A stretch of DNA of 64,000 nt from Promethearchaeota archaeon Loki_b32 (GTDB lineage Archaea > Asgardarchaeota > Lokiarchaeia > Sigyniarchaeales > SOKP01), in contig NJBH01000009.1 of NCBI GenBank assembly GCA_005223125.1, forward strand, positions 62,001-126,000, written 5' to 3'. The notes beneath the pieces are model-generated. The model had not been told where the DNA came from. It saw only the letters and a program-made list of their open reading frames with translations, and searched no databases. How positions within the stretch are numbered: the stretch's first letter is position 1; the number at the start of each line of letters is the position of its first letter. The translations under genes were made by a program, and so were the position numbers. Below, in pieces: positions 1 to 64,000 of the stretch.

Positions 1-1212
1 AAAAAACCTAAGGAGGAACAATAGTTCAATTATTATTCCTATAGCACTAAAAATAAAAGGTGCAATATAATGAACATTTTCAACAATTAATCCGGCTATG
101 ATTCCAGTAGGTATAAGTCCAATACCTCTAAAGAATGAGATTATACCGTAAGATTCCGCTTTCTGTTCTTCACCTAAATTAGTCATAATTATTTGTTCAG
201 CAGGTATAAATGTACATACAGATAATGCAAATAAAATAAATCCAATACTTAGAGTAATGAATATTGTTTGTCTAATTTGATTCATCCATAAAATCACAGT
301 TAATATATTCATAAAGAAAAAACCAAACCCAAAAAATTGACTCAAGATTAATGTTGTTTTATTGCCAATTTTATCAGTGATGCGTCCAGCAGGAATTTGA
401 AAAAGAGCATTTCCTATATTAAACCATAAGTAAATGAAAGCAATATCAGCTTTAGTTAAATTGTAATACTTATATAAACCACCAGTATAAATTGATAGAG
501 AAATGCTATATACGAAAATATCTAAAGTAAAGAAAATTAAAATGGATCTTGAAGTCTTGGTTGTTAAAATTTTCACCCATATATTATTCTTTTTCTTTTC
601 AAGATTCTTATTTGGCATAGTTCGATTTTGAGAATCTATAGATTGAGCAGAAATAAAGAATGTAAAGATTATTCCCTCAATAACTAATAAAAGAATAAAA
701 AACATAAAATAAAATCTTGAATTGATTATTTGAGTAAGAATTATGAATAAGGATCCAGCAATTGTTCCCGCAAAATAGGAAAAAAACATAAATCCGAAAA
801 TCAAACCTTTCGATTTATTACTATTCTCAGCAACTAAAAATTGAGTATTTAGATTATTAATTATAAAACCTAAAAAGTAGAGCAATATTCCTAAAATGAC
901 ATAATTTAAGCTATTCGGACTAGCTAAGATTAACAGGAAGAGTCCTAAGATATAGAGGGGAATACTTGAAATGAGTAAATATTTGCGGTTAAATTTATCA
1001 GAGAATTTACCTATTATAGGCATTGGTAAAAATTGCATTACTGTTCCAATTGAAATAATCAAACCCGTTAAGACTATTGAATTTGTGAGTTCCAGTAAAA
1101 AGGGTTGATATACTATGGTAAACATACCAGTACCAAAACCATGAATAAGTTTAGTTATGGCTAAAGCGATTAAATTTCTACGTTTACTTTTATCTAAACT
1201 ATTAAATACCAT
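1..1212 (-). CDS. MFS family permease (3' end cut by window edge)
   Basis: Open frame of 404 codons reading leftward from an ATG at 1212 and running off the window, probably lacking only a few C-terminal residues. It has about twelve hydrophobic segments in two halves. The loop after the second segment carries a motif-A-like string, GKFSDKFNRKYLL, and the second half repeats it as GRITDKIGNKTTL, which is the signature of the major facilitator superfamily. A basic stretch rich in Lys and Asn (about residues 200-215) is the expected cytoplasmic loop between the halves. Substrate cannot be read from the sequence; drug/proton antiporters and sugar permeases both look like this. Confidence 0.85.
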   Translation of the reverse strand, partial: MVFNSLDKSKRRNLIALAITKLIHGFGTGMFTIVYQPFLLELTNSIVLTGLIISIGTVMQFLPMPIIGKFSDKFNRKYLLISSIPLYILGLFLLILASPNSLNYVILGILLYFLGFIINNLNTQFLVAENSNKSKGLIFGFMFFSYFAGTIAGSLFIILTQIINSRFYFMFFILLLVIEGIIFTFFISAQSIDSQNRTMPNKNLEKKKNNIWVKILTTKTSRSILIFFTLDIFVYSISLSIYTGGLYKYYNLTKADIAFIYLWFNIGNALFQIPAGRITDKIGNKTTLILSQFFGFGFFFMNILTVILWMNQIRQTIFITLSIGFILFALSVCTFIPAEQIIMTNLGEEQKAESYGIISFFRGIGLIPTGIIAGLIVENVHYIAPFIFSAIGIIIELLFLLRFF

Positions 1213-1349
1213 TGAAATATCCAATAAACTCTATTTTAATTTTAATAATTTTAATGTAGAAAATACATAATTAAACAAGAATATTATTTTTCTATATTAA
1301 TTTAGAATGATTAAACTCCCAAATTTGGAGAAGTTATAAAATAATGTGT

Positions 1350-1745
1350 TTACTTTTCTTTTTTTTTCATTTTTTTAAGGTTATTTAAAGCTATCTTGTA
1401 TCCTTTATTCTTATTTGCTCTATCTTCTAATCCAGTGCAGGGAAACTCTTGGCATTGATAACAATATTCCAATTTCTTATCATTTATACAACAATCTCTA
1501 ATCCAACATTCTTTTGTCCAACACTCAGAAAGTTCACCCCTACAAGTACTACAATGAAAATCTTCTGGCTTTACATTATCCCACATCTTATCAAATATTC
1601 TAACTAATTTAGAAGCAATTCTGGGGTTAATTGGGGCTTGATAGATCTGACAATTACTGCAATCTAAACCACAAACCGAAATTATTTTTTGAATTCGAAA
1701 AGTTTTCACATCTTTCATGATTTTGATAATCCTTTCCTTTAACAA
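1350..1745 (-). CDS. DUF3795 cysteine-rich protein
   Basis: 131 aa. About ten cysteines, many in pairs: CGLDCSNC near residue 25, CSTCRGE near 65, then CWTKECWIRDCC and CYQCQEFPC. This spacing is that of DUF3795 proteins, small zinc- or cluster-binding proteins common in anaerobic archaea and bacteria and of unknown function. An in-frame internal Met (residue 10) is an alternative start. It lies on the same strand as cobO but 65 bp downstream of it, so cotranscription is possible. Confidence 0.75.
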   Translation of the reverse strand: MLKERIIKIMKDVKTFRIQKIISVCGLDCSNCQIYQAPINPRIASKLVRIFDKMWDNVKPEDFHCSTCRGELSECWTKECWIRDCCINDKKLEYCYQCQEFPCTGLEDRANKNKGYKIALNNLKKMKKKEK

Positions 1746-1810
1746 AAACCTCTCAATAAAGTGTCTAGATTAATATCTTTATCTAAATAATAAAGTTGAT
1801 TTATGTCCAT

Positions 1811-2353
1811 TTAATATTCAATACCATATCTAGCTGTTATTCCTTGGGAGGAATAATAATGTTTTATCATTCTCATTTCAGTTACTAAATCTGCTAATTC
1901 CTTTATTTTAGGGTGCATTTTTGGCCCTCCTGTAAGTATTAATTCTACTCGACTTGGTTTCCTTTTAATAAGATTTAAAACCGGTTCAACTGTTATCACA
2001 TTCATAGATATTGCAACACCAATTTCATCAAGGATGACAACATCATATTCATCGCCCATAATAACCTCTTCAGCGAAAGCAAGAGCTTTTTTTCCTTCAT
2101 TTTTATCAAATTCTCCTGGTTCTGCAATGAGTTCAGGACTGCCAAATTGCTTTAATTCAAAATTAGATATATTTTTGATAGCTTCAATTTCCCCGTATTT
2201 ATAATTACCTTTCATAAATTGAATCATATATACCTTAAATCCATGTCCTGTTGCACGTATACCTTGCCCTATCGCAGCAGTGGTTTTACCTTTCCCTCGT
2301 CCAAAGTATACTTGAACTAAACCTTGCTTTAATCTTTTTCTAGTTGTACTCAT
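1811..2353 (-). CDS. cobO: Corrinoid adenosyltransferase (CobO/CobA type)
   Basis: 180 aa, the usual length for the family. The N-terminus has the P-loop GRGKGKTTAAIGQG (about residues 18-31) and the following GHGFKVYMIQFMKG; the second half has VVILDEIGVAI and LILTGGP. These are diagnostic of the ATP:cob(I)alamin adenosyltransferase that makes adenosylcobalamin, the cofactor of the acyl-CoA mutase coded at 37.1-39.2 kb. It is divergent from the DUF169 gene. Start ATG at 2353. Confidence 0.92.
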   Translation of the reverse strand: MSTTRKRLKQGLVQVYFGRGKGKTTAAIGQGIRATGHGFKVYMIQFMKGNYKYGEIEAIKNISNFELKQFGSPELIAEPGEFDKNEGKKALAFAEEVIMGDEYDVVILDEIGVAISMNVITVEPVLNLIKRKPSRVELILTGGPKMHPKIKELADLVTEMRMIKHYYSSQGITARYGIEY

Positions 2354-2413
2354 CGTTATTCAATCTATTAATTTATTATATTTTGAAATACTCTATTATT
2401 TAATTAGTTTTTA

Positions 2414-3202
2414 ATGCTAGATAGATGTGATTTCATGGGCAAATATGAGAATTTAAATAATAAATTGAATAAATATCTGAGATTAGCTACATTTCCTGTT
2501 GGAATAAAATTACTGGAAGATTCTAAACATTTAGATGATATTAAGTTTTTAAAAAAACCTGAACATAAAATTGCGCTCTGTCAAATATTTAGTTATGCTA
2601 GATATTATGGCTGGACAATGGGATGTACAAAAGAAGATAATTTATGTCCATTAGCAGGAATTAGCATTGGTTTTGAAGAGTCATACAAGCTTTATGAGGA
2701 AGGTTCTTTTTTTATTGGAAGGTATAATGAAACCAAAGAAGCTGCTAAAAAAACAACGGCTACAATACCCAAATTACCTTATAATCAATATTCTGCAATA
2801 GTTTCTGGAACTTTGGGTCGTATAGACTTTGAACCTGATCTAATCTTAATTTGGGGTAATTCTGCTCAAATTATGAGAATAATTCAAGGTTATTTATGGA
2901 AAAGAGGAGGAAGGGTTTCAATGACTACTTTCTGTGATGGTGTATGCGCAGATACGATATCAAATGCGATGCTTACAGGTGATTTGCAGATTGCTTTTCC
3001 TTGCCTTGGTGATCGTCGATACGGAATGGCAAAGGATTCCGATTTAATAGCATCAATACCAATTGACATTATAGATGAAATTATTGATGGAATGGAGGAA
3101 ACTCATAAAGCAGGGACAAGATATCCGATTCCTTATCAGGTATCTACTCCTGAGTTTTTTGTAAAATTAAAAAAACAATTAGATAAAGTAAAAAAAAATT
3201 AA
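2414..3202 (+). CDS. DUF169 domain protein
   Basis: 262 aa. The body matches the DUF169 pattern: an early FPVGIKLL, CQIFSYARYYGWTMG, a central PDLILIWGNSAQIMRIIQG, then CDGVCAD and FPCLGDRRYG near the C-terminus. The family is frequent in methanogens and other strict anaerobes and has no firmly known function; the conserved Cys and Arg residues suggest metal or cofactor binding. A second Met at 2435 fits family N-termini better than the annotated one. The stop codon overlaps the convergent Fe-S gene by 4 bp. Confidence 0.75.
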   Translation: MLDRCDFMGKYENLNNKLNKYLRLATFPVGIKLLEDSKHLDDIKFLKKPEHKIALCQIFSYARYYGWTMGCTKEDNLCPLAGISIGFEESYKLYEEGSFFIGRYNETKEAAKKTTATIPKLPYNQYSAIVSGTLGRIDFEPDLILIWGNSAQIMRIIQGYLWKRGGRVSMTTFCDGVCADTISNAMLTGDLQIAFPCLGDRRYGMAKDSDLIASIPIDIIDEIIDGMEETHKAGTRYPIPYQVSTPEFFVKLKKQLDKVKKN

Positions 3203-4356
3203 TTTAATTTATTTTTATAGCGTTCTTCACCATATTTCTGATAAGCTTCTGGTATCGATTCAACAGGTATTTTATTCTCGACTTTTTCAAGAATTAATCG
3301 CTTAGATGAACAATTTGTTGAACATACTCCGCACCCAATACATAAGTCATTTTTTAATTCTAAGTTAAATTTACCACCTTCTTCAATTGACGGAAAGATA
3401 GCATGAGTTGGGCATAAATCTACGCATCGATAACATTCGGCGCATTCTATTGATTGATCTATTTTTGCCCGAAAGTTCGAGAGAGCCAATCCCCCCATTC
3501 TATGAAACTTAGTTAACATCTTTAAAATTCCACAGTGCTCTTTATCACAATTACATATGAAATCTGGTTTTTGGGCATTTAAAGTGCAATGTACCAATCC
3601 ATTTTTTTCACATGTTATCAATAATTCTAAAGCTTCTTCCTTAGATAATCTTTTACCCATTCCATTTTCAATGAAGTATTCTGCTACCATATCAAATGTC
3701 ATACAAACATCTATAGCTGTTTTAGGTGTGTAACCCAAGTGTGTAGCTTTTACTTTGCAAGAACACGGCATTGTGGAAAAGGCTGTATATTGATTTATCA
3801 ATTCTTCAACTTCCTCGAAAGCTAAGATTTTTTGTGATACAATTCCTAAATCTTCGTTAACTATAATCAATTTTTCTGATGTTTTAGAAGGTAGAACTCT
3901 AGGAAATGGATAATTAGATGCCCATGCTGTTGGAATTATATATCTGTTTAAATATTTATCAAAAAGCCTTGCGAGTCGCTTTATTTTCTCATCTGAATAT
4001 ATTTTTGCATTACTGAATACAAACTCAAAAATACCTATTACAGTAGGCCAAATCATGAATTTTGCTCTTTTCCGGGATTTTCCTAATTTAAACATTAATC
4101 CTCTTTCTGCTAGAGAATTCAAAATCTCAATTACTTTTTCTACAGGTTTACCACTTCTTTGAGCTATCTCTATCGGAGATGCTTGGTCCATGATAGGTGC
4201 TTCAAAATAACTCAAAATCTCAGCTTCTTCCTCAGTAAAAATTTCTTTTAAAATTTTCATGATTCCAATAGATTTTGGTGTTCTTGTAGGCCATTTATCC
4301 ATCCTTTGCCTTAATAATTCATAATAATCCATTTTCAATGATTGATCTTGTGTCAT
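3199..4356 (-). CDS. Winged-helix plus 2[4Fe-4S] ferredoxin-domain protein
   Basis: 385 aa. Residues about 30-110 look like a winged helix (EEEAEILSYF, ASPIEIAQRSGKPVEKVIEIL). The middle has CSCKVKATHLGYTPKTA and CNCDKEHCGI, metal-binding Cys pairs. The C-terminus is a bacterial-type ferredoxin with CAECYRCVDLCPTHA and CIGCGVCSTNC, although the second cluster lacks the Pro after its last Cys. The same core (Cys pair, helical middle, CxC pair, ferredoxin) recurs in the protein at 34119-34955, so the two are distant paralogs. Probably a redox-sensing or electron-transfer protein; the partner is unknown. Confidence 0.7.
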   Translation of the reverse strand: MTQDQSLKMDYYELLRQRMDKWPTRTPKSIGIMKILKEIFTEEEAEILSYFEAPIMDQASPIEIAQRSGKPVEKVIEILNSLAERGLMFKLGKSRKRAKFMIWPTVIGIFEFVFSNAKIYSDEKIKRLARLFDKYLNRYIIPTAWASNYPFPRVLPSKTSEKLIIVNEDLGIVSQKILAFEEVEELINQYTAFSTMPCSCKVKATHLGYTPKTAIDVCMTFDMVAEYFIENGMGKRLSKEEALELLITCEKNGLVHCTLNAQKPDFICNCDKEHCGILKMLTKFHRMGGLALSNFRAKIDQSIECAECYRCVDLCPTHAIFPSIEEGGKFNLELKNDLCIGCGVCSTNCSSKRLILEKVENKIPVESIPEAYQKYGEERYKNKLN

Positions 4357-4553
4357 ATAATATTCACTAAAAAACTTTTTTAATTAAGGGAAAGCTAAGT
4401 AAAAATTTCTTATAAATCTGATGTTAATTTTGATCTATTCTTTCTTAATAACAACTTACTAATAATATTGTTTTTAATTTGAATAATAATTATAATCTCT
4501 ATATAATATTCTTAAAGAACCATTAATATCAAATAAAAAAATGGCGTTTTAAA

Positions 4554-5153
4554 ATGACTGAGAGCAAATTGATGCCTTTACAAGAAGCTATATCAACTTA
4601 CGTTCAAGATGGAGACCTTATAGGTATTGGAGGCCTTTCTTTTTGGAGGAAACCCATAAGTGCGTGTAGGGAAATAATTAGACAAAATAAAAAAGATTTA
4701 TCAATTTGTACATTCGTAGGGGGGATAGATGTTGATATGCTCATAGCAGGAGGGTGTATTTCAGAAGTAAGAAGTTGTTTTATAGGAATGGAAATCTTTG
4801 GTATGGCACCACATTATAGAAAAGCTGTAGAATCAGGTGTTATTCACGTATCAGAGGAAAGTGAGGCTAATATTGCTTTAGGATTGAGAGCTTCTTACTT
4901 GAAAGTACCATTCATGCCTTTAAAGGGTATTATCGGAACTGATATGCCAAAAGTAAGAAATGATATAAAACAAATCGAAGATCCCCTTGGTTCAGGAACA
5001 CAGGTTATGGCAGTACCTAAGATCGACTTAGATGTAGCAATAATTCATGTTCCATATGCTGATGAATTTGGGAATGGTAATATAGCTGGAGCTGTATGGA
5101 TGGATGCTGACATGGGAAAAACAGCAAAAAAGACAATTATTAATCCTATATAA
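4554..5153 (+). pseudogene. Glutaconate CoA-transferase subunit A, copy 1, C-terminally truncated
   Basis: 199 aa. Residues 1-196 match the full-length copy at 7968 at roughly 90 percent by eye (GDLIGIGGLSFWRKPISACR, GLRASYLKVPFMPLKG), but the frame leaves homology after AKKTII and ends NPI-stop, losing about 90 C-terminal residues. Most DNA differences from the full copy are synonymous, so the copies diverged under selection before this one was cut. No B-subunit gene follows it. Either a recent deletion or an assembly chimera. It could still be translated as a short protein. Confidence 0.75.
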
Positions 5154-5199
5154 AAATCTAAAAAATTCTATAATACATTTGAAAATAAGGTGATATTAA

Positions 5200-5496
5200 A
5201 TGGTTGAGAGCAAATTGATGTCTTTAAAAGAAGCAATTTCAACTTACGTTCAAGACGGTGATCTTGTAGGGATTGGAGGGCCTTCCTTTTGGAGAAAACC
5301 CATTAGTGCATGCAGGGAAATAATTAAGCAAAATAAGAAGGATCTATCAATTTGTACTTTTGTTGGTGGAATAGAAGTTGATATGCTTATTGCTGGAGGA
5401 TATATTTCGGAAGTATGTTCTTGTTTTGTTGGAATGGAGATTTTTGGAATGGCACCACATTATCGAAAAGGGATTTTCTATAATAACCCCTTTTAA
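5200..5496 (+). pseudogene. Glutaconate CoA-transferase subunit A, copy 2, truncated to the N-terminal third
   Basis: 98 aa. Homology to the two other copies runs from the start to GMAPHYRK (about position 5469) and then stops abruptly; the next residues GIFYNNPF belong to the leader of the beta-helix gene. The upstream spacing and an RBS-like aggtgat before the ATG are intact. The copy appears to have been cut by the event that brought the beta-helix gene in. Confidence 0.75.
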
Positions 5497-5545
5497 ACTC
5501 GAGAGCTTTAATAGAAATAATAATAACCCCTATGGTGTTGTATCG

Positions 5546-7759
5546 ATGCCATTATCTATTAACAAAGCTTTAATAAAAATAAAAAAAATAAAAAAAAGAT
5601 CAAGTAAAATTAAATATGAGTTTTTTTTTATATTAAACAGAATAATCCAAAGAAGAAGTGAAAAGAAAATAACTAAAAGAGTTTCATATTTTTTAGGTGT
5701 ATCAATAGTTTTATGTTTGGTATTTGGATCGTTAAAATTAGCGTTTAATTCACTCAATACTTCCGACACACAGCAAGCGGAAATGAAATTTAATAAGAAC
5801 AATTTCAAAGAGCGTCCTAAGATGTCTGTAATTCACGTACCAATTATTATTAACGGAAATGGTGACTTTCATACTCAAGCGTTGAATGAAGGGTGGTTTG
5901 GAGATGGAACGGAAGGCAATCCATATGTTATTGAGGATTATATCATAAATATTAGTTATCCAAATTACCACTCTAACGGTATTGATATTCAGAACACAAA
6001 TGTCTATTTCATTATCCAAAAAGTAACTATACACAATGAACATGGATATGATAATAGTGGATTTAGTTTATTCAATGTCAAAAACGGAGAACTAAGGGAC
6101 AATACCGCCATTAATAATAATTATGGTTTCTTTCTCCAATACGCTACCAATATCACCCTTATAGGTAATACTGCCTATAATGATTTCACTGCATCTTATG
6201 GTACAGGCTTCTACCTCCAAAACTCAACTAATAACATCTTAATGGGCAATACTGTTGATAGTGATAATGAATATGGTTTTTACCTCCAATCCTCCGCCAA
6301 TAACACCCTCACGGGCAATATCGTAAGCAAAAATTATAATCATGGTTTCAAGCTCAATGAATCTAGTAATAACTCCTTTATAGACAATATTGCTAATGAT
6401 AATTTATTTGGTTTCTACCTCCAAAACTCTACCAATAACAACTTGATAGGTAATACCGCTAATAATAATTATAGAGATGGAATCCTCCTCCATAGCTCTG
6501 CAAATAACGTTTTAACCAACAATATATTTAATAACAACGGAATTCGTATATTGAGTGACACATTAGAAGAATCTATTCAAACTCTAGTAGAAAATAATAC
6601 AGTAAACGGAAAGGATTTGTTATATTTTCAGAATAAGGTAAAAACTGTTATTTCTTCTGAAGTGGGACAGATTATCCTCGTTAATTGTTCATCCATTCAA
6701 ATCGAAGATATTATTATTGAGATGAAAGCATCAGTAGGATTTTTATTAATGTTTAGTAAAAATATCTCAATGATAAATAATACTGCTATTAATAATTATT
6801 ATGGTTTCTACTTTCAATACTCTACTAATAGCACCTTGAAGGGCAATACTGCTATTAATAATCATATTGGTTTCCATCTCCAATACTCCACTAATAACAC
6901 CCTAACAAAAAATACCGCCAATAATAATTTTATTGGTTTCCACCTTCAATACTCCATTAATAATACCTTAACCGGTAATTACCCAAATGATAATGATCAC
7001 GGATTCTATCTCTATACCTCCCCCAATAATATTTTGACTGATAATGTACTTATTAACAACGGTTTTGGCATGCACAGTTATACAGTAGAAGATTCCATTC
7101 AATCTTTAGTAAAAAATAATACAATAAATGGAAAGGACTTGATATTTCTTCAGAATGAGATTAATACAATTATATCTTCAGAAGCTGGGCAATTTATTCT
7201 TGTTAATTGCTCGTTAATGCGTATCGAAAATCTTATCATTGATATGAAGGTATTAACGGCGTTTGCATTGCACTTTAGTACAAATATTTTAATAATTAAT
7301 AATACCTTCAACAATGTGTTTATTGGTTTCCATCTCTGGTTCTCTACCAATAACACTCTGATAGGTAATACTGCTAATAATAATTACAATGGTTTTGTCC
7401 TCTATGCCTCCGTCAATAACACTCTGATAGGCAATACTGCTAATAATAATCATAATGGTTTCTATCTCTATGGATCTTCTAATAATACCTTAATGGGCAA
7501 TATAGCCAATTATAACGATGAGAATGGTATATACTTAGGCTCCAGTAATTATAATATAATTCGTGGAAATATTTTATTACATAATGGAAGAGATTGTATT
7601 GTTCAGCACGATTGCCTAGGAAACGTTATTTTTGATAACATTTGTGAAGTTGATGAGACTAAAACTATAATTTCAAGCTATAATGTAGTGTTTTTAATTG
7701 GAATAATTACTCTTGTTTCCTTAATTTACATTAAAAAAAGATATATCAATTATAAATAG
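5546..7759 (+). CDS. Membrane-anchored parallel beta-helix (NosD-like) surface protein
   Basis: About 737 aa from the ATG at 5546; the frame is open further upstream (from 5378), but that part overlaps the gctA fragment in another frame. A basic N-terminus is followed by a hydrophobic segment (YFLGVSIVLCLVFGSL, about residue 50). Next comes a NosD-type opening (GWFGDGTEGNPYVIEDYIIN) and some twenty turns of 22-24 residues of the form GNTANNNYNGFxLxxSxNNTL, the pattern of right-handed beta-helices. A C-terminal hydrophobic segment (VVFLIGIITLVSLIYI) with a Lys/Arg tail anchors it. Likely an exported, cell-surface carbohydrate-binding or adhesive protein. It splits the gctA copies. Confidence 0.75.
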   Translation: MPLSINKALIKIKKIKKRSSKIKYEFFFILNRIIQRRSEKKITKRVSYFLGVSIVLCLVFGSLKLAFNSLNTSDTQQAEMKFNKNNFKERPKMSVIHVPIIINGNGDFHTQALNEGWFGDGTEGNPYVIEDYIINISYPNYHSNGIDIQNTNVYFIIQKVTIHNEHGYDNSGFSLFNVKNGELRDNTAINNNYGFFLQYATNITLIGNTAYNDFTASYGTGFYLQNSTNNILMGNTVDSDNEYGFYLQSSANNTLTGNIVSKNYNHGFKLNESSNNSFIDNIANDNLFGFYLQNSTNNNLIGNTANNNYRDGILLHSSANNVLTNNIFNNNGIRILSDTLEESIQTLVENNTVNGKDLLYFQNKVKTVISSEVGQIILVNCSSIQIEDIIIEMKASVGFLLMFSKNISMINNTAINNYYGFYFQYSTNSTLKGNTAINNHIGFHLQYSTNNTLTKNTANNNFIGFHLQYSINNTLTGNYPNDNDHGFYLYTSPNNILTDNVLINNGFGMHSYTVEDSIQSLVKNNTINGKDLIFLQNEINTIISSEAGQFILVNCSLMRIENLIIDMKVLTAFALHFSTNILIINNTFNNVFIGFHLWFSTNNTLIGNTANNNYNGFVLYASVNNTLIGNTANNNHNGFYLYGSSNNTLMGNIANYNDENGIYLGSSNYNIIRGNILLHNGRDCIVQHDCLGNVIFDNICEVDETKTIISSYNVVFLIGIITLVSLIYIKKRYINYK
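6549..7310 (+). repeat. Intragenic duplicated 78-residue module in the beta-helix gene
   Basis: Two copies of one module, at about 6549-6780 and 7072-7302, share SIQ(T/S)LV(E/K)NNT(V/I)NGKDL followed by ISSE(V/A)GQ(I/F)ILVNCS. They are separated by a block of short N-rich beta-helix turns. The module interrupts the regular turns and is a normal part of NosD-like proteins. The flanking short turns repeat at 66-72 bp intervals. Confidence 0.7.
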
Positions 7760-7967
7760 CTATTTAAAATCCAATTTTAATCTGCGATCTGAAATTTTCT
7801 AAATAATAAAATTATTTAATTTTAATTCTAAACTAATTTAGATTTCAGATAAAAATTATAAAAAGAGCTCTCTCATTCTCAATTCTTTAATTTGATAAAT
7901 AATTATATTTTGCAAAATTAAATTTTCACTAATATTAAATGAAAATAAATTGAGTATGTGTAAATAA

Positions 7968-8828
7968 ATGAGAAAGAGCAAGTTATTATCTTTAGAAGAA
8001 GCGATTTCTACTTATATACAAGACGGAGATCTTGTTGGAATTGGTGGACTTTCTTTTTGGAGGAAGCCAATTAGTGCTTGTAGAGAAATAATTAGACAAA
8101 ATAAAAAGGATTTATCTTTATGCACATTTGTTGGTGGTATTGAAGTTGATATGTTAATTGCGGGTGGATGTATTTCTGAAGTACGATCTTGTTTTGTTGG
8201 GATGGAGATTTTTGGAATGGCACCAAATTTCCGAAAAGCAGTAGAATCTGGTTCGATCAAAATATCCGAAGAAAGTGAAGCTACAATTGCTTTAGGATTA
8301 AGAGCCTCATACTTGAAAGTCCCTTTCATGCCTTTAAAAGGTCTTATTGGTACTGATATGCCGAAAGTAAGGCATGATATTAAACAGATCGAAGACCCTC
8401 TTGGTTCCGGGACTCAGATTATGGCAGTACCTAAGATAGATTTAGATGTCGCTATAATTCATGTGCCTTATGCTGATGAATTTGGAAATGGTAATATTGC
8501 TGGTGCTGTATGGATGGACGCTGATATGGGAAAAACAGCAAAAAAGACAATTATCACATGTGAGAAATTAGTGGAAACAGAGGATATTCGCTATTTACCC
8601 GGAAAAGCACAACTACCAATTCAAACAACTAATGCAGTAGTTAAAATGCCTTTTGGAGCACATCCAACCTCATGTTATCCTATATATACCTTTGATCCAC
8701 TTCACATTCAATGCTATTTGAAAACTGATTTTGAAGATTATAAGAAAAAATTCATAACAGATAAAACACCTACTCAATATTTAGAAGAAACAGGTGGAGT
8801 ACAAACAATTTTTAATATACTATTATAG
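7968..8828 (+). CDS. gctA: Glutaconate (acyl) CoA-transferase subunit A, full length
   Basis: 286 aa, a CoA-transferase family I alpha subunit. The N-terminus has GDLVGIGGLSFWRKP, the CoA-binding glycine-rich turn; then MPLKGLIGTDM and VDVAIIHVPYADEFGNGN-like motifs typical of GctA. It transfers CoA between acetyl-CoA or glutaconyl-CoA and a dicarboxylic or similar acid in cytoplasmic fermentation pathways. The B subunit begins 9 bp downstream, so the pair forms one operon. The substrate is inferred only at family level. This is the only intact copy of three. Confidence 0.82.
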   Translation: MRKSKLLSLEEAISTYIQDGDLVGIGGLSFWRKPISACREIIRQNKKDLSLCTFVGGIEVDMLIAGGCISEVRSCFVGMEIFGMAPNFRKAVESGSIKISEESEATIALGLRASYLKVPFMPLKGLIGTDMPKVRHDIKQIEDPLGSGTQIMAVPKIDLDVAIIHVPYADEFGNGNIAGAVWMDADMGKTAKKTIITCEKLVETEDIRYLPGKAQLPIQTTNAVVKMPFGAHPTSCYPIYTFDPLHIQCYLKTDFEDYKKKFITDKTPTQYLEETGGVQTIFNILL

Positions 8829-8837
8829 GAGGGAAAA

Positions 8838-9719
8838 ATGATGAGTGAATATTCAAAAGATTATACTACAGATGAAATGATGACTGTATTAATGGCAAGA
8901 GAAGTTAGAAACGATGATGTAATGATCGTTGGTGTGGCAACTCCTATGGTATGGGCAGCATTTACATTAGCAAAATTGACTCATGCACCAGATGCAATAT
9001 ACCATTATATCATGGGAAATACTTTTGTACAAGAAGCACGACAAGTATCACTACTATATCTTGAGATGAATACAGCGAGAGCATATCGATTTCAAGATAG
9101 TGTAGAATGTACCTTAGAATCATTACCCTCTGATAAACTTACAACCATTGAATTTTTTCGACCAGCCCAGATTGACCAATATGGGAATTCTAATAACATT
9201 TGTATAGGAGATTGGAAGAAGCCTAAAATTCGACTCCCTGGTGCTGCAGGTATCTTAGATTTTAGCATGTTTTATGCTCGTGGTTCTTTTCTTTATACAC
9301 CACGACATGATACAAGAACATTTGTACCGACAGAAAAGTTATTCTTTATTTCTGGTGTAGGATTTCCAGATGGAAAACCTTCTATATGCGGGGGGGCTGG
9401 ACCTCAGTGTGTAATTACTAACCTAGCTTATTTGGATTTTGAAAACGAAACAAAAAGGATGAGGTTAAATTCAATTCATCCTGGCAATGATCTTGAGACT
9501 TTAAAAAATTCAACTGGATTTGAACTGATTGTTTCAGAAGAAATAAAAGAGACTATACCTCCTACGAAGAAAGAAATTGAATTATTAAGAGAAAAGGTTG
9601 ATCCATTAAATATCAGAAAATTAGAAGTTCTTTCAGGTAATGAACGAGAAGAGCTATTAGATGATATAATTCAAAAAGATTTAGCAAAGCAAAATAAATT
9701 TCCCAAATTATTATTCTAA
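8838..9719 (+). CDS. gctB: Glutaconate (acyl) CoA-transferase subunit B
   Basis: 293 aa, preceded by a clear ribosome site (aggaggg, 8828-8834) just after gctA. It has the beta-subunit pattern: an early DDVMIVGVATPMVWAAF, central GNSNNICIGDW, GAAGILDFSMF, and FISGVGFPDGKPS with GGAGPQCVITNLAYLDF. The catalytic Glu of family I beta subunits should lie in the N-terminal half but I cannot point to it by eye. Works with GctA as a heteromer. A dead tail of a second gctB lies at 10821-10970. Confidence 0.82.
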   Translation: MMSEYSKDYTTDEMMTVLMAREVRNDDVMIVGVATPMVWAAFTLAKLTHAPDAIYHYIMGNTFVQEARQVSLLYLEMNTARAYRFQDSVECTLESLPSDKLTTIEFFRPAQIDQYGNSNNICIGDWKKPKIRLPGAAGILDFSMFYARGSFLYTPRHDTRTFVPTEKLFFISGVGFPDGKPSICGGAGPQCVITNLAYLDFENETKRMRLNSIHPGNDLETLKNSTGFELIVSEEIKETIPPTKKEIELLREKVDPLNIRKLEVLSGNEREELLDDIIQKDLAKQNKFPKLLF

Positions 9720-9906
9720 GTAAATAGTTAAATACATCTAAAAATATCGCAAAATCTTATTTTTTTTTGATCGTTATATTTAATAGTTCAAAAATACCTA
9801 TAAAACAACAATAAGTTTTGTGTAATATAATAAAAAGTTATTAGATTATTAATTTATAATATAATTAGTGAATTTTGTAGTTGAAATGAAAGATAGTTAA
9901 AACAAA

Positions 9907-10344
9907 ATGGAAAGAGTAAAATACAAGATTATAAGTATAGATGAATTGGAGAGAGCGATAACTAACATAAGTAAAAATCATGACGAGATTTTATTATGTT
10001 ATTTATATGGTTCTTATGTATCAGGGAACAAAACAGAATTTAGTGATATTGATATTGGAATTTTCCTTGATAATGCATTCAAAAAACACTATTTATATCA
10101 AGTAGAATTAAGCTTAGAAATAGAAAAAGAATTCGATAACAAGATTGAAATAGATTTATGCATTTTAAACGAGGCTACGCCTCGATTTTTGTACAATGTT
10201 ATAAAAAGTGGACAGAATATCTATTCAAAGGAAAAAAAAATACAATATGAATATGAAATAAGAATTTTATATTATTATTTAGATATTAAGCCAATGTTAG
10301 ACATGTATGACAAGATAACCATCATGGAGGCACTTAAAAATTAA
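9907..10344 (+). CDS. mntA: MNT-type nucleotidyltransferase antitoxin
   Basis: 145 aa. Residues 30-60 carry the minimal nucleotidyltransferase motif LYGSYVSGNKTEFSDIDIGI (GSx8-10DxD), and a further acidic residue follows in KIEIDLCIL. MNT proteins of this form AMPylate and silence the HEPN ribonuclease toxin coded next door. The gene ends at 10344 and the toxin frame begins at about 10340, a translationally coupled overlap. The pair sits between gctB and a dead gctB tail, as an inserted cassette would. Confidence 0.82.
   Translation: MERVKYKIISIDELERAITNISKNHDEILLCYLYGSYVSGNKTEFSDIDIGIFLDNAFKKHYLYQVELSLEIEKEFDNKIEIDLCILNEATPRFLYNVIKSGQNIYSKEKKIQYEYEIRILYYYLDIKPMLDMYDKITIMEALKN
10326..10330 (+). 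promoter_or_regulatory. Shine-Dalgarno GGAGG for the HEPN toxin
   Basis: GGAGG inside the 3' end of mntA, nine bases before an ATT at 10340 that opens the toxin frame. No ATG, GTG or TTG is available in that frame near it, so this site decides the non-standard start. Confidence 0.55.
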
Positions 10345-10756
10345 AATAAATCGTGATTTAGTAATTACTAGGTTAAATAAGCTAAATGAATTATTAGATA
10401 TTTTAAATGAGCTAAAAAATATAAAGAAAGAAGATTTCCTGTCTAACTATAAGAACTATTTTACAACCCAGAGAACTTTAGAAATTTGTATAAACATATG
10501 TATAGATATTGGAAATCACATTGTTTCTCTCAATAATATAGAAAGACCTGAAACATTTAGCGATATCATTAAAATATTAGCTAAACATAATGTTATAAGC
10601 GAGGAACTTTCAACTCGATTAATTAAAATGGTAAGATTTCGCAATTTATTAGGACATTTTTATTTAGAAATTGATAATGAAATTATTTATAATATTTTAC
10701 AAAATGATATTAAAGATTTTAATTCTTTTAGGGAAGCAATATTAGCTAAGTTGTAA
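10340..10756 (+). CDS. hepT: HEPN-family toxin (HepT/DUF86), probable ATT start
   Basis: About 138 aa read in the frame ending at the TAA 10754-10756. The C-terminal half has KMVRFRNLLGHFYLEID, the RNxxxH (RX4-6H) ribonuclease motif of HepT proteins, preceded by helices with TFSDIIKILAKHNVISEEL. The frame has no ATG/GTG/TTG at its beginning; an ATT at 10340, nine bases after GGAGG and overlapping the mntA stop, is the natural start. Together with mntA it is a HEPN/MNT toxin-antitoxin unit. A sequencing error removing an ATG cannot be excluded. Confidence 0.75.
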   Translation: MKINRDLVITRLNKLNELLDILNELKNIKKEDFLSNYKNYFTTQRTLEICINICIDIGNHIVSLNNIERPETFSDIIKILAKHNVISEELSTRLIKMVRFRNLLGHFYLEIDNEIIYNILQNDIKDFNSFREAILAKL

Positions 10757-10820
10757 ATAAATTTGTAAGATAAAAGTTAAAGCCTCTATTGGTTTTTATT
10801 TAATCATTCTAAAAGATAAG

Positions 10821-10970
10821 AAGGAAATCAAACTATAAAGGGAAAGAGTAGGTCCATTGGGAACGAGAAAGTTAAAAGAACTTGCTGGAAAAGAACGTGA
10901 AGAATTACCTAATAAAATTATCAAAAAAGAATTATCTATGGAAAAAAGGTTTCCAAAATCATTTAATTAA
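10821..10970 (+). pseudogene. Remnant of a gctB C-terminus
   Basis: In one frame the translation reads KEIKL-stop-RERVGPLGTRKLKELAG then KEREELPNKIIKKE and KRFPKSFN, matching the last 50 residues of GctB (KEIELLREKVDPLNIRKL...NEREELLDDIIQK...NKFPKLLF) with one in-frame TAA at 10836-10838. Nothing upstream of about 10809 is recognisable. It is an old fragment of another CoA-transferase copy, now separated from gctB by the toxin-antitoxin pair. Confidence 0.75.
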
Positions 10971-11021
10971 TATTTTATAGCATAATAGAAAACTTTCATT
11001 GATTTTGAGCGATATTAATAT

Positions 11022-14000
11022 ATGAAATTATTTAATAAACTTGAATTGCTTTATATTCCAGCAACTTACTGGAATGAATCATCAAGTAGTTTCAAATTGA
11101 TTTCTGAAGGAAAACAACTTCCTCAAAATACTAACTTTTTTCTTTTGTGGATCCCGTCAAATAATTCAGAAAAGGAGCTCACTGAGCATATTAAGCTTAT
11201 TTTTCCAAACATTCCAATAAAAAAGCTTTTATCCTGTAAAATTAACCTAGCAATTCCATTTAGCTCATCAAAAAAAGTTTTTGAAGTTATATCACATATA
11301 GGAAAAATTATACCTATTCTACCAGCTACAAAATTACTTTATCAAATGGAAATAATTGAAAATCCTGATCGAAGTAGAATACATTATAGCAATTCTATTA
11401 AAATATGGGCTCTTCTAACAAAATTAGTATTTGAATTATTAAATAAAGGTCAATTTGTACCTGCTTTAGAACCAACTAAAGAAAAGTTGTATAATAGTCA
11501 ATGGCGCTTAATCTTAAAATCTCAGTATGATAATGATCGTTTTAAATCTATTTTGAATCATAGTTCTTGGCCAGCTTTTTGTCTCCCTATAAATAATTTT
11601 CAAGAAAATGGGGTAATTAAAACGAATGGTCTTTGGCACCCTTCTTACCTTTTTTCAGTATTTTTGGATAGTGTTGGAGATTCTCTGATACGTTCTACCT
11701 TAAATAAAAGTAAATTTCAAACTTTTGATGAATTTTATAGCGCTGAAATAAAAAAAGAAGTAAATCCAGATTTTAGATTAAATTGGGATTATAAATTTCT
11801 TAAAGCACTTGTTAAAAAAGATAATAGTTTTAAGGTTGATGAATTTTATGAATCTATTTTACCTGCATTAATTCAGAATTGGACTCAATCTGCTTTAGGA
11901 TTCCAATTAAGATATGATTTTACATTAAGTTTGGAATTAAAATATCCAGAAAAAGTAGAAGATGATTGGTTATTAAAACTTTCCCTGTCATCACGTGATG
12001 GAATTAAAACTATACCTTTAAATGAGCTTTGGGAAGGATTTGAACTAAAAAAGGAAATTTTTTCAAAAATCATTGAAAGTGATGAGCATTATTTAGAAAT
12101 AATTTTAAGAGCTCTAGGAGCAGCATCAAAGATATTTCCACCAATTAAGAGAGCTTTTTTAGAAAACATTCAACATGAGATTAAACTTACCTCGAGCGAA
12201 GTAATGGAATTTTTAAAATATCCAAAAGATTTATTAATTCAGAGTGGATTTAATATTGTTCTACCTGAAGTATTTACAACAAGTGGAAAACAGCGTTTAA
12301 CTGCCCGGTTAATCATTCGTTCAAAAGAAGATACAAAAAAAAAAACAGAGATATCTAGTGTTTTACCATCTATGTTTGATATCGATTCAATGCTGGACAC
12401 TAAATGGGATGTTAGAATTGAAGGAAAGAAAATTACAGAAGAAGAATTTAATAAATTAATTGATTCTAACGAACCATTAGTCAATTTAAGGGGAAAATGG
12501 ATATTAATTGACCAAAACGATGTCGAAGATTTAAGGAATATTAAGAAATTCGGTGTGAAAAATTATTTAGATGCCTTAAAAATAGGATTAATTGGAAAGG
12601 TTCAACTACAAGAAAATGGTACTAAATATGATGTAATTATTGAAGGAGAATTAAACGAAATAATTACACGAATACAATCTATAGATTCTTTTGAAGAAAT
12701 TCCTTGTCCTTCATCGTTTAAAGGTAAACTGCGTCGCTATCAGGAAGTAGCACTTAAATGGATGGGAAATATGACAAAACTTAATTTTGGATTGTGTTTA
12801 GCTGATGACATGGGCCTTGGAAAAACTATTCAAGTAATTGCATTTTTGCTTTATCTTAAAGAAAAATATCCAAATAATAAGGGTAGTGTTTTAGTTGTGT
12901 GTCCTACTTCAGTACTGTTTAATTGGCACCGTGAATTTAAGAAATTTGCGCCCAATTTAGAAATAATACTTCATCATGGACCTAATCGATATAAAAAAGC
13001 CTCAGAGATTCCAGAATTTTTAAAAGCACATCGAATCTTTCTAACATCTTATGGAACTATTAGAAATGATATTGATTTCCTAGAAACAATTCCGTTTAGT
13101 GGCATTATTATAGATGAGAGTCAAAATATGAAGAATTATATTTCAAAACAGACTCAAGCAATATCCAAACTGAAAAGTCAATATAGAATTTGTTTAAGCG
13201 GCACTCCAATAGAAAATCGTTTACTTGAACTTTGGTCCCTTTTTAATTTTTTAAATCCTGGTCTTATAGGAAATAGAGAGGAATTTCAAGAGAAGTTTAT
13301 CTTACCTATTGAACGATTTCAAAATCAAGAAGCAATTAATGATCTAAAGACAATCATCGCTCCTTTTATTATGCGTCGTGTTAAATCCGATAAATCAATA
13401 ATAAATGACTTGCCTGAAAAAAATGAAATTAAAATAACAATTGAATTGACTAAGGAGCAAGTGATATTATATGAAGATCTTACCGAAGAGACAATAAAAA
13501 AGATTGAAGATAACACAGTCGATAAGAGAAAGAAGAGGGGAATAATCTTAGCCCTATTAGTTAAATTAAAGCAAATTTGCAACCATCCTTATCAATATCT
13601 TAAGAAAGATATCACATCAATAAGAACAGATAAAGAAATAAAACAAATCATTTCCCAATCAAATAAGTTGGTAAGATTATTAGAAATGACTGATGAAGTT
13701 ATTTCCAATGGAGAAAAGGTTTTAATTTTTACCCAATTTACACAGATGGGAACAATTATAAAAAAGATACTTGAATGGAAGTATAACTTCAAAATTCTTT
13801 TCTTTCATGGTAGTGTACCTGAAAAGAAAAGGAGTGAAATAATAGATGATTTTCAATCAGAAGAAATTGAAAGTCCTCCAATATTAATTTTATCTTTAAA
13901 AGCGGGTGGGATAGGCTTAAATTTAACTCAAGGAACAACAGTCATCCATTTTGACAGATGGTGGAATCCCGCAGTTGAAGACCAAGCTACAGATAGAGCT

Positions 14001-14192
14001 TATCGAATTGGTCAAAAATCAGTAGTGAATGTATATAAATTCATTACAAATGGGTCGATTGAAGAAAAAATCGATTCTTTATTAGAAGAAAAACGAGTTT
14101 TATCCGAAAAAATCGTTGTATCCACCGGAGAATCTTGGATTTCTGATTTAAATAAAGAAAAACTTAAAGAACTGTTACTACTAAGTAATTAA
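11022..14192 (+). CDS. SNF2-family DEAD-like ATPase (helicase fold)
   Basis: 1056 aa. The N-terminal half holds an SNF2-associated domain (residues about 380-500, ending EPLVNLRGKWILIDQND). The ATPase core follows: Walker A DDMGLGKTIQV near residue 597, DESQNMKN (DExx box) near 697, CLSGTPIENRL, then the second RecA lobe with FHGSVP, LSLKAGGIGLNLT and DRAYRIGQKSVVNVY. This is the bacterial/archaeal SNF2 type that translocates on double-stranded DNA. A SWIM zinc-finger gene follows after 10 bp, a pairing often seen for this family and likely one complex acting on DNA or on protein-DNA complexes. Confidence 0.92.
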   Translation: MKLFNKLELLYIPATYWNESSSSFKLISEGKQLPQNTNFFLLWIPSNNSEKELTEHIKLIFPNIPIKKLLSCKINLAIPFSSSKKVFEVISHIGKIIPILPATKLLYQMEIIENPDRSRIHYSNSIKIWALLTKLVFELLNKGQFVPALEPTKEKLYNSQWRLILKSQYDNDRFKSILNHSSWPAFCLPINNFQENGVIKTNGLWHPSYLFSVFLDSVGDSLIRSTLNKSKFQTFDEFYSAEIKKEVNPDFRLNWDYKFLKALVKKDNSFKVDEFYESILPALIQNWTQSALGFQLRYDFTLSLELKYPEKVEDDWLLKLSLSSRDGIKTIPLNELWEGFELKKEIFSKIIESDEHYLEIILRALGAASKIFPPIKRAFLENIQHEIKLTSSEVMEFLKYPKDLLIQSGFNIVLPEVFTTSGKQRLTARLIIRSKEDTKKKTEISSVLPSMFDIDSMLDTKWDVRIEGKKITEEEFNKLIDSNEPLVNLRGKWILIDQNDVEDLRNIKKFGVKNYLDALKIGLIGKVQLQENGTKYDVIIEGELNEIITRIQSIDSFEEIPCPSSFKGKLRRYQEVALKWMGNMTKLNFGLCLADDMGLGKTIQVIAFLLYLKEKYPNNKGSVLVVCPTSVLFNWHREFKKFAPNLEIILHHGPNRYKKASEIPEFLKAHRIFLTSYGTIRNDIDFLETIPFSGIIIDESQNMKNYISKQTQAISKLKSQYRICLSGTPIENRLLELWSLFNFLNPGLIGNREEFQEKFILPIERFQNQEAINDLKTIIAPFIMRRVKSDKSIINDLPEKNEIKITIELTKEQVILYEDLTEETIKKIEDNTVDKRKKRGIILALLVKLKQICNHPYQYLKKDITSIRTDKEIKQIISQSNKLVRLLEMTDEVISNGEKVLIFTQFTQMGTIIKKILEWKYNFKILFFHGSVPEKKRSEIIDDFQSEEIESPPILILSLKAGGIGLNLTQGTTVIHFDRWWNPAVEDQATDRAYRIGQKSVVNVYKFITNGSIEEKIDSLLEEKRVLSEKIVVSTGESWISDLNKEKLKELLLLSN

Positions 14193-14202
14193 CAAATTAT
14201 AG

Positions 14203-15147
14203 GTGTTAAATATAAATAACCGGAAAAAAGAGTTCATGGATAGGCGAAGAAATAAGCAAAGAAAACCCGTTATATCTCAAAGAAAGACTGAATCTGAGAG
14301 ACAACGTACTCGTGAGGAAGTTGAACAAATTAAAAGAGATCTCATAAACTTTGCTAAGACTTCATGGGGAAAACAATGGATTCAATCAAATCTAAAAATA
14401 GGGCGCCCTTTTAGGATGCAAAGAGGAATTGAGTATGTAAAAGATAAAAGACGAATAGATAATCTTTCGATTAACCCAGGTCAGATTTTTGCAACAGTAC
14501 AAGGTACAGCTCCAACACCATATCGAGTAAAAATAAAATTTGAAACCATCCAAGAAGATGAATGGAAAATTATTCTAAAGAAACTTACAAATAAAACCAT
14601 CAATCTTATAGAATTATTAGAAGGATCCTTACCAGAAGATTTAATTACTATTTTTAATACAAGCGGATACTCTTTATTTCCAGATGCATCAGAAGGTTTA
14701 AATGCAACCTGTTCTTGTCCTGATAAAGCAATTCCATGTAAACATATTGCTGCTGTTATTTTATATCTCGCACTCGTTATTGATTTCAATCCATTTTTAT
14801 TATTAGAATTTCGAGGAAAACCTAAGAGTGAGATTCTCACTGATTTAAGTTTAGATCAATCATCAAAAAGTAAAAAGAAATTAGAAAAAACCTCTACTTA
14901 TCAACAAATTGAGTTTAATTTTAACGTGCCGAAAATCTCTATTCAAGAATTATTAAATACACAAAAGGAAAAAGATGATTTTATCATTGATTATAAACTT
15001 AAAAAACCTGGAAAAATCATAGAAACTTTAGAGAATTTAGGATTACCGCAAAATCTTGAAAATAAAGCTTTTGAAATTGTTTTAAGAGCCATCTATAAAA
15101 AGATTACATCTGAGACATATTCATTGTCTTCAGAATTAAATAAATAG
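14203..15147 (+). CDS. SWIM zinc-finger protein, SNF2 partner
   Basis: 314 aa from a GTG; an ATG at 14236 is an alternative start. Residues about 170-190 carry CSCPDKAIPCKHIAAVIL, the CxCxnCxH SWIM zinc finger. The N-terminus is strongly basic (MDRRRNKQRKPV). SWIM domains bind DNA or proteins. Its position 10 bp after the SNF2 gene implies co-expression and joint action. Convergent with the wHTH gene that ends 11 bp further on. Confidence 0.85.
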   Translation: MLNINNRKKEFMDRRRNKQRKPVISQRKTESERQRTREEVEQIKRDLINFAKTSWGKQWIQSNLKIGRPFRMQRGIEYVKDKRRIDNLSINPGQIFATVQGTAPTPYRVKIKFETIQEDEWKIILKKLTNKTINLIELLEGSLPEDLITIFNTSGYSLFPDASEGLNATCSCPDKAIPCKHIAAVILYLALVIDFNPFLLLEFRGKPKSEILTDLSLDQSSKSKKKLEKTSTYQQIEFNFNVPKISIQELLNTQKEKDDFIIDYKLKKPGKIIETLENLGLPQNLENKAFEIVLRAIYKKITSETYSLSSELNK

Positions 15148-15158
15148 GAAGTGTGATT

Positions 15159-15890
15159 CTATACATTGGAGTATAATTCAATTTTCCGCCCATTTTCTTT
15201 CAAACGGATTAAATTGTCCTTAGACAATTTATCAATATGATATTTTACAGTATTTCGTGCAAGATTGATTTTCTTAGAAATCTCGGAGGAGGAAATCCCC
15301 GGATAATTTTGAATTAATTTTAAAATTTTTGTCGTAGTTTCTGATTTAATTGGTAGATTTTTAAAAGCATCAATTGATTCAATAGAGGATGTAATTGGAA
15401 AATATATTGTATATTGCCCATATTTTTCCTTTTTTATTATACGATACTTCAATAAAACATCTAAATGCCATTGTAATTGACCTTTTTGTAGATTACAGTT
15501 TCGCATCAATTCATTTTGATGTATTCCTGGATTATTGATGATTTCCCTTAATATGTTCAAACGATTTTCATTTTCAAAAATATCTGTGAGAGTTAAGTAA
15601 GATTTTCCTTTTTGAATAAAAGGTTTTCTTATAAAATAACCTATATATTCTTTTACAGTAAGTACTTCAAAAATAGATAACAATAAAATTATTCCTATTA
15701 AAATAGATACTAAAATTATTCCAAGAGTTATTTCTTCAGCAGGACCTAAAAATTCATCCAATGGTTTAATTAACTGATATAGAACCACGGATAATATTAC
15801 AAGAGAGAAAATAATAAGAACAAATTTCAATAGGGAAAAATAAATAAATTTTTTGGATGATTTACGATTATTCAATTTCTCAAAACCCAT
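15159..15890 (-). CDS. Membrane-anchored regulator with two winged-helix domains (copy 1)
   Basis: 243 aa. Two hydrophobic segments (about residues 18-42 and 52-78) are followed by two helix-turn-helix domains: GIHQNELMRNCNLQKGQLQ and, at the C-terminus, GISSSEISKKINLARNTVK. ArsR-like tandem wHTH proteins tethered to the membrane are common in archaea. It starts 6 bp after the ICMT-like gene, so the two are one operon. Its paralog at 27284-28009 (same layout, many identical stretches such as CNLQKGQLQWHL) sits in the radical SAM operon, and both operons share an upstream element. Confidence 0.82.
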   Translation of the reverse strand: MGFEKLNNRKSSKKFIYFSLLKFVLIIFSLVILSVVLYQLIKPLDEFLGPAEEITLGIILVSILIGIILLLSIFEVLTVKEYIGYFIRKPFIQKGKSYLTLTDIFENENRLNILREIINNPGIHQNELMRNCNLQKGQLQWHLDVLLKYRIIKKEKYGQYTIYFPITSSIESIDAFKNLPIKSETTTKILKLIQNYPGISSSEISKKINLARNTVKYHIDKLSKDNLIRLKENGRKIELYSNV

Positions 15891-15896
15891 TGAAAA

Positions 15897-16487
15897 TTAT
15901 TTTTTTTCTATTTTATTTCTATTTAATTTTAAGAAGGGAAACATAAAAAATACATTATTTGCATAATCTAAAAATTCATCTCCATATTTAGCTTTTAAGG
16001 CATACTCTTCAATTTTTGCTAAAATAATATAAGCTAATACTTCGCCAGTCCAAATCAAAAACATAAAAATGTATACATCGATACTCAAGTCAAAATTGAC
16101 AATAGGACTGGTTTTGAAAACCATTAAAGTCATTCCAAAAGTCATGATAATTAATGATATATATTGAGGATGTCTTAAATATCTATATGGTCCAGTTCGA
16201 ATTAGTTGTTTTCTGTGAGTTAATTGATAAATTAGAGATGTGATAAAAAGCATGAACCCTAATATTATAATATATATTTCATAGCTATTAAATAAGAATG
16301 CAAGATCCGATCCTAAAATTCCTGGGTTTTGAAAAAAGAACGCTAAATAGGTAATTAATGGCACACTCATAATACCAAACCATATGGCAGTGCATGGCAC
16401 ATATTGGAAAATCGGGATTAATATAGAGGAAAGACTTGTAGCAACCGAAGTTATTTTATTTTTTATTTTATTTCCTTTAAGATTCAT
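15897..16487 (-). CDS. Isoprenylcysteine-methyltransferase-like (NnrU/ICMT/PEMT fold) membrane protein
   Basis: 196 aa with four to five hydrophobic segments. The central motif RTGPYRYLRHPQYISLI and the later acidic EVLAYIILAKIEE fit the ICMT/PEMT family of membrane SAM-dependent methyltransferases, which methylate lipids or C-terminal carboxylates. The substrate is unknown. It precedes the membrane wHTH gene. The 28-bp promoter element lies 60 bp upstream. A decayed copy lies at 26986-27256. Confidence 0.7.
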   Translation of the reverse strand: MNLKGNKIKNKITSVATSLSSILIPIFQYVPCTAIWFGIMSVPLITYLAFFFQNPGILGSDLAFLFNSYEIYIIILGFMLFITSLIYQLTHRKQLIRTGPYRYLRHPQYISLIIMTFGMTLMVFKTSPIVNFDLSIDVYIFMFLIWTGEVLAYIILAKIEEYALKAKYGDEFLDYANNVFFMFPFLKLNRNKIEKK

Positions 16488-16546
16488 ATGTTAATACCTT
16501 TTAAATTTATAGATTTACTTATAAAAAATGAAACAATTTTGTTTTT

Positions 16547-16574
16547 AAAGGTTTAAGGTGCACTTTTAGAACAA
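16547..16574 (-). promoter_or_regulatory. Shared 28-bp promoter element, copy 1
   Basis: On the plus strand aaaggtttaaggtgcacttt followed by tagaacaa. Read toward the gene (minus strand) it gives a GTGCAC-containing upstream block and then TTAAACC plus TTTAAAAA, which resembles an archaeal BRE plus TATA box. The ATG of the ICMT-like gene is about 60 bp downstream. Two near-identical copies lie at 17805 and 31542. Confidence 0.65.
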
Positions 16575-16675
16575 TTTTGGATATAAAATAAAGGATGCTT
16601 ATCTATTTCTTTATTTCTTCTTAGAAAATATATATCCTACAATTTCTAAAGTAGCATTCCTTTCCAATAAAAAAT

Positions 16676-17752
16676 CTATTTTTTATATTTATATATAATA
16701 ATAATAACTATTACTAAACCTGTCATAATAACAACTATAATAACTGGGATTATAAAATTTGGATTTTGAGGTAGAGATAGATTTGAAAGTTCGAGGATTT
16801 CTAAACCATCATCTAAGTCAGTTAAAAATACTATATTATTATCAACAAATAGATTTCTCGTGTGCCCTCCATCATTAAATCCGCCTATCTTCCAAGGATT
16901 AGTAGGATCACTTATATTAACGATTTCAAGCCCATCATTATCATCTGATAGAAAAGCTATATCATCTAAAATGAAAGCATAGTATACATTACCTCCGTTG
17001 TTGAACGATCCCAAAGTAATTGGATGGATAGGATCACTCACATTCAAGATCTCTAAACCATTTGAACTGTAACACAAGTAAGCAATATTTTCTATGACCT
17101 TAACACTGTAAGCACCTTCCCCATTAAAACATCCACCGATTTCGGAAGGATTAAACGGATCTGAGATGTTAACTATTTCAAGACCTGCATGATATTCTGC
17201 TATATAAGCTAAGTCTCCTTTAATAAAAACCCCGTTAGGCGATCCACCATCATTGTATTCACCAATTTTATTTGGATGTCTAATATCGCTGCAGTTAATA
17301 ATTTCAAGTCCATTTTCTATACTCACTAAATAGACAAGATCTCCAACAGTAAAAACATCAGAAACATGTCCTCCATCATAGAAATCACTTATCTTAGTAG
17401 GGTTTAATGGATTTGATACATTGACTATTTGCAAACCACTAAAATAATTCGCTAAATAAGCGACTCCATTAAGAACATCGATACTGTGAGTTACTCCGAG
17501 GTCAAGATGCCCCAATTCGGTTGGATTGCGAGGATCAGAAACATCAATAATTTGCAACCCTTCTTCATTTCCCCCTATATATGCTATATCATCGATTACT
17601 ACAACATCCCAGGCAAATAAAGTGTCGAATTGCCCGATCTTTTGTGGATGCATAAATAAATCAGCATATACTTTATTATTGTTTGATAAAACCGTAAAAA
17701 ATACTATAATAATAATAAAAAATATCTTTAAGGGGGGTGCCTTTGAATTCAT
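16676..17752 (-). CDS. LVIVD-repeat surface protein
   Basis: 358 aa. A signal-like N-terminus (IFFIIIIVFFTVLSN) is followed by about seven repeats of some 43 residues of the form VSDPxNPxxIGxFxDGG...VxxIAYLxxxxxGLEIIN, the LVIVD pattern that forms a beta-propeller. A C-terminal hydrophobic segment (IIPVIIVVIMTGLVIVIIII) with a YKYKK tail anchors it outside the cell. Likely a binding protein on the cell surface. Its promoter carries the shared 28-bp element; GAGGAAAT precedes the ATG. Confidence 0.85.
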   Translation of the reverse strand: MNSKAPPLKIFFIIIIVFFTVLSNNNKVYADLFMHPQKIGQFDTLFAWDVVVIDDIAYIGGNEEGLQIIDVSDPRNPTELGHLDLGVTHSIDVLNGVAYLANYFSGLQIVNVSNPLNPTKISDFYDGGHVSDVFTVGDLVYLVSIENGLEIINCSDIRHPNKIGEYNDGGSPNGVFIKGDLAYIAEYHAGLEIVNISDPFNPSEIGGCFNGEGAYSVKVIENIAYLCYSSNGLEILNVSDPIHPITLGSFNNGGNVYYAFILDDIAFLSDDNDGLEIVNISDPTNPWKIGGFNDGGHTRNLFVDNNIVFLTDLDDGLEILELSNLSLPQNPNFIIPVIIVVIMTGLVIVIIIIYKYKK

Positions 17753-17804
17753 ATTTCCTCAAATATTTTTGAATGTTTAATTTAATTTATGAAAATATTA
17801 TTAT

Positions 17805-17832
17805 AAAGGTTTAAGGTGCACTTTTCGAACAT
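17805..17832 (-). promoter_or_regulatory. Shared 28-bp promoter element, copy 2
   Basis: Identical to copy 3 over 27 bases. Read on the minus strand: TTCGAAAAGTGCACC, then TTAAACC (BRE-like) and TTTATAATA (TATA-like), 53 bp before the ATG of the LVIVD gene at 17752. The constant block thus includes the core promoter and a GTGCAC/TTCGAA stretch just upstream, where an activator or repressor would bind. Confidence 0.7.
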
Positions 17833-17883
17833 TTTAAAGTATTAATTTTACCTTGGAAGATTAAGACTTTAAAATTTTAAAAC

Positions 17884-18678
17884 TTACTTGAGTAATATTG
17901 CAGAGAACAGTTCTTCTACTAGTTTGTTTACTTCTAGTAAACTTTTTGATTTATCAGAGACATCAATTATTGGTTTTCCTTTTAATTCAAATTCAGTTAT
18001 TTCATTATCTTCTGGAATTTCTGCTAAAAGGGGTAATTTTAGATCATCAATTTTCTTTTTAATCTGACTTGTATTACCTTTAACTCTATTTAAAATGAGA
18101 CCTAACTTTTTATATTGAGTAAATTTTTTTGCACCATTACGTATAGCAGCAGCAGTTTCTATACTCCGTATTGAGATATCTGAAACAATTAAAAGGATAT
18201 CTACTGTTTCAATAACCATTCGATTGATTTGCTCAAGTCCTGCTTCACAATCAATTAAAACTATGTCAAAATCTTTAGTGATTGAGTTAATTACCTTACG
18301 TAAAAGTGCATTTGAAGGACAAAAACATCCAGGTCCCTCAGGTTGTCCTATAGAAAATAAACTAAAATTTTTACTTTCTGTAATTGCATTATATACTTCA
18401 AAGTCAATATTTTCTGCTACTTTATCCAAATCTTTTGCTTTTGTTAAAATTTCATCTATAACATCAGTTCTTAATTTTTCAAGACTTTTTTTGGGAATTA
18501 AATTTACCATATGACTCAAATGAGGATGTGTTGGATCTGCATCAATTAATAGTATATTAAAATCATATCCTTTTGAAATACTCTTAGCTAAAAGAGTTGT
18601 TATAGCTGTCTTACCAGAACCACCTTTTCCTACAACTGAAATTGTTAACGGTTTTTCATAATTTTTTTGTTTTTTCAT
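17884..18678 (-). CDS. CooC/AcsF-like P-loop ATPase
   Basis: 264 aa, MinD/ArsA superfamily. The deviant Walker A is VGKGGSGKTAITT (about residues 16-28), and the later DCEAGLEQINR is the switch region. GPGCFCPSNALLR near residue 115 is the CxC pair that marks CooC and AcsF, the ATPases that load nickel into carbon monoxide dehydrogenase and acetyl-CoA synthase. Start ATG at 18678. It is the last gene of the 17.9-25.3 kb operon, directly after an acetyl-CoA-synthase-like gene, which supports a maturation role, or a reductase role for that protein or the dehydratase. Confidence 0.78.
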   Translation of the reverse strand: MKKQKNYEKPLTISVVGKGGSGKTAITTLLAKSISKGYDFNILLIDADPTHPHLSHMVNLIPKKSLEKLRTDVIDEILTKAKDLDKVAENIDFEVYNAITESKNFSLFSIGQPEGPGCFCPSNALLRKVINSITKDFDIVLIDCEAGLEQINRMVIETVDILLIVSDISIRSIETAAAIRNGAKKFTQYKKLGLILNRVKGNTSQIKKKIDDLKLPLLAEIPEDNEITEFELKGKPIIDVSDKSKSLLEVNKLVEELFSAILLK

Positions 18679-18699
18679 AATCTCGATAATTCTACAACT

Positions 18700-19482
18700 T
18701 TATCTTTCAATTTTTTCTCTTTCAACTAATACTTGTTTAATCTCATAACATTCTTCTTGATATGGACAGATCTCACATCCCCAATCATATTCACAATCTA
18801 TTCTTTTTTTCCAATTTTCTATTTTCTTTAACCATTTTTCATTTATATAAGAATTAATTTTAGAAGTGATCTTAATAAACTCATCAATTACATTTGTATA
18901 AGTATTAACAAAAAAAATCTCCATAGACTCAATTAGATCTTTGAAACGTTGTTTGTATAAATAAAAAATCGCATTTCCTAAAAATTCAAAAGTAAAATCC
19001 TTCATTATTTTCTCACTAATTCTACACCAAAATTTTCTAGGAATTGTCCTTATCAAAAATCCTTCTATTCCATTAGATATTAGATTAAATTGTCTTAAAG
19101 AATCCCAATCCTTTTCAGTAATATTCTTTCCCCCAATCAGGATTATCATTCCAAAATCGATCGATAGGTCGTGTATATCCTTATTTTCTACTCCAATTAA
19201 CGTAATTGTTCCTTTTTTTACAGCATTTATAAAATCTAATTCAGAGAAAGGATAAACTAATGAAAATGACTTTTTATTGATACCTCCCAGTTCAAGCTTA
19301 GTTTCTTCTTGAAGAATAATCTCTTTATGCTTATCTAATTCAACTTTAATACTTAACTTTTCAAAGAGTTTAGGAGGATTAGGATTTTCTTCATAAATAA
19401 ATACATTTCTCCCTTTTTGGGACTCGGAGTTTATATGATTCCTTAAACCATCAAGAAATTCTTCAAATAATTCGATCTTCAT
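18700..19482 (-). CDS. Truncated acetyl-CoA synthase beta (CdhC/AcsB)-like protein
   Basis: 260 aa. From about residue 62 it tracks archaeal CdhC by eye: LELGGINKKSFSLV (compare LGGPKS-LELV), GTITLIGVENKDI, FGMIILIGG, NGIEGFLIRTIPRKFWCRIS and FEFLGNAIFYLYKQRF. The end, CEYDWGCEICPYQEEC, sits where CdhC has its first A-cluster cysteines, but the protein stops there, so the rest of the A-cluster domain is missing. It may bind a different metal site. It lies between the CCG Fe-S gene and a CooC-like ATPase gene. Homology is judged from memory of the family and needs a profile search. Confidence 0.5.
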   Translation of the reverse strand: MKIELFEEFLDGLRNHINSESQKGRNVFIYEENPNPPKLFEKLSIKVELDKHKEIILQEETKLELGGINKKSFSLVYPFSELDFINAVKKGTITLIGVENKDIHDLSIDFGMIILIGGKNITEKDWDSLRQFNLISNGIEGFLIRTIPRKFWCRISEKIMKDFTFEFLGNAIFYLYKQRFKDLIESMEIFFVNTYTNVIDEFIKITSKINSYINEKWLKKIENWKKRIDCEYDWGCEICPYQEECYEIKQVLVEREKIER

Positions 19483-19534
19483 AAAATTCCATTTATGATT
19501 CTATAAAGATAATAAAAAAAAAGGATTAATAGTT

Positions 19535-20800
19535 TTAACTCTTAATTGCTTTATTTATTAATTCTGATAGATCAAAGGTTTTAATTTCACCATCTTTGAT
19601 ATTTGCCTTGAATTGGTTTAAACAGAATGGACAGCAAGATACAATTGCTTCAGCAGTAGTTTCTTTCGCTTCCTCAATTCTTTCATTCGCGGCAAAATTT
19701 GATAAATCTTTAAATGCTGACCTCACACCGCCCCCAGAACCACAACACCAAGCATTTTGTTTATTTCTTGGCATTTCCATTAAATTAATTCCAGGAATGT
19801 TCTTCAATACTTCTCTTGGGGGTTCAAAGATTCCCATATGGCGACCAATATGACAAGGATCGTGATACGTTATGTTCATGTTTACATTGTTATTGAATTT
19901 TACCTCATTATTATTTAATTTCTCCAGTATAAACTCAGGTAAATGAAGTATCTCAATACCATGGTCAAGCCCAAATTTCTTAGGGTATGTCTCTTTTAAT
20001 GTTCGATAACAACCCGCACAAGATGTTATAATTTTTTCAATTCCTTCATTTTTAAAGATATTTACATTAGTCTCAGCAATCTGTTTTGCTTTTTCAGTTT
20101 GTCCAGTCATATATACAGGAGATCCGCAACAATACTCCTCTTTAAGTATTTTAAAATCAACTTGAAGGGAATTCAATATTTCTGCGGTATTAATTGCGAT
20201 TTTTTGTTCTCTATAACTTGTTGTACATCCAACAAAATATGCTAGTTTTGCATCTTGAGATTGTTTAATATTTGAGGTAATCCAATTTGTTCTATCTTTA
20301 TGTTTTTCCATATATGGATTAAATTCTTTACCAACATGGTCAGTATACTGTTTTTGTTCTGGCATTGGTCCTAAACCTTTTTGAACTGCTTTTTCTCTCA
20401 TTGCCATCAACCATTCTCCGGCATAATAGTGAATCTCTGGTATTTGACATTGTTGTGTACATGCTAAGCAAACAGAACATTGGTAAAATATATTTGCTAA
20501 ATTTTCTGTCCAATCTAAGCGATTTGAAGTAACTGCCCAAGAAAGAAGATTTTTTCCTCCTAAATAATAAGCCTCAAACTTTCCAAATTCTCCAGAGGGA
20601 CAAACTCGAAACCAACCCTCTTCCTGATATCCAGTTCGGCATGTACCACATTTTCCACATTGATATAAGATGTCTTTATAATATTCTAAATCTTTATGTC
20701 TATCAAGTTTTTGTTGATCGGGGACGGTTTCAATACGAGTTATGCCTTTACCATCGACAAATTTTATTTTTTCTTCTTTCACCATTTTAATCATCTCCAA
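19535..20800 (-). CDS. CCG-domain Fe-S oxidoreductase subunit (HdrD/GlpC-like)
   Basis: 421 aa. N-terminal cluster cysteines CGKCGTCRTGYQEEGW...CP and CSVCLACTQQC are followed by two CCG domains: CCGSPVYMTGQTEKA (about residue 225) and CCGSGGGVRSAF (about 355). This is the electron-transfer partner of FAD-linked dehydrogenases of the GlcD type. It overlaps the end of the FAD gene by 14 bp, so the two form a complex. It should carry electrons between the flavoprotein and a ferredoxin, quinone or heterodisulfide-type acceptor; the acceptor is not visible. Confidence 0.82.
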   Translation of the reverse strand: MEMIKMVKEEKIKFVDGKGITRIETVPDQQKLDRHKDLEYYKDILYQCGKCGTCRTGYQEEGWFRVCPSGEFGKFEAYYLGGKNLLSWAVTSNRLDWTENLANIFYQCSVCLACTQQCQIPEIHYYAGEWLMAMREKAVQKGLGPMPEQKQYTDHVGKEFNPYMEKHKDRTNWITSNIKQSQDAKLAYFVGCTTSYREQKIAINTAEILNSLQVDFKILKEEYCCGSPVYMTGQTEKAKQIAETNVNIFKNEGIEKIITSCAGCYRTLKETYPKKFGLDHGIEILHLPEFILEKLNNNEVKFNNNVNMNITYHDPCHIGRHMGIFEPPREVLKNIPGINLMEMPRNKQNAWCCGSGGGVRSAFKDLSNFAANERIEEAKETTAEAIVSCCPFCLNQFKANIKDGEIKTFDLSELINKAIKS

Positions 20801-22262
20801 TACCCTGTCCTGGATTCATAATATTATTTGGATCAAGAAATTTTTTTATCCTTTCAATTAGATTATTTGTTTCTGGAAGAGTTTTATCCTTATAGTGTTG
20901 AACTACCCATTTTGGAGGTTTATACATTATTGTTCCTTCAAGTTGTTGAACAGCATCATGAATTTCTTTTAGAATTTGCCTTGTTTTTCTTATATCTTCT
21001 GGATCATTTTTATTAAAATTCACATTAGTCCTTGTAACGCAATAATGACCACCAAACATAATTCTACAATAATATTGAGGTGATTTTCCGTATTTAAGGC
21101 AGATTTCTCTTGATATTTGGTAATATTTTATAATATTGCGTGTTGTATTATAACATCCAATCCACTCTCCTCCGCCACCTCTAGCAAAATTCCAACATCC
21201 CCAAAATTGTATTGGCATTTGACCTCCCGTTACTGGGAATATATGACCTAATACTCCCCTCATTTTTTTGGGAAAATTTCTTGTTTGAACATCAGCAGTT
21301 AGTGGTTCAATATTATATTCACGACATATTTTTTTAATAGCATCGCACTGTGCTTTATGCTGTTCTTCTGTGTATGCTTCAGTTGTAATTAGACCAATAA
21401 AGTCAGGCAACCCTAGTGAAACGGGGTCTATTGCTACACTTTTCTGATCAAAACATTGAAGAGATTGAGCCCATCCCATATTTGTCATCAATAAGTCTAC
21501 AATTCCTAGACCCGCTTTTGATAATTTAAGCAACATAGGAACTCCATCTTCAACTCTAGTTGCAAAAGGAAGAAAATCAGTTCGATATGGGAGTTTTGGC
21601 CATATTTTAATTGCTGCTTTTGTTACGATTCCAGTAGTACCTTCCCATCCTATAAATAATCCTGAAATATCCGGTAAAGGCTGTCTACCGTACCAATAAT
21701 CAGTAAGACTACATGAACCGGCTCTTATTAGTTCTCCAGTTGGTAAAACTACCTCTAAACCATTGGTAAATTCTGCTCCTGTCCCTCCTATCATACCAAG
21801 ATCCCACATTCCATAAGCTAAACATGAAGGAACCACACCTGTACCTGGAGGTGAAAATGTGACTCCTATACGAAAATCTGGATGATATTTATCAAAATAT
21901 CCCTTGAAATCCGCCCACGTAATTCCTCCTTCAACAACAGCATACATATCATCCTCATTTACTTCAAGCACATGATTCATGCGTCGTAAATCTACAACAA
22001 TACCTCCTTTTCGAGGTGTAGCAATTGAACCAAAATTAATCCCTGAAACCCAAGGTACGATTGGAATCTTATGTTTATTCGCAATTTTTACAATTTCTTG
22101 GACCTCTTCAGCAGTTTCAGGCATTATAGCAATATCACATTTACCTTCTGGTTCTGCGGTTATAAAATCATAATGGTATAAATATTGTATCTCAGGTTCA
22201 TCAGATACATATCGATCTCCAACAATTTTTTCTAATTCTGCTATTATCTCGCCATTATTCAT
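20787..22262 (-). CDS. FAD-binding oxidoreductase (VAO/GlcD family)
   Basis: 491 aa. The FAD-binding PCMH domain shows IPIVPWVSGINFGSIATPRK, GGIVVDLRRMNHVLEV and VVEGGITWADFKGYF, then GMIGGTGAEFTNGLEVVLPT. The C-terminus ends with the family signature LDPNNIMNPGQG. It oxidises a hydroxy acid or similar substrate with FAD. Upstream of the CCG partner gene and downstream of the BcrB/C-like genes in the same operon, which suggests it feeds or drains electrons around the dehydratase. The substrate is unknown. Confidence 0.82.
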   Translation of the reverse strand: MNNGEIIAELEKIVGDRYVSDEPEIQYLYHYDFITAEPEGKCDIAIMPETAEEVQEIVKIANKHKIPIVPWVSGINFGSIATPRKGGIVVDLRRMNHVLEVNEDDMYAVVEGGITWADFKGYFDKYHPDFRIGVTFSPPGTGVVPSCLAYGMWDLGMIGGTGAEFTNGLEVVLPTGELIRAGSCSLTDYWYGRQPLPDISGLFIGWEGTTGIVTKAAIKIWPKLPYRTDFLPFATRVEDGVPMLLKLSKAGLGIVDLLMTNMGWAQSLQCFDQKSVAIDPVSLGLPDFIGLITTEAYTEEQHKAQCDAIKKICREYNIEPLTADVQTRNFPKKMRGVLGHIFPVTGGQMPIQFWGCWNFARGGGGEWIGCYNTTRNIIKYYQISREICLKYGKSPQYYCRIMFGGHYCVTRTNVNFNKNDPEDIRKTRQILKEIHDAVQQLEGTIMYKPPKWVVQHYKDKTLPETNNLIERIKKFLDPNNIMNPGQGIGDD

Positions 22263-22327
22263 TTTTAATTCACTTAATTTGAAATTTTAATATAAAATTA
22301 TATTTACTTAATGATATTAAAGCGTTT

Positions 22328-23629
22328 TCACATTAGTGTCTGAGAAAACATCTTTATTTTATCCCGAATAATTTTTTCAGATGCAAATCGAGCATCCCCC
22401 ACGTCAACATCAATTAAAAGCATTGGTATACCAACTTCATCTCTTAATGCTTCTCTTAAAATTTGAGGAACACTTCCGAATTGCTTACAACCAATATGAG
22501 ATGTAAATATAAAACAATCAGCGGAATAATCTTTTGCTAATTGAACACATTCATCTATAAAAGAGTAATAGAATTCTGCAGACTGCTTAACCATGGGTGC
22601 TTCCATTGACCTCCTCGCCATACCATAAAGCATAGTATCTAAATCTGATTTAGTATTAATTGGTTCAGCAAAATTATAATTAAAAATATCAAATAAAATT
22701 GACATTCCAAGATGACGATCTAACCATTCTCCAAGTTCTAAATCAAAGAATATAATCATATATGGCCAAATACTCCTTATTTTTTCCTCTCCAGCATGGT
22801 GTTCTTTATTTTTATACCTTTTTTTCGATATTTCAAGCATGTCATTATAAAAACTTGCTTTTTCAGTACGCCCAGATAAATAAATTGCTGCTGCTGCTGA
22901 CATTGCGTTAAACATATTCTCTACCGGACATGGTTTTACCTTTTTTAATTCGAAAATTTCTAATTGCAGTTTTGTCACTTGATTTTCTAATTCAATTGCT
23001 TCTCGTAATTTACTATAATCGGGTTCTTGATTTATAACTTTACCTAACGCTTCTAATCCCAATTTAATTTGTTCCCCATGATAATGATAACTTTTTTCCT
23101 CTTTTAAAAAAGGTAAATCTGGTGCTATAAGTGGGATTTTTTTATGATAAGAGAAAAAGGGATATGATGCGTATGTGTTATCACATGGAGCTGTTGGTGT
23201 AATAATAGCATCAAACTTAAATAGATCATCCAAAGTCATTCCCATTGTACCTTTCTGAGAGGTACAAGTGTGAAAGGGGTGACCCCAATTAGTAATTAAA
23301 TCATAATATTTCTCAGAACCATGCGGTAATAGTGCTGCCAATAGATATGAAACAGCTTCTATACAAACAGGAACACAATCAAAGCAAGAAAGGTATTCTG
23401 TAGGGAAAGAGAAATGGTGTCCAATTATGGGTAAGCCTTCTCTTGCTTTTTGGATATATTCTTCCATCACTGATTTTAAATGTTTTAAACCAATCCGTAA
23501 TGAGGGGATTCCCTTATCTGGGAGTATTCCTTCTATTAATCCAGAAGTAGATTTAACTGCTTCATATAACATTTTATATGGAATTATTCTATTTTCTAAT
23601 TCAACTCTTTTTGCCAATTTTTTTTTCAC
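22328..23629 (-). CDS. 2-hydroxyacyl-CoA dehydratase / benzoyl-CoA reductase BcrB-like subunit
   Basis: 433 aa, the length of BcrB. Candidate cluster ligands of the HgdB/BcrB family are visible: CFDCVPVCIEA near residue 81, CTSQKG and APCDNTYASY in the middle, FTSHIGCKQFG near residue 390, followed by GIPMLLIDVDVGDAR. With the 381-aa subunit coded just upstream it should form the heterodimer that binds a [4Fe-4S] cluster and removes water from 2-hydroxyacyl-CoA or reduces an aryl-CoA. The required ASKHA activator is not in this operon. Confidence 0.82.
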   Translation of the reverse strand: MKKKLAKRVELENRIIPYKMLYEAVKSTSGLIEGILPDKGIPSLRIGLKHLKSVMEEYIQKAREGLPIIGHHFSFPTEYLSCFDCVPVCIEAVSYLLAALLPHGSEKYYDLITNWGHPFHTCTSQKGTMGMTLDDLFKFDAIITPTAPCDNTYASYPFFSYHKKIPLIAPDLPFLKEEKSYHYHGEQIKLGLEALGKVINQEPDYSKLREAIELENQVTKLQLEIFELKKVKPCPVENMFNAMSAAAAIYLSGRTEKASFYNDMLEISKKRYKNKEHHAGEEKIRSIWPYMIIFFDLELGEWLDRHLGMSILFDIFNYNFAEPINTKSDLDTMLYGMARRSMEAPMVKQSAEFYYSFIDECVQLAKDYSADCFIFTSHIGCKQFGSVPQILREALRDEVGIPMLLIDVDVGDARFASEKIIRDKIKMFSQTLM

Positions 23630-23657
23630 ACTTTTCTTTATGTTATATCTTAATATC

Positions 23658-24803
23658 TCAAGAAATCATTTCTATAAAAGCTTCAATTCTCGTTTGCAAA
23701 CGAGTAGTATCTGCTTGAAAGAATTCTCTATCAATATTTAGAACAGGAATTTCCAAATCTTTTAATTCATGAGAAAAAAGCATATTATCACATCCTGCTA
23801 GATCACAATTATTAATTCTTTGTAAAATTACTCCATCAATCTTTGCCCTTTTTATTTCATCTTTAATAAAATCTAAGCGCCGTTGATGATCATCCATCAT
23901 TCTGGGGCAAGAGATCCGGTAATAATGACGCCTAGAAATCATTTCTAAAGGATTCTTTCCATCTTCTAATTTTACATCATCTAAGAAATTTCTAATTCCA
24001 AAACATAAGAAATCTGATACAATATTAGCGCCAGAATTTTCAATTAGTTTTGTAAAATTAATATCATCAACTTCACTTCCGACAAGCATTACTCTTTTAG
24101 CATCTGTTTTCAATCCTTCAATCTCTTTTAATAAATTTAAAATTCGTTCTAATTCCTGATTAGCTATATCTTTTGGAACAGAAGAATTAGCCATCGATAT
24201 TTGCAATGCCTCAGTTCCTGTGATTTTTGGAGCATCTTGAATTCTTAATTTATGAATCTCTCGTAATAGACTTCGATTCTTGTTGTAAATATTAATAGAA
24301 TTTAACAGATCCTCATCAGTGATTTTTTTATTATTATAATTTTTTTCTATTTCTTCTTTTAATTCCTCAATTTCTCTTTTATACCATTCAAAACCTTCTT
24401 TAGTTACGATATGGGGTATAGCAATATAGAATCTTGGTACTTTTTTATTAAAGCCCTCACGTTTAAATACCTTTAAATCAAATAATTCAAACATTCTGCG
24501 GGAATGATCGCAGGAATTACAAATAAAAAGACCATCCAAAAAATCATAAAACCCACGTAAAGCCATATCTAATGTGGCTCTAACGAATGAACATGTAAAC
24601 CGTACCATATATATATCTCCGAGATCTGTATCCTCATGTCCAGTTGCTCTGATTCTGAATGGTAATAAATTAGCGGCATACAATAATTCTTCTGGAATAT
24701 AGGTACAATAATGACCTACTATTTTTTTATTATCTTTTTGCCAATCTTCAATATAATGATTTTTTATAGAATTAGAAGCTGTTAAAAATGGATCTTTGTA
24801 CAA
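23658..24803 (-). CDS. 2-hydroxyacyl-CoA dehydratase / benzoyl-CoA reductase BcrC-like subunit
   Basis: 381 aa, the length of BcrC. Early GHYCTYIPEELLYAANLLPF, then FTCSFVRATLDMAL and ICNSCDHSRRMFEL, and a late RINNCDLAGCDN followed by EIPVLNIDREF, all family landmarks including three Cys positions expected to bind a cluster. 28 bp before the BcrB-like gene, 17 bp after the SCP2-like gene. It pairs with its neighbour; whether the substrate is a hydroxyacyl-CoA (as the CoA-transferase in the window would suggest) or an aromatic CoA cannot be told. Confidence 0.82.
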   Translation of the reverse strand: MYKDPFLTASNSIKNHYIEDWQKDNKKIVGHYCTYIPEELLYAANLLPFRIRATGHEDTDLGDIYMVRFTCSFVRATLDMALRGFYDFLDGLFICNSCDHSRRMFELFDLKVFKREGFNKKVPRFYIAIPHIVTKEGFEWYKREIEELKEEIEKNYNNKKITDEDLLNSINIYNKNRSLLREIHKLRIQDAPKITGTEALQISMANSSVPKDIANQELERILNLLKEIEGLKTDAKRVMLVGSEVDDINFTKLIENSGANIVSDFLCFGIRNFLDDVKLEDGKNPLEMISRRHYYRISCPRMMDDHQRRLDFIKDEIKRAKIDGVILQRINNCDLAGCDNMLFSHELKDLEIPVLNIDREFFQADTTRLQTRIEAFIEMIS

Positions 24804-24820
24804 ACTTATGATAAAACACC

Positions 24821-25309
24821 TTATCTACCTTTTTTATACATTTCATGTTTACCTATCATTAAACATCTTACCAATTTGATAGCGGCAACATAAGATCCTT
24901 TTATTTTAGCTTTTCCTGGAATGATGTATTTTAAAAGTTTTGCTAACCCAAAAATATTGCTCTTAGAACGAATTATACTACTTATCACAGTAAGAATTTT
25001 CTCTTCTTTAACATTTATAATAATTCTTGCAACAGGATCAATAGCTTTCTCTGCGTGACAATTAAAATTATTCCGATCTGATGTGAGTATGAATGTAATG
25101 TATCCATCGAATTCTTTGAGGTATAATTCAATTTCTTTACCTTTATGCTTGCCTACTTTTTTAAAGGGTTCATCTTGACCGTATAAATCGACTAGCATTT
25201 TTGCTAACCTAGCAATATTGAGAATTTTTGTATCTTTAATTAAATTCTCTGCTCTAATATTTATATCAATTTTTTTTGAGGCGTTTGTTTGATTTATAGC
25301 TGCCACCAA
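24821..25309 (-). CDS. SCP2 sterol-carrier-like domain protein
   Basis: 162 aa from a TTG at 25309 or a GTG at 25306; no good ribosome site. The pattern in residues 65-150 (ITFILTSD, then PVARIIINVKEEKIL, then AKLLKYIIPGKAKIKGSYVAA) fits the SCP2 fold, in which acyl chains or acyl-CoA are bound. It is the first gene of the operon with the BcrC/BcrB-like subunits. Assignment by pattern only. Confidence 0.5.
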   Translation of the reverse strand: MVAAINQTNASKKIDINIRAENLIKDTKILNIARLAKMLVDLYGQDEPFKKVGKHKGKEIELYLKEFDGYITFILTSDRNNFNCHAEKAIDPVARIIINVKEEKILTVISSIIRSKSNIFGLAKLLKYIIPGKAKIKGSYVAAIKLVRCLMIGKHEMYKKGR

Positions 25310-25397
25310 TTATGTGAGATTGCGGTTATTATATTTTGAATTTTCAAGTATTTAAAGATTTTATTGTCAAATTTATTTTCTAATGTTGGAATTAAAG

Positions 25398-25757
25398 TTA
25401 CTCAAAAGGTTCAAAACTTCTACAAATAGATTCTTTTTTTAAAAATTTATTCTTAATTTGACAATGAAATATCTCCTCATTATAGTAGACACAATTGCAA
25501 CAAGAGAAGAGATGATTTTTTAGTTTTTTAGTTATTTCCTTTAATTTTTCAGGATACTTTCCTTTACTTAACATAGTTTCAAGTTTATCGTGTGATGTTG
25601 CTGTTAATTTACAAAAGATGACCTTTGGAGAGGGAGGATTCCATATTTCAATCAAAGACGTACCAGTTACATTCGTAGGAGAATTTTGGTTGTTATACCC
25701 ACATTTACAAAATTTTTTCCTTAACATATTTCCACATTCAGGACAGAATTCAACCAA
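25398..25757 (-). CDS. Zinc-ribbon protein, copy A
   Basis: 119 aa. CPECGNMLRKKFCKCGY at the N-terminus is a zinc ribbon of the RNA-polymerase subunit M type; the C-terminus has a second Cys set (CCNCVYYNEEIFHC...C). Function unknown. It is about 60 percent identical by eye to the protein at 31692-32063, sharing the start MVEFCPECGNMLRKK and IWNPPSP in the middle. The two genes bracket the radical SAM locus, which may mark an insertion or a large duplication. Confidence 0.7.
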   Translation of the reverse strand: MVEFCPECGNMLRKKFCKCGYNNQNSPTNVTGTSLIEIWNPPSPKVIFCKLTATSHDKLETMLSKGKYPEKLKEITKKLKNHLFSCCNCVYYNEEIFHCQIKNKFLKKESICRSFEPFE

Positions 25758-25941
25758 TATTCTTTTATCACCGTTAGATGTGTATAATAGGATATAATTA
25801 ATTAAAAAGTCTCTAATTTTATAATTACAATTAAATTCTCTGTTATCATATTTCAGAAAATATTAGTTGAGTGTTAAAGTAAAATCCTTTAATTTTTCTT
25901 TTTTATTTCAAAATTAGACAAATAGACTTATTTTAAGTATT

Positions 25942-26562
25942 TTATATGTAAGGAGAGATATCAAAATCTTGCTCTAAAGAAAGATTTATGAAGTCATCTA
26001 CTTCTTGCTGCGAATCTCCATAAATTTTTAAGAGATATCCATTATCTTTCTTCTCAACTTCAACTCTAAAACCATAAAACATTGTTTTATATTCTAATTC
26101 CTTGACTCTCCTTTCATTATCAGCATCACCCAGAAAATATTCGCCATAAAAGTCACCCTTCGATAGTTTACGGAGCGAATATGCTGGAATCTCAACAACT
26201 TTACCATCAGATCTCTGGCAATTAATCCTTGCATTTTGGGTAAATTCACTAGGTTTCTCTAAGAGCCTTACTTCTTTTGATTGGGTTATCCAAAATAACA
26301 TATCTCCTATTTCTATGGATTCTAGCATACTTATTGTCTCTTTACTAGCACTCTTACTAATAAACCTTAACCGTCTTTCTTCTTTCTGTATCCATTCGCA
26401 GGCTCTATTAAGCAGTACTTTTACTCCAAAAGAATTGCCACTATTGAATTCTCGCCAAAATTCATCTAAATAATTACAGATATAAAAATCTAATTGCATA
26501 TCAAGAATCTTGAATGGACAATTTTTCTTATTTTGACGACAAATAAAATATTTTTTAGACAT
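25942..26562 (-). CDS. Hypothetical protein
   Basis: About 206 aa from the ATG at 26562 (MSKKYFICRQNKK). The frame is open to 26688, but the extra N-terminus is unlike a protein start and overlaps the nuclease remnant. It has CRQNKKNCPF near the start, a helical middle, and a mixed alpha/beta C-terminus (FYGFRVEVEKKDNGYLLKIY). No known family recognised; no membrane segment in the trimmed form. On the same strand as its neighbours. Confidence 0.45.
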   Translation of the reverse strand: MSKKYFICRQNKKNCPFKILDMQLDFYICNYLDEFWREFNSGNSFGVKVLLNRACEWIQKEERRLRFISKSASKETISMLESIEIGDMLFWITQSKEVRLLEKPSEFTQNARINCQRSDGKVVEIPAYSLRKLSKGDFYGEYFLGDADNERRVKELEYKTMFYGFRVEVEKKDNGYLLKIYGDSQQEVDDFINLSLEQDFDISPYI

Positions 26563-26632
26563 TAAATTATGTAAAAAATAACACTTCAAATATAAATAAT
26601 TAATGAATCTATTGGGAATAAGAAAAAAAATT

Positions 26633-26985
26633 TTATAAAGTACCGAGATAATTTCTAAGTTTAGAAAACTGCTCCTTAGTAAGTTCAATACCTGTCCACT
26701 CTTTTATCTGCTTAAGGATTTCATTCATCCAAATATTCTGATCCCATTTCTCCCAGATTTCTACCAATATTACATTCTTATCCTTACAAATAAGCCTCTT
26801 CTTCCTATCAGCTTCCTGTTGATCTGGATGACTATCACCATGCCAATATGTCCCCTGAGCTTCAAAAGCAATTCCTATCCACTTATCATCTAAACCTAGA
26901 TAATCCTTAAGTGGTTCGGCTCATATCTAATATCATCTAAACCTAGATAATCCTTAAGTGGTTTATTTAATTCCAGATAATTCTC
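26633..26985 (-). pseudogene. Remnant of a PD-(D/E)XK / Vsr-like nuclease
   Basis: Reading leftward, one frame gives WIGIAFEAQGTYWHG, HPDQQEADRKKRLICKD, KNVILVEIWEKWDQNIW and ends ELTKEQFSKLRNYLGTL-stop at 26633. The E-x-G...H...D..K...LVEIW layout is that of restriction-like endonucleases fused to or resembling very-short-patch repair nucleases. The N-terminal part (YENYLELNKPLKDYLGLDD) is out of frame because of a 47-bp insertion, and everything further upstream is missing, replaced by the ICMT-like remnant. Confidence 0.6.
26885..26963. repeat. 32-bp direct repeat with a 15-bp templated filler
   Basis: A 32-base sequence beginning atcatctaaacctagataat occurs at 26885-26916 and again at 26932-26963. 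The joint plus filler, ttcggctcatatctaat (26915-26931), is identical to 27385-27401 inside the wHTH gene. This is the pattern of a template-switch repair event. Confidence 0.75.
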
Positions 26986-27256
26986 ATATATTTATATGGT
27001 CCGGTTCGAATTAGCTGCTTTCTATGAGTTAATTGAAATATTAATGAGTAAACAAAAAGCTGAAATAAAAATAGTCAGTTGATAGAATTCTGGGATTTTG
27101 AAAGAAAAAGGATATGTAAATTATGAACGGAACACTCATTATACCTTTCCATATAGTTAAACAGGGTACATACTGAAAAATTGGAATTAATATTGAAGAA
27201 ATTCTCGTAGAAATTGCTTCAATTTTTCTTTTAATTTTACTTCTCTTAAAATTCAT
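26986..27256 (-). pseudogene. Decayed ICMT-like methyltransferase copy
   Basis: The ORF from 27256 codes for 71 aa (ISSILIPIFQYVPCLTIWKG, SVPFIIYISFFFQNPRIL) matching the N-terminus of the intact protein at 15897-16487, then shifts frame and stops at 27041. Further left, DNA for the TGPYR region (tatggtccggttcgaattag, 26996-27015) is still recognisable, and then the copy is cut. The gene follows the membrane wHTH paralog, the reverse of the order at 15-16.5 kb. Confidence 0.72.
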
Positions 27257-27283
27257 CCTTGGTTCCCATATATCTATTGCGAA

Positions 27284-28009
27284 TTATTCTTTTTGATTTA
27301 CATATAACTTTATTTCACGATTATATCTTTCAAGTATTATTAAATCAAGTTTAGCCAGTTTATCAACATGATATTTCACAGAACTTCGGCTCATATCTAA
27401 TTTCTTAGCAATCTTCGCTGAATTAATGCCAGGATTTTTTTCAATTAAATCTAGAATTTTTATGCTAGTTTTAGACTTTGTAATCAATTTTAATGGTATT
27501 GTTTTCATTTCTTTTTTGGATAAAACAGGGAAAAAGGATACATATTGTCCTAATTTCTCTTTTTTAATTATTCCATATTGTAATAATACATATAAATGCC
27601 ATTGTAACTGCCCCTTCTGCAAATTACATTTTCTAAGGAGTTCATTATTATGGATTCCGGGTTCTTGTAGAATTTTATTAATGATATTTTTACGGTTTTC
27701 ATTTTCAAAAATATCTTCGAAAGATAAATAAGTATACCGTTCAGCTACTATTGTTTTTCTTCTAAAATAGTCTTTATACTGATTAACAGTTAGTATGATT
27801 AAAAGTGATGTTAAAATTAGTGTGAAAAATGCTAATAAATCGATTAAAAACCAATTGATATTATCTTCAAGATAAAAAGATATCTTCGTTTCAGGAGAGA
27901 TTAGTAGGAATAAGGATAATAGAGAAATGCAAATAAGAGTGATTATAATACCTAATTTGATATAAAATAACCGTTTGTATTTCCCTATTTCATTTTTAAA
28001 AAAACTCAT
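27284..28009 (-). CDS. Membrane-anchored regulator with two winged-helix domains (copy 2)
   Basis: 241 aa. Two hydrophobic segments (about residues 15-35 and 48-70) precede two HTH domains: GIHNNELLRKCNLQKGQLQ and GINSAKIAKKLDMSRSSVK. Paralog of 15159-15890. It lies 20 bp after the third small peptide gene, as the last intact gene of the radical SAM operon, and is the obvious candidate to bind the 28-bp element found at both loci. The N-terminal half lying in the membrane suggests it senses something at the envelope. Confidence 0.8.
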   Translation of the reverse strand: MSFFKNEIGKYKRLFYIKLGIIITLICISLLSLFLLISPETKISFYLEDNINWFLIDLLAFFTLILTSLLIILTVNQYKDYFRRKTIVAERYTYLSFEDIFENENRKNIINKILQEPGIHNNELLRKCNLQKGQLQWHLYVLLQYGIIKKEKLGQYVSFFPVLSKKEMKTIPLKLITKSKTSIKILDLIEKNPGINSAKIAKKLDMSRSSVKYHVDKLAKLDLIILERYNREIKLYVNQKE

Positions 28010-28029
28010 ATTAAATAAAAAGAAATTGG

Positions 28030-28320
28030 CTAATTAAAAATTTTAAAAATTATTTTAGTCTTAATTTTTTTTTTAAAATCGTTTACTCTAACTGTAGAAT
28101 ATAAGGTTCCCGCGGGGTAAATATGTTTGGAATTTTCTATCCGAACAAGAACGATTAAAAATCCTAAGAAACTAACTACTATAATTAATAGGATTTTATA
28201 TAATAGAGAATGTTTACTGTTATCAAATAAAAATACTTTGTTTATTTCTTTTCTGTTTAGACCTAATCCCTCTCCAATTTTATATAGATTAAATATTTTA
28301 TCAAACATTTTATTGATCAC
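28030..28320 (-). CDS. Small single-pass peptide P3, candidate radical-SAM substrate
   Basis: 96 aa. N-terminal block FNLYKIGEGLGLNRKEINK, then a hydrophobic segment (ILLIIVVSFLGFLIVLV), then YPAGTLYSTVRVNDFKKK. It shares all three blocks with P1 and P2: (F/L)Y(x)2G(x)2LG(x)2(K)EIN, a membrane span, and YPxGTxYST(V/I)(K/R)(V/I)xDF. No Cys. The other family members lie upstream next to a radical SAM/SPASM gene. It could be a modified precursor peptide or a membrane adaptor for the enzyme; no known family recognised. Confidence 0.65.
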   Translation of the reverse strand: MINKMFDKIFNLYKIGEGLGLNRKEINKVFLFDNSKHSLLYKILLIIVVSFLGFLIVLVRIENSKHIYPAGTLYSTVRVNDFKKKIKTKIIFKIFN

Positions 28321-28387
28321 ACTTCTATTTTCTTGTTAAAAAATTATTGGTTTTAAATTTTGGTGTCTTAATTTTCTCTTTATGCAA

Positions 28388-29734
28388 TCATGATATAGTT
28401 CCAATAGAAGTAATTGGTTCAAATTTTGGTACGACACCTTTCTTACGTTTTATCCAATTTAATTCATCCGTTATAACAGATTTTATCTTACCTTTATTTC
28501 GAATATTAGTTATTCTTAGAAGACGCAATGCCTTTTTATAAATTTTCAAAGCCTGAGAATTCGATTTTAGCTTTACTAAAACTTTACCTAAATTCCAATA
28601 AAATAAAAAATTGTCTCTATAGAGTTGTATAGCTTTTAAAAGCATATTATAGGCTTTCTTATAATTTTTTTGATAAAATATCTTTACACCGAGATAAAAA
28701 AAATTAAAAGCACTTCTTTCTGCTAAAGCAGATGCGAAAAACTTTAAATTATAATCTTCGTTTTCCTTTGATAAATTTCTTAATTTATCGATAAGATTTT
28801 TTCTTTCCTCTTTGACTTTTATTAGATTTGTTATAAATTTTCTCGCAAAAGATTCTATTGAATAAAAAACAATTTTTTGTGATCCTGAATTAATCGGACC
28901 TTTTTTTAATAAATTATATAGAATATTGGGGAAATTGTATTGAATTAAAAGATCTGTAATTTCTCGTATGTTCGAATTTTCAGATTGAGAAATAAAATAT
29001 TTACTTTCTATTACTTTCAATAACAGATTGACGATTTGAGGCCATTTTATGAGTGATTCAATAATTAAGTCATAAATTAACTTTTTATTCTTCTTTCTTT
29101 TAAATTCAAGCGTTTGTATTGCGATAAAAGATAATAAATCTTCTTGTTCTTTAATTAACAGTGAATCATTAAAATTACTGTAATTCATAGTAAGTAATTT
29201 TTTACGGATTTTAGCTATAATTTGAAATATTTCTGTTTCATATACATTCATTACTTTAATACATTCAAATCTTACTGATGGAATAAATTCATGGTTGTAA
29301 AAACTTTTGGTACTCATATTTTCAAATCCATTATTTTCTAATAGTTCAATTAACAAGAAAGGAGGAAAACATAATTTATGTTGTAAACCTTTATGGGGTA
29401 TTCCGTAAATCCAACCTAAAATTTCTTTTTTTTGTTCTTTGGTCGAATCTAGATAATGCCGACATACTTTCTTGAGATCAGGAGTCTCAATAATTAATTT
29501 ACCTCCTGGTTCTAATACCCGAAAAAATTCACTTAAGGCATAGATTGCTTCAAAAAATGATAAGTGCTCTATTAGATGAATGGCTTTTATTTCTTCACTA
29601 CAATTATCTTCAAATTGTAAATCTATAGCGGACATTAATTTATCTGCAATTAATGTTTCATATAAATCAATATTGCAATAACCTATCTCGTACTTTTTTC
29701 CACAACCGATATTTAATTTCATTTTTCTTTTCAA
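28388..29734 (-). CDS. SAM-dependent methyltransferase with C-terminal TPR-like domain
   Basis: 448 aa, ATG at 29734 or 29722. Residues 5-160 are a class I methyltransferase: MKLNIGCGKKYEIG (motif I), AIHLIEHLSFFEAIY, and FFRVLEPGGKLIIETPDLK, the pattern of COG4627-like predicted methyltransferases. The next 200 residues are helical, and residues about 370-430 form TPR-like repeats (AYNMLLKAIQLYRDNFLFYW, ALKIYKKALRLL). The start lies inside the P2 gene (68-bp overlap), so translation is coupled. It may methylate the small peptides or a lipid or glycan. Confidence 0.72.
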   Translation of the reverse strand: MKRKMKLNIGCGKKYEIGYCNIDLYETLIADKLMSAIDLQFEDNCSEEIKAIHLIEHLSFFEAIYALSEFFRVLEPGGKLIIETPDLKKVCRHYLDSTKEQKKEILGWIYGIPHKGLQHKLCFPPFLLIELLENNGFENMSTKSFYNHEFIPSVRFECIKVMNVYETEIFQIIAKIRKKLLTMNYSNFNDSLLIKEQEDLLSFIAIQTLEFKRKKNKKLIYDLIIESLIKWPQIVNLLLKVIESKYFISQSENSNIREITDLLIQYNFPNILYNLLKKGPINSGSQKIVFYSIESFARKFITNLIKVKEERKNLIDKLRNLSKENEDYNLKFFASALAERSAFNFFYLGVKIFYQKNYKKAYNMLLKAIQLYRDNFLFYWNLGKVLVKLKSNSQALKIYKKALRLLRITNIRNKGKIKSVITDELNWIKRKKGVVPKFEPITSIGTIS

Positions 29735-29978
29735 AATCTTTAATTTTTATAGTAGAATATTTTGTGCCAGATGGATAAGTACTATCTGCTGAATTTATTC
29801 CAATAGATATTAAGAAGAATAATAAGATAGAAGATGATACAATTAAAATAAAAATAAATAATATTCTAAATGAAATTTGATGTTTTTTATCATGAAAAAA
29901 TAATAAATTATTTACCTCTTTTTTAGATAGCCCTAAAAATTTGCCAAATCTGTAAAATTGAGCAATTGTGGTAATCAT
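29667..29978 (-). CDS. Small single-pass peptide P2, candidate radical-SAM substrate
   Basis: 103 aa. It has the shared layout: IAQFYRFGKFLGLSKKEVN, a strong hydrophobic segment (ILFIFILIVSSSILLFFL), then ADSTYPSGTKYSTIKIKDFE. The start overlaps the P1 stop in an ATGA junction and the end overlaps the methyltransferase start by 68 bp. Its distal tail (about the last 20 residues) is therefore coded by DNA that also codes for the methyltransferase N-terminus. Confidence 0.7.
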   Translation of the reverse strand: MITTIAQFYRFGKFLGLSKKEVNNLLFFHDKKHQISFRILFIFILIVSSSILLFFLISIGINSADSTYPSGTKYSTIKIKDFEKKNEIKYRLWKKVRDRLLQY

Positions 29979-30310
29979 TTTAAAGATTTTACACCAATAT
30001 TTAGAACTTTAAAAAATCTACTATAGAAAGGGGAAACGAGTTTGCTAAATCTAGATTTATTCTTAAAATCTTTAACTTTTACTGACGAATAAAAAGAGTT
30101 GGAAGGATACGTGGAATCTGCGGGGTTGGTTATTATCATAAAGAGTGAAAATATAAATATACAGAAAAATGCAATAATAATTATGGAAAGACAGAAAAGT
30201 TTCATTTTTTTATATCTCCCCGAATAAGATAAGAAAACTCTATTGATTTCATTTTTATGAATTCCTAAACTCCTACCAATTTGATAAAACTGGATAATCT
30301 CATCAAACAT
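29975..30310 (-). CDS. Small single-pass peptide P1, candidate radical-SAM substrate
   Basis: 111 aa. IIQFYQIGRSLGIHKNEINR, a hydrophobic segment (LSIIIIAFFCIFIFSLFMII), then ADSTYPSNSFYSSVKVKDF and a basic tail. It begins 29 bp downstream of the radical SAM gene. The conserved sequence after the membrane span, shared by three paralogs while the rest drifts, is what is expected of a region recognised or modified by an enzyme. It is the longest of the three. Confidence 0.7.
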   Translation of the reverse strand: MFDEIIQFYQIGRSLGIHKNEINRVFLSYSGRYKKMKLFCLSIIIIAFFCIFIFSLFMIITNPADSTYPSNSFYSSVKVKDFKNKSRFSKLVSPFYSRFFKVLNIGVKSLK

Positions 30311-30339
30311 TTTTAATATTAACCTCCATTATCATGAAT

Positions 30340-31494
30340 TTAATTTAAGATATTAATTAATTTTGATATTGTAGTATCTACTTTTTTATTAATAGGTACA
30401 AGTTTATGATTTATCATTGTATTTTCAATGGCTCTCAAACAATAAGGGTTTTCAAAGGATTTTAAAGCTAGACTAGTTCCAAGGCAACCCCCCCTACAAT
30501 CATCAGCAAGATCGCATTGCTGGCAAAAATCTTTTAATGGATATCTTTTATTTTTCAATCTTTTTAAAATTTCATCTAAACTTTCATTTCTAATATTACC
30601 TTCAATATAATCATCTGGAAGTGTAAGACATCCTTTTATGTTTCCATTACTTTGAATACCTAAAACTGAATGACCTGCTTGACACCCAACCCAAGGATTT
30701 AATCCTAATTTAGGAATAAACCTTGAGAAATATCCAAAGCAATGAGCCCCGATTAAAGGTAATCTTTTGTAAGAATATTTTTTATGATTAATTGCTATAA
30801 ATAATGCCAAAGTATAATATTCTTCTCTAGAAATAACTAATTCTTTTGGAAAACGTCCAATAGGGACTGCTAATTGGATTTGCCATGCGATATTTTTATC
30901 AATTAATAACTTCTTAATCATGTTTATTTCTTTAAAATTAATTTTACTTACGGACGTAATAACAGTTACTGGAAGCTTTTCTTTTTTTAGTAAACTTATA
31001 AGATTTAAAGTTTTTTTGAATGAATTGTTGATACCCCGTAAATAATCATGTGTTTCTCCTCTTCCTCCATCTAAACTTAGAGATACACAGTCTGTTTTTA
31101 ATTCTTTTATCTCTTGTATATGTTTCTCTAAATTTAATCCATTCGTGATTATGGATAATTGCATTTTTTGATTTTTTACATCTCTTGCAATGTCATACCA
31201 ATCATCTCGTAATAATGGTTCGCCCCCCATTAAAGCAACTCCCTTATAACCATATGACTTTAAGTCTTTAACTAATTTTAAAGCTTCATTTGTATTTAAT
31301 TCATCAGAGCGAGCAAATCCTGCATCTGAACCACAGTGAATACATTTACTATTGCACTTTAACGTGATTTCCCAAACTGCACAATTAGGTTTAATTTTAT
31401 TTAATAATAGATCTGAAAATTTCGTCATATGATTTTCTGAATTACGTTTATTATTGTTATTTATGATTTGTAAATTAAAATCCTTTGTTTGCAA
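30340..31494 (-). CDS. Radical SAM/SPASM peptide-modifying enzyme
   Basis: 384 aa from 31494; Met 23 is an alternative start. C47, C51 and C54 form the CxxxCxxC radical SAM motif (LKCNSKCIHCGSDAG), followed by GYKGVALMGGEPLLR. The C-terminal SPASM domain supplies further Cys: GCQAGHSVLGIQSNG, GCLTLPDD, then CQQCDLADDCRGGC and a late C. Radical SAM/SPASM enzymes of this build mature ribosomal peptides such as sactipeptides, ranthipeptides and PqqA. Three small paralogous peptides follow directly. First gene of its operon, behind promoter element copy 3. Confidence 0.85.
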   Translation of the reverse strand: MQTKDFNLQIINNNNKRNSENHMTKFSDLLLNKIKPNCAVWEITLKCNSKCIHCGSDAGFARSDELNTNEALKLVKDLKSYGYKGVALMGGEPLLRDDWYDIARDVKNQKMQLSIITNGLNLEKHIQEIKELKTDCVSLSLDGGRGETHDYLRGINNSFKKTLNLISLLKKEKLPVTVITSVSKINFKEINMIKKLLIDKNIAWQIQLAVPIGRFPKELVISREEYYTLALFIAINHKKYSYKRLPLIGAHCFGYFSRFIPKLGLNPWVGCQAGHSVLGIQSNGNIKGCLTLPDDYIEGNIRNESLDEILKRLKNKRYPLKDFCQQCDLADDCRGGCLGTSLALKSFENPYCLRAIENTMINHKLVPINKKVDTTISKLINILN

Positions 31495-31541
31495 TAAAAA
31501 AAATTTAACTTCGTTATACTATTAGTAAAAATCTTAGTAAT

Positions 31542-31569
31542 AAAGGTTTAAGGTGCACTTTTCGAACAA
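31542..31569 (-). promoter_or_regulatory. Shared 28-bp promoter element, copy 3
   Basis: Plus strand aaaggtttaaggtgcacttt followed by tcgaacaa, 48 bp upstream of the radical SAM start. On the minus strand the TATA-like stretch TTTATTA follows TTAAACC. Same block and same orientation as copies 1 and 2. Confidence 0.7.
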
Positions 31570-31691
31570 TACAAGATACTAAAATATTTAAAAAGGAGTT
31601 ATCAAACATCTATAGCTAATAAACAAAGATAAGAAAAAATGGCACTCGTTTTAAATATAAAATAGATCCCAACGTTACCTATTAAACCTTC

Positions 31692-32063
31692 TCAACCGAT
31701 AATATCATACGGTTCATAACTTTTGCATATAGAATCTTTACTTAGATACTTATTCTTAAATTTACAATGAGATATTTCCTCATAATAGTAAACACAGTTT
31801 CTGCATGAATAAAGATGATTTTTAAATTTTTCTCTAACTTCCTTTAATTTTTCTGGAATCATCCCTTTATTTAGCATAGATTTAAGTTTTTCATGTGGAG
31901 TTGCTGTTATTTTACAATAGATGGCATTTGGAGAGGGAGGGTTCCAAATTTTTATCAAATGATTGTGAGACGCATCCTTAGAGGTAGCATCCAACTCACC
32001 ATACCCACACCGGCAAGTTTTTTTTCTTAACATGTTTCCACATTCAGGACAGAATTCCACCAT
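31692..32063 (-). CDS. Zinc-ribbon protein, copy B
   Basis: 123 aa, paralog of 25398-25757. N-terminal ribbon CPECGNMLRKKTCRCGYG and C-terminal CRNCVYYYEEISHC...C. The conserved middle IWNPPSPNAIYCKITATPHE is unique to this pair within the window. Function unknown; perhaps a small cytosolic metal-binding protein. It lies 36 bp after the nitroreductase gene, on the same strand. Confidence 0.7.
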   Translation of the reverse strand: MVEFCPECGNMLRKKTCRCGYGELDATSKDASHNHLIKIWNPPSPNAIYCKITATPHEKLKSMLNKGMIPEKLKEVREKFKNHLYSCRNCVYYYEEISHCKFKNKYLSKDSICKSYEPYDIIG

Positions 32064-32099
32064 AATCTTTTAAGTATTAAATCAGTTGGTTTATTAAAT

Positions 32100-32732
32100 T
32101 TATTCCAGTTCATTCAATCCTTTAGTTTTTATGTCTGGACGTGGCGGTACTCGATAATATATTTGTGTGGGATATCCGATAATTATTACACCCCATATAT
32201 TACCGTGAATTCCAGTAAGTTTCTCCCGTATTTCTTTATTTGATGAGAGGACCCCATGAGCTAGCCAAATCCAACAAGATCCCAATCCTAAAGTTTGGGC
32301 ACATAACATTCCATGTGTCAGAGCTATTGTAGAATTCATAGCATCTCCAGGATTTCTTGAGTGCAATATCATTACATGAGGGGCATTATAAAATATGGTA
32401 TCTATCCCATGTTCCTTAGCTTTTATGAAATTTTCACTATACCTTGGATTACTTGAAGCAATAATTGCGTCCATAACTACCTCTGAAAGCTTTTTAATTT
32501 TATCATTATCTGAAATTATAGTACATCGTAATGTTCGGATGTTAGCTCCTGTAGGGGCATATTTCATAGTGTCTAAAACTTTTTCTAAAACAGCTTTAAG
32601 AACTTTTTTCTTTTTAAAACCCCTAATTGACCGTTTGGCACTCATAAATTTATGCATACTTTCATATGAGATTAATGTACTAGGGTCTTGAACTTCTTCA
32701 AAAGTTAATAGTTCTCCAATATTTTCATACAT
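32100..32732 (-). CDS. Nitroreductase-family flavoprotein
   Basis: 210 aa. The opening SAKRSIRGFKKKKVLKAVLE, then APTGANIRTLRCTIISDN, and the later TLGLGSCWIWLAHG are the FMN-binding pattern of nitroreductases. A short ferredoxin frame lies directly upstream in the same frame, separated by one TAA and three codons, and together they resemble the common ferredoxin-nitroreductase fusion. Translation can restart at the ATG 32732. Electron acceptor unknown. Confidence 0.82.
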   Translation of the reverse strand: MYENIGELLTFEEVQDPSTLISYESMHKFMSAKRSIRGFKKKKVLKAVLEKVLDTMKYAPTGANIRTLRCTIISDNDKIKKLSEVVMDAIIASSNPRYSENFIKAKEHGIDTIFYNAPHVMILHSRNPGDAMNSTIALTHGMLCAQTLGLGSCWIWLAHGVLSSNKEIREKLTGIHGNIWGVIIIGYPTQIYYRVPPRPDIKTKGLNELE

Positions 32733-32741
32733 AATCGCATC

Positions 32742-32906
32742 TTATTTACACCTTGCAATGCAACGCCCACATGAATCAAAAAGATTATTGGGATCTTCAA
32801 ACACCATTTTATTTAGCTCTTTATCACGTCTAAAATATCTTGTGCACGCATTATAGCATATTTGACAATCGTCACATTTTTCATAATCTATTCCTAATAT
32901 TGGCAT
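32742..32906 (-). CDS. Small ferredoxin split from the nitroreductase by a stop codon
   Basis: 54 aa: KCDDCQICYNACTRYF gives the first cluster and CGRCIARC the second, after which a TAA (32744-32742) falls where the family has CPxDAI; the codons after the stop read D-A-I-M in the same frame, and that M is the nitroreductase start. So the gene is probably a ferredoxin-nitroreductase fusion interrupted by one nonsense codon. The last cluster Cys is retained, so the short protein could still hold both clusters. Confidence 0.7.
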   Translation of the reverse strand: MPILGIDYEKCDDCQICYNACTRYFRRDKELNKMVFEDPNNLFDSCGRCIARCK

Positions 32907-32978
32907 AATTAATAAAAATTCAGTTTAAGTGATTTTTCGATTTATTTTTGTTTCTTAGAATAATAAAGAGTAATTTAA

Positions 32979-33953
32979 TTATCTTTTTTTAATTTCGAAA
33001 TTTACATCTTCGAATTTATTATGAATAGCACGATAAATTTTAAACTTTCCATCACCTAGAGCATGTTTTATAATCTCATTAATCTCTTTTTCATTTAGAA
33101 AGCTTTCTGAGATGATTTTGTCAATCTTTGAATACACTAATTCCTTAATTTTATATCTAAACCTATTTTTTTTCTTTTCATCAATAGATTCAGATAATTC
33201 TAAATGTTCTTTGTGATCCATGATATTTTGCACTAAATCCTCCACCCCTTCCCCAGAAATAGCGTTAGTCATAGAGACTGGTGGTCTCCATCCACTCTGG
33301 AAAGTAGAATCGTCAAGCATCATCTCAATTTGTACAGCAATATCTTCGCCACCTAAATCTTTCTTGTTAATATCATAGATATCTCCAATTTCAATTATAC
33401 CAGCTTTCTGCATCTGTATCGCATCCCCATAACCTGGTACGAGAATTACTACAACAGAATAAGCTAGATTGTAAATATCAAACTCCGCTTGACCTACACC
33501 GACGGTTTCTATGATAATTAAATCCATTCCATATGCTTCATATAATAAACTAATGTCAAAAACCGCTCTTGAAATACCCCCTTTATAACCTCTTGATGCG
33601 AGACTACGCAAAAATACGTTAGGATGTAATGAAATATCTGTCATACGGACTCTATCTCCTAAAAATGCACCTCCACTAAAAGGAGATGTAGGATCTACAC
33701 AAATAATCCCAACAGATTTTCCTTCTTCCAACAGCTTTTTAGAAATTTCACTTGTTAATGTACTCTTTCCAACACCAGGAGAACCCGTAATTCCAACAAT
33801 ATAGGAATCATGGCTTATTCCTTCGAAATGTTGGAAAATCTCGTGTGCCTTGTCAGGCTCATTTTCTATAATGGTTATTAATTTTGCTAAGGCAACCTTG
33901 TCTTTTTTTTTAAATCTATTAATTAGCGTATCAATATCTTGCGTGGTTTTCAA
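32979..33953 (-). CDS. meaB: MeaB/ArgK GTPase chaperone of acyl-CoA mutase
   Basis: 324 aa. G1 GITGSPGVGKSTLTSEIS (about residues 55-72), VGIICVDPTSPFSGGAFLGD, RSLASRGYKGGIS and the switch ETVGVGQAE are exact hallmarks of the MeaB family. It guards and reloads adenosylcobalamin on the mutase coded at 37.1-39.2 kb, in the same transcription direction but now separated from it by an IS element. One usual motif differs: the G4 region reads DINKKDLGG rather than NKxD in its standard context. Confidence 0.9.
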   Translation of the reverse strand: MKTTQDIDTLINRFKKKDKVALAKLITIIENEPDKAHEIFQHFEGISHDSYIVGITGSPGVGKSTLTSEISKKLLEEGKSVGIICVDPTSPFSGGAFLGDRVRMTDISLHPNVFLRSLASRGYKGGISRAVFDISLLYEAYGMDLIIIETVGVGQAEFDIYNLAYSVVVILVPGYGDAIQMQKAGIIEIGDIYDINKKDLGGEDIAVQIEMMLDDSTFQSGWRPPVSMTNAISGEGVEDLVQNIMDHKEHLELSESIDEKKKNRFRYKIKELVYSKIDKIISESFLNEKEINEIIKHALGDGKFKIYRAIHNKFEDVNFEIKKR

Positions 33954-34118
33954 TAAAATACATTCCTCAATTAGAAATAGCTGTTAAAATATAATTTAAA
34001 GAAAAAAATATTACATGTCTTTTTTATTTTTTGACATACACAATCTAGTGTATTTTTTATTAGCTCATTTTAGCAAAAAAACTTTTATTACAAAATTAGA
34101 GTTTTTAAAACTCTTCTC

Positions 34119-34955
34119 CTAACCAGATATATCCACACGCGATTCGAATCTGGCAATTAGTTCATCGATATGACTGTAATCATCTATTGAAATGGAAATT
34201 GCCTCGTTAGGACATACCCTTTCGCAACGACCGCATCCCTTACAATTTTCCTGATCAATCATTGCCTTGTTTTTTTTCATCTTCAATCCGTCATATATAC
34301 ATACTTTAAAACAAGTCCCACAACCAACACAAATATCTCTATTTACCCTTACTTCAACACCCTCCATTCTTTTTACCGTTTTTTGTATAAAGGATGGAGC
34401 ATATTTCATTACGCTTACTACGCAGCAGCAAGAGCAACAATGACAAATAGACATAAATTCGTCCTCATAATCTAACACATCATATATTTTCGCATCACTT
34501 CTCAGTTTTCCTAAATGGGGAACCAAACCATTTTCATAAGCCAAACGCTCTCGCTCTAAAGCTTCCTCTTTAGTTGCAAGACGTGCTCCTGGCCATTTAG
34601 ATCGATCTACTTTACTAGCTCCTCGCCCCATCCAGGTACAACCCAGATGAACATCGTGATTTTTGCACACATTGGCTGTACGACATGGACAATCTATTAA
34701 AAGTATAGTCCCTGCCTTTTTGATGAAGTATTCAACGAGTTTACGTGGTACTATTTGATCCTCATAAGTCCCCAGAGATAAATTAACTGGTATAGGGGAA
34801 GCTGTTTGGTTCTCCAAACCATCGGGGTACAGGGGTTTTCTTGCTATTTGTTTTATTATCGGTAATTTGCCAAACTTGGCCAGCTTCTTCCATCTATTTG
34901 CTCTTGGTGTATCTATTTCGATTGGTTTTAGATCCAACTTTTGTTTTTTCTTCAT
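34119..34955 (-). CDS. Fe-S protein with C-terminal 2[4Fe-4S] ferredoxin domain
   Basis: 278 aa. A middle region with DCPCRTANVCKNHDVHLGC and CHCCSCCCVVSVMKY is followed by CVGCGTCFKVCIYDG and CKGCGRCERVCPNEAISI. The same arrangement occurs in the protein at 3199-4356, without the winged helix. It sits between MeaB and the small 78-aa gene in the mutase operon. Probably cytosolic electron transfer; the partner is not evident. Confidence 0.7.
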   Translation of the reverse strand: MKKKQKLDLKPIEIDTPRANRWKKLAKFGKLPIIKQIARKPLYPDGLENQTASPIPVNLSLGTYEDQIVPRKLVEYFIKKAGTILLIDCPCRTANVCKNHDVHLGCTWMGRGASKVDRSKWPGARLATKEEALERERLAYENGLVPHLGKLRSDAKIYDVLDYEDEFMSICHCCSCCCVVSVMKYAPSFIQKTVKRMEGVEVRVNRDICVGCGTCFKVCIYDGLKMKKNKAMIDQENCKGCGRCERVCPNEAISISIDDYSHIDELIARFESRVDISG

Positions 34956-35094
34956 ATGATGCCCTTCTTTAAAATGGTATCTTATTGATATTAAAATCTA
35001 TTATGCAATAAAAAGTTTAATTTAGATTCGTCTTTAAGTTCTATAATAATGAGGTCTTTTCTTATTGGATCTGGCACTTTCAATCAAAAGTAAA

Positions 35095-35331
35095 TTATGA
35101 ATTCTTATTTAAATCTTGATTTTTTATCAGCAGATCGTTATAGAATTTAAAAGCTTCTTCAGAAAATTTTTTAGCCTTCTCATTTGGTTCACCATTCATT
35201 AATCTGATTAAATTTTCTGATTCTTCATTTGTTAAAATGACATCCGTGAATTCCGAAGCATTAATATAAAAATCAATCTTATCCTTCTTTATTGCTTGCT
35301 CTTTTGTTTTTTCTACCATGCAACTCTCCAA
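35095..35331 (-). CDS. Hypothetical small acidic protein
   Basis: 78 aa, with an alternative Met at residue 5. Charged, helical, no Cys apart from one near the start, no membrane segment. No family recognised. It is the last mutase-operon gene before the IS element and may depend on a promoter now separated by the insertion. Confidence 0.4.
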   Translation of the reverse strand: MESCMVEKTKEQAIKKDKIDFYINASEFTDVILTNEESENLIRLMNGEPNEKAKKFSEEAFKFYNDLLIKNQDLNKNS

Positions 35332-35486
35332 TAAGAAATATACTTTTTATTAGTTCTATAAAATGTATAATGATTGTTCCTTAAATCTTTATTTACATCT
35401 TCATTTTGTAATAAACATCTTTTAGAAATCATACTTGGTTTTATGATGTTTAAAAATTAGAAAGAAAGAAAAATAAAATAAAAATC

Positions 35487-35519
35487 GGGTAATTTTATAA
35501 ATGAATGAAGAATTATAAA
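35487..35519 (+). repeat. Left terminal inverted repeat
   Basis: Matches the reverse complement of 37071-37103 at 29 of 33 positions by eye, without gaps. Confidence 0.85.
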
Positions 35520-35717
35520 GTCTTTCAACGCCATTCGCTTGTAAAATCTTTCTACCCGCTTTTTTTTATCTTTCACCTCATTAACGCCAAGAACTAATTT
35601 GAATACTTAAGAATTTTATCGGTCTTAAATTAATCACTATTGAATGCAATGATTTGAGTCAGATCGTCCCATTCTTCATCCAAAGGATATTTAAGTTAAA
35701 TTTCATTATTATTACAC

Positions 35718-37049
35718 ATGGTTGGAAGAAAAAAAAAGGTTTATGGACCGAATTGGCATCCCATCGAAGCTCAGAGCGAGAGTGGAGCGTGTTTCTCGTT
35801 AGGTATGATCCAACTTTTATGTCCCGCGTGCGGGAGTTCAAAGGTTGGTCCATATGGAACACACGACAGAAAAAACACCCGTGTTGAGACTTTTCAGTGT
35901 AAAAATCGTAAATGTCCGCATTTAAAGAATCACAAAACGAGCAAACAGTTTGTTTTAACCTCTTCATATCAATTCAGGGAGTTAATATTCGGTAAGCTCA
36001 AGGCTCTTTACGAAGACCTGCTGAAAGACGGTGCTAAAAACAAGACAATCGCGAAAAAGTATGGCATATCCGAGTCGCAAGTATCGGCGCTTAGAACCGA
36101 GATTGAATCTGCTATTGACAAGTTAAACGGGTTGGATACGCTCGTATTGGCACCTCAACCAGATACAGCTGTTGCCATTGATGAAACATTCCTTAAAATC
36201 GAAGGAACGTCCATTTATGTTATCATAGCCACAGGGTACACGTCCCATAAAATTTTAGGAATAAAAGTGTCTAAAAGTCGTTCAGAAGAAGATATTCGCG
36301 AGGTTTTTAACGAGGCAGATGGGAACACCGAGCATAATATTAGCTCGATTAGTTCCGATGCCTTGAACGCTACGCAAGCAATGGCGAAAAACTTAAACAG
36401 GGAGATTACCCATATCATCCACCCTCATAAAAAGCCGTTCAAGAAAGCCATTATCCGACATTACAGCTACAAAAACAGCGAAAGAATCACGACGACGATT
36501 GGTGTTAAAAGTAATTTCTTTAAAAAACGCGGCAAACGGCAATTCAAGTACATGGAAGCAAGAACTGATTTGAGCCCTAAAATTAAGAAAAAGCTCGGGC
36601 GACCTAAGGGTTCTAAAACCAAGAAGAGGCACAAAAAGCCAAGGACAAAAAAGAAACGCGGCCGTAAAGGGCTTTACACGGTTTTTGAAAAGGGAACGAT
36701 CGGCTATGCAACAATCGACCCATATCGGGACAAATTAAAGATAGGAAAAGGGTTGTCCAGACCGGTGAGCGCCGGGCTGAACGCGACATTAAAGTTGTTC
36801 CCCCTAATGTCAATACAAAATAATCTTGCGGAAAATATAAATTCTATCCTCCGGGCTATTATCCGGTTAAGAGGTCCAAAAACAATAGAATCCGTGGAGA
36901 GACGCATTAGGGCGACATTGAAGATAAGGAATCATCCCGAAATCTTAGACGAGGTGCGAATCACGCGGCAAGTGAGGGGAAATTTTTTAATGAACAATCT
37001 AAAACTCATAGAATGCGCCGACCTACTAGAACAGGGGATTATAATGTAA
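35718..37049 (+). CDS. DDE transposase of the IS element
   Basis: 443 aa. N-terminal zinc finger CPACGSSKVGPYGT...C...C, HTH-like GAKNKTIAKKYGISESQVSA, then the catalytic region: first Asp in AIDETFLKIEG, second in ISSDALNATQ, and Glu in NNLAENINSILRAI. A basic stretch (KKKLGRPKGSKTKKRHKKPR) lies before the last motif. Intact and possibly active. Codon use is clearly less AT-rich than neighbours. Transcribed opposite to the operon it interrupts. Confidence 0.88.
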   Translation: MVGRKKKVYGPNWHPIEAQSESGACFSLGMIQLLCPACGSSKVGPYGTHDRKNTRVETFQCKNRKCPHLKNHKTSKQFVLTSSYQFRELIFGKLKALYEDLLKDGAKNKTIAKKYGISESQVSALRTEIESAIDKLNGLDTLVLAPQPDTAVAIDETFLKIEGTSIYVIIATGYTSHKILGIKVSKSRSEEDIREVFNEADGNTEHNISSISSDALNATQAMAKNLNREITHIIHPHKKPFKKAIIRHYSYKNSERITTTIGVKSNFFKKRGKRQFKYMEARTDLSPKIKKKLGRPKGSKTKKRHKKPRTKKKRGRKGLYTVFEKGTIGYATIDPYRDKLKIGKGLSRPVSAGLNATLKLFPLMSIQNNLAENINSILRAIIRLRGPKTIESVERRIRATLKIRNHPEILDEVRITRQVRGNFLMNNLKLIECADLLEQGIIM

Positions 37050-37070
37050 GAAAACAAAAAAGGGGGTTAA

Positions 37071-37103
37071 TTTATAATTGTTAATTCGTTTATAAAATTA
37101 ACC
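37071..37103 (-). repeat. Right terminal inverted repeat
   Basis: Plus strand tttataattgttaattcg..., ending aaattaacc at 37103. Pairs with the left repeat at 35487-35519. Confidence 0.85.
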
Positions 37104-37124
37104 TAAAAATCTATTAAATATATC

Positions 37125-37523
37125 TTATCTTTTAACGTTTTCTCTTATAAATTCTATTATATCACGAGTCATTGACCCTGGACCATAAATATTAGCGACG
37201 CCCATCTCTTTCAATTTAGAAAAATCTTGGGCAGGAACGATTCCACCTAATAGGATCATAAAATTATCAAGAACGCCTCGTTCTTTTAATAAATCAATAA
37301 TTTGCTGCGTATAAGCAAAATGAGCGCCAGAATGAATACTTAGTCCTATAACGTCAACATCTTCTTGAATTGCAGATTCAACAATTTGTTCTACATTTTG
37401 AAATCCTCCGAAAATAAGCTCCATCCCTGCATCCCTAATAGCTCTTGAAACTACTATACCACCACGCCAATGACCGTCGATACCGGGCTTACTCATAAGT
37501 ACTCTTATCTTTTTTTCTGACAT
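37125..37523 (-). CDS. Acyl-CoA mutase small (B12-binding) subunit
   Basis: 132 aa. KPGIDGHWRGGIVVSRA holds the DxHxxG motif whose His binds cobalt in base-off form; VIGLSIHSGAHF and LLGGIVPAQD complete the cobalamin-binding fold. It starts 17 bp after the large subunit and forms a two-protein mutase like archaeal methylmalonyl-CoA mutases. Confidence 0.9.
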   Translation of the reverse strand: MSEKKIRVLMSKPGIDGHWRGGIVVSRAIRDAGMELIFGGFQNVEQIVESAIQEDVDVIGLSIHSGAHFAYTQQIIDLLKERGVLDNFMILLGGIVPAQDFSKLKEMGVANIYGPGSMTRDIIEFIRENVKR

Positions 37524-37540
37524 GTTTTACACCTCCAAAA

Positions 37541-39217
37541 TTAAATTGCTAAGGGTGGATCCCAGGTTCCCCATATTTCTCGATAGATATTACATACTTC
37601 TCCAACAGTAGCTCCTTCTTTTGTTGCTTCCATGACTGTTGGCATTACATTTTCTTCTTTTTCACAGACATTTCGTAGTTTATCTAAAATTTTCTCTAAT
37701 TTTGCATTATCCCTGCGAGCTTTTAATTTTTCAATTCGACGAACTTCAATATTTATAGCCTCTTTGTTAGTTCTAAAAACATCTGTGACTGTATCATAAG
37801 GTACAGGATATTTATTTATGCCAAGCATTATTTCATCGCCACTTTCAAGTCTCATTCGCCGTTTATGAAAAGCATCTCTCATTTCTTTATATAAAAATCC
37901 TGACGAAAGAGCCTTATCAATTGTACCCGCTTTTTGGATTTTATCTATATATTTCCATACTCTATCTTCAACTTCATCTGTTAACCATTCAATAAAATAG
38001 GACCCTGCAAAAGGATCTATAGTATTATGGATTTTAGTTTCATCAGAGATTACTTGTTGGGTTCTTAAAGCGACTAATACTGCTTCTTCTGAGGGTAAAC
38101 AAATAGCCTCGTCATAGGAATTAGTATGTAATGATTGACAGCCACCTAAATTCGCTTCTAATGCTTGAATGGCTGTTCTTACAATGTTTATTTTAGGTGA
38201 TTGTGCAGTTAAAGAAGATCCTGCAGTTTGTACGTGAAATCGAAAACCGAGATTCCTCGGATCTTTAACTTCATACTTATCTTTCATTAATTTATACCAA
38301 ATTCTCCTAGCAGCTCTAAATTTTGCAATTTCTTCGAAGAAATCTTTGTGTGCCGACAAGTGAAATGCTAAGCGCCCAACAAAATCGTCAGCTTTCCATC
38401 CTCTTTCAATTAAATTGTCAATATGAGAACATGCACTTGCAAATACAAAACCTAATTCTTGTACTGCATCAATTCCTCCTTCTCTATAATTATATCCTGT
38501 GAAATTAATTGGATGCCATTTAGGTACATTTTTCTGAGCGACAGTCCATTCAATGAAATCACATGCTAAACGAAGTATATGGTTAGGAGGACTATTCTTA
38601 TACGGAATATATCCTACCGTCATAGTTAAGATATCATTTTGAGTTGTTCCCATTAATTGTTTTATGTCATATCCTCGCATTTGCGCCATATTAAAATACA
38701 TAGAACACACAGGAGCGGTTGTGAAAGGTTCTACTACTAAAGCTACGCTAATCTTATCGATTGGAATATCTTCGGTAAGAGCAAAAAGACTATCAATACA
38801 ATAGAGAGGAACTCCAGATGTTCCCACTTCTGCTGCTGCATCTTTATTAGTAGGATCTATACCATTAAAGGTTAAAGCATCAACTGCAGCACTAAACCCA
38901 GTTTCACCATTTTCATAAAGAAATTTCCATCTTTTGTTAGTTTCTTCAGGAGTTCCATGACCTGAAAATAATCGCATTGTCCATAAACGTCCTCTGTACA
39001 TTGATGGATATACACCTCGAGTATATGGTGGCACTCCAGGAAAACTGATATCACTCACATAATCTTTATCTTTTATATCTAAAGGTGTATAGAGGTTTTT
39101 AATAGGGATTTCAGAGTCAGTAACAAACTTTACATCTCTTTCTTTTAAACTTTCATAAAGTTTTTCCCATTTTTCTTTTTCTTCTCTGACTTTTTCCAAA
39201 TAATTTTTATCAAACAA
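37541..39217 (-). CDS. Acyl-CoA mutase large subunit (divergent methylmalonyl-CoA mutase family)
   Basis: 558 aa. YRGRLWTMRLFSGHGTPEETN replaces the usual RPWTxRQYAGFSTAEESN, and QNDILTMTVGYIPYKNSPPN replaces QNDILKEFMVRNTYIYPP, so the Arg that holds the methylmalonyl carboxylate (Arg207 in Propionibacterium) has no counterpart by eye and the substrate Tyr is Phe. Late motifs SLHTNSYDEAICLPSEEA and TIDPFAGSYFIEWLTDE are well kept. The fold and B12 chemistry are clear, but the substrate is probably another acyl-CoA. First gene of the operon with the B12 subunit and MeaB. Confidence 0.85.
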   Translation of the reverse strand: MFDKNYLEKVREEKEKWEKLYESLKERDVKFVTDSEIPIKNLYTPLDIKDKDYVSDISFPGVPPYTRGVYPSMYRGRLWTMRLFSGHGTPEETNKRWKFLYENGETGFSAAVDALTFNGIDPTNKDAAAEVGTSGVPLYCIDSLFALTEDIPIDKISVALVVEPFTTAPVCSMYFNMAQMRGYDIKQLMGTTQNDILTMTVGYIPYKNSPPNHILRLACDFIEWTVAQKNVPKWHPINFTGYNYREGGIDAVQELGFVFASACSHIDNLIERGWKADDFVGRLAFHLSAHKDFFEEIAKFRAARRIWYKLMKDKYEVKDPRNLGFRFHVQTAGSSLTAQSPKINIVRTAIQALEANLGGCQSLHTNSYDEAICLPSEEAVLVALRTQQVISDETKIHNTIDPFAGSYFIEWLTDEVEDRVWKYIDKIQKAGTIDKALSSGFLYKEMRDAFHKRRMRLESGDEIMLGINKYPVPYDTVTDVFRTNKEAINIEVRRIEKLKARRDNAKLEKILDKLRNVCEKEENVMPTVMEATKEGATVGEVCNIYREIWGTWDPPLAI

Positions 39218-39334
39218 TCTTAAATCACGCCATATAGCTAATTTATTTTATGTAATTTAATCCATGATGATTATATTTATTTTTTGATAATTTCTTGCAC
39301 AAATTTTAAAAAGGTTATTGGTAAGATAATTTAT

Positions 39335-40153
39335 ATGAGTTTTACAGATACAATTGACAAATATTCTCTAATCATCTTTTTTGTTCTCAGCTATGTCATA
39401 ACAATAATTGCAACTCTCGTCATATTAATTACAAATTCATTATTTATTCCTATGATGATTCTTAGTGTATTTAGTCCAACTATTTCCGCGATAATTGTCT
39501 CAGGTTTCATTGGAGGTTGGACAGAAATTAAGAAGCTATTCAAAGGTTATTTAAAATGGAAAGTTAATTATAAATGGTATCTAGCAGGATTTTTCCTGAT
39601 GATTGGTCCACTTATATTTACACTGTTTTACCATTTATTCGGAGGTGATTCGCCAGGACCTGTCTCTGGATTTACAGTGCTTAGTTTCTTTGGCATTTTA
39701 TTTTTGAATTTATTAATTGGCCCATTAAGTGAAGAAGGAGGCTGGCGGGGATTTGCTTTACCAAAACTTGAATCAAGATATAATGCTCTTGTTTCTAGTT
39801 TAATTTTAGGCATTATTTGGGCATGTTGGCATTTACCTTATTACTTTGTTGAAGAACGAATGCCGTTTTATATTTTTGTTCCATTAGTCCTTGTAATTTC
39901 TATTTTGATGACCTGGGGATATAATAATACAAATGGAAGTCTGATAATAACTATAATCTTCCATTTCAGCTTTAATTTTAATGGAAGATTTATTACTGGT
40001 AATTTAGGGCTATTGCCTGAGATGGTATTTCAAATTGCTGGAGGAGTGATGATCGGGATATACGTAATAGTTGTTGTTCTTTACGCAGGTCCAGAAAAAC
40101 TTTCTCGAAAACTGGACTCTGAAATGCCATTTATTAAATACACCAATCGATAA
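39335..40153 (+). CDS. CPBP-family (CAAX-like) intramembrane protease, intact copy
   Basis: 272 aa from the ATG at 39335, preferred over 39284 because it directly precedes the first membrane segment. About eight hydrophobic segments. The catalytic motif SEEGGWRGFALPKLE has E133-E134 and R138; a second motif WACWHLPYYF and later IFHFSFNFNG supply the conserved His and Asn. Members act on prenylated proteins or on signalling or bacteriocin peptides in the membrane. A second copy at 41276 is dead. Confidence 0.85.
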   Translation: MSFTDTIDKYSLIIFFVLSYVITIIATLVILITNSLFIPMMILSVFSPTISAIIVSGFIGGWTEIKKLFKGYLKWKVNYKWYLAGFFLMIGPLIFTLFYHLFGGDSPGPVSGFTVLSFFGILFLNLLIGPLSEEGGWRGFALPKLESRYNALVSSLILGIIWACWHLPYYFVEERMPFYIFVPLVLVISILMTWGYNNTNGSLIITIIFHFSFNFNGRFITGNLGLLPEMVFQIAGGVMIGIYVIVVVLYAGPEKLSRKLDSEMPFIKYTNR

Positions 40154-40296
40154 GAAAATCCAATAATTAGTGAATCTCTAAGCAGTTTTATTCCTTATTT
40201 TTTTTTTGTTCCTTCACCCGATAATGCCTGAAATAAATAAAAATTGACCTCTACATGAAATAAAAATATATAGTTAAAAAAACAAAGTTATTATAT

Positions 40297-40689
40297 ATGC
40301 ATAAAGAAGAAATAGAGCTTTTTCTAAAACGAGCAAGAAATTTTTTGGATGGAGCTAAAGAGAGATTTCAGAAAGATGATTGGGATTTAACTTGTTTTAT
40401 GGCAGAACAATTTGTTCAACTTTTATTAAAAGCCACAATTTTAGAAAAGGGTGGTGAAATTCCCAAAACTCATTCAATCAGGAAATTATTTGGAATATTA
40501 TATCAATTAACTAACGATGAAGTATTTAAATATGATAGAAAAGCCCTTATATTTCTCGAAAGTGCTTATTTAAATTCTCGAAATTTTAGCTTTGTTTATG
40601 AGAAAGAAGACGCTAAAGAAGCTTTAAAAATTGCAGAAGAGGTAAAAAGAATTGTCGAAAATGTTAGAGATGATGATAAGAACGAATAA
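40297..40689 (+). CDS. HEPN-domain protein
   Basis: 130 aa. KRARNFLDGAKERFQKDDW, FMAEQFVQLLLKATILEKGG, THSIRKLFGIL and LNSRNFSFVYEKEDA give the classic HEPN (PF05168) pattern with the Arg-containing motif near the end. Paired with the MNT gene directly downstream, in the order opposite to the pair at 9.9-10.8 kb. May be the toxin or RNase component, or a nucleotide-binding partner. Confidence 0.82.
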   Translation: MHKEEIELFLKRARNFLDGAKERFQKDDWDLTCFMAEQFVQLLLKATILEKGGEIPKTHSIRKLFGILYQLTNDEVFKYDRKALIFLESAYLNSRNFSFVYEKEDAKEALKIAEEVKRIVENVRDDDKNE

Positions 40690-40690
40690 T

Positions 40691-41011
40691 ATGATCAAAA
40701 ATCACAAAAAATATTTAAAAAAGATTGAAAGCAGCATAAAAACGATTTTAAAGGATCCTCAAATTTTTTTGTTTGGGAGCATAATTGATGGAAATTTAGT
40801 TGCAGGGAGCGATATAGATATTCTAATAATTGCAAATATCCCTAAAAAGCACTTAAAAAGAGCAGAATTAATCGCAAAAATTGAAGAAAATGCTGGATTA
40901 CCTCTTAGCCATCCGTTTGAATTTCATTTATTAACACAAGAAGAATTAAATACTTGGATTAAAATTTGTAAGTTAAGGTTTGAAGATATTTCGGCTTATC
41001 TAGAGAGCTAG
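40691..41011 (+). CDS. MNT-type nucleotidyltransferase
   Basis: 106 aa from the ATG at 40691, one base after the HEPN stop; earlier in-frame ATGs at 40652 and 40673 overlap the HEPN gene. FLFGSIIDGNLVAGSDIDIL is the GSx10DxD motif. It should bind or AMPylate the HEPN partner. Distinct in sequence from the pair at 9907-10756. Confidence 0.8.
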   Translation: MIKNHKKYLKKIESSIKTILKDPQIFLFGSIIDGNLVAGSDIDILIIANIPKKHLKRAELIAKIEENAGLPLSHPFEFHLLTQEELNTWIKICKLRFEDISAYLES

Positions 41012-41275
41012 AATCTTCCTTGACTTTTTCAATATAATTTTTATCAAACAATCTTAAATCACTCTAATTAGCTAATTTTCTTTATGTAATTTAATAGAAT
41101 ATAGTTATATTTATTTTTTGATAATTTAGTGTAGAAGTTTTTTAAAGGTTAGTAACAAAATAGTTGACATGAATTTCACTGATATTTTACTATCTCTATT
41201 GACAAAAGTCAGCTAACAGAAATCAATAAAACAAAAAAAGAAAGGTTTAAAATTTACAGAACTCAAATATTGAGT

Positions 41276-42100
41276 ATGAATATCTCAGCAATTACTAAAA
41301 AACACTCACTTGCTTTCTTTTTTATATTAAGTTATCTAATAATGATTATTTCTGTGATAATCAGAATTTTAATACCTATTGCCATGCCGACGGCACTTTT
41401 CTGGATTCTCACGATTTTTAGTCCAACAATTTCTGCTATTTTTGTATCAGGAGTAATTGGAGGGTGGACAGAGATCAAGAAATTATTATGTGGTTTCTTA
41501 AGATGGAAAGTAGGTATTAAATGGTATTTAGCGGGGTTTTTATTAATGCTTGGTCCGCTTATTTTTGCAGGATTCTATGTTCTATTTGGAGGATATTATC
41601 CCGGACCAGCAATAGGTTTAACTACACCAATATTACTTAGCAATTTGATTTTTACACTGCTTTCTGGTCCGATAAGTGAAGAAGCAGGTTGACGTGGCTT
41701 TGCATTACCGAGACTCCAGTCAAAATATAATGCTGTTACTTCAAGTTTAATTTTGGGAGTCATCTGGGCATGTTGGCATATTCCATTATATTTTGTTGAA
41801 ACACGGATTCCTTTCTACATATTTATTTTCCTTGTTATAGTCATTTCGGTTTTAATGACTTGGGGATATAACAATACGAAAGGAAGTCTGATAATCACAA
41901 TTATTTTCCACTTTAGTTTTAATTTTAATGGCGCATTTACCACAGGGATTTTAGGATTACTACCTGTCATGTATTTCTATATCGCTGGGGGAGCTATGAT
42001 CGGAATATACCTAATAGCTGTCATTTATTACGCAGGTCCTAAAAAGCTCTCTCGAAAACCAGATTCAGAAATGCCATTTATTAAATCAAAAGAGGAATGA
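41276..42100 (+). pseudogene. CPBP-family protease, second copy, nonsense mutation in the catalytic motif
   Basis: Clear homolog of 39335-40153 over its full length in one frame (WACWHIPLYFVE, NFNGAFTTGILGLLP). The catalytic SEEGGWRG reads E-E-A-G-TGA-R-G at 41678-41698: the Trp codon TGG has become TGA at 41690-41692, and the frame continues unharmed afterwards. No other damage is visible, so the loss is recent or it is a sequencing error. Confidence 0.82.
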
Positions 42101-42323
42101 GATATATAACAATTAATTAATAATTTCGGTTTTTTTAGTTTTCTTATTTATATTGAATTAAATTATAGGATTTGAAAAATAAAAAGTACTTCCTTAATTA
42201 TTTCTTTCTGATTATACCCCTATTTTTCAATGGTCCTATAGATTTAAATTTCAATTTTCATCGTATTCGATGTAAATTGCTTTGCCTTCAACGCATTTCA
42301 ACCAGATGTAATATTTCAACTAG

Positions 42324-42499
42324 ATGTAATTCAATTTGCTGATGCGTTGCCAAAAACGAGAAGTGGAAAGATAAAAAGAAGGATTCTAAAAGCAATTGCC
42401 ACTATGTCAGACGCGGGGAATGTTCCCACTCTAGCAGATCCAGAAGTTGTAGATACTCTACTTGGAGAACGGAAAAAAATGGATATTGAAATTGGCTAA
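42324..42499 (+). pseudogene. Remnant of an AMP-forming acyl-CoA synthetase C-terminus
   Basis: One frame reads [20 protein letters not shown] and then [20 protein letters not shown], ending DIEIG-stop. [14 protein letters not shown] is the A10 motif with the catalytic Lys of acetyl/acyl-CoA synthetases. Nothing upstream is coding. It is directly followed by the duplicated GH1 unit. Confidence 0.75.
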
Positions 42500-42500
42500 T

Positions 42501-44119
42501 TTCTCTTAAACTAATTTTTTATTTATTTTTATAAAGTTACCCAATAATCAATATTTTAAGATTAAACAACTATAAATCTTACCTTAAATACATAATCATA
42601 ATTAAATCATATTTATATGGAAAAGGTTAATGGTGAAAGAATTCAAATTTCCAGACGGATTTTTATGGGGTGCTGCTACATCTAGTTATCAAATAGAAGG
42701 CGCTTGGAATGAAGACGGAAAAGGAGAAAACGTTTGGGATCAAATTTGTCATAATACAAAAAAAGTTCAAAATAGCGATACAGGAGATACTGCCTGTGAT
42801 CATTATCATCGCTATAAAGAAGATATCCAATTAATGAGCGAATTGGGTCATAAGGCTTATCGCTTTTCAGTATCTTGGCCTCGTATTTTTCCTTCAGGGA
42901 AAGGTACAGCTAATAATAAAGGAATAAATTTTTATGATAATCTAATTAATGAATTATTGGCAAATGGAATTGAACCAGTGTTAACTCTGTACCACTGGGA
43001 CTTGCCAGTATCCTTACAGAAAATTGGTGGATGGGAAAGTAGGGAGGTTGTTGAGGCTTATGTTAATTATGCATCATTTATGTTTGATCATTATGGTGAT
43101 CGTGTTAAAAAGTGGATTACTTTCAACGAGCCTTTAGTTTTTACAATTTGGTTTTATTCTCGTGGGCTATATAATAAGCGAGATGTTAGAGGAGGGTTAA
43201 TTTCCTCAATTAATGTGAATGCAGCGCATGCTAAAGCAGTAGAAATATATCACCAATCTAAAAATCCAGATGGACTAATAGGGATATCTCTCAACTTATC
43301 CCACGTATATCCTGAAAGTGACTCTGAATTAGATAAGAAAGCAGTTATTTACACGGATGGAATATATAATAGATGGTTTTTAGATCCTGTTTTAAAAGCA
43401 TCATATCCAAATGATATATTAGAATTAATAGAGAAACCATATAATATTCCTAAAATTCCTAAGAATGACATAGAATTATTAGAGAACAATCCCATTGATT
43501 TTTTAGGTATAAACAATTATTCTTGCACTCGGGTTAGTGCAAAAAAGGAAAAAGATTTAACTCTTCTTGGAAATTTTAGCAAGACAAATAAAGTCAAAGG
43601 ACGTGAATATTCTGAGATGGGTTGGGAAGTTTGTCCTAAAGGATTTTATGATCTTTTAATGAGAATCGATGAAGATTATGATCATCCTATGATATATATT
43701 ACTGAAAATGGAGTCGCATATAAAGATGACAAGATAATTAATGGAATAATACAAGACGATGATAGAATATATTATATTAAACGGTATCTTGAAGCTGCGT
43801 ATCAAGCTATTAAAAAAGGGGTTAATTTAAAAGGTTATTTTGTCTGGTCATTAATGGATAATTTTGAATGGATTTATGGTTATTCTAAAAAATTCGGATT
43901 AATCCACATCAATTTTGAATCTCAAAAGAGGACGTGGAAAAAAAGCGCTTATTGGTATCGTGATGTGATTAAAGCAAATAGTTTTAATATATGAAAATAA
44001 GCCCAGTTTCTCTAATGAAAATCTATTGGAAAATGATTATTTTTTAAAAAAAAATTTTTAACTAATCCCACTACATTATTCTTATTTATAATTAATATAC
44101 AATTTGGCATTAAGCTAAA
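42501..44119 (+). repeat. GH1 duplicated unit, copy A
   Basis: Matches 47342-48959. The ORF is almost base-identical (one difference noticed) while about 130 bp upstream and downstream differ at many positions (roughly 90 percent identity by eye). Confidence 0.85.
42630..43994 (+). CDS. GH1 family beta-glycosidase, copy A
   Basis: 454 aa, full length for GH1. N-terminal FPDGFLWGAATSSYQIEGAW, acid/base Glu167 in TFNEP, nucleophile Glu359 in YITENG, and the aglycone-site GYFVWSLMDNFEW near the C-terminus. No signal peptide, so a cytosolic enzyme cleaving beta-glucosides, -galactosides or related disaccharides. A second almost identical gene lies at 47470-48834. A TATA-like TTAAATA is about 45 bp upstream of the ATG in both copies. 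Confidence 0.92.
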   Translation: MVKEFKFPDGFLWGAATSSYQIEGAWNEDGKGENVWDQICHNTKKVQNSDTGDTACDHYHRYKEDIQLMSELGHKAYRFSVSWPRIFPSGKGTANNKGINFYDNLINELLANGIEPVLTLYHWDLPVSLQKIGGWESREVVEAYVNYASFMFDHYGDRVKKWITFNEPLVFTIWFYSRGLYNKRDVRGGLISSINVNAAHAKAVEIYHQSKNPDGLIGISLNLSHVYPESDSELDKKAVIYTDGIYNRWFLDPVLKASYPNDILELIEKPYNIPKIPKNDIELLENNPIDFLGINNYSCTRVSAKKEKDLTLLGNFSKTNKVKGREYSEMGWEVCPKGFYDLLMRIDEDYDHPMIYITENGVAYKDDKIINGIIQDDDRIYYIKRYLEAAYQAIKKGVNLKGYFVWSLMDNFEWIYGYSKKFGLIHINFESQKRTWKKSAYWYRDVIKANSFNI

Positions 44120-44374
44120 TATAGGTTTAATCATGGTATTTTAAATAACAGTTTAGCCTTATAATATTGTTAAATATTTTCTAAATCCAGCTAGGGGTGA
44201 TAGGATAAGTCAGGAACTATGTCGGTCTTTCGACCACAACAAATAAATGAAACCAAAATAAATACTTAGATACTGCTATAAAATTTTTTCCTTAAATATT
44301 ATAAATTCCCCTTTCCTCCCAAAGGGATTACTAAACTATAAAAAAAATTATCCAAAAAAAAAGAATATAAAATT
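43995..44374. other. Intergenic stretch between GH1 copy A and the GH2 gene
   Basis: The first 125 bp are the 3' flank of the duplicated unit. The rest is AT-rich with one GC-richer stretch near 44197-44245 that contains a short hairpin (GGTCtttcGACC, about 44224-44235). No gene, RNA family or repeat recognised. Confidence 0.4.
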
Positions 44375-46915
44375 ATGAATATCAAGTTATCATTAGATAA
44401 AGAATGGCAAATGCAATCTTCTGAAAAGATATCCAAACATGGTGAAACGATTTCAACAATTGATTTCGACCCAGAAGATTGGTATAAAGTTGAAATTCCA
44501 ACAACAGTAATAAACGGTCTTCTGCAGAATAAAAAAATCGAGGACCCTTATCATGGACTTAATCTTAAATCATTAGCAGGATACAAAAAAGAAGTAACAA
44601 CTCAGAACTTCGAAAGTCATTATAAACCGGATGATAGTCCTTATAGAAGCTCTTGGTGGTTTAGAAAAGAATTCAAATTAGATAATTCTATTGATATTAA
44701 TAATAAGCAATTTTGGCTACTTTTCAAGGGTATAAATTATTCTGCAAATATTTGGCTAAACGGGCAACGATTTGCAGGTACTGATTATGTTATTGGGGCA
44801 TATAGACAATATGATTTTAATATAACCCATTTAATAAAGCAAGAATCAACAAATGTACTCGCTTTAGAAATTTTTTCTCCAAATCCAGACGATCTGAATA
44901 TAAGTTTCGTTGATTGGTGTCCTCTGCCACCTGATGACGATATGGGTATTTGGCAACCTGTAACTCTTTATTCTACTGGACCCGTCGCTATGAAATATCC
45001 TTTTGTGAGAAGTAAACTAAATATCGAAACATTAGCAGAAGCAGAACTAATAATAAGTACAAAATTACAGAATAATCAGAAAGAAGAAATTAAAGCAATA
45101 CTCGAAGGAAAAGTAGAAGAAATTAATTTTAGGAAAGAAATTATTTTGAAACCGAATGAAATGAGAAAAGTTGAGTTCCCTTATATAAGAATAAATAACC
45201 TTCGTGTATGGTGGCCTTATCAGCTAGGTTTACCTGAGTTATATAAGCTGGATCTTCAAGTTAAAGTTAACGATGTGGTTTCTGATTCTACAGAAATCAT
45301 CTTTGGAATAAGAGACATAAAATCTTCGATAAATGAGCACGGATCACGTATATTTACAATAAATGGGCATGATATTCTTATATATGGTGCTGCTTGGACT
45401 CCAGATATGATGTTACGTCAATCTAAAGAAAAAGATGCCATTGATGTGGCTTTTGTTAAAAATCTCAATTTGAATTCTATTAGATTTGAGGGTAAACTCG
45501 CGACAGATCATTTCTGGAATTTATGTGATAAAGAAGGAATTCTTGTTCTTGCTGGTTGGTGCTGCTGTTCATTTTGGGAGAAATGGAAAAATTGGAAAAA
45601 AGGTGATATTAGAATTGCAGAAGAATCATTAAAGTCTCAGATTCTTCGATTACGAAACCATCCGAGTTTTATTGCGTGGTTTTATGGAAGTGATTTTCCA
45701 CCACCAGGATCAGTTGAGAAAGTTTATCTCAAAGTATTAGAAGAAACATACATTGGTCTTCCTGCAATATCAAACGCGTCTAGTCGTCCTTCTGACTTAA
45801 TGGGTGAAACTGGAGTAAAAATGACTGGTCCATATACATATGTTCCCCCAATCTATTGGTACTCACAAGAAAGAAGAGGTGCTGCCGATGGTTTCAATAC
45901 AGAAACGGGACCTGATGTATGTATCCCCCCTTTTGAGAGTTTACAGCTGATGTTACCTGAAGGTTATAAGCATGTTGGAAGTGATGTTTGGAATTACCAT
46001 ACAGGGCTTGGTGCGTTTAACAATACGCTAATAATTGAAGAAGCAATCGAAAAACGATATGGTAAACCAAAGGATCTAGAAGATTTTGCAAATACAGCCC
46101 AAGTACTAGCTTATGAATGCTGGAGAGCAATGTATGAAGCTCATGCAAATAATTTTCCTAAAGCAACTGGAGTTATTGGTTGGATGATGTGCAGTCCTTG
46201 GCCAAGCCTTATTTGGCAATTGTACGATTATTATCTTAATCCTAATGGGGCTTTCTTTGGCTCTAAGAAAGCTTGTGAACCAATTCATATTCAATACTCA
46301 TACGATGACGCCTCGGTCATTCTCATCAACAAAACTCTTCAGAAAAGGCAAAATCTTACATCCAAAATTAAGATTCTCAATATGGATCTTAAGGAGAAAT
46401 TTTGTCAATCAATAAACAATATAATAATTGATAGATACTCTAAAAAGGAACTTTTTTCAATCCCCAAGATCAATGGACTTTCTAAAGTTTATTTTCTAAT
46501 CCTTACACTTGAAGAGGATTCAACTATTATTAGTCGGAACTTTTACTGGCTTTCATTAAGAAATGATATTTTCGAAGAAAAGGATAAATGGTTTTACACA
46601 CCATTAAAAGAGCATGCTGATATGAGGGCCTTACGAAATCTTCCAAAAGTTGAAATAAAAAAATCTATTAATATAGAAGAAAGTGAGAAGCTATATGAGA
46701 TCTCTATAGATCTCGAAAATACTTCTGATGCGATTGCTTTTTTTCTCAGAGTTTTTCTAATCGGTGAAAAAACTGAAAAAATTATTACTCCTGTCTACTT
46801 GAATGATAATTGCATAAGTCTTTTACCATCAGAGAGAAGGAAAATTGATGGTTTTATACCTAAGAAAAGTGTAACTGAAAATGTCTTAGTCAAAGTTCAA
46901 GGGTGGAATTGTTAA
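44375..46915 (+). CDS. GH2 family, exo-beta-D-glucosaminidase-like
   Basis: 846 aa, cytosolic (no signal peptide). GH2 layout: jelly-roll with SSWWFRKEF and NGQRFAGTDYVIGAYRQYDF, an immunoglobulin-like domain, then the barrel with acid/base Asp440 in WFYGSDFPPP and nucleophile Glu510 in GFNTETGPDV. The use of GSD, and GVKMTGPYTYVPPIYWY, is the pattern of chitosan exo-beta-glucosaminidases (CsxA type). It would release glucosamine from chito-oligosaccharides. Beta-mannosidase is the alternative. It lies between the two GH1 copies. Confidence 0.82.
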   Translation: MNIKLSLDKEWQMQSSEKISKHGETISTIDFDPEDWYKVEIPTTVINGLLQNKKIEDPYHGLNLKSLAGYKKEVTTQNFESHYKPDDSPYRSSWWFRKEFKLDNSIDINNKQFWLLFKGINYSANIWLNGQRFAGTDYVIGAYRQYDFNITHLIKQESTNVLALEIFSPNPDDLNISFVDWCPLPPDDDMGIWQPVTLYSTGPVAMKYPFVRSKLNIETLAEAELIISTKLQNNQKEEIKAILEGKVEEINFRKEIILKPNEMRKVEFPYIRINNLRVWWPYQLGLPELYKLDLQVKVNDVVSDSTEIIFGIRDIKSSINEHGSRIFTINGHDILIYGAAWTPDMMLRQSKEKDAIDVAFVKNLNLNSIRFEGKLATDHFWNLCDKEGILVLAGWCCCSFWEKWKNWKKGDIRIAEESLKSQILRLRNHPSFIAWFYGSDFPPPGSVEKVYLKVLEETYIGLPAISNASSRPSDLMGETGVKMTGPYTYVPPIYWYSQERRGAADGFNTETGPDVCIPPFESLQLMLPEGYKHVGSDVWNYHTGLGAFNNTLIIEEAIEKRYGKPKDLEDFANTAQVLAYECWRAMYEAHANNFPKATGVIGWMMCSPWPSLIWQLYDYYLNPNGAFFGSKKACEPIHIQYSYDDASVILINKTLQKRQNLTSKIKILNMDLKEKFCQSINNIIIDRYSKKELFSIPKINGLSKVYFLILTLEEDSTIISRNFYWLSLRNDIFEEKDKWFYTPLKEHADMRALRNLPKVEIKKSINIEESEKLYEISIDLENTSDAIAFFLRVFLIGEKTEKIITPVYLNDNCISLLPSERRKIDGFIPKKSVTENVLVKVQGWNC

Positions 46916-47469
46916 GAGTAGTACAATATCAGAAAAAACAATATTTCTTTAATGATTTAGAAGTTTTTTCAGTCCTATGGGAATTAATAACATTATAATT
47001 GTCCTAGATTTAAATGAAACTTTAATTAAAACAGGTGAAAGACTAGATAAAGAAAAAATAAACCTATTAAAGGTTTAATTAGATCACGTTTTTTAAATTC
47101 TGCCTATAAGATCAAGATTGTTGGTAATACCAAAATTCTAAATAAATATTGTAAAATAGGATTGATTTCAAAGATTTATATATTTCGTGTTATTTATTTT
47201 TAAAATTTAAATATATTTGAAAATAAAATTTATAATAATAACATGAAAAAAATTGACAGAAATATATAAATAAATGAATCTTAGAATTATGTAGTAGATA
47301 ATCTAATGAAAAAATTAAAAATTAGATTTCTATGTTATAATTTCTCTTAAACTAATTTTTTATTTATTTTTTTAGGTCACCCAATAATCAATATTTTAAG
47401 TTGAAACAAATTTAAATCTTACCTAAAATACATAATCCTAATTAAATCATATTTATATGGAAAAGGTTA
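46916..47469. other. Intergenic stretch before GH1 copy B
   Basis: Contains the HAD-like remnant at 46977-47078, AT-rich DNA with no supported gene, and from 47342 on the upstream flank of the duplicated GH1 unit. Confidence 0.4.
46977..47078 (+). pseudogene. Possible N-terminal remnant of a HAD-superfamily protein
   Basis: 34 codons from an ATG read MGINNIIIVLDLNETLIKTG and onward to a TAA. VLDxxETL resembles HAD motif I with the second Asp changed to Asn. Nothing else of the family follows. Chance is possible. Confidence 0.25.
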
Positions 47470-48959
47470 ATGGTGAAAGAATTCAAATTTCCAGACGGAT
47501 TTTTATGGGGTGCTGCTACATCTAGTTATCAAATAGAAGGCGCTTGGAATGAAGACGGAAAAGGAGAAAACGTTTGGGATCAAATTTGTCATAATACAAA
47601 AAAAGTTCAAAATAGCGATACAGGAGATACTGCCTGTGATCATTATCATCGCTATAAAGAAGATATCCAATTAATGAGCGAATTGGGTCATAAGGCTTAT
47701 CGCTTTTCAGTATCTTGGCCTCGTATTTTTCCTTCAGGGAAAGGTACAGCTAATAATAAAGGAATAAATTTTTATGATAATCTAATTAATGAATTATTGG
47801 CAAATGGAATTGAACCAGTGTTAACTCTGTACCACTGGGACTTGCCAGTATCCTTACAGAAAATTGGTGGATGGGAAAGTAGGGAGGTTGTTGAGGCTTA
47901 TGTTAATTATGCATCATTTATGTTTGATCATTATGGTGATCGTGTTAAAAAGTGGATTACTTTCAACGAGCCTTTAGTTTTTACAATTTGGTTTTATTCT
48001 CGTGGGCTATATAATAAGCGAGATGTTAGAGGAGGGTTAATTTCCTCAATTAATGTGAATGCAGCGCATGCTAAAGCAGTAGAAATATATCACCAATCTA
48101 AAAATCCAGATGGACTAATAGGGATATCTCTCAACTTATCCCACGTATATCCTGAAAGTGACTCTGAATTAGATAAGAAAGCAGTTATTTACACGGATGG
48201 AATATATAATAGATGGTTTTTAGATCCTGTTTTAAAAGCATCATATCCAAATGATATATTAGAATTAATAGAGAAACCATATAATATTCCTAAAATTCCT
48301 AAGAATGACATAGAATTATTAGAGAACAATCCCATTGATTTTTTAGGTATAAACAATTATTCTTGCACTCGGGTTAGTGCAAAAAAGGAAAAAGATTTAA
48401 CTCTTCTTGGAAATTTTAGCAAGACAAATAAAGTCAAAGGACGTGAATATTCTGAGATGGGTTGGGAAGTTTGTCCTAAAGGATTTTATGATCTTTTAAT
48501 GAGAATCGATGAAGATTATGATCATCCTATGATATATATTACTGAAAATGGAGTCGCATATAAAGATGACAAGATAATTAATGGAATAATACAAGACGAT
48601 GATAGAATATATTATATTAAACGGTATCTTGAAGCTGCGTATCAAGCTATTAAAAAAGGGGTTAATTTAAAAGGTTATTTTGTCTGGTCATTAATGGATA
48701 ATTTTGAATGGATTTATGGTTATTCAAAAAAATTCGGATTAATCCACATCAATTTTGAATCTCAAAAGAGGACGTGGAAAAAAAGCGCTTATTGGTATCG
48801 TGATGTGATTAAAGCAAATAGTTTTAATATATGAATCTAAGCCTAGTTTCTCTAATGAAAATCTATTGAAAAATGATTATTTTTTAAAGAAAATTTTTTA
48901 ACTAATCCCACTACATTGTTCTTATTTATAATAAATAGACAATTTGGCATTAAGCTAAA
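47342..48959 (+). repeat. GH1 duplicated unit, copy B
   Basis: See copy A at 42501-44119. Same orientation. Confidence 0.85.
47470..48834 (+). CDS. GH1 family beta-glycosidase, copy B
   Basis: 454 aa with a protein identical to copy A; the only DNA difference seen is a silent TCT/TCA in a Ser codon (48724-48726). Catalytic Glu167 and Glu359 are present. Because the flanks of the two copies differ much more than the ORFs, recent gene conversion of the coding part is likely. Same direction as the GH2 gene between the copies. Confidence 0.92.
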   Translation: MVKEFKFPDGFLWGAATSSYQIEGAWNEDGKGENVWDQICHNTKKVQNSDTGDTACDHYHRYKEDIQLMSELGHKAYRFSVSWPRIFPSGKGTANNKGINFYDNLINELLANGIEPVLTLYHWDLPVSLQKIGGWESREVVEAYVNYASFMFDHYGDRVKKWITFNEPLVFTIWFYSRGLYNKRDVRGGLISSINVNAAHAKAVEIYHQSKNPDGLIGISLNLSHVYPESDSELDKKAVIYTDGIYNRWFLDPVLKASYPNDILELIEKPYNIPKIPKNDIELLENNPIDFLGINNYSCTRVSAKKEKDLTLLGNFSKTNKVKGREYSEMGWEVCPKGFYDLLMRIDEDYDHPMIYITENGVAYKDDKIINGIIQDDDRIYYIKRYLEAAYQAIKKGVNLKGYFVWSLMDNFEWIYGYSKKFGLIHINFESQKRTWKKSAYWYRDVIKANSFNI

Positions 48960-48999
48960 AAAGGGGTTAATACCTGCTATTTTTTTAATCGTTGCTATA

Positions 49000-49068
49000 C
49001 TAAGTGTCTGGTCTTGTTATTACATACTCCTTGTTCTCATCATCAAAATATCCATATAGCAACTTAAT
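49000..49068 (-). pseudogene. N-terminal remnant of a GH94-type phosphorylase
   Basis: Reading leftward: I-K-L-L then YGYFDDENKEYVITRPDT-stop, matching the very conserved start of cellobiose/chitobiose phosphorylases. Only about 23 codons remain, cut off at 49000 next to the end of the duplicated GH1 unit. It shows that a GH94 gene once stood here. Confidence 0.55.
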
Positions 49069-49360
49069 CAATTTAGTTATATTAATTTAAAACAATATAG
49101 TCTAAAATTATTAATATAATTATTGTTGTAAGTTCTCAATTATCATTATTCCATTGAGTCTTATTCTTGAGAAATCCAAAATGATTGTAAAAACCTTGAT
49201 TTTCTATAGAAAACGTAAGAAGATAACCAAAAAGTAATTCTGCTATTAAACAAAATAGATGAGGACAAAAAATAATAATTGGGGCTAAAGATAAATATAA
49301 ATTAAAGTTATCAATTTGCATAAATTGGAAAGAACAATAAAATTAAATTATAAAGTCGTT

Positions 49361-50419
49361 ATGAACTCGAAAATTAAAGTTAATGATTATATTACAATTT
49401 CTTCAGAAAGTAATAAAATATTAATTTACATTCAAGGAGAAAAATTTCAAGAACTTGATTATTCTTCCATAAATAAAATATTAAAAACAAGCAAAAATCA
49501 ATTAGAGGAAACAAACACTCAAGGTAAATATGCTAAAAATAAATATAAAAAAGATTCAAAGAATACTTATTTCAACAATTTTGTTAATATTTTGAAATTC
49601 TGGATTCGCAATAATTATGATACAGATATCCTACTATATGATTTATCATTTCCTCTACTGAGAAAATTAGTTGAAGTTGGAGATTCCCACGCAAAGAAGG
49701 TATTTATTTATGAAATTTTAAAAAATCTGTGGAGTGGTAATCCATTAGTTATAAAATATCTTGTTAACAAAGGGTATGATGAGTATGTAGCTCTGTATAA
49801 CTACAGAAGACAAATTCATACGCCAAAAATAAAAGAAATAAAACTCACTATTTTTATTTGTTTTATAAATATTTTAATTTATATTCTTTTCATGGAGATA
49901 TATCATATAGGAGATTTTTTTTTTGTTGATATACAGAAAATTTTAAATAAATTTGAAGTATGGAGAATATTTACTGGAATCTTTATGCATCCAGGAAGAT
50001 TTTCTTTATTGATTAACACCTTTTTTTTATATTGTGTAGGTTCCTGTTTTGAGGTTAATAATGTTCTTTCTAAACCTATATACTTTATAGTATATATTAT
50101 TTCTGGTGTGATGGGTAATATAATATATATATTGATATCTTCTCAATTTCCTGATTATGCAGTATCAGCTGGTGCCTCAGGAGCAATATTTGGACTAACT
50201 GGAGCATTTACTATTATTTTACTAATAAAGAGAAAATATAATTGGTTAATAATATACATTGCTATTTTCACATTTTTATATGTCTATACCATCGACCCCA
50301 GAATTAATTATATATCTCATCTATATGGATTTATTACTGGAATGATAAGTTATTTATTTTGCGTATTCGTTTATCAACGTATAATCGCTTCTGACAGAAA
50401 TAATATGTCTTATTTTTAG
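49361..50419 (+). CDS. Rhomboid-family intramembrane serine protease
   Basis: 352 aa from the ATG at 49361; a TTG at 49316 would add 15 residues. Residues 1-150 form a charged helical domain (FPLLRKLVEVGDSHAKKVF, NPLVIKYLVNKGYDEYVALY) of a type I associate with Asgard archaeal proteins. Six hydrophobic segments follow; the second-last block has GASGAIFGLTGAFT with the catalytic Ser and the last has ISHLYGFITGMI with the His. It cleaves membrane-spanning proteins within the bilayer. The N-terminal domain may bring it to a partner. Confidence 0.82.
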   Translation: MNSKIKVNDYITISSESNKILIYIQGEKFQELDYSSINKILKTSKNQLEETNTQGKYAKNKYKKDSKNTYFNNFVNILKFWIRNNYDTDILLYDLSFPLLRKLVEVGDSHAKKVFIYEILKNLWSGNPLVIKYLVNKGYDEYVALYNYRRQIHTPKIKEIKLTIFICFINILIYILFMEIYHIGDFFFVDIQKILNKFEVWRIFTGIFMHPGRFSLLINTFFLYCVGSCFEVNNVLSKPIYFIVYIISGVMGNIIYILISSQFPDYAVSAGASGAIFGLTGAFTIILLIKRKYNWLIIYIAIFTFLYVYTIDPRINYISHLYGFITGMISYLFCVFVYQRIIASDRNNMSYF

Positions 50420-50731
50420 TATAAACACGAATATAATATAAGAAAAGAAAGATAGCAATATTTTGACAGAAAACATCTATTATAGGCCGATAATCTCCTT
50501 TTCCTTTTTTTTTCATATATAGAATGCGTCGTATTTTTATTAAATTATATAAGTTTATTCACTAAATTAATAATAAAGTTCCAAGAAAGTAAAAGAGTAG
50601 AGTATTTACATGAAGGATATATTATGTGAAAATTAATCTAATCAATTACTTTTGAACAAATTAAATAAGGGAAATGCCAAGCTGAAGGGATTAAATCGAG
50701 AGTTTTTTGAATTATTTCATTCATAGATTTA

Positions 50732-51053
50732 AATGGAATATTCGACATTCCTTGGAGGTTCGAGTTTGGAAGTTGCATCTGGAATTGTTATTGACGGATT
50801 CGGGACATGTCTATATCACAGGTGGTACATGATGTTCAAATTTTCCGACAACTGCTGGAACTTATAATGAAATCTTTAATGCGAATATTGATGTATTTGT
50901 CTGTAAACTTTCAATGTTACCTAAATCTCACTAAGCACTCATAATTGGTCTTTCAATATTTGGAATTTCGGCTGGAATAGGTTTAATTATATATTTAAAG
51001 AAAAAAGTTCGGTTAGTTAAAAAATTCAGTGATGGCAAGATAATTGGATCATG
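50732..51053 (+). pseudogene. Broken SBBP-type beta-propeller surface protein, C-terminal end
   Basis: EYSTFLGGSSLEVASGIVID, then after a frameshift HVYITGGT, an in-frame stop, and FPTTAGTYNEIFNANIDVFV with CKLS, give one SBBP repeat. A further stop precedes a hydrophobic segment (ALIIGLSIFGISAGIGLIIY) and a basic tail ending KIIGS-stop at 51053. Only the last repeat and the anchor survive, with at least one frameshift and two stops. The transposase pseudogene begins directly at its end. Confidence 0.72.
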
Positions 51054-52495
51054 ATTTGTTTCCAATATCTTGAAACTGATTATTTTTCAATCGAAATAAA
51101 TAAGTCAACCTTGATTTCTTTCGATAAAAAGCTTTTTGTTAAGGTAAAATTTATAGGGAGGTTTTCCCTTAATTTAATTATGCCAATAACTAAAATAATA
51201 GGGAGAAACGCTCCCATAAAGATAGAACAATGCACTCTAAATAAATTTTTCCGAGAAATACCTAAACCCAAAGAACATGGCTTAATAACGAAATTGAAGC
51301 AAATTAACGGCCTCTCAGTCAATGAAGGGTATACGTTAAGAATGAAGCATGATGGTACGATTTATATTAAAGAAGAATATTGCCTTGGTTGCGGGAGGCG
51401 CATAGTTAAGGATGGGTATAATCGCAGGATTGCAATTTTAGCCGAAGGGCTAGGAAAACACGAGTTTCGCATTCACAGGAAGCGTTGTCCTTATTGCGGA
51501 GAAATCAAACCAGATTACTCCAAACTTGCACCTAAAAACGGAAATTACCACGAGAGCTATAAAAGAAGGGCCCGGCAACATTATATGGAGGGATTAATGC
51601 CTTCGCAGATACAACGAGTCTTTAGAATCGATTTTGGCATTGAAATCTCCTTAACAACCATCGTCAACTGGATTGAAGAGGTTAGAGAGCCACTCAGAGA
51701 AATGCTCCATACTACCCCTGTGCCTTCCAGCGGGTACTGGGATTATGATGAAATTCACTTGAGGATTAACAAAGAATGGATGTATGCCATAGATACTGTA
51801 GATGTAATAACTCGATTCGTTCCCGTAGCTAAGATCTCAGAAAATATGGGTCGTAAGGCGGGCAGAGAAGTCTTAATGAAGGGAAGGAAGAACTGTCAGC
51901 TATGGATTAAGGGATAGTAAAGGATTGCACGACTAATCTAGGCGATCTATTTAAGAAAAAGAGTTTTAAGCGTATCATTCAGCAGAACTGCTTGACACAT
52001 GTGAAATGGATTGTTTCCGCCCATATAAAAGCATTTACAGGGATGTCTAAACGATCAAATAAACCTCTCCCTAAAGAGTAGCGATGGCTTCGGGACAGAT
52101 TTTACGCACTTATTAATACCAAGCATGAATCTGATGCTTATATTCAATTAGAAATCATAAGAAACAATATTGAAAGGCTGAAAGGAAAAAGAATTAAAGA
52201 ACTTCATACTGCACTCAAGCAGTTAGAGGGGTGGTTGCCAAAAATCATAGCTCACCAGCGAAACCCGTTCATTCCAACCACCAATAACCTATTAGAATTG
52301 TATCATAAGAAATACACGTATTACCCCTCGTTTAAACGGAGTATGATGACGATAAAAGGAGCACAGCGAGTCTTGGATTATCGTGTTTTCAGACATAATT
52401 TTGGAAGATTTCCCAAACATAAAGAGATGTTTGAGATGAAATTTGAAGAGTTTAAAATCATTTTATCCGAATTACATTCAAAAATACTGAAGTAA
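51051..52495 (+). pseudogene. Broken zinc-finger DDE transposase
   Basis: The first part (to 51917) has CLGCGRR...CPYCGEIKPDYSKL, an HTH-like region (EGLMPSQIQRVFRIDFG) and the first Asp motif YWDYDEIHLRINKEW. After a stop at 51915-51917, the frame shifts several times, and the last part (52235-52495) has NPFIPTTNNLLELYHKKYTY with the catalytic Glu, followed by YYPSFKRSM. No inverted repeats were found at the edges. Unlike the intact IS at 35.5 kb in sequence, though the NNLxE motif is shared. Confidence 0.78.
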
Positions 52496-52546
52496 AAGAA
52501 TAAAGGCAATAAAATAAATTATCCTTATATGAAAAGAGGTATAAGT

Positions 52547-53302
52547 ATGGATAAAAGAAAAAAAGGGATTGATAAATACAATGAAATATTTGGTGATCAT
52601 CTAAATACATTCACAGAAACAGATCCCGATCTGATGCTAATATTAAAAGATTTCATCTTTGGTGAAGTATTTTTTATTGGGAATATAGACGATAGACTTA
52701 GAGAATTAATTACCATTGCAGTTTTGACAACTAATTCTACACTACCACAATTGAAGGCTCATATTGGAGCTGCTTTGAATATAGAAGTAACACCAATTGA
52801 AATAAAAGAAGCAATTTACCAATGTACTCCATTTATCGGTTTTCCAAAAGTACTTAATGCTGTTGCTATTTCTAATGAAGTCTTTTCGGATCGAGGTATA
52901 AAACTTCCACTCCAAAGTCAAAAACAAATAGAAGACAATGAACGATTTAAAAAAGGTGTAGAAATACAATTCCCAATTTATGGTGACGCTATAAAGAAAA
53001 ACTTAGAGAAATTACCCGAAGACCAACGAGAATGTATTCCTAGATTTCTCACTGAATTATGTTTTGGTGATTTTTATACACGAAGCGGTATAGAAATAAA
53101 AGTACGAGAATTATTAATTTTATGTGTATTATGCACTTTAGGTGGATGCGAAACACAAATCAAATCACATGTAGTAGGAAATTTAAAGGTTGGCAATAGC
53201 CGTGAAACAATAATATCTGCAATTACACATTGTCTTCCATATGTTGGATTTCCGAGGATGCTTAACGCAATAAATATAATAAAGGATATTAAAATTCAAT
53301 AA
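52547..53302 (+). CDS. Carboxymuconolactone decarboxylase (CMD)-family protein, two domains
   Basis: 251 aa from the ATG at 52547; an ATG at 52529 is in frame too. Two CMD repeats: DDRLRELITIAVLTTNSTLP followed by AHIGAALNI, and VRELLILCVLCTLGGCETQI followed by SHVVGNLKV. Neither has the CxxC of AhpD, so it should be a decarboxylase/hydrolase-type rather than a peroxidase. The substrate is unknown; often a small cytosolic protein with thiol or ring-cleavage roles. Confidence 0.82.
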   Translation: MDKRKKGIDKYNEIFGDHLNTFTETDPDLMLILKDFIFGEVFFIGNIDDRLRELITIAVLTTNSTLPQLKAHIGAALNIEVTPIEIKEAIYQCTPFIGFPKVLNAVAISNEVFSDRGIKLPLQSQKQIEDNERFKKGVEIQFPIYGDAIKKNLEKLPEDQRECIPRFLTELCFGDFYTRSGIEIKVRELLILCVLCTLGGCETQIKSHVVGNLKVGNSRETIISAITHCLPYVGFPRMLNAINIIKDIKIQ

Positions 53303-53791
53303 ACTTTTCCAGAATTAATGTTTTATTTATTATATAAATTGAATTTGTTCAAGTTCGGAAAATGTAATAAACACTTTTTATTTCTAATGTAGAATCATTT
53401 GATTAAAAAAGCTAGATGAAAAACAATTTCCACATTATTTACCAGCACTGAATTTTGTAACCACCCAAAAGTTCATGTATCAAATTAAAAGAAAAAGTGA
53501 ACAATCTAAATGGCTAAAATTTTTAATTCTTTTTTAATATTCAAATTTTCCAATAATGATATTTTCAAAATGTAAAATAGTGAATTGTTTTACCTTAAAA
53601 ATGGGGTAATCTATGTACTCCCAAATAATGATTGCATTCTAAAAAGTGGTGTACTCCCAAATAGCACACACTCCATCGGGTGCGCCAGCTTTTTAGGCAA
53701 AATAAAAATAAATGTATGATTGAAAAAAAAACCCAAAGCCTGGAGAAAAATCAGATGTTTTTGCTATTTTAAAGCTTCCTGATATATAAAT
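53303..53791. other. Intergenic stretch, no gene seen
   Basis: AT-rich. A 14-bp sequence tgtactcccaaata occurs twice (about 53614-53627 and 53650-53663), followed by a GC-richer ccatcgggtgcgccagct. No ORF with family resemblance and no RNA gene recognised. Confidence 0.4.
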
Positions 53792-56700
53792 CTATATCTT
53801 AAAATAAACCTTGATCTTTTGAATCTCCCCTGTCTTGTTAAAAACTGAAAGACTATCTTCTTTAGAAAGCACCAAATTGTCCGATTGGAAACCTTCCCCT
53901 TTGAGGTTATTAATGACTACTTTTTCTTTCCCTCTAGAAACGATAATTGGGACCTGGCAGAAGGTGAATGCATAGCTGCCTTTTTCAAGCTTAATTTCCC
54001 GTCTGTTTTCATCAAAATCATAATATTCTAGGAAATCCTCAGTAGTCAAATATTCTCTGTCATCCACAAGGATATCTATAAAATGGATCTGACCCTCTTT
54101 GATAAAAAGTCCAAGTTCAGCCTGTCTGGTGATGATTTCTTCTTTTACCATCCCTGTCATGCCTGGTTGTTTGGCTCCGGATCCGACCGGTGAATGTGAA
54201 TAGGGATCGATGGGGAAGGCACCGTATACGTCTGGTGTTTTGCTATACCCGATACCATCCCGAATCTGGAAATATTCATTCCTTAGCAGGAATGCTGTTG
54301 CCATATCTTCTTGTTCGGCAGCTCGGAGTACTGCTTCCTGGGCTGCCAGTAGAAGTTTAGATACCATATGCCAGTAAATACTGCCCAGTCCTTCGTAAGC
54401 AAAAAAAGTCCCGGATCGTCCAGTAAAACTTCTGTGATCAAACACATCTTCATAAAGTTTGAGTATCTCATTCTTTTCAGCTGCACTCAGCTTGTTGTTG
54501 GGATGTTGTTGATTAAAACTTTCAATTGCTTGTTTTAAATTAGTATTATTTCTGAATGTCCAGTTAAAATGGGCAGAACCATTTTGATTTGGTTCCAGAA
54601 TTGGATTATTATTAAATTTGAGTACTTTCTGAAGTACCAAATTTTTTGCCACGGTTTCTTTCGAAATAGTGTTTTTCCTGAGAAACCCTACGAGCTTGCG
54701 GTCTGGGTAAAGCATATATGTATTCTGATCTTCCCGGTACATTCGGCTTTCTCTGAGAGACTTAAGTATCTTCAGCACTTCTTTTGGTGTCATCTCAAAT
54801 GAAGAGATCCCTGCAACCTGTCCTTCCAGCATCTCATAAAGATTATGTATTTTAGCCCCTTCCGGAGTGATCTCCAGAGTATTATACGAATGTAGAAGAT
54901 TATCTTCTCTTATATTGTTCCTAAGTGTATCTCTGAACCAGTTACCTGCCAATTCCAGAAATGCAATAATATTTTTTCCACTTAGGTAGTTTTTTTTATC
55001 AGAAAATCCGTTTTTATATATCTTTTTTCTGAATTTTTCACCCGCTTTTCCAAACCTGTCCATAATGATCAGCCTATCCAGATCAGTCAAACTGGAAGAA
55101 ATTTTTTCGCTGTATATCGTCAGTGTATTATTGATATCGTTATACCATGTAGCTGTTTCTTCAAACAATTCAAAATTCTGCCCTATTTTTGTTCTTATCA
55201 ATTTTAGTATGAAATCAGAATATCGGATCAGATATGACAGAGTAACAATAGAGAGACCATGACCTACCAATGCATTATTGGCATCATTCCATTCAGGTCT
55301 TTGAGTATTCATCCATATACCTCCATTCGGGACAAAATTTGTCAGTTTAGCTAGTAGTAGAATCAACACTTTTTCTATCATAGTTGAATGATATAGATTG
55401 CCGTTAGTATCTGTTAGTAATAGACCGTCAGATCCAATTTTTTCTGATCGCTTTTTTAAAATTTTATCTTTTTTCCACATAAACTGTATAGAATTTTCAG
55501 GATCTGCTATAATTTGTTCGTATGATTTGATTTCGTAAGGTACATCGGCATAAACAAACCATGAAGAGGAAAGCCATTCTCCCAACTTTCCGGGGAAATA
55601 ATGTTCAGCCAGCTCAAGTAACTTAGATAAATAGATTATCTGGTGATCACTCCAATAACCGAAATTGGTCCAGGGATTATCTGGTTCTGGCATTTCCCAG
55701 TCGATTCCACTCCGTGAAATTTTGTAAGGATTATATCCATCGGCAGTTGTTGCATTTAGAAATTTAGAAATTACGTTAAAAACATAATCTGGATTTGATA
55801 AAAGAAGTGATTCCCAGTTCTGGAAAATATCACGCCAGTTTCCTTCAAAACCAATTCGTACAGTACCGTCATCATTTCTTGTATTAATAGAGAAATTATT
55901 CCAAGGACGGCTGGGATCACCATGCCTGCGGCTAAATGTAATCGGTAGATACTCCATTGCTAATCTTTTCAGATCTGGATCTTTTACATTATCTACCTCT
56001 TTTATCAGGTCTGTTATAGTAATCATTGAAGGTAATTTGGCTAAAAATTCATCATTCCGATAAGATACTTGATTATTGGCACCGGAGATAAAATTGGTGA
56101 GGTCTTTGGAATTAATGCTGTATCCTCCGAAGAAATATCCTCCTCTCATTAAATTAAACATAACATTGTTGAAATGATGGGAAGATGCCAATATGCTACC
56201 TGTTTTCTGCAGGCCGTCATTTAAACCTATGATTTTTTTAAGGTCTTTAGTCGCTTGCTTAATATCATTTTCTACCTTTTCCTTTAGTAGAAGTGGATTG
56301 TTAATCAATTCCTTGACTAAATTATGAATTGTTACATGTCTTTGATTTACTTCTCCACAGAAGAACCAACTCTTGGAATTTCCGCTGTCTATTTTCAGGC
56401 TGCTCTGGATAAAATAAGCACCTCTTCTTCCCTTAATATCTCGCTCTGTCTCAGTTTTACTAGTACTGCGAAATATAGACAGCTGGCGGGAACTCAATAG
56501 TATACTCGCTGCTTCAAGACCATGCTGCCACCAGGATGAAGCACCGAGTGCTTCACTTGGTCCAGGTCGGTCTGTAAGCCTGGCATTGAGTGAATATATA
56601 CCCAAACCACACTTTTCAACCAGTTCATTCCGTTTATAGGCGTTAAGAAGATTACTTAAATTTTTTTGAATATGCTCAGTTATCATAGGAGGAAGTACAT

Positions 56701-57256
56701 TCTGTACCCCGTCTAAAATCTTTATAGATCTGCTAAATGATGCAGTATTGATAATTTCTGTTCTTTTGACTATACCATAAGAAGGACTGGTTGTCCAGGT
56801 TAACCGACAAACAAGTTCAAGATCAGAATTGGTTTCTTGAAAGATAACTATATTACCGGGAATATTCTTGAAAATATCACGCCTAATGAAAAATAATCCT
56901 GCATATCTATCTGAAAACGGTTCCCAATGAATCCACTCATTTTTGTCTTTATTTAATACCTTTAATATTATTTTACTACCAGTATTTTCCTGATTTTCTG
57001 TTATTTTATCCACTGTATAATAGGGGAAAAGAGCATTATTTGCATTAATTCTACCTGCTGTTATTCCACCTGTTGTCGATAAAAACATCCAATGATTCTG
57101 TGGGCTTGTAATAGTCATAAAAAATGGTTCCATCAAGTGGTAGTTAGCTATCTTGTAATATGGTTCTCCATCAATCTCAACAAATCCTCCGCTAACTTTA
57201 TCATTATTGTTAGAAGAAATTTCGGAGAATCCTTTTTTAAACACTCTGTCTGTCAT
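53792..57256 (-). CDS. Large carbohydrate-active enzyme, six-hairpin / phosphorylase-like (GH94/149/161 clan-like)
   Basis: 1154 aa, no signal peptide. The N-terminal beta-sandwich has FFMTITSPQNHWMFLSTTGG and ALFPYYTVDKI, close in pattern to inverting beta-glucan phosphorylases. The middle has SRRHGDPSRPWNNF and GFEGNWRDIFQNWESLL, comparable to the barrel core of that clan, and FGYWSDHQIIYLSKLLELAE. The exact family is unsure. Strong ribosome site AAAGGAGAG before the ATG. Codon use is much richer in G and C than in flanking genes, pointing to transfer from bacteria. It probably splits beta-glucan or chito-oligosaccharides by phosphate in the cytosol. Confidence 0.55.
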   Translation of the reverse strand: MTDRVFKKGFSEISSNNNDKVSGGFVEIDGEPYYKIANYHLMEPFFMTITSPQNHWMFLSTTGGITAGRINANNALFPYYTVDKITENQENTGSKIILKVLNKDKNEWIHWEPFSDRYAGLFFIRRDIFKNIPGNIVIFQETNSDLELVCRLTWTTSPSYGIVKRTEIINTASFSRSIKILDGVQNVLPPMITEHIQKNLSNLLNAYKRNELVEKCGLGIYSLNARLTDRPGPSEALGASSWWQHGLEAASILLSSRQLSIFRSTSKTETERDIKGRRGAYFIQSSLKIDSGNSKSWFFCGEVNQRHVTIHNLVKELINNPLLLKEKVENDIKQATKDLKKIIGLNDGLQKTGSILASSHHFNNVMFNLMRGGYFFGGYSINSKDLTNFISGANNQVSYRNDEFLAKLPSMITITDLIKEVDNVKDPDLKRLAMEYLPITFSRRHGDPSRPWNNFSINTRNDDGTVRIGFEGNWRDIFQNWESLLLSNPDYVFNVISKFLNATTADGYNPYKISRSGIDWEMPEPDNPWTNFGYWSDHQIIYLSKLLELAEHYFPGKLGEWLSSSWFVYADVPYEIKSYEQIIADPENSIQFMWKKDKILKKRSEKIGSDGLLLTDTNGNLYHSTMIEKVLILLLAKLTNFVPNGGIWMNTQRPEWNDANNALVGHGLSIVTLSYLIRYSDFILKLIRTKIGQNFELFEETATWYNDINNTLTIYSEKISSSLTDLDRLIIMDRFGKAGEKFRKKIYKNGFSDKKNYLSGKNIIAFLELAGNWFRDTLRNNIREDNLLHSYNTLEITPEGAKIHNLYEMLEGQVAGISSFEMTPKEVLKILKSLRESRMYREDQNTYMLYPDRKLVGFLRKNTISKETVAKNLVLQKVLKFNNNPILEPNQNGSAHFNWTFRNNTNLKQAIESFNQQHPNNKLSAAEKNEILKLYEDVFDHRSFTGRSGTFFAYEGLGSIYWHMVSKLLLAAQEAVLRAAEQEDMATAFLLRNEYFQIRDGIGYSKTPDVYGAFPIDPYSHSPVGSGAKQPGMTGMVKEEIITRQAELGLFIKEGQIHFIDILVDDREYLTTEDFLEYYDFDENRREIKLEKGSYAFTFCQVPIIVSRGKEKVVINNLKGEGFQSDNLVLSKEDSLSVFNKTGEIQKIKVYFKI

Positions 57257-57602
57257 ACAAACTCTCCTTTAATTTCATTAGCTGTAAAATGCAATATTAT
57301 TAAATTATTATTTCTATATGTCAATAAAATACAACCCTATTTATTTTCTAAGCATGCCATTGTTTTAATAAATATTCTCCTATCTTTATATTATTTTTTC
57401 ATCTATAATTTTAAATATTTGAGATTTTGGTACAATATATATTGGACAAATACAAATAAAATTAAATTTAAAGGTATATGATCTTATATGGTATATTGAA
57501 AGCTTAATAACGTTAATTATAACACTTTATCTTCTTAGATACATTAAAAAACATGATTTAATAAATAAATGGTATAATAAACTTAATAAAAAGAAAATAT
57601 AT
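57257..57602. other. Intergenic stretch, no gene seen
   Basis: AT-rich DNA between two genes read leftward. It should hold the promoter of the large phosphorylase-like gene; no ORF or repeat stands out. Confidence 0.4.
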
Positions 57603-57995
57603 TTATCTATTCTGTAAAAATTCAGTCTTTTTTAAACTCGGGAGAAATACAAAGAAATTTGTTCCTTTTCTATATTCACTCTCAACAAATATTTTTCCTT
57701 TAATAAAGTGATTTATATCTTCCTTTGAAATTGATACCAATGGTTTTATTTTTTCAATAAATCCTATAACTAAATTTTGTTTTAACTGGTCGTCTGTTGT
57801 CTTATTAAATTGTGTTATTTCTTGAATTAACCATTTATAAATCTTTTTTACTGTTTTTAAACTTTTTCGATGAAATTTATAATGAGAAATAGTAGGAATC
57901 TCAAGATCATCATCAATAAAGGATTTTGGAGTTTTTCCAATTGTTTTATAAAATTCATCTCTAAATTTTTCAAGAAAATATCCTTCTAAAATCAT
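57603..57995 (-). CDS. Hypothetical protein
   Basis: 130 aa. Helical and Lys-rich, no Cys, no membrane segment. FLEKFRDEFYKTIGKTPKSF and a C-terminal FVESEYRKGTNFFVFLPSLK. No family recognised. 27 bp downstream of the SBBP/EF-hand fragment, same strand. Confidence 0.4.
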   Translation of the reverse strand: MILEGYFLEKFRDEFYKTIGKTPKSFIDDDLEIPTISHYKFHRKSLKTVKKIYKWLIQEITQFNKTTDDQLKQNLVIGFIEKIKPLVSISKEDINHFIKGKIFVESEYRKGTNFFVFLPSLKKTEFLQNR

Positions 57996-58022
57996 ATCAT
58001 CTGAACCTGATAATGTTTCATC

Positions 58023-58667
58023 TTAGGCGGTGCTGGTACTCGAAGATTTACTCTTTGCTATTTGAGCTGCTTTTAACGTAAGATGATCTAAATTATACAT
58101 TTCTATTCTCCGAAATGGTATCTGCTCTGTTTTCTCGACACTTTCTATAATGCTATAATCCTTTTTCAATTTACTAGCATTAGTCTTCTTTTTTACTATA
58201 ATAATAACAATTAATGCGATTACTACACCTATTACAAGAAGAATTATAGGAATAATTATAATTATTAGAATATTACTAGAGTCATTACTTGAATTAATAT
58301 TACTTGATGGATCGTTAGGATCTGTTTGCGCGTCCACTTCTTCTCCATCGCTAAATCCATCTCCATCGGAATCTGCATCATTCGGATTTGTGTTATATAT
58401 ATTAATCTCATCCAAATCTATAAGTCCATCTTCATCTGTCTCTAAATTATATTTTAGTAAAACTAGATCAGAATTACTTCCATCAGAATTTTGAGCATTG
58501 TATCCCGAGATATATATACTTCCATTATTATCTAATATAATACCCTTTCCTGATTCAGACTCAGTACTCCCCCATGTTTCATACCAATCAAGAAGTCCAG
58601 ATGAATAATATTTAATTAGAAATACATCACCATTTACTTCTCCATAGTTTTCAGTTGATCCCGTAAT
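58023..58667 (-). pseudogene. 5'-truncated SBBP / EF-hand surface protein
   Basis: The frame is open from just after a TAA (58670-58668) with no start. It reads ITGSTENYGEVNGDVFLIKY and SGKGIILDNNGSIYISGYNA (SBBP repeats), then DEDGLIDLDE and NPNDADSDGDGFSDGEEVDA (calcium-binding type-3/EF-hand repeats), an Asn/Ser linker, and a hydrophobic segment (IIPIILLVIGVVIALIVIII) with a cytosolic tail of about 50 residues ending SSSTSTA. A TTG at 58415 could start a short protein. The missing 5' part would carry the signal peptide and more propeller blades. Confidence 0.7.
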
Positions 58668-58792
58668 TTAGTCATTGATGCCCAAATAATTTTTTTTTAA
58701 TAATGCATTTATTTTTTGATTTTTAGAAGAATATATTAAGAATTAAATTTGAATTATATAACCATTTCTTTTCCTTGAATTTTATTACAAAT

Positions 58793-60832
58793 TTAACCTA
58801 AATATTCAAACCCAGTTTGAAGCCGAATATCTCGAGAAGAATCACCAATTAAAATGTTGAAGTTTCCTTTCTCAGCTATCCATTTACCATGACTTTCACT
58901 ATAAAAAGAAAGATCACTTTTATCTATTTCAAATGTAATTGTCACTCTTTCCCCAGGTTTAAGATAGACTTTTTTAAATCCTTTGAGTTCTTTAAGAGGT
59001 CTTTCTACACTTGATTCAACATCTTGTATGTATAACTGAACAACTTCTGATCCTGGATATTCCCCTGAATTCATGATATCGACAGATATGGTAAGAATTT
59101 CATCTTTAGTAAGTTTTTCTTTAGAAAGCATGAGATTTTCGTAAGTAAAATTAGTATAAGATAACCCATGACCAAAGGGAAAAAGGGGCTCAATGTTTTT
59201 TGTATCAAAATGACGATATCCAACAAAAATACCCTCTTCATAAAATACCTTTTCATCACCCGGAAACGTTCGTTCAGATACATGTGCTGGGGAATCTGCG
59301 AGCATTTTTGGAAATGATATGGGAAGTTTACCTGAAGGGTTTACATCGCCAAAAAGAATGGCAGAACTCGCATTTCCTGTTTCCATTCCTCCATACCATG
59401 CCTGTAGTACGGCAGGAACTTCATTTATCCATTCGATCATTGATACTGAAGTTCCAGCGATCATGACTACTATCGTATTTGAATTTTCTTTAATAGTCTT
59501 TTTAATCAGATCAACTTGTTCTGGAGGTAAAGCAAATGAATTCCTATCATCACCTTCAGCATCCATTCCCTTTATGTGTCTGAGTCCCGCAAAAAATATA
59601 GTAACATCTGCCATCGCAGGGGAATCAATTATCTCAATTTTTTCTTTACACTTTTGTTTTAATCCTTCAAGGGGCGTAATCTCATAAGGGGGAAAATTAG
59701 TAGAACTACCACCACCTAAAAATGTTTGTATATTCGCGTTCGGTCCGATTACAGCAATTTTTCTTAATTTATCCATATTTAATGGCAGAAGATCACCCTC
59801 ATTCTTTAAGAGTACCATTCCTTCTTCAGCAATTTTACGAGCTAAGATTTGATGTTCACGGGTATTTCGGCTCCCTTGAGGCAAGGTAGACACCTCATCA
59901 AAAAGACCAGTCAGAAACATTATCCTCAACAAACGTTTAACATTATCATTGAGTGTTTCTTCAGTGAATTTACCTTCATTAAAAGCTATTCTCATTTTGG
60001 AGGGGAAATACTTACTTAGAGTAGGCATCTCAAGAGTTAAACCTGCATTTATACAACTTTCAGTACTAGTAGTACGGTTCGTAGCGCCCCAATCTGAAAC
60101 AACGAATCCCTTGAATCCCCATTCATTCATCAATACTTTCCTTAGGAGATGGTGATGTTCAGAACCATAGATTCCATTTATTTTATTATAACTACTCATG
60201 ATTGACCAAGCATCTGCTTCTTTGACAGCTGCCTTAAAAGCAGGAAAATATATTTCTTGTAGAGCTCTTTCACTAACCTCAGAACTTACGGTAAATCGGT
60301 TGGATTCCTGATTATTGCAGATAAAATGTTTTACACACGCAGCAATTCTTTGGCTTTGAATCCCTTTTACAACTGCCACAGCTAGTTTTTTATTAAGATA
60401 TGGATCTTCTGTTTGGTATTCAAATGTTCGACCACAAAGAGGTGTTCTTTGAATGTTTATTCCTGGAGCGAGTAACATGTGAGCTCCAACGTCCCGGACT
60501 TCTTGAGCAATGGCGATCCCGAATTTTTCAGATAATTCAGGATTCCAAGTAGCAGCTCTACAAATGGTTGAAGGAAAATAAGTAGATTGTATTTTACCTT
60601 CAGTATCTACCCGAACACCATGAGGTCCATCATGCATGGCAAACGATTTCATCCCTAATCTTCTTAATGGTTTTGTATACCACCAACGCCTACCCGCACA
60701 TAGCTTAAACTTTTCATTTAATGTCAATCGTTCTAACAAATCTTCTACTCTTTTTTCCAGTTCAAGATTATTATTCAGGAAAGGCAATTTCGAAAAATTA
60801 ATTTCAGGTTTTTCTTCACTCAATATAATCAC
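58793..60832 (-). CDS. GH3 family beta-glucosidase
   Basis: 679 aa from a GTG. N-terminal barrel: LLERLTLNEKFKLC, MHDGPHGVRV, AAT.NPELSEKFG, RTPLCGRTFEYQTEDPYL, KHFICNNQESNR, with the nucleophile Asp near residue 246 in GFVVSDWGATN. Second domain GPNANIQTFLGGGSS. C-terminal fibronectin-III-like domain (SEVVQLYIQDVESSVERPLK). No signal peptide and no PA14 insert, so shorter than many relatives. It cleaves beta-glucosides or beta-N-acetylglucosaminides in the cytosol, in line with the GH1/GH2 genes. Confidence 0.9.
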   Translation of the reverse strand: MIILSEEKPEINFSKLPFLNNNLELEKRVEDLLERLTLNEKFKLCAGRRWWYTKPLRRLGMKSFAMHDGPHGVRVDTEGKIQSTYFPSTICRAATWNPELSEKFGIAIAQEVRDVGAHMLLAPGINIQRTPLCGRTFEYQTEDPYLNKKLAVAVVKGIQSQRIAACVKHFICNNQESNRFTVSSEVSERALQEIYFPAFKAAVKEADAWSIMSSYNKINGIYGSEHHHLLRKVLMNEWGFKGFVVSDWGATNRTTSTESCINAGLTLEMPTLSKYFPSKMRIAFNEGKFTEETLNDNVKRLLRIMFLTGLFDEVSTLPQGSRNTREHQILARKIAEEGMVLLKNEGDLLPLNMDKLRKIAVIGPNANIQTFLGGGSSTNFPPYEITPLEGLKQKCKEKIEIIDSPAMADVTIFFAGLRHIKGMDAEGDDRNSFALPPEQVDLIKKTIKENSNTIVVMIAGTSVSMIEWINEVPAVLQAWYGGMETGNASSAILFGDVNPSGKLPISFPKMLADSPAHVSERTFPGDEKVFYEEGIFVGYRHFDTKNIEPLFPFGHGLSYTNFTYENLMLSKEKLTKDEILTISVDIMNSGEYPGSEVVQLYIQDVESSVERPLKELKGFKKVYLKPGERVTITFEIDKSDLSFYSESHGKWIAEKGNFNILIGDSSRDIRLQTGFEYLG

Positions 60833-61082
60833 CCCACTTTTACAAATAAAATATTATAAATAATATAAGATTGATGAAAATATTAGTCCTAATTAATTAT
60901 CAATAATTAGTAGATTCTTATAATCATCAGCATTCGAAAGCAAAAGATATATCTTTCTGAAGCTCCCCATGCATAATTTAAGATTGTTTCTTTTGTTACC
61001 TCTGGAAAATTTTCTAATTTGTCAAGAAATCGTGGTATGAGATATTTGCATTCTATATTTATTATACTTAGTATGAAAATGA

Positions 61083-61553
61083 AAATATACGTATGCAAAA
61101 GAAACACAGAAGTCAAAAAAATGCCTTCGATGTGGTCGTTCTCATATAGTATCTCGGATCAAAAATCTCGGTGAGATTGTAAAAGGAATGACAAATGCCG
61201 TAGAAAGAGTTAAACAAAAATAAAATGAATTAGCCATAGGAGAATTAGGAAATGAGCCTGAGTTTATAACTTCAAGCGATTTTAAAATCACTAATAAAAT
61301 TTTACCTAAAAAACCGGAATTACCTGAATTTCAAGTGAAAAATAATAAAGAAAATGAGGATGATTATTTAGATACTTTTAAGAAAATGCTTTTAGAATTA
61401 TCTCAATCGTATAAAGAATTCCCTCTCTCTATAATAGAGCTAATAGCCGAGAATTATAACATTCCTGATAAAGAATTAAAAATATTAATACGGAATCTCC
61501 ATAAAAACAAGATGTTGATACTGAAAAATAATTTATTTCTTTTTAATTTTTGA
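61083..61553 (+). pseudogene. Zinc-ribbon / helical regulator-like gene with in-frame stop
   Basis: One frame reads KKCLRCGRSHIVSRIKNLGE, then VKGMTNAVERVKQK, a TAA at 61221-61223, and continues NELAIGELGNEPEFITSSDF, then EDDYLDTFKKMLLELSQSYK and NYNIPDKELKILIRNLHKNK to the stop at 61553. A start codon in frame is missing, with a stop at 61080-61082. The distal part could be made from a GTG at 61335 (72 aa). The family is unknown to me. Confidence 0.5.
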
Positions 61554-62208
61554 TTTGTGTGAATTTTAAATAAGCAAATTTATATAACTAAAAGTCTAAA
61601 AAAAAGAAAAAAGTAATTAAGAATAATGAAATATTTTAAACAAAAGCTAATGAGGGAATTTAACGTAAACAAATATACAACGCTCAAATTGGAAGGGAAT
61701 ACTCATACTTTTTGAGGAGAGGGGCACACGCGGGAGGGTGATGATAGAGAGAGAAAGAGAAGTGCCTATCGCAATCTGTACACTCGTAATGTTGTGGATG
61801 ACCTTTTACTTTGGTGTCGTGCCCTCTTTTAATTATATTTTCTGACGAACAACCCTTGAGCGTTTTCGGGCTGGGTAAAAGTCAGCTATCATATCATTCC
61901 TCCTAAATTTTTAATTATTTTAATAATTAAAATAAGAGATTAGGCGAATTTAAGTTTATTGTTTAGGAAAAGCGTGATTTAATTTAGATTCCAATAGCTT
62001 TAAATATTTTTGTCGATGAAGGTAAATAAAAAAATATCTTTTTATCTAATAAATATATATCTTTATATATTTTTTATTATTCAAAATTTTTATAAACATT
62101 CAACTCCTATAGCTGGAAAATAAAAGAAAATAATTAAATAACTTTCTAGTTATTTATTAACATATAAAAAATACAATATGATAAATTATATATAATAAAG
62201 GGGATATT
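61554..62208. other. Intergenic stretch with a transposase remnant
   Basis: Contains the fragment at 61681-61860; the remainder is AT-rich with no gene seen. The last 60 bp (tataataaaggggatatt before 62209) should hold the nitroreductase promoter and ribosome site. Confidence 0.4.
61681..61860 (-). mobile_element. Transposase zinc-finger fragment
   Basis: Reading leftward: CSSENIIKRGHDTKVKG, then HPQHYECTDCDRHFSFSLYH. The Cys-x28-Cys-x2-Cys spacing and HDTKVKGHPQHYxCxxC are typical of the N-terminal finger of archaeal IS transposases. It is GC-richer than the surroundings; no catalytic part remains. Confidence 0.6.
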
Positions 62209-62745
62209 ATGGATTTATTTGAAGCAATAAAGAACAGATATTCTTATCGAGGAGAATATAAGGAAATAGAGATTCCAATAAAACACTTAAAACAGGTTGT
62301 TGAGGCTGGTTTACAAGCTCCTTCTGGTTCGAATAAACAAACAACTTCTTTTGTCATAGTAAATGATGAGATAATTCTTAATAAAATCAGAGAAGTACTT
62401 CCTAAGGTAAAACCAATCCAGACAACCTCAGCTATTATTTTATGTATTATGGATAAAAATCCAGAGCAAATTCATGGAAACCCACATTATGAGATAGAAG
62501 ATTGTTCTGCGGCGACAGAAAATATGCTTATTGCTATAACCGCACTTGGATATGCTTCTGTTTGGCTTGATGGAATTTTAAGGAGTGATCAAATTGCCGA
62601 AAATTTAGGAGAAATAATAAATCTCCCTAAAACAAAAACAGTTAGAATAGTATTACCTATCGGTATTCCTACCATAGATGGTCCTAGACCTGATAAACTA
62701 CCATTTGATCAACGAGCATGGTTTAATCAATATAATGGTGAATAA
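62209..62745 (+). CDS. Nitroreductase-family flavoprotein
   Basis: 178 aa. MDLFEAIKNRYSYRGEYKE, GLQAPSGSNKQTTSFVIVND, then CSAATENMLIAITALGYASV and LPIGIP form the FMN-binding nitroreductase fold. Only about a quarter of positions resemble the gene at 32100. Single gene with a clear ribosome site (AAGGGG). Probably a cytosolic NAD(P)H- or ferredoxin-dependent reductase. Confidence 0.85.
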   Translation: MDLFEAIKNRYSYRGEYKEIEIPIKHLKQVVEAGLQAPSGSNKQTTSFVIVNDEIILNKIREVLPKVKPIQTTSAIILCIMDKNPEQIHGNPHYEIEDCSAATENMLIAITALGYASVWLDGILRSDQIAENLGEIINLPKTKTVRIVLPIGIPTIDGPRPDKLPFDQRAWFNQYNGE

Positions 62746-63102
62746 AAGACTCAATATAATCTTGGTTCTCGAATTTTTAACAAAATAATGAGAAATTATG
62801 AAAATAGTCTGACAAGAAAAAGAAAAAAATTTAGTGAACTCCATGAAACTTTTGGAAAATTAATAGATAAAGTTGGAAATAAAAAAAATTGAGTTGAATA
62901 ATTAGTTTTTATCGATAATTTCTTTTAATCCTAAAATGGGTACAATAATTTTATTTGGTCTAAATAAAATCTCATAATTTAATTCACGTAAAGCCCTTTC
63001 AATATAGAAATAAGTAATTAATGTGTAATGCTAATATTAAAACTATTAAGAATATTCTGTCTTTTTATAGAATAATTATCAGAAAAAAATAGAGTGAAAA
63101 TT
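62746..63102. other. Intergenic stretch, no gene supported
   Basis: A 34-codon frame (62789-62893, MRNYENSLTRKRKKFSELHE...) is open but too short and unlike any family. The rest is AT-rich and should contain the promoter of the dehydrogenase gene. Confidence 0.35.
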
Positions 63103-64000
63103 ATGAAGCAAGAAGTAATGACAGCTCCAGGTAAAATAGAGTTTCATGATATTCCGATTCCTGAATTAAAGCAAAATGATGTCCTTGTAAAAATGATGAG
63201 AATTGGTGTGTGTGGAAGCGATATTCACGTTTATCATGGAAAACATCCATATACTGATTATCCTGTTACTCAAGGCCATGAGGTTTCTGGTAAAATTGAA
63301 AAAATTGGTTCAAATGTAAAGAATCTTAAACCAGGTGATAAGGTGACTATTCTACCTCAAGTGGTTTGCGATCAATGTTATCCATGCACTCATGGAAAGT
63401 ATCATATCTGCGATGATCTGAAAGTAATGGGGTTTCAAACAACAGGAGCGGCTTCGGAGTTCTTTAAGGTAGATTCAGAGAAAGTAATAAAGCTTCCTGA
63501 TGATATGACTTATGAACAGGGTGCTATGATAGAACCTTGCGCGGTAGCTGTTCACGCTGTTTCAAGAGGTGGAGATATATCCGGTTTTAATGTGCTTGTA
63601 TTAGGTGCGGGTCCAATTGGTAATCTTGTAGGGCAAACTGCTAAAGCTTTAGGAGCATCGGCAGTAATGATTACTGATTTTAGTGATTTTAGATTAGAAA
63701 TTGCAAAAAAAGCTGGTATTGATTTTACTATCAATCCAACCAAACAGGATCTTTCTGAAGAAATTGGAAAAGTTTTTGGACCAAGTAAAGCAGATTTAAT
63801 AATAGAATGTGTCGGTTCTAATAACACTATAGATGCTGCGATTAATAACGCAAGAAAAGGTACAGATATAATTGTTGTTGGTGTTTTTGGTGTTAAGCCT
63901 ATAATTGATCTTGGATTTGTTCAGGATCGGGAACTCAGGTTAATTGGCACTCTTATGTATCAATCTGATGATTATCTTAAAGCGATTGAGCTTGTAGACT
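63103..64000 (+). CDS. Zinc-dependent alcohol/polyol dehydrogenase (MDR family), 3' end cut by window edge
   Basis: 299 codons to the window end. Catalytic zinc residues in GVCGSDIHVYHG (Cys) and GHEVSG (His-Glu); structural zinc loop VVCDQCYPCTHGKYHIC, though with three close Cys and one later. The Rossmann site VLVLGAGPIGNLVGQ follows and ITDFSDFRLEIAKK places Asp for NAD(H). Resembles sorbitol, threonine or L-gulonate dehydrogenases. The substrate is not clear; its position near the glycoside hydrolases suits sugar alcohols. Confidence 0.85.
   Translation, partial: MKQEVMTAPGKIEFHDIPIPELKQNDVLVKMMRIGVCGSDIHVYHGKHPYTDYPVTQGHEVSGKIEKIGSNVKNLKPGDKVTILPQVVCDQCYPCTHGKYHICDDLKVMGFQTTGAASEFFKVDSEKVIKLPDDMTYEQGAMIEPCAVAVHAVSRGGDISGFNVLVLGAGPIGNLVGQTAKALGASAVMITDFSDFRLEIAKKAGIDFTINPTKQDLSEEIGKVFGPSKADLIIECVGSNNTIDAAINNARKGTDIIVVGVFGVKPIIDLGFVQDRELRLIGTLMYQSDDYLKAIELVD

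Follow-up and report, generated by a model that had tools for sequence, protein, structure and literature searches.

A conserved 34-bp promoter box in Lokiarchaeota and its candidate membrane-anchored winged-helix regulator

Three boxes facing minus-strand operons

The window, by which we mean the whole 64-kb stretch of DNA analyzed, was searched for the 20-mer AAAGGTTTAAGGTGCACTTT, which was found with 0 mismatches at positions 16547-16566, 17805-17824 and 31542-31561. No further match with up to 3 mismatches was present in the window, for which shuffled sequences predict 0.01. All three copies face minus-strand genes, namely the ICMT-wHTH1 operon, the LVIVD gene and the radical SAM (rSAM) operon, and read on that strand the copies at 16547, 17805 and 31542 are ATTGTTCTAAAAGTGCACCTTAAACCTTTAAAAA, AATGTTCGAAAAGTGCACCTTAAACCTTTATAAT and ATTGTTCGAAAAGTGCACCTTAAACCTTTATTAC, respectively. 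The first-pass annotation had described a 28-bp element common to the three operons in the same orientation; its sites and orientation held, and its length was revised, the conserved unit being 34 bp. These 34-bp boxes and the genes that follow them are listed below.

15159-15890, minus strand: wHTH1, 243 aa, two transmembrane (TM) helices followed by tandem winged helices, second gene of the box 1 operon (PF24266, 71.2 bits; PF13412, 74.6 bits)
15897-16487, minus strand: ICMT-like membrane methyltransferase, 196 aa (PF04140, 32.5 bits, cut-off 24)
16542-16575, minus strand: box 1 (34 bp), before the ICMT-wHTH1 operon (exact core; 45.3 bits, E 4.6e-11, model R1)
16676-17752, minus strand: LVIVD-repeat protein with a signal segment and a C-terminal TM helix, 358 aa (PF08309, 120 bits; hydropathy)
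17800-17833, minus strand: box 2 (34 bp), before the LVIVD gene (exact core; 44.1 bits, E 1.1e-10, model R1)
27284-28009, minus strand: wHTH2, paralogue of wHTH1, last gene of the box 3 operon (PF24266, 67.2 bits; alignment)
28030-28320, minus strand: SMP3, small single-TM protein (ORF and TM segment)
28388-29734, minus strand: methyltransferase-like and TPR protein (MT-TPR; weak PF13489 and TPR matches, under the cut-offs)
29667-29978, minus strand: SMP2, small single-TM protein (ORF and TM segment)
29975-30310, minus strand: SMP1, small single-TM protein of the box 3 operon (ORF and TM segment)
30340-31494, minus strand: radical SAM/SPASM protein, likely start at 31428 (PF04055, PF13186)
31537-31570, minus strand: box 3 (34 bp), before the radical SAM operon (exact core; 45.7 bits, E 3.4e-11, model R1)

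The distance from the box to the called ORF start is 60, 53 and 48 bp for ICMT, LVIVD and radical SAM, respectively, in agreement with the 48 to 60 bp given earlier. However, homologues of the radical SAM protein mostly align from about residue 13-25, suggesting that the ATG at 31428, at a distance of about 113 bp from the box, is probably its true start. The best NCBIfam match of this protein was nif11-class maturase 3, under the cut-off of that model. Homologues of SMP1 adjoin rSAM genes in relatives, and the small single-TM proteins are possible rSAM substrates. Members of the small single-TM family (window 28030-28320, 29667-29978 and 29975-30310; L192:6186-7042; L180:7405-7665), which number one to four next to the radical SAM gene, have a conserved N-terminal F..IxQFYKIGKELGL..KEIN segment and a C-terminal tail, YP.GT.YS[ST][VI].[VIL]KDFK.KK. 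The window also encodes a paralogous pair of zinc-ribbon-like proteins of ~120 aa (25398-25757 and 31692-32063; MVEFCPECGNMLRKK...), homologues of which adjoin boxes in several relatives.

A search of the 4.13-Mb home genome recovered 3 exact copies and one copy with 3 mismatches, compared with 0 for a reversed control pattern. Shorter pieces of the box, allowing 2-3 mismatches, occurred at about the control frequency, which argues against a dispersed repeat. Four sites were significant, all before operons and 0 intragenic; the hundreds of unrelated or intragenic copies that would have spoken for a repeat were absent, and the prediction of one regulon is supported by these sites and by the conservation of the box across relatives. 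The fourth site (C52:14093-14126) lies upstream of a second operon of rSAM, small membrane protein and methyltransferase genes, which independently confirms the earlier grouping of the operons.

Conservation, placement and target genes

Among 65 genomes of the same family, close matches to the box were found in most genera and were often clustered. From the loci examined, 47 distinct sites could be aligned over 34 columns without a gap, with a mean identity of 91%, giving the consensus ATTGTTCGAAAAGTGCACCTTAAACCTTTATAAA, and the information content falls toward background beyond the box, so that both ends are sharp. Under the sequence-only model R1, real sites mostly have E <1e-3 and noise has E >0.01. 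No motif site was found in 14 genomes from three other families of the order, and every named relative matched by the wHTH proteins is a Lokiarchaeota/Lokiarchaeia MAG. Boxes of genus g4 have a slightly different consensus, e.g., GTACACCTCAAA. At two loci (L163:8205-8301 and L164:1043-1139), tandem boxes ~63 bp apart precede one gene.

A same-strand ORF of at least 100 aa begins 20-150 bp downstream of 82 of the 99 distinct sites (5% for random positions), and a single site is intra-ORF (76% for random positions), a contrast that is indicative only, as the sites are kin by descent and the regions were picked for having sites. The distance from box end to ORF start peaks at 40-60 bp, and at seven of the 99 sites no ORF was called within 300 bp. 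These observations bear on whether the box is a dispersed or mobile repeat, or a promoter duplicated by chance, as three perfect 20-mers inside 15 kb of one contig might suggest. Box copies have unrelated flanks, the motif persists across genera despite changed gene order, sites are almost never intragenic, and an Rfam search was negative. We regard such a repeat as extremely improbable and excluded it on its intergenic placement (82/99 before an ORF) and cross-genus conservation. A structured RNA was also rejected, with no Rfam match and with the box lying upstream of a probable TATA.

The first gene downstream of the 99 distinct sites encodes ICMT in 32 cases, LVIVD in 14, rSAM in 9, SMP in 2, wHTH in 2, MT-TPR in 1 and other proteins in 32. 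A TM or signal segment was predicted by hydropathy for 26 of these 32 other targets, compared with 27% of the background ORFs at these loci (233 of 871). They include an SBBP beta-propeller, a secreted trypsin-like protein, DUF285 and PKD proteins, predicted secreted HExxH-motif proteins and small multi-TM proteins. The box precedes all 9 close LVIVD orthologues (at least 81% identity) whose 5' end is covered. Before rSAM genes it often lies ~130 bp upstream in relatives; a clear box is missing from 16 of 27 rSAM homologues, two of which (L201 and L216) keep a degenerate box in the right place. The inclusion of the rSAM operon in the regulon thus stands in qualified form: it is a variable member, frequent but not universal.

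Architecture of the box

The upstream part of the box, TGTTCnAAAAGTGCACC, contains the near-palindrome AAAGTGCACCTT, the flanks of which are almost invariant. The first-pass annotation had pointed to palindromes in the distal half; the near-palindrome is conserved, but TTCGAA is present in just two of the three window copies and its position is occupied by a G in 75% of sites. The distal part adjoins a BRE/TATA-like core, TTAAAnCTTTAWAA, at fixed spacing. With a threshold that 90% of regulon promoters pass by construction, the share of other upstream regions with a segment scoring like the proximal half was 0.6% (361 regions), compared with 0.3% for shuffles. The gene-proximal half thus appears, from its sequence, to be as regulon specific as the distal half. 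The reading of this half as BRE plus TATA fits its position, but not the sequence of an ordinary core promoter, and a generic core promoter was rejected because no enrichment of this half was seen upstream of other genes. K-mer counts over 361 promoters gave no general TATA consensus.

A comparison is offered by GvpE, which we take to be a soluble activator unrelated to the wHTH proteins. The GvpE upstream activating sequence of haloarchaeal gas-vesicle promoters is a 20-nt activator site upstream of BRE and TATA (PMC8241225). The distal part occupies a comparable position, directly upstream of the core as assigned by sequence and at fixed spacing, which fits an activator site of this kind, although its sequence differs and GvpE has many fewer unlinked targets. 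About 26 bp further down from the BRE/TATA-like half, a conserved TA (columns 52-53) may be the start site. In many ICMT promoters a conserved TTTCTTATTTA-like stretch lies downstream of the TATA, at columns +37 to +54 counted from the start of the box (for example, 16522-16538 in the window), and could represent a start site or a further element.

At L181 and L182, which belong to two genomes, the distal 19 bp (ATTGTTCGATAAGTGCACC) are kept and the middle has diverged, with TTTATAAA or TTTATAAAT remaining. This pattern points to a composition of two modules, one an operator and the other a core promoter. The same loci argue against the view that the whole 34-bp block is a specialized core promoter, an extended BRE plus TATA for a variant TFB/TBP, with wHTH merely one of the genes it drives. 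Although the invariant spacing and the specificity of the proximal half for these genes, like that of the distal half, would be expected of such a promoter, the number of boxes climbs with the number of wHTH genes in two genomes (G009 and G010), and we consider this explanation unlikely.

The membrane-anchored tandem wHTH protein as candidate regulator

The operon-borne membrane wHTH proteins had been called paralogues; wHTH1 and wHTH2 are indeed 43% identical, and in both, two N-terminal TM helices are followed by two winged-helix domains. An AlphaFold model of wHTH1 agrees with this domain plan (pLDDT 75.6), and a Foldseek search with the model returned generic winged-helix folds of the ArsR, MarR and TFIIIC types. 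Both proteins pass the curated cut-off of PF24266 (HTH_HVO_0163_N, 31 bits) and by score belong to the HVO_0163-type wHTH. The literature found on HVO_0163 consisted of one acetylome study with a single mention; no function or binding site was found. Like transmembrane transcription regulators (TTRs; PMC10269533), the wHTH proteins combine at least one TM region with a DNA-binding domain, both predicted here. The text of the TTR survey makes no mention of Asgard or Loki lineages (PMC10269533), relative to which the operator and regulon are newly described here.

The form linked to boxes is the short wHTH of ~240 aa. A box or degenerate copy lies upstream of every short wHTH operon whose upstream DNA is covered, normally 650-720 bp upstream of the wHTH gene and before ICMT, which travels with wHTH in most genomes. 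In G024, which lacks ICMT at this place, the box lies 151 bp before wHTH, and in G034 it heads an LVIVD-ICMT-wHTH operon. In G022 (L058:13372-14667), one open frame of 431 aa spans both ICMT and wHTH, through either natural fusion or loss of a stop codon. Nearly all genomes of the family also encode a longer paralogue of ~420 aa, which consists of a signal segment, an ectodomain, a TM segment and the tandem wHTH; no box was found at the three examined (L196:5540-6793, L198:3717-4967 and L199:7260-8525). In a comparison of recognition helices, Lys216 of the second wHTH appeared to be replaced by Ser, Asn or Asp in clades with GTRTAC/CTCAA boxes; this pattern was set aside as evidence because only two or three clades differ.

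Across the 65 genomes, wHTH and box occur together in 36, wHTH only in 5, box only in 4 and neither in 20. Three of the wHTH-only cases are at contig ends and two have a degenerate site; the box-only genomes are all <90% complete, with no short wHTH detected. For the 42 genomes with a completeness of 90% or more, the corresponding numbers are 30, 3, 0 and 9 (Fisher P 5e-7); some of this association is inherent, since a box lies in front of the wHTH operon itself. Plain co-occurrence is less informative than the joint rise of regulators and boxes in G009 and G010 of genus g4, which have 8 and 5 wHTH genes and 26 and 9 boxes, respectively, some of the boxes lying directly before or after wHTH genes. 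The earlier suggestion that the wHTH proteins bind the box is thus backed indirectly by genomic association, from which we infer the binding itself.

Since that binding is inferred, a soluble regulator encoded elsewhere might bind the box, with the wHTH-ICMT operon as a constant target. Archaeal regulators are mostly cytoplasmic, which counts for this possibility. Nevertheless, wHTH is what the ICMT-wHTH, wHTH-only and fused-wHTH loci bearing boxes have in common, and no other HTH gene recurred beside boxes at the loci examined. We judge an unlinked regulator to be improbable.

Taken together, we consider it likely that the 34-bp element is the operator-promoter module of one regulon that sets surface proteins, with the membrane-anchored tandem wHTH, wHTH1 and its paralogue wHTH2, as the most likely regulator. 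That the box marks a co-regulated cell-surface gene set is very likely, because it is conserved, lies nearly always before membrane or secreted genes and travels with the wHTH gene. In this model, the distal part with its near-palindrome would be the site of the regulator, abutting the BRE/TATA-like core. The wHTH protein would act as an activator aiding TFB/TBP binding, possibly in response to signals at the membrane; activation seems likelier than repression because the site lies upstream of the core at nearly invariant spacing, the sign of regulation, like DNA binding, being proposed from sequence. As it is itself encoded in box-driven operons, wHTH would be autoregulated. The regulon would set the level of the LVIVD propeller, the membrane methyltransferase and the products of the two rSAM/small-membrane-protein operons.

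ArnR and ArnR1 of Sulfolobus acidocaldarius are membrane-bound HTH one-component regulators with boxes upstream of the BRE/TATA of surface-structure genes (PMC6396743). The wHTH proteins resemble them in having two TM helices, in forming a paralogous pair, and in the position of the boxes and the surface-structure targets (PMC6396743). However, ArnR has an N-terminal HTH, HAMP, a sensor domain and C-terminal TM helices, whereas here the TM helices are N-terminal and precede two wHTH domains, and the ArnR box is TCGAC-N5-GTCGA (PMC6396743), an inverted repeat of a kind that the 34-bp consensus lacks. Because domain order and operator differ, we do not place wHTH in the ArnR family.

In our literature searches, we came across no description of a regulon or operator from an Asgard archaeon. 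These archaea, Lokiarchaeota among them, are the closest archaeal relatives of eukaryotes, and to our knowledge gene regulation in Lokiarchaeota is almost unstudied. With its nearly invariant operator, a specific candidate regulator and a definite set of targets, the regulon provides a directly testable entry point, and it groups genes of unknown function (LVIVD propellers, the ICMT-like enzyme, and rSAM with small membrane proteins) into one cell-surface program.

In genus g4, most of these wHTH proteins are fusions with a repetitive ectodomain of about 450 aa, which we call propeller-like on the basis of its repeats and weak SBBP/BNR matches; a single-sequence AlphaFold model of a 749-aa fusion was poor (pLDDT 39) and was discarded, and a PDB sequence search with the fused ectodomain gave no match. 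With the ectodomain fused in g4 and a separate LVIVD propeller elsewhere, it is tempting to speculate that the extracellular propeller is a sensor. As a tentative extension, one membrane tandem-wHTH module may serve surface sensing with its propeller either fused (g4) or supplied as a separate LVIVD protein from the same box, and one 34-bp operator may have been rewired to lineage-specific secreted proteins and rSAM/SMP loci. The fusions are 750-770 aa long, with the tandem wHTH C-terminal to the ectodomain, and number up to 8 per genome, often in tandem with a box between genes (L161:5500-10148, L165:4878-7184, L167:4463-6760 and L162:6770-9019). Their ectodomain repeats are of the type WSNATVISDG...IHVVW.D.TDG.WG.D.EIMY.

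Follow-up and report, generated by a model that had tools for sequence, protein, structure and literature searches.

A candidate variant of the spliceotide systems with membrane-spanning precursor peptides in Asgard archaea

Spliceases are described, in passages of four papers, as enzymes that excise tyramine from an XYG motif (PMC11002830; PMC10533398; PMC10373908; PMC11117315). Passages of one of these papers also state that spliceotides are reported to act as protease inhibitors, and that one RiPP methyltransferase acts beside an alpha-keto group (PMC11117315). The radical-SAM RiPP classes called by antiSMASH in archaea are sactipeptides and ranthipeptides (PMC12144867).

The locus compared here with these systems is part of a 64,000-nucleotide stretch of a Loki_b32 contig, termed the window. 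An earlier note described a run of six genes on the minus strand, and all six are present. The radical-SAM/SPASM maturase gene (30340..31428, minus strand, as for all features below) encodes a CX3CX2C core and the full SPASM cysteines. Its reading frame is open from a TTG at 31494, and the start has been refined to the ATG at 31428, which matches relatives. Precursor peptide 1 (29975..30310, 111 aa) displays a leader, one transmembrane (TM) span and the core YPSNSF-Y-SSVKVKDF. Its gene is joined by an ATGA overlap (29978 versus 29975) to that of precursor peptide 2 (29667..29978, 103 aa), which has the core YPSGTK-Y-STIKIKDF. A class I SAM methyltransferase with a C-terminal alpha-solenoid/TPR region (MT-TPR) is encoded at 28388..29722; the reading frame runs from a TTG at 29734, and the start, refined against relatives, is the ATG at 29722, within peptide 2, with an overlap of 56 nt. 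Precursor peptide 3 (28030..28308; core YPAGTL-Y-STVRVNDF) begins at the ATG at 28308, a GTG at 28320 being also possible. The last gene of the run, at 27284..28009, is adjacent and co-directional and encodes a membrane wHTH protein. It had been proposed as a regulator belonging to the operon, but it is missing from other loci and peculiar to this one, and was rejected as a component of the system. This wHTH gene has a paralog at 15159-15890.

The homology proposed for the three small membrane peptides is real. Their pairwise identity is 33-34%, and a profile built from them retrieves the family from dozens of further genomes, with E=1e-16 to 1e-30, which places the family far above chance. 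The motifs first given for them are roughly right, with exceptions in peptide 2 (KKEVN), peptide 3 (LYKIGEGLGLNRKEIN) and peptide 1 (YPSNSFYSS, without GT). The window peptides have no Pfam or NCBIfam match, and assignment to a known membrane family was rejected, as 32 members are without any match in either collection. Viral carriage was also rejected; relatives are absent from the viral contigs searched.

Precursors of this family are built from a constant N-terminal leader, a variable scaffold and a constant C-terminal core. The division into leader and core, put forward from the window peptides as a block at the N-terminus and a block after the span, finds support in the short precursors of Thermoplasmatota and in the leader-core tandems or tandem cores that occur in this group. 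A single TM span in the window peptides is likewise supported. The span is not the defining trait it was thought to be, because homologous precursors elsewhere are soluble, multi-span, lipoprotein-like or Kunitz-bearing. The Kunitz domains (E about 1e-13) belong to precursors of Geobacter and Syntrophus, and this co-occurrence is bacterial only. Positive charge around the Loki TM span is 44 on the N-terminal side versus 8 on the C-terminal side; Thor peptides display no such bias.

The cores of peptides 1 and 2 both extend from Y68 to F82 (30065..30109 and 29733..29777), with the conserved Tyr74 at 30089-30091 and 29757-29759, respectively. The core of peptide 3 is at 28075..28119 and its conserved Tyr at 28099-28101. 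The residue preceding this Tyr, termed X, is Phe, Lys and Leu in peptides 1, 2 and 3. None of the three window cores contains Cys, as is expected if the maturase is Tyr-directed. The sole universal feature of the core is X-Tyr-(Gly/Ser/Ala), which is present in 108 of the 109 distinct archaeal cores, and X-Y-G/N/S is found in Asgard precursors that are otherwise dissimilar, being multi-span or soluble. Directly after Tyr, the window and Loki have Ser, Thor has Gly or Ala, almost all Thermoplasmatota and most other Asgard precursors have Gly, and Geobacter and Elusimicrobia have Phe or Tyr. X is limited to L, R, Y, F, K, H, D, M, E, G and A, which are protease P1-type residues. It is diversified within loci in Loki (p=0.0006) and Thor (p=0.0018) and not significantly so in Thermoplasmatota (p=0.13), by a test that ignores shared ancestry.

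The PlpXY family of Pleurocapsa is given as IPR026482, an entry that we equate with TIGR04103 (nif11-class peptide radical SAM maturase 3), whose gene layout is of the PlpX splicease type. Among 18,950 NCBIfam models, those that best match the window enzyme are TIGR04103 (199.6 bits, below its curated cut-off of 725 bits) and TIGR03913 (170.9 bits, that is, 171 versus a cut-off of 592 bits). In a quick tree with a small outgroup of nine other SPASM/radical-SAM sequences, the enzyme, TIGR04103 and TIGR03913 form a clade apart from the nine (SH-aLRT 99); the clade uniting the archaeal enzyme with its bacterial relatives has an SH-aLRT of 84. Mean identity is 33% to TIGR04103 members versus 26% to the nine others, and 11 signature positions are common to the enzyme and the TIGR04103/TIGR03913 enzymes. 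Kinship with the splicease-type family of TIGR04103/PlpX and TIGR03913 is supported.

The cassette resembles PlpXY systems in the placement of its enzyme in the tree, the same Fe-S layout and the signature residues, in an X-Tyr-small residue core and in the presence of several cores or precursors per locus. It differs in that the enzyme falls below the TIGR04103 cut-off, the precursor spans the membrane and is accompanied by a dedicated MT-TPR, and Ser follows Tyr in Loki cores where the described motif is XYG. The TIGR04103 loci examined have Nif11 precursors with (L/M/A)YG, and one from Nostoc shows the PlpX-PlpY-precursor layout, with a 71-aa gene in the place of PlpY. Gene maps and Pfam scans of the cassettes reveal no PlpY-like truncated RRE partner. 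A leader of the Nif11 or nitrile-hydratase type was not found: there is no Pfam or NCBIfam match, and homology to Nif11 was not detected, with an hhalign probability of 0.4% against Nif11 precursors. The GDL-motif maturases of TIGR03913 (rad_SAM_trio), which occur with DUF1843 peptides, form a sister enzyme family. They also have tandem small precursors, mostly with XY(G/A), and sometimes, as in Aureibacter, a neighbouring class I methyltransferase as in the cassette. Their precursors, unlike those of the cassette, are soluble helices of PF08898 in which the Tyr lies close to the N-terminus, and the window peptides have no PF08898 match. Sactipeptides and ranthipeptides share with the cassette a SPASM radical-SAM enzyme and a small precursor. 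An assignment to these classes was rejected because the window cores are without Cys and the enzyme belongs to a different clade; it is only distantly similar to the solved maturases SkfB, CteB and SuiB.

A cassette consists of a radical-SAM/SPASM enzyme, one to four peptides and a methyltransferase-TPR protein, the last being present in nearly every archaeal cassette. Both the radical-SAM enzyme and the methyltransferase are found in 59 of the 228 Asgard genomes searched, about a quarter, in nearly identical genome sets. The order radical-SAM, peptide(s), methyltransferase is kept in every complete Loki/Thor-type locus, and related cassettes are found in Thermoplasmatota and several bacteria. 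Strong matches to the peptide profile are in genomes that carry the enzyme pair, contig-end cases excepted. Peptide homologs that are widespread without the enzyme, named in advance as evidence against a shared system, were not seen. An encoded precursor with leader and core is clustered with a maturase, and sequence features support a RiPP-type cassette. The earlier note had termed the system a candidate undescribed one; the RiPP reading stands, and the kind is partly described, since the enzyme joins TIGR04103/PlpX and TIGR03913. The cassette is best called a variant of the spliceotides. It was not found described in the literature searched; Scott 2022 may already list some archaeal or Kunitz-bearing members.

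The radical-SAM enzyme probably rewrites one Tyr on small membrane-anchored proteins. It would recognize the N-terminal helical leader (..GKxLGLxKKEIN..) of each protein and act on the invariant core Tyr in X-Tyr-(Ser/Gly/Ala). The chemistry is most likely PlpX-like, whereby a tyramine equivalent is taken from Tyr and the chain is rejoined; X would then become an alpha-keto-beta-amino (ketoamide) residue with its side chain retained. MT-TPR would bind these peptides too and probably adds a methyl group to the product, with the enolizable carbon beside the new ketone as a possible site. The peptide is predicted to insert N-in/C-out, which would place the modified core just outside the membrane. 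There X could occupy the P1 position of a ketoamide protease inhibitor, and the several X residues of a locus (basic, aliphatic, aromatic, acidic) could form a panel against proteases of differing specificity. Perhaps each rewritten protein becomes an inhibitor with a different target, a role that fits P1-type X residues varied within a locus and the Kunitz domains of some bacterial precursors. For this scheme as a whole, from leader recognition and Tyr excision to methylation, C-out display and a P1 inhibitor panel, we estimate a probability of about 0.5. A further proposal is tentative and somewhat doubtful: that Asgard archaea carry a surface panel of membrane-anchored ketoamide protease inhibitors, produced by a splicease-type radical-SAM enzyme and C-methylated by MT-TPR, with P1 varied within each locus, so that the chemistry would be archaeal too and X-Tyr-small would be its one fixed element.

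The same RiPP build might instead carry a different core chemistry, such as a Tyr-centered cross-link (cyclophane or ether), Cbeta modification or epimerization. This is a serious minority possibility: many such bonds are made by SPASM enzymes, the Tyr, Ser/Thr and Asp of the core are all conserved, Ser follows Tyr in Loki, and the enzyme is outside TIGR04103 by cut-off. The nearest described relatives are nonetheless of the splicease-type family, whose precursors have X-Tyr-Gly/Ala in common with those of the cassette, and the Ser/Thr/Asp residues are not universal, X-Y-G-V-Y/F cores being also found, so that a fixed cross-link partner is missing. That small membrane proteins and enzyme are chance neighbors has practically no probability, even though AT-rich genomes commonly contain small single-span reading frames; it is refuted by the co-occurrence and the fixed gene order seen in families of Asgard, Thermoplasmatota and bacteria.

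Other readings concern the role of the product. In several Loki loci, a single peptide gene after the methyltransferase is paired with one for a conserved multi-span protein of ~200 aa that has no Pfam match; such a protein is encoded beside many Loki peptides. The modified, membrane-anchored peptide could be a signal or pheromone whose C-terminal core is released by a protease in the membrane and recognized by a partner, for example this protein. Such a role seems unlikely, as the partner is missing in Thor, Thermoplasmatota and the window, no conserved protease or transporter is found in the cassette, and X varies inside one locus, unlike a single pheromone. Still less probable is a structural or enzymatic role, in which the radical-SAM enzyme would equip small membrane subunits with a cofactor-like residue, much as quinone cofactors are matured, and no natural product would be made. 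Constant cores, the membrane location, the absence of export genes and the presence of the system in roughly one quarter of the Asgard genomes searched are consistent with it, but a conserved partner oxidoreductase is absent, Thermoplasmatota have tandem multi-core precursors, and the scaffold is variable while X diversifies.

If the splicease-like scheme is correct, protein splicing by tyramine excision, a trait of bacterial peptides, would also apply to membrane proteins in those archaea that are the nearest to eukaryotes. A peptide family that lacks annotation and is present in about a quarter of the Asgard genomes searched would gain a clear chemical prediction, and protease inhibition with a variable P1 would offer a testable reason for making such residues. 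Testing in a laboratory host would be easy with those Thermoplasmatota precursors that are short and soluble and contain tandem cores. The cassette would also open a route into the peptide chemistry of Asgard archaea, which is hardly known.

On the minus strand of the window lie, in order, a radical SAM/SPASM maturase gene (rSAM; likely start ATG 31428), the genes for small peptides 1 and 2, a methyltransferase-TPR gene (MT-TPR; ATG 29722), the gene for peptide 3 (ATG 28308) and a membrane wHTH gene; the three starts were placed by relatives. This confirms the peptide trio beside rSAM/SPASM and MT-TPR described in the earlier note. The cassette is read here as a RiPP-type maturation system, with a probability of about 0.85. 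The peptides are 33-34% identical in pairs, and neither they nor 32 relatives match a Pfam or NCBIfam family. AlphaFold modelling with 44 relatives predicts a pair of short helices at the N-terminus, then a long helix (31-64) for the membrane, and an extended core that leads into a C-terminal helix; as pTM is low, local structure alone is used. A second cassette is found on another contig (C52) of the same genome, and these two hold the only enzymes of this rSAM clade in Loki_b32. One relative contig carries an rSAM 97% identical to the window enzyme.

Two paralogous small zinc-ribbon-like genes (25398-25757 and 31692-32063) flank the cassette region. A short open reading frame at 27041-27256 resembles the 5' part of an isoprenylcysteine-methyltransferase-like gene (15897-16487) and looks like a decayed copy of it, since each adjoins one of two paralogous membrane wHTH genes. 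Elsewhere in the window, two GH1 beta-glucosidase genes (42630-43994 and 47470-48834) have identical 454-aa translations and identical DNA across 1287 bases (42599-43885 and 47439-48725); either the gene was duplicated very recently or the repeat is an artefact of assembly.

All complete Loki and Thor-type loci have the order rSAM, one to four peptides, MT, often with overlapping genes; a peptide sometimes follows MT, and MT precedes rSAM in two loci. The wHTH gene, previously proposed as the operon's regulator, occurs only in the window among the compared loci and does not belong to the system. The rSAM and MT profiles each match 59 of 228 Asgard genomes, and the two genome sets are almost identical, the mismatches noted being mostly at contig ends. 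Strong peptide matches (E<1e-8) are in the Loki, Thor and Hermod-type families. The remaining Asgard families with enzyme and MT have diverged precursors instead, multi-span proteins of 145-185 aa (loci L231 to L239; reverse strand of L232 and L233) or, in one genome, soluble peptides of 46-65 aa. All end in an X-Y-G-V-(Y/F) type core, X being the residue before the conserved Tyr, and one locus combines TLYGVF, TDYGVY, TRYGVY and PMYGVF. At six loci (L032, L036, L041, L043, L046, L055) a ~200-aa multi-span protein with no Pfam match, a possible partner of the mature peptide, is paired with a lone peptide gene, usually downstream of MT; L040 is similarly arranged.

A scan of 84,980 species detected close enzyme relatives in Thermoplasmatota, Geobacter, Nitrospiraceae, Smithellaceae, Syntrophus, Elusimicrobia, Alphaproteobacteria and Melainabacteria. 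Most precursors in Thermoplasmatota are 52-80 aa long and lack a membrane span; in one, three cores (DVYKAGT-x-YGTVSxKD) stand in tandem, while another is built leader-core-leader-core. RiPP precursors would be expected to have this anatomy. Seven Thermoplasmatota cassettes (L116, L124, L126, L128, L130, L134, L135) have two paralogous rSAMs side by side, and close to several of these pairs lies a conserved ligase-like gene (461-470 aa), which by eye resembles phenylacetate-CoA ligase. In Geobacter, Nitrospiraceae, Smithellaceae and Syntrophus precursors, a similar N-terminus is followed by a signal-like span and then by a Kunitz_BPTI domain, matched at E 1e-13 in two and more weakly in two; the core at the C-terminus is, for example, CGTRYFTVSLRDF or SKYGGVSIRDF. 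Those of Elusimicrobia combine a lipobox-like span with CGTRYYTVSxxDF. An unannotated 68-aa reading frame ending in PVMYGTGVRM, on an Agathobacter rectalis plasmid (L205:3710-3916), lies directly upstream of a related rSAM and then an MFS transporter; it is a precursor candidate from a gut-dwelling bacterium. An rSAM neighbour protein from the cyanobacterial phylum (L215:455-1060) has five tandem QPKYGLPMPI/R repeats, with Lys as X.

The conserved core Tyr is probably the target of modification. In 109 distinct archaeal cores aligned on Tyr, Ser, Gly or Ala follows in 108, where the collection pattern permitted G, S, A, T, F, Y or M. X is L34 R21 Y17 F13 K12 H3 D3 M3 E1 G1 A1 and never Val, Ile, Thr, Pro, Asn, Gln or Ser, whereas position -4 is freely occupied. 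Peptides of one locus tend to differ in X class: in shuffles that ignore kinship, Loki loci share a class in 9 of 52 within-locus pairs (18.4 expected, p=0.0006) and Thor loci in 6 of 39 (13.0 expected, p=0.0018); the same test is not significant in Thermoplasmatota.

Among all NCBIfam models, the window rSAM best matches TIGR04103 (Nif11 maturase 3) and TIGR03913 (GDL-motif peptide maturase), both far under cut-off. In a 108-sequence tree the window-type enzyme joins these two, which group together (SH-aLRT 100), away from nine other rSAM sequences (SH-aLRT 99); the three share 11 positions that are rare in the outgroup. An Aureibacter tunicatorum plasmid (L206:3150-5920) parallels the window cassette: it encodes, one after the other, three DUF1843 peptides, an rSAM of GDL type and a class I methyltransferase. 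The TIGR04103 loci examined have Nif11 precursors bearing LYG, MYG or AYG sites, and a Nostoc locus has a 71-aa gene where PlpY would sit. We take TIGR04103 to be IPR026482. A review assigns PlpX to IPR026482 and describes its type of reaction as the cutting of tyramine out of Xaa-Tyr-Gly (PMC11002830); the net loss is C8H9NO, according to another paper (PMC10533398). The odds that the window chemistry is tyramine excision are about even.

The MT-TPR model (AlphaFold, pLDDT 92) combines a class I methyltransferase with a C-terminal solenoid that is all-alpha, and the RiPP methyltransferase LahSB is among its best PDB fold matches. Another RiPP methyltransferase, ApyS, carries out C-methylation at the carbon adjoining an alpha-keto group (PMC11117315); MT-TPR might, by analogy, methylate an enolisable carbon of the product.

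Because the window enzyme falls under the TIGR04103 cut-off and the cassette departs from the PlpXY spliceotide system in PlpY and leader, it is not counted as a PlpXY-type member. By present evidence it resembles the spliceotide system in its working and is set apart as a variant. Protease inhibition by spliceotides has been reported, as cited in two papers (PMC10373908, PMC11117315). If Tyr were excised and X retained as a ketoamide, X would be the P1 residue of an inhibitor, and the observed X set is the set then expected; a role as protease inhibitor is tentatively suggested.
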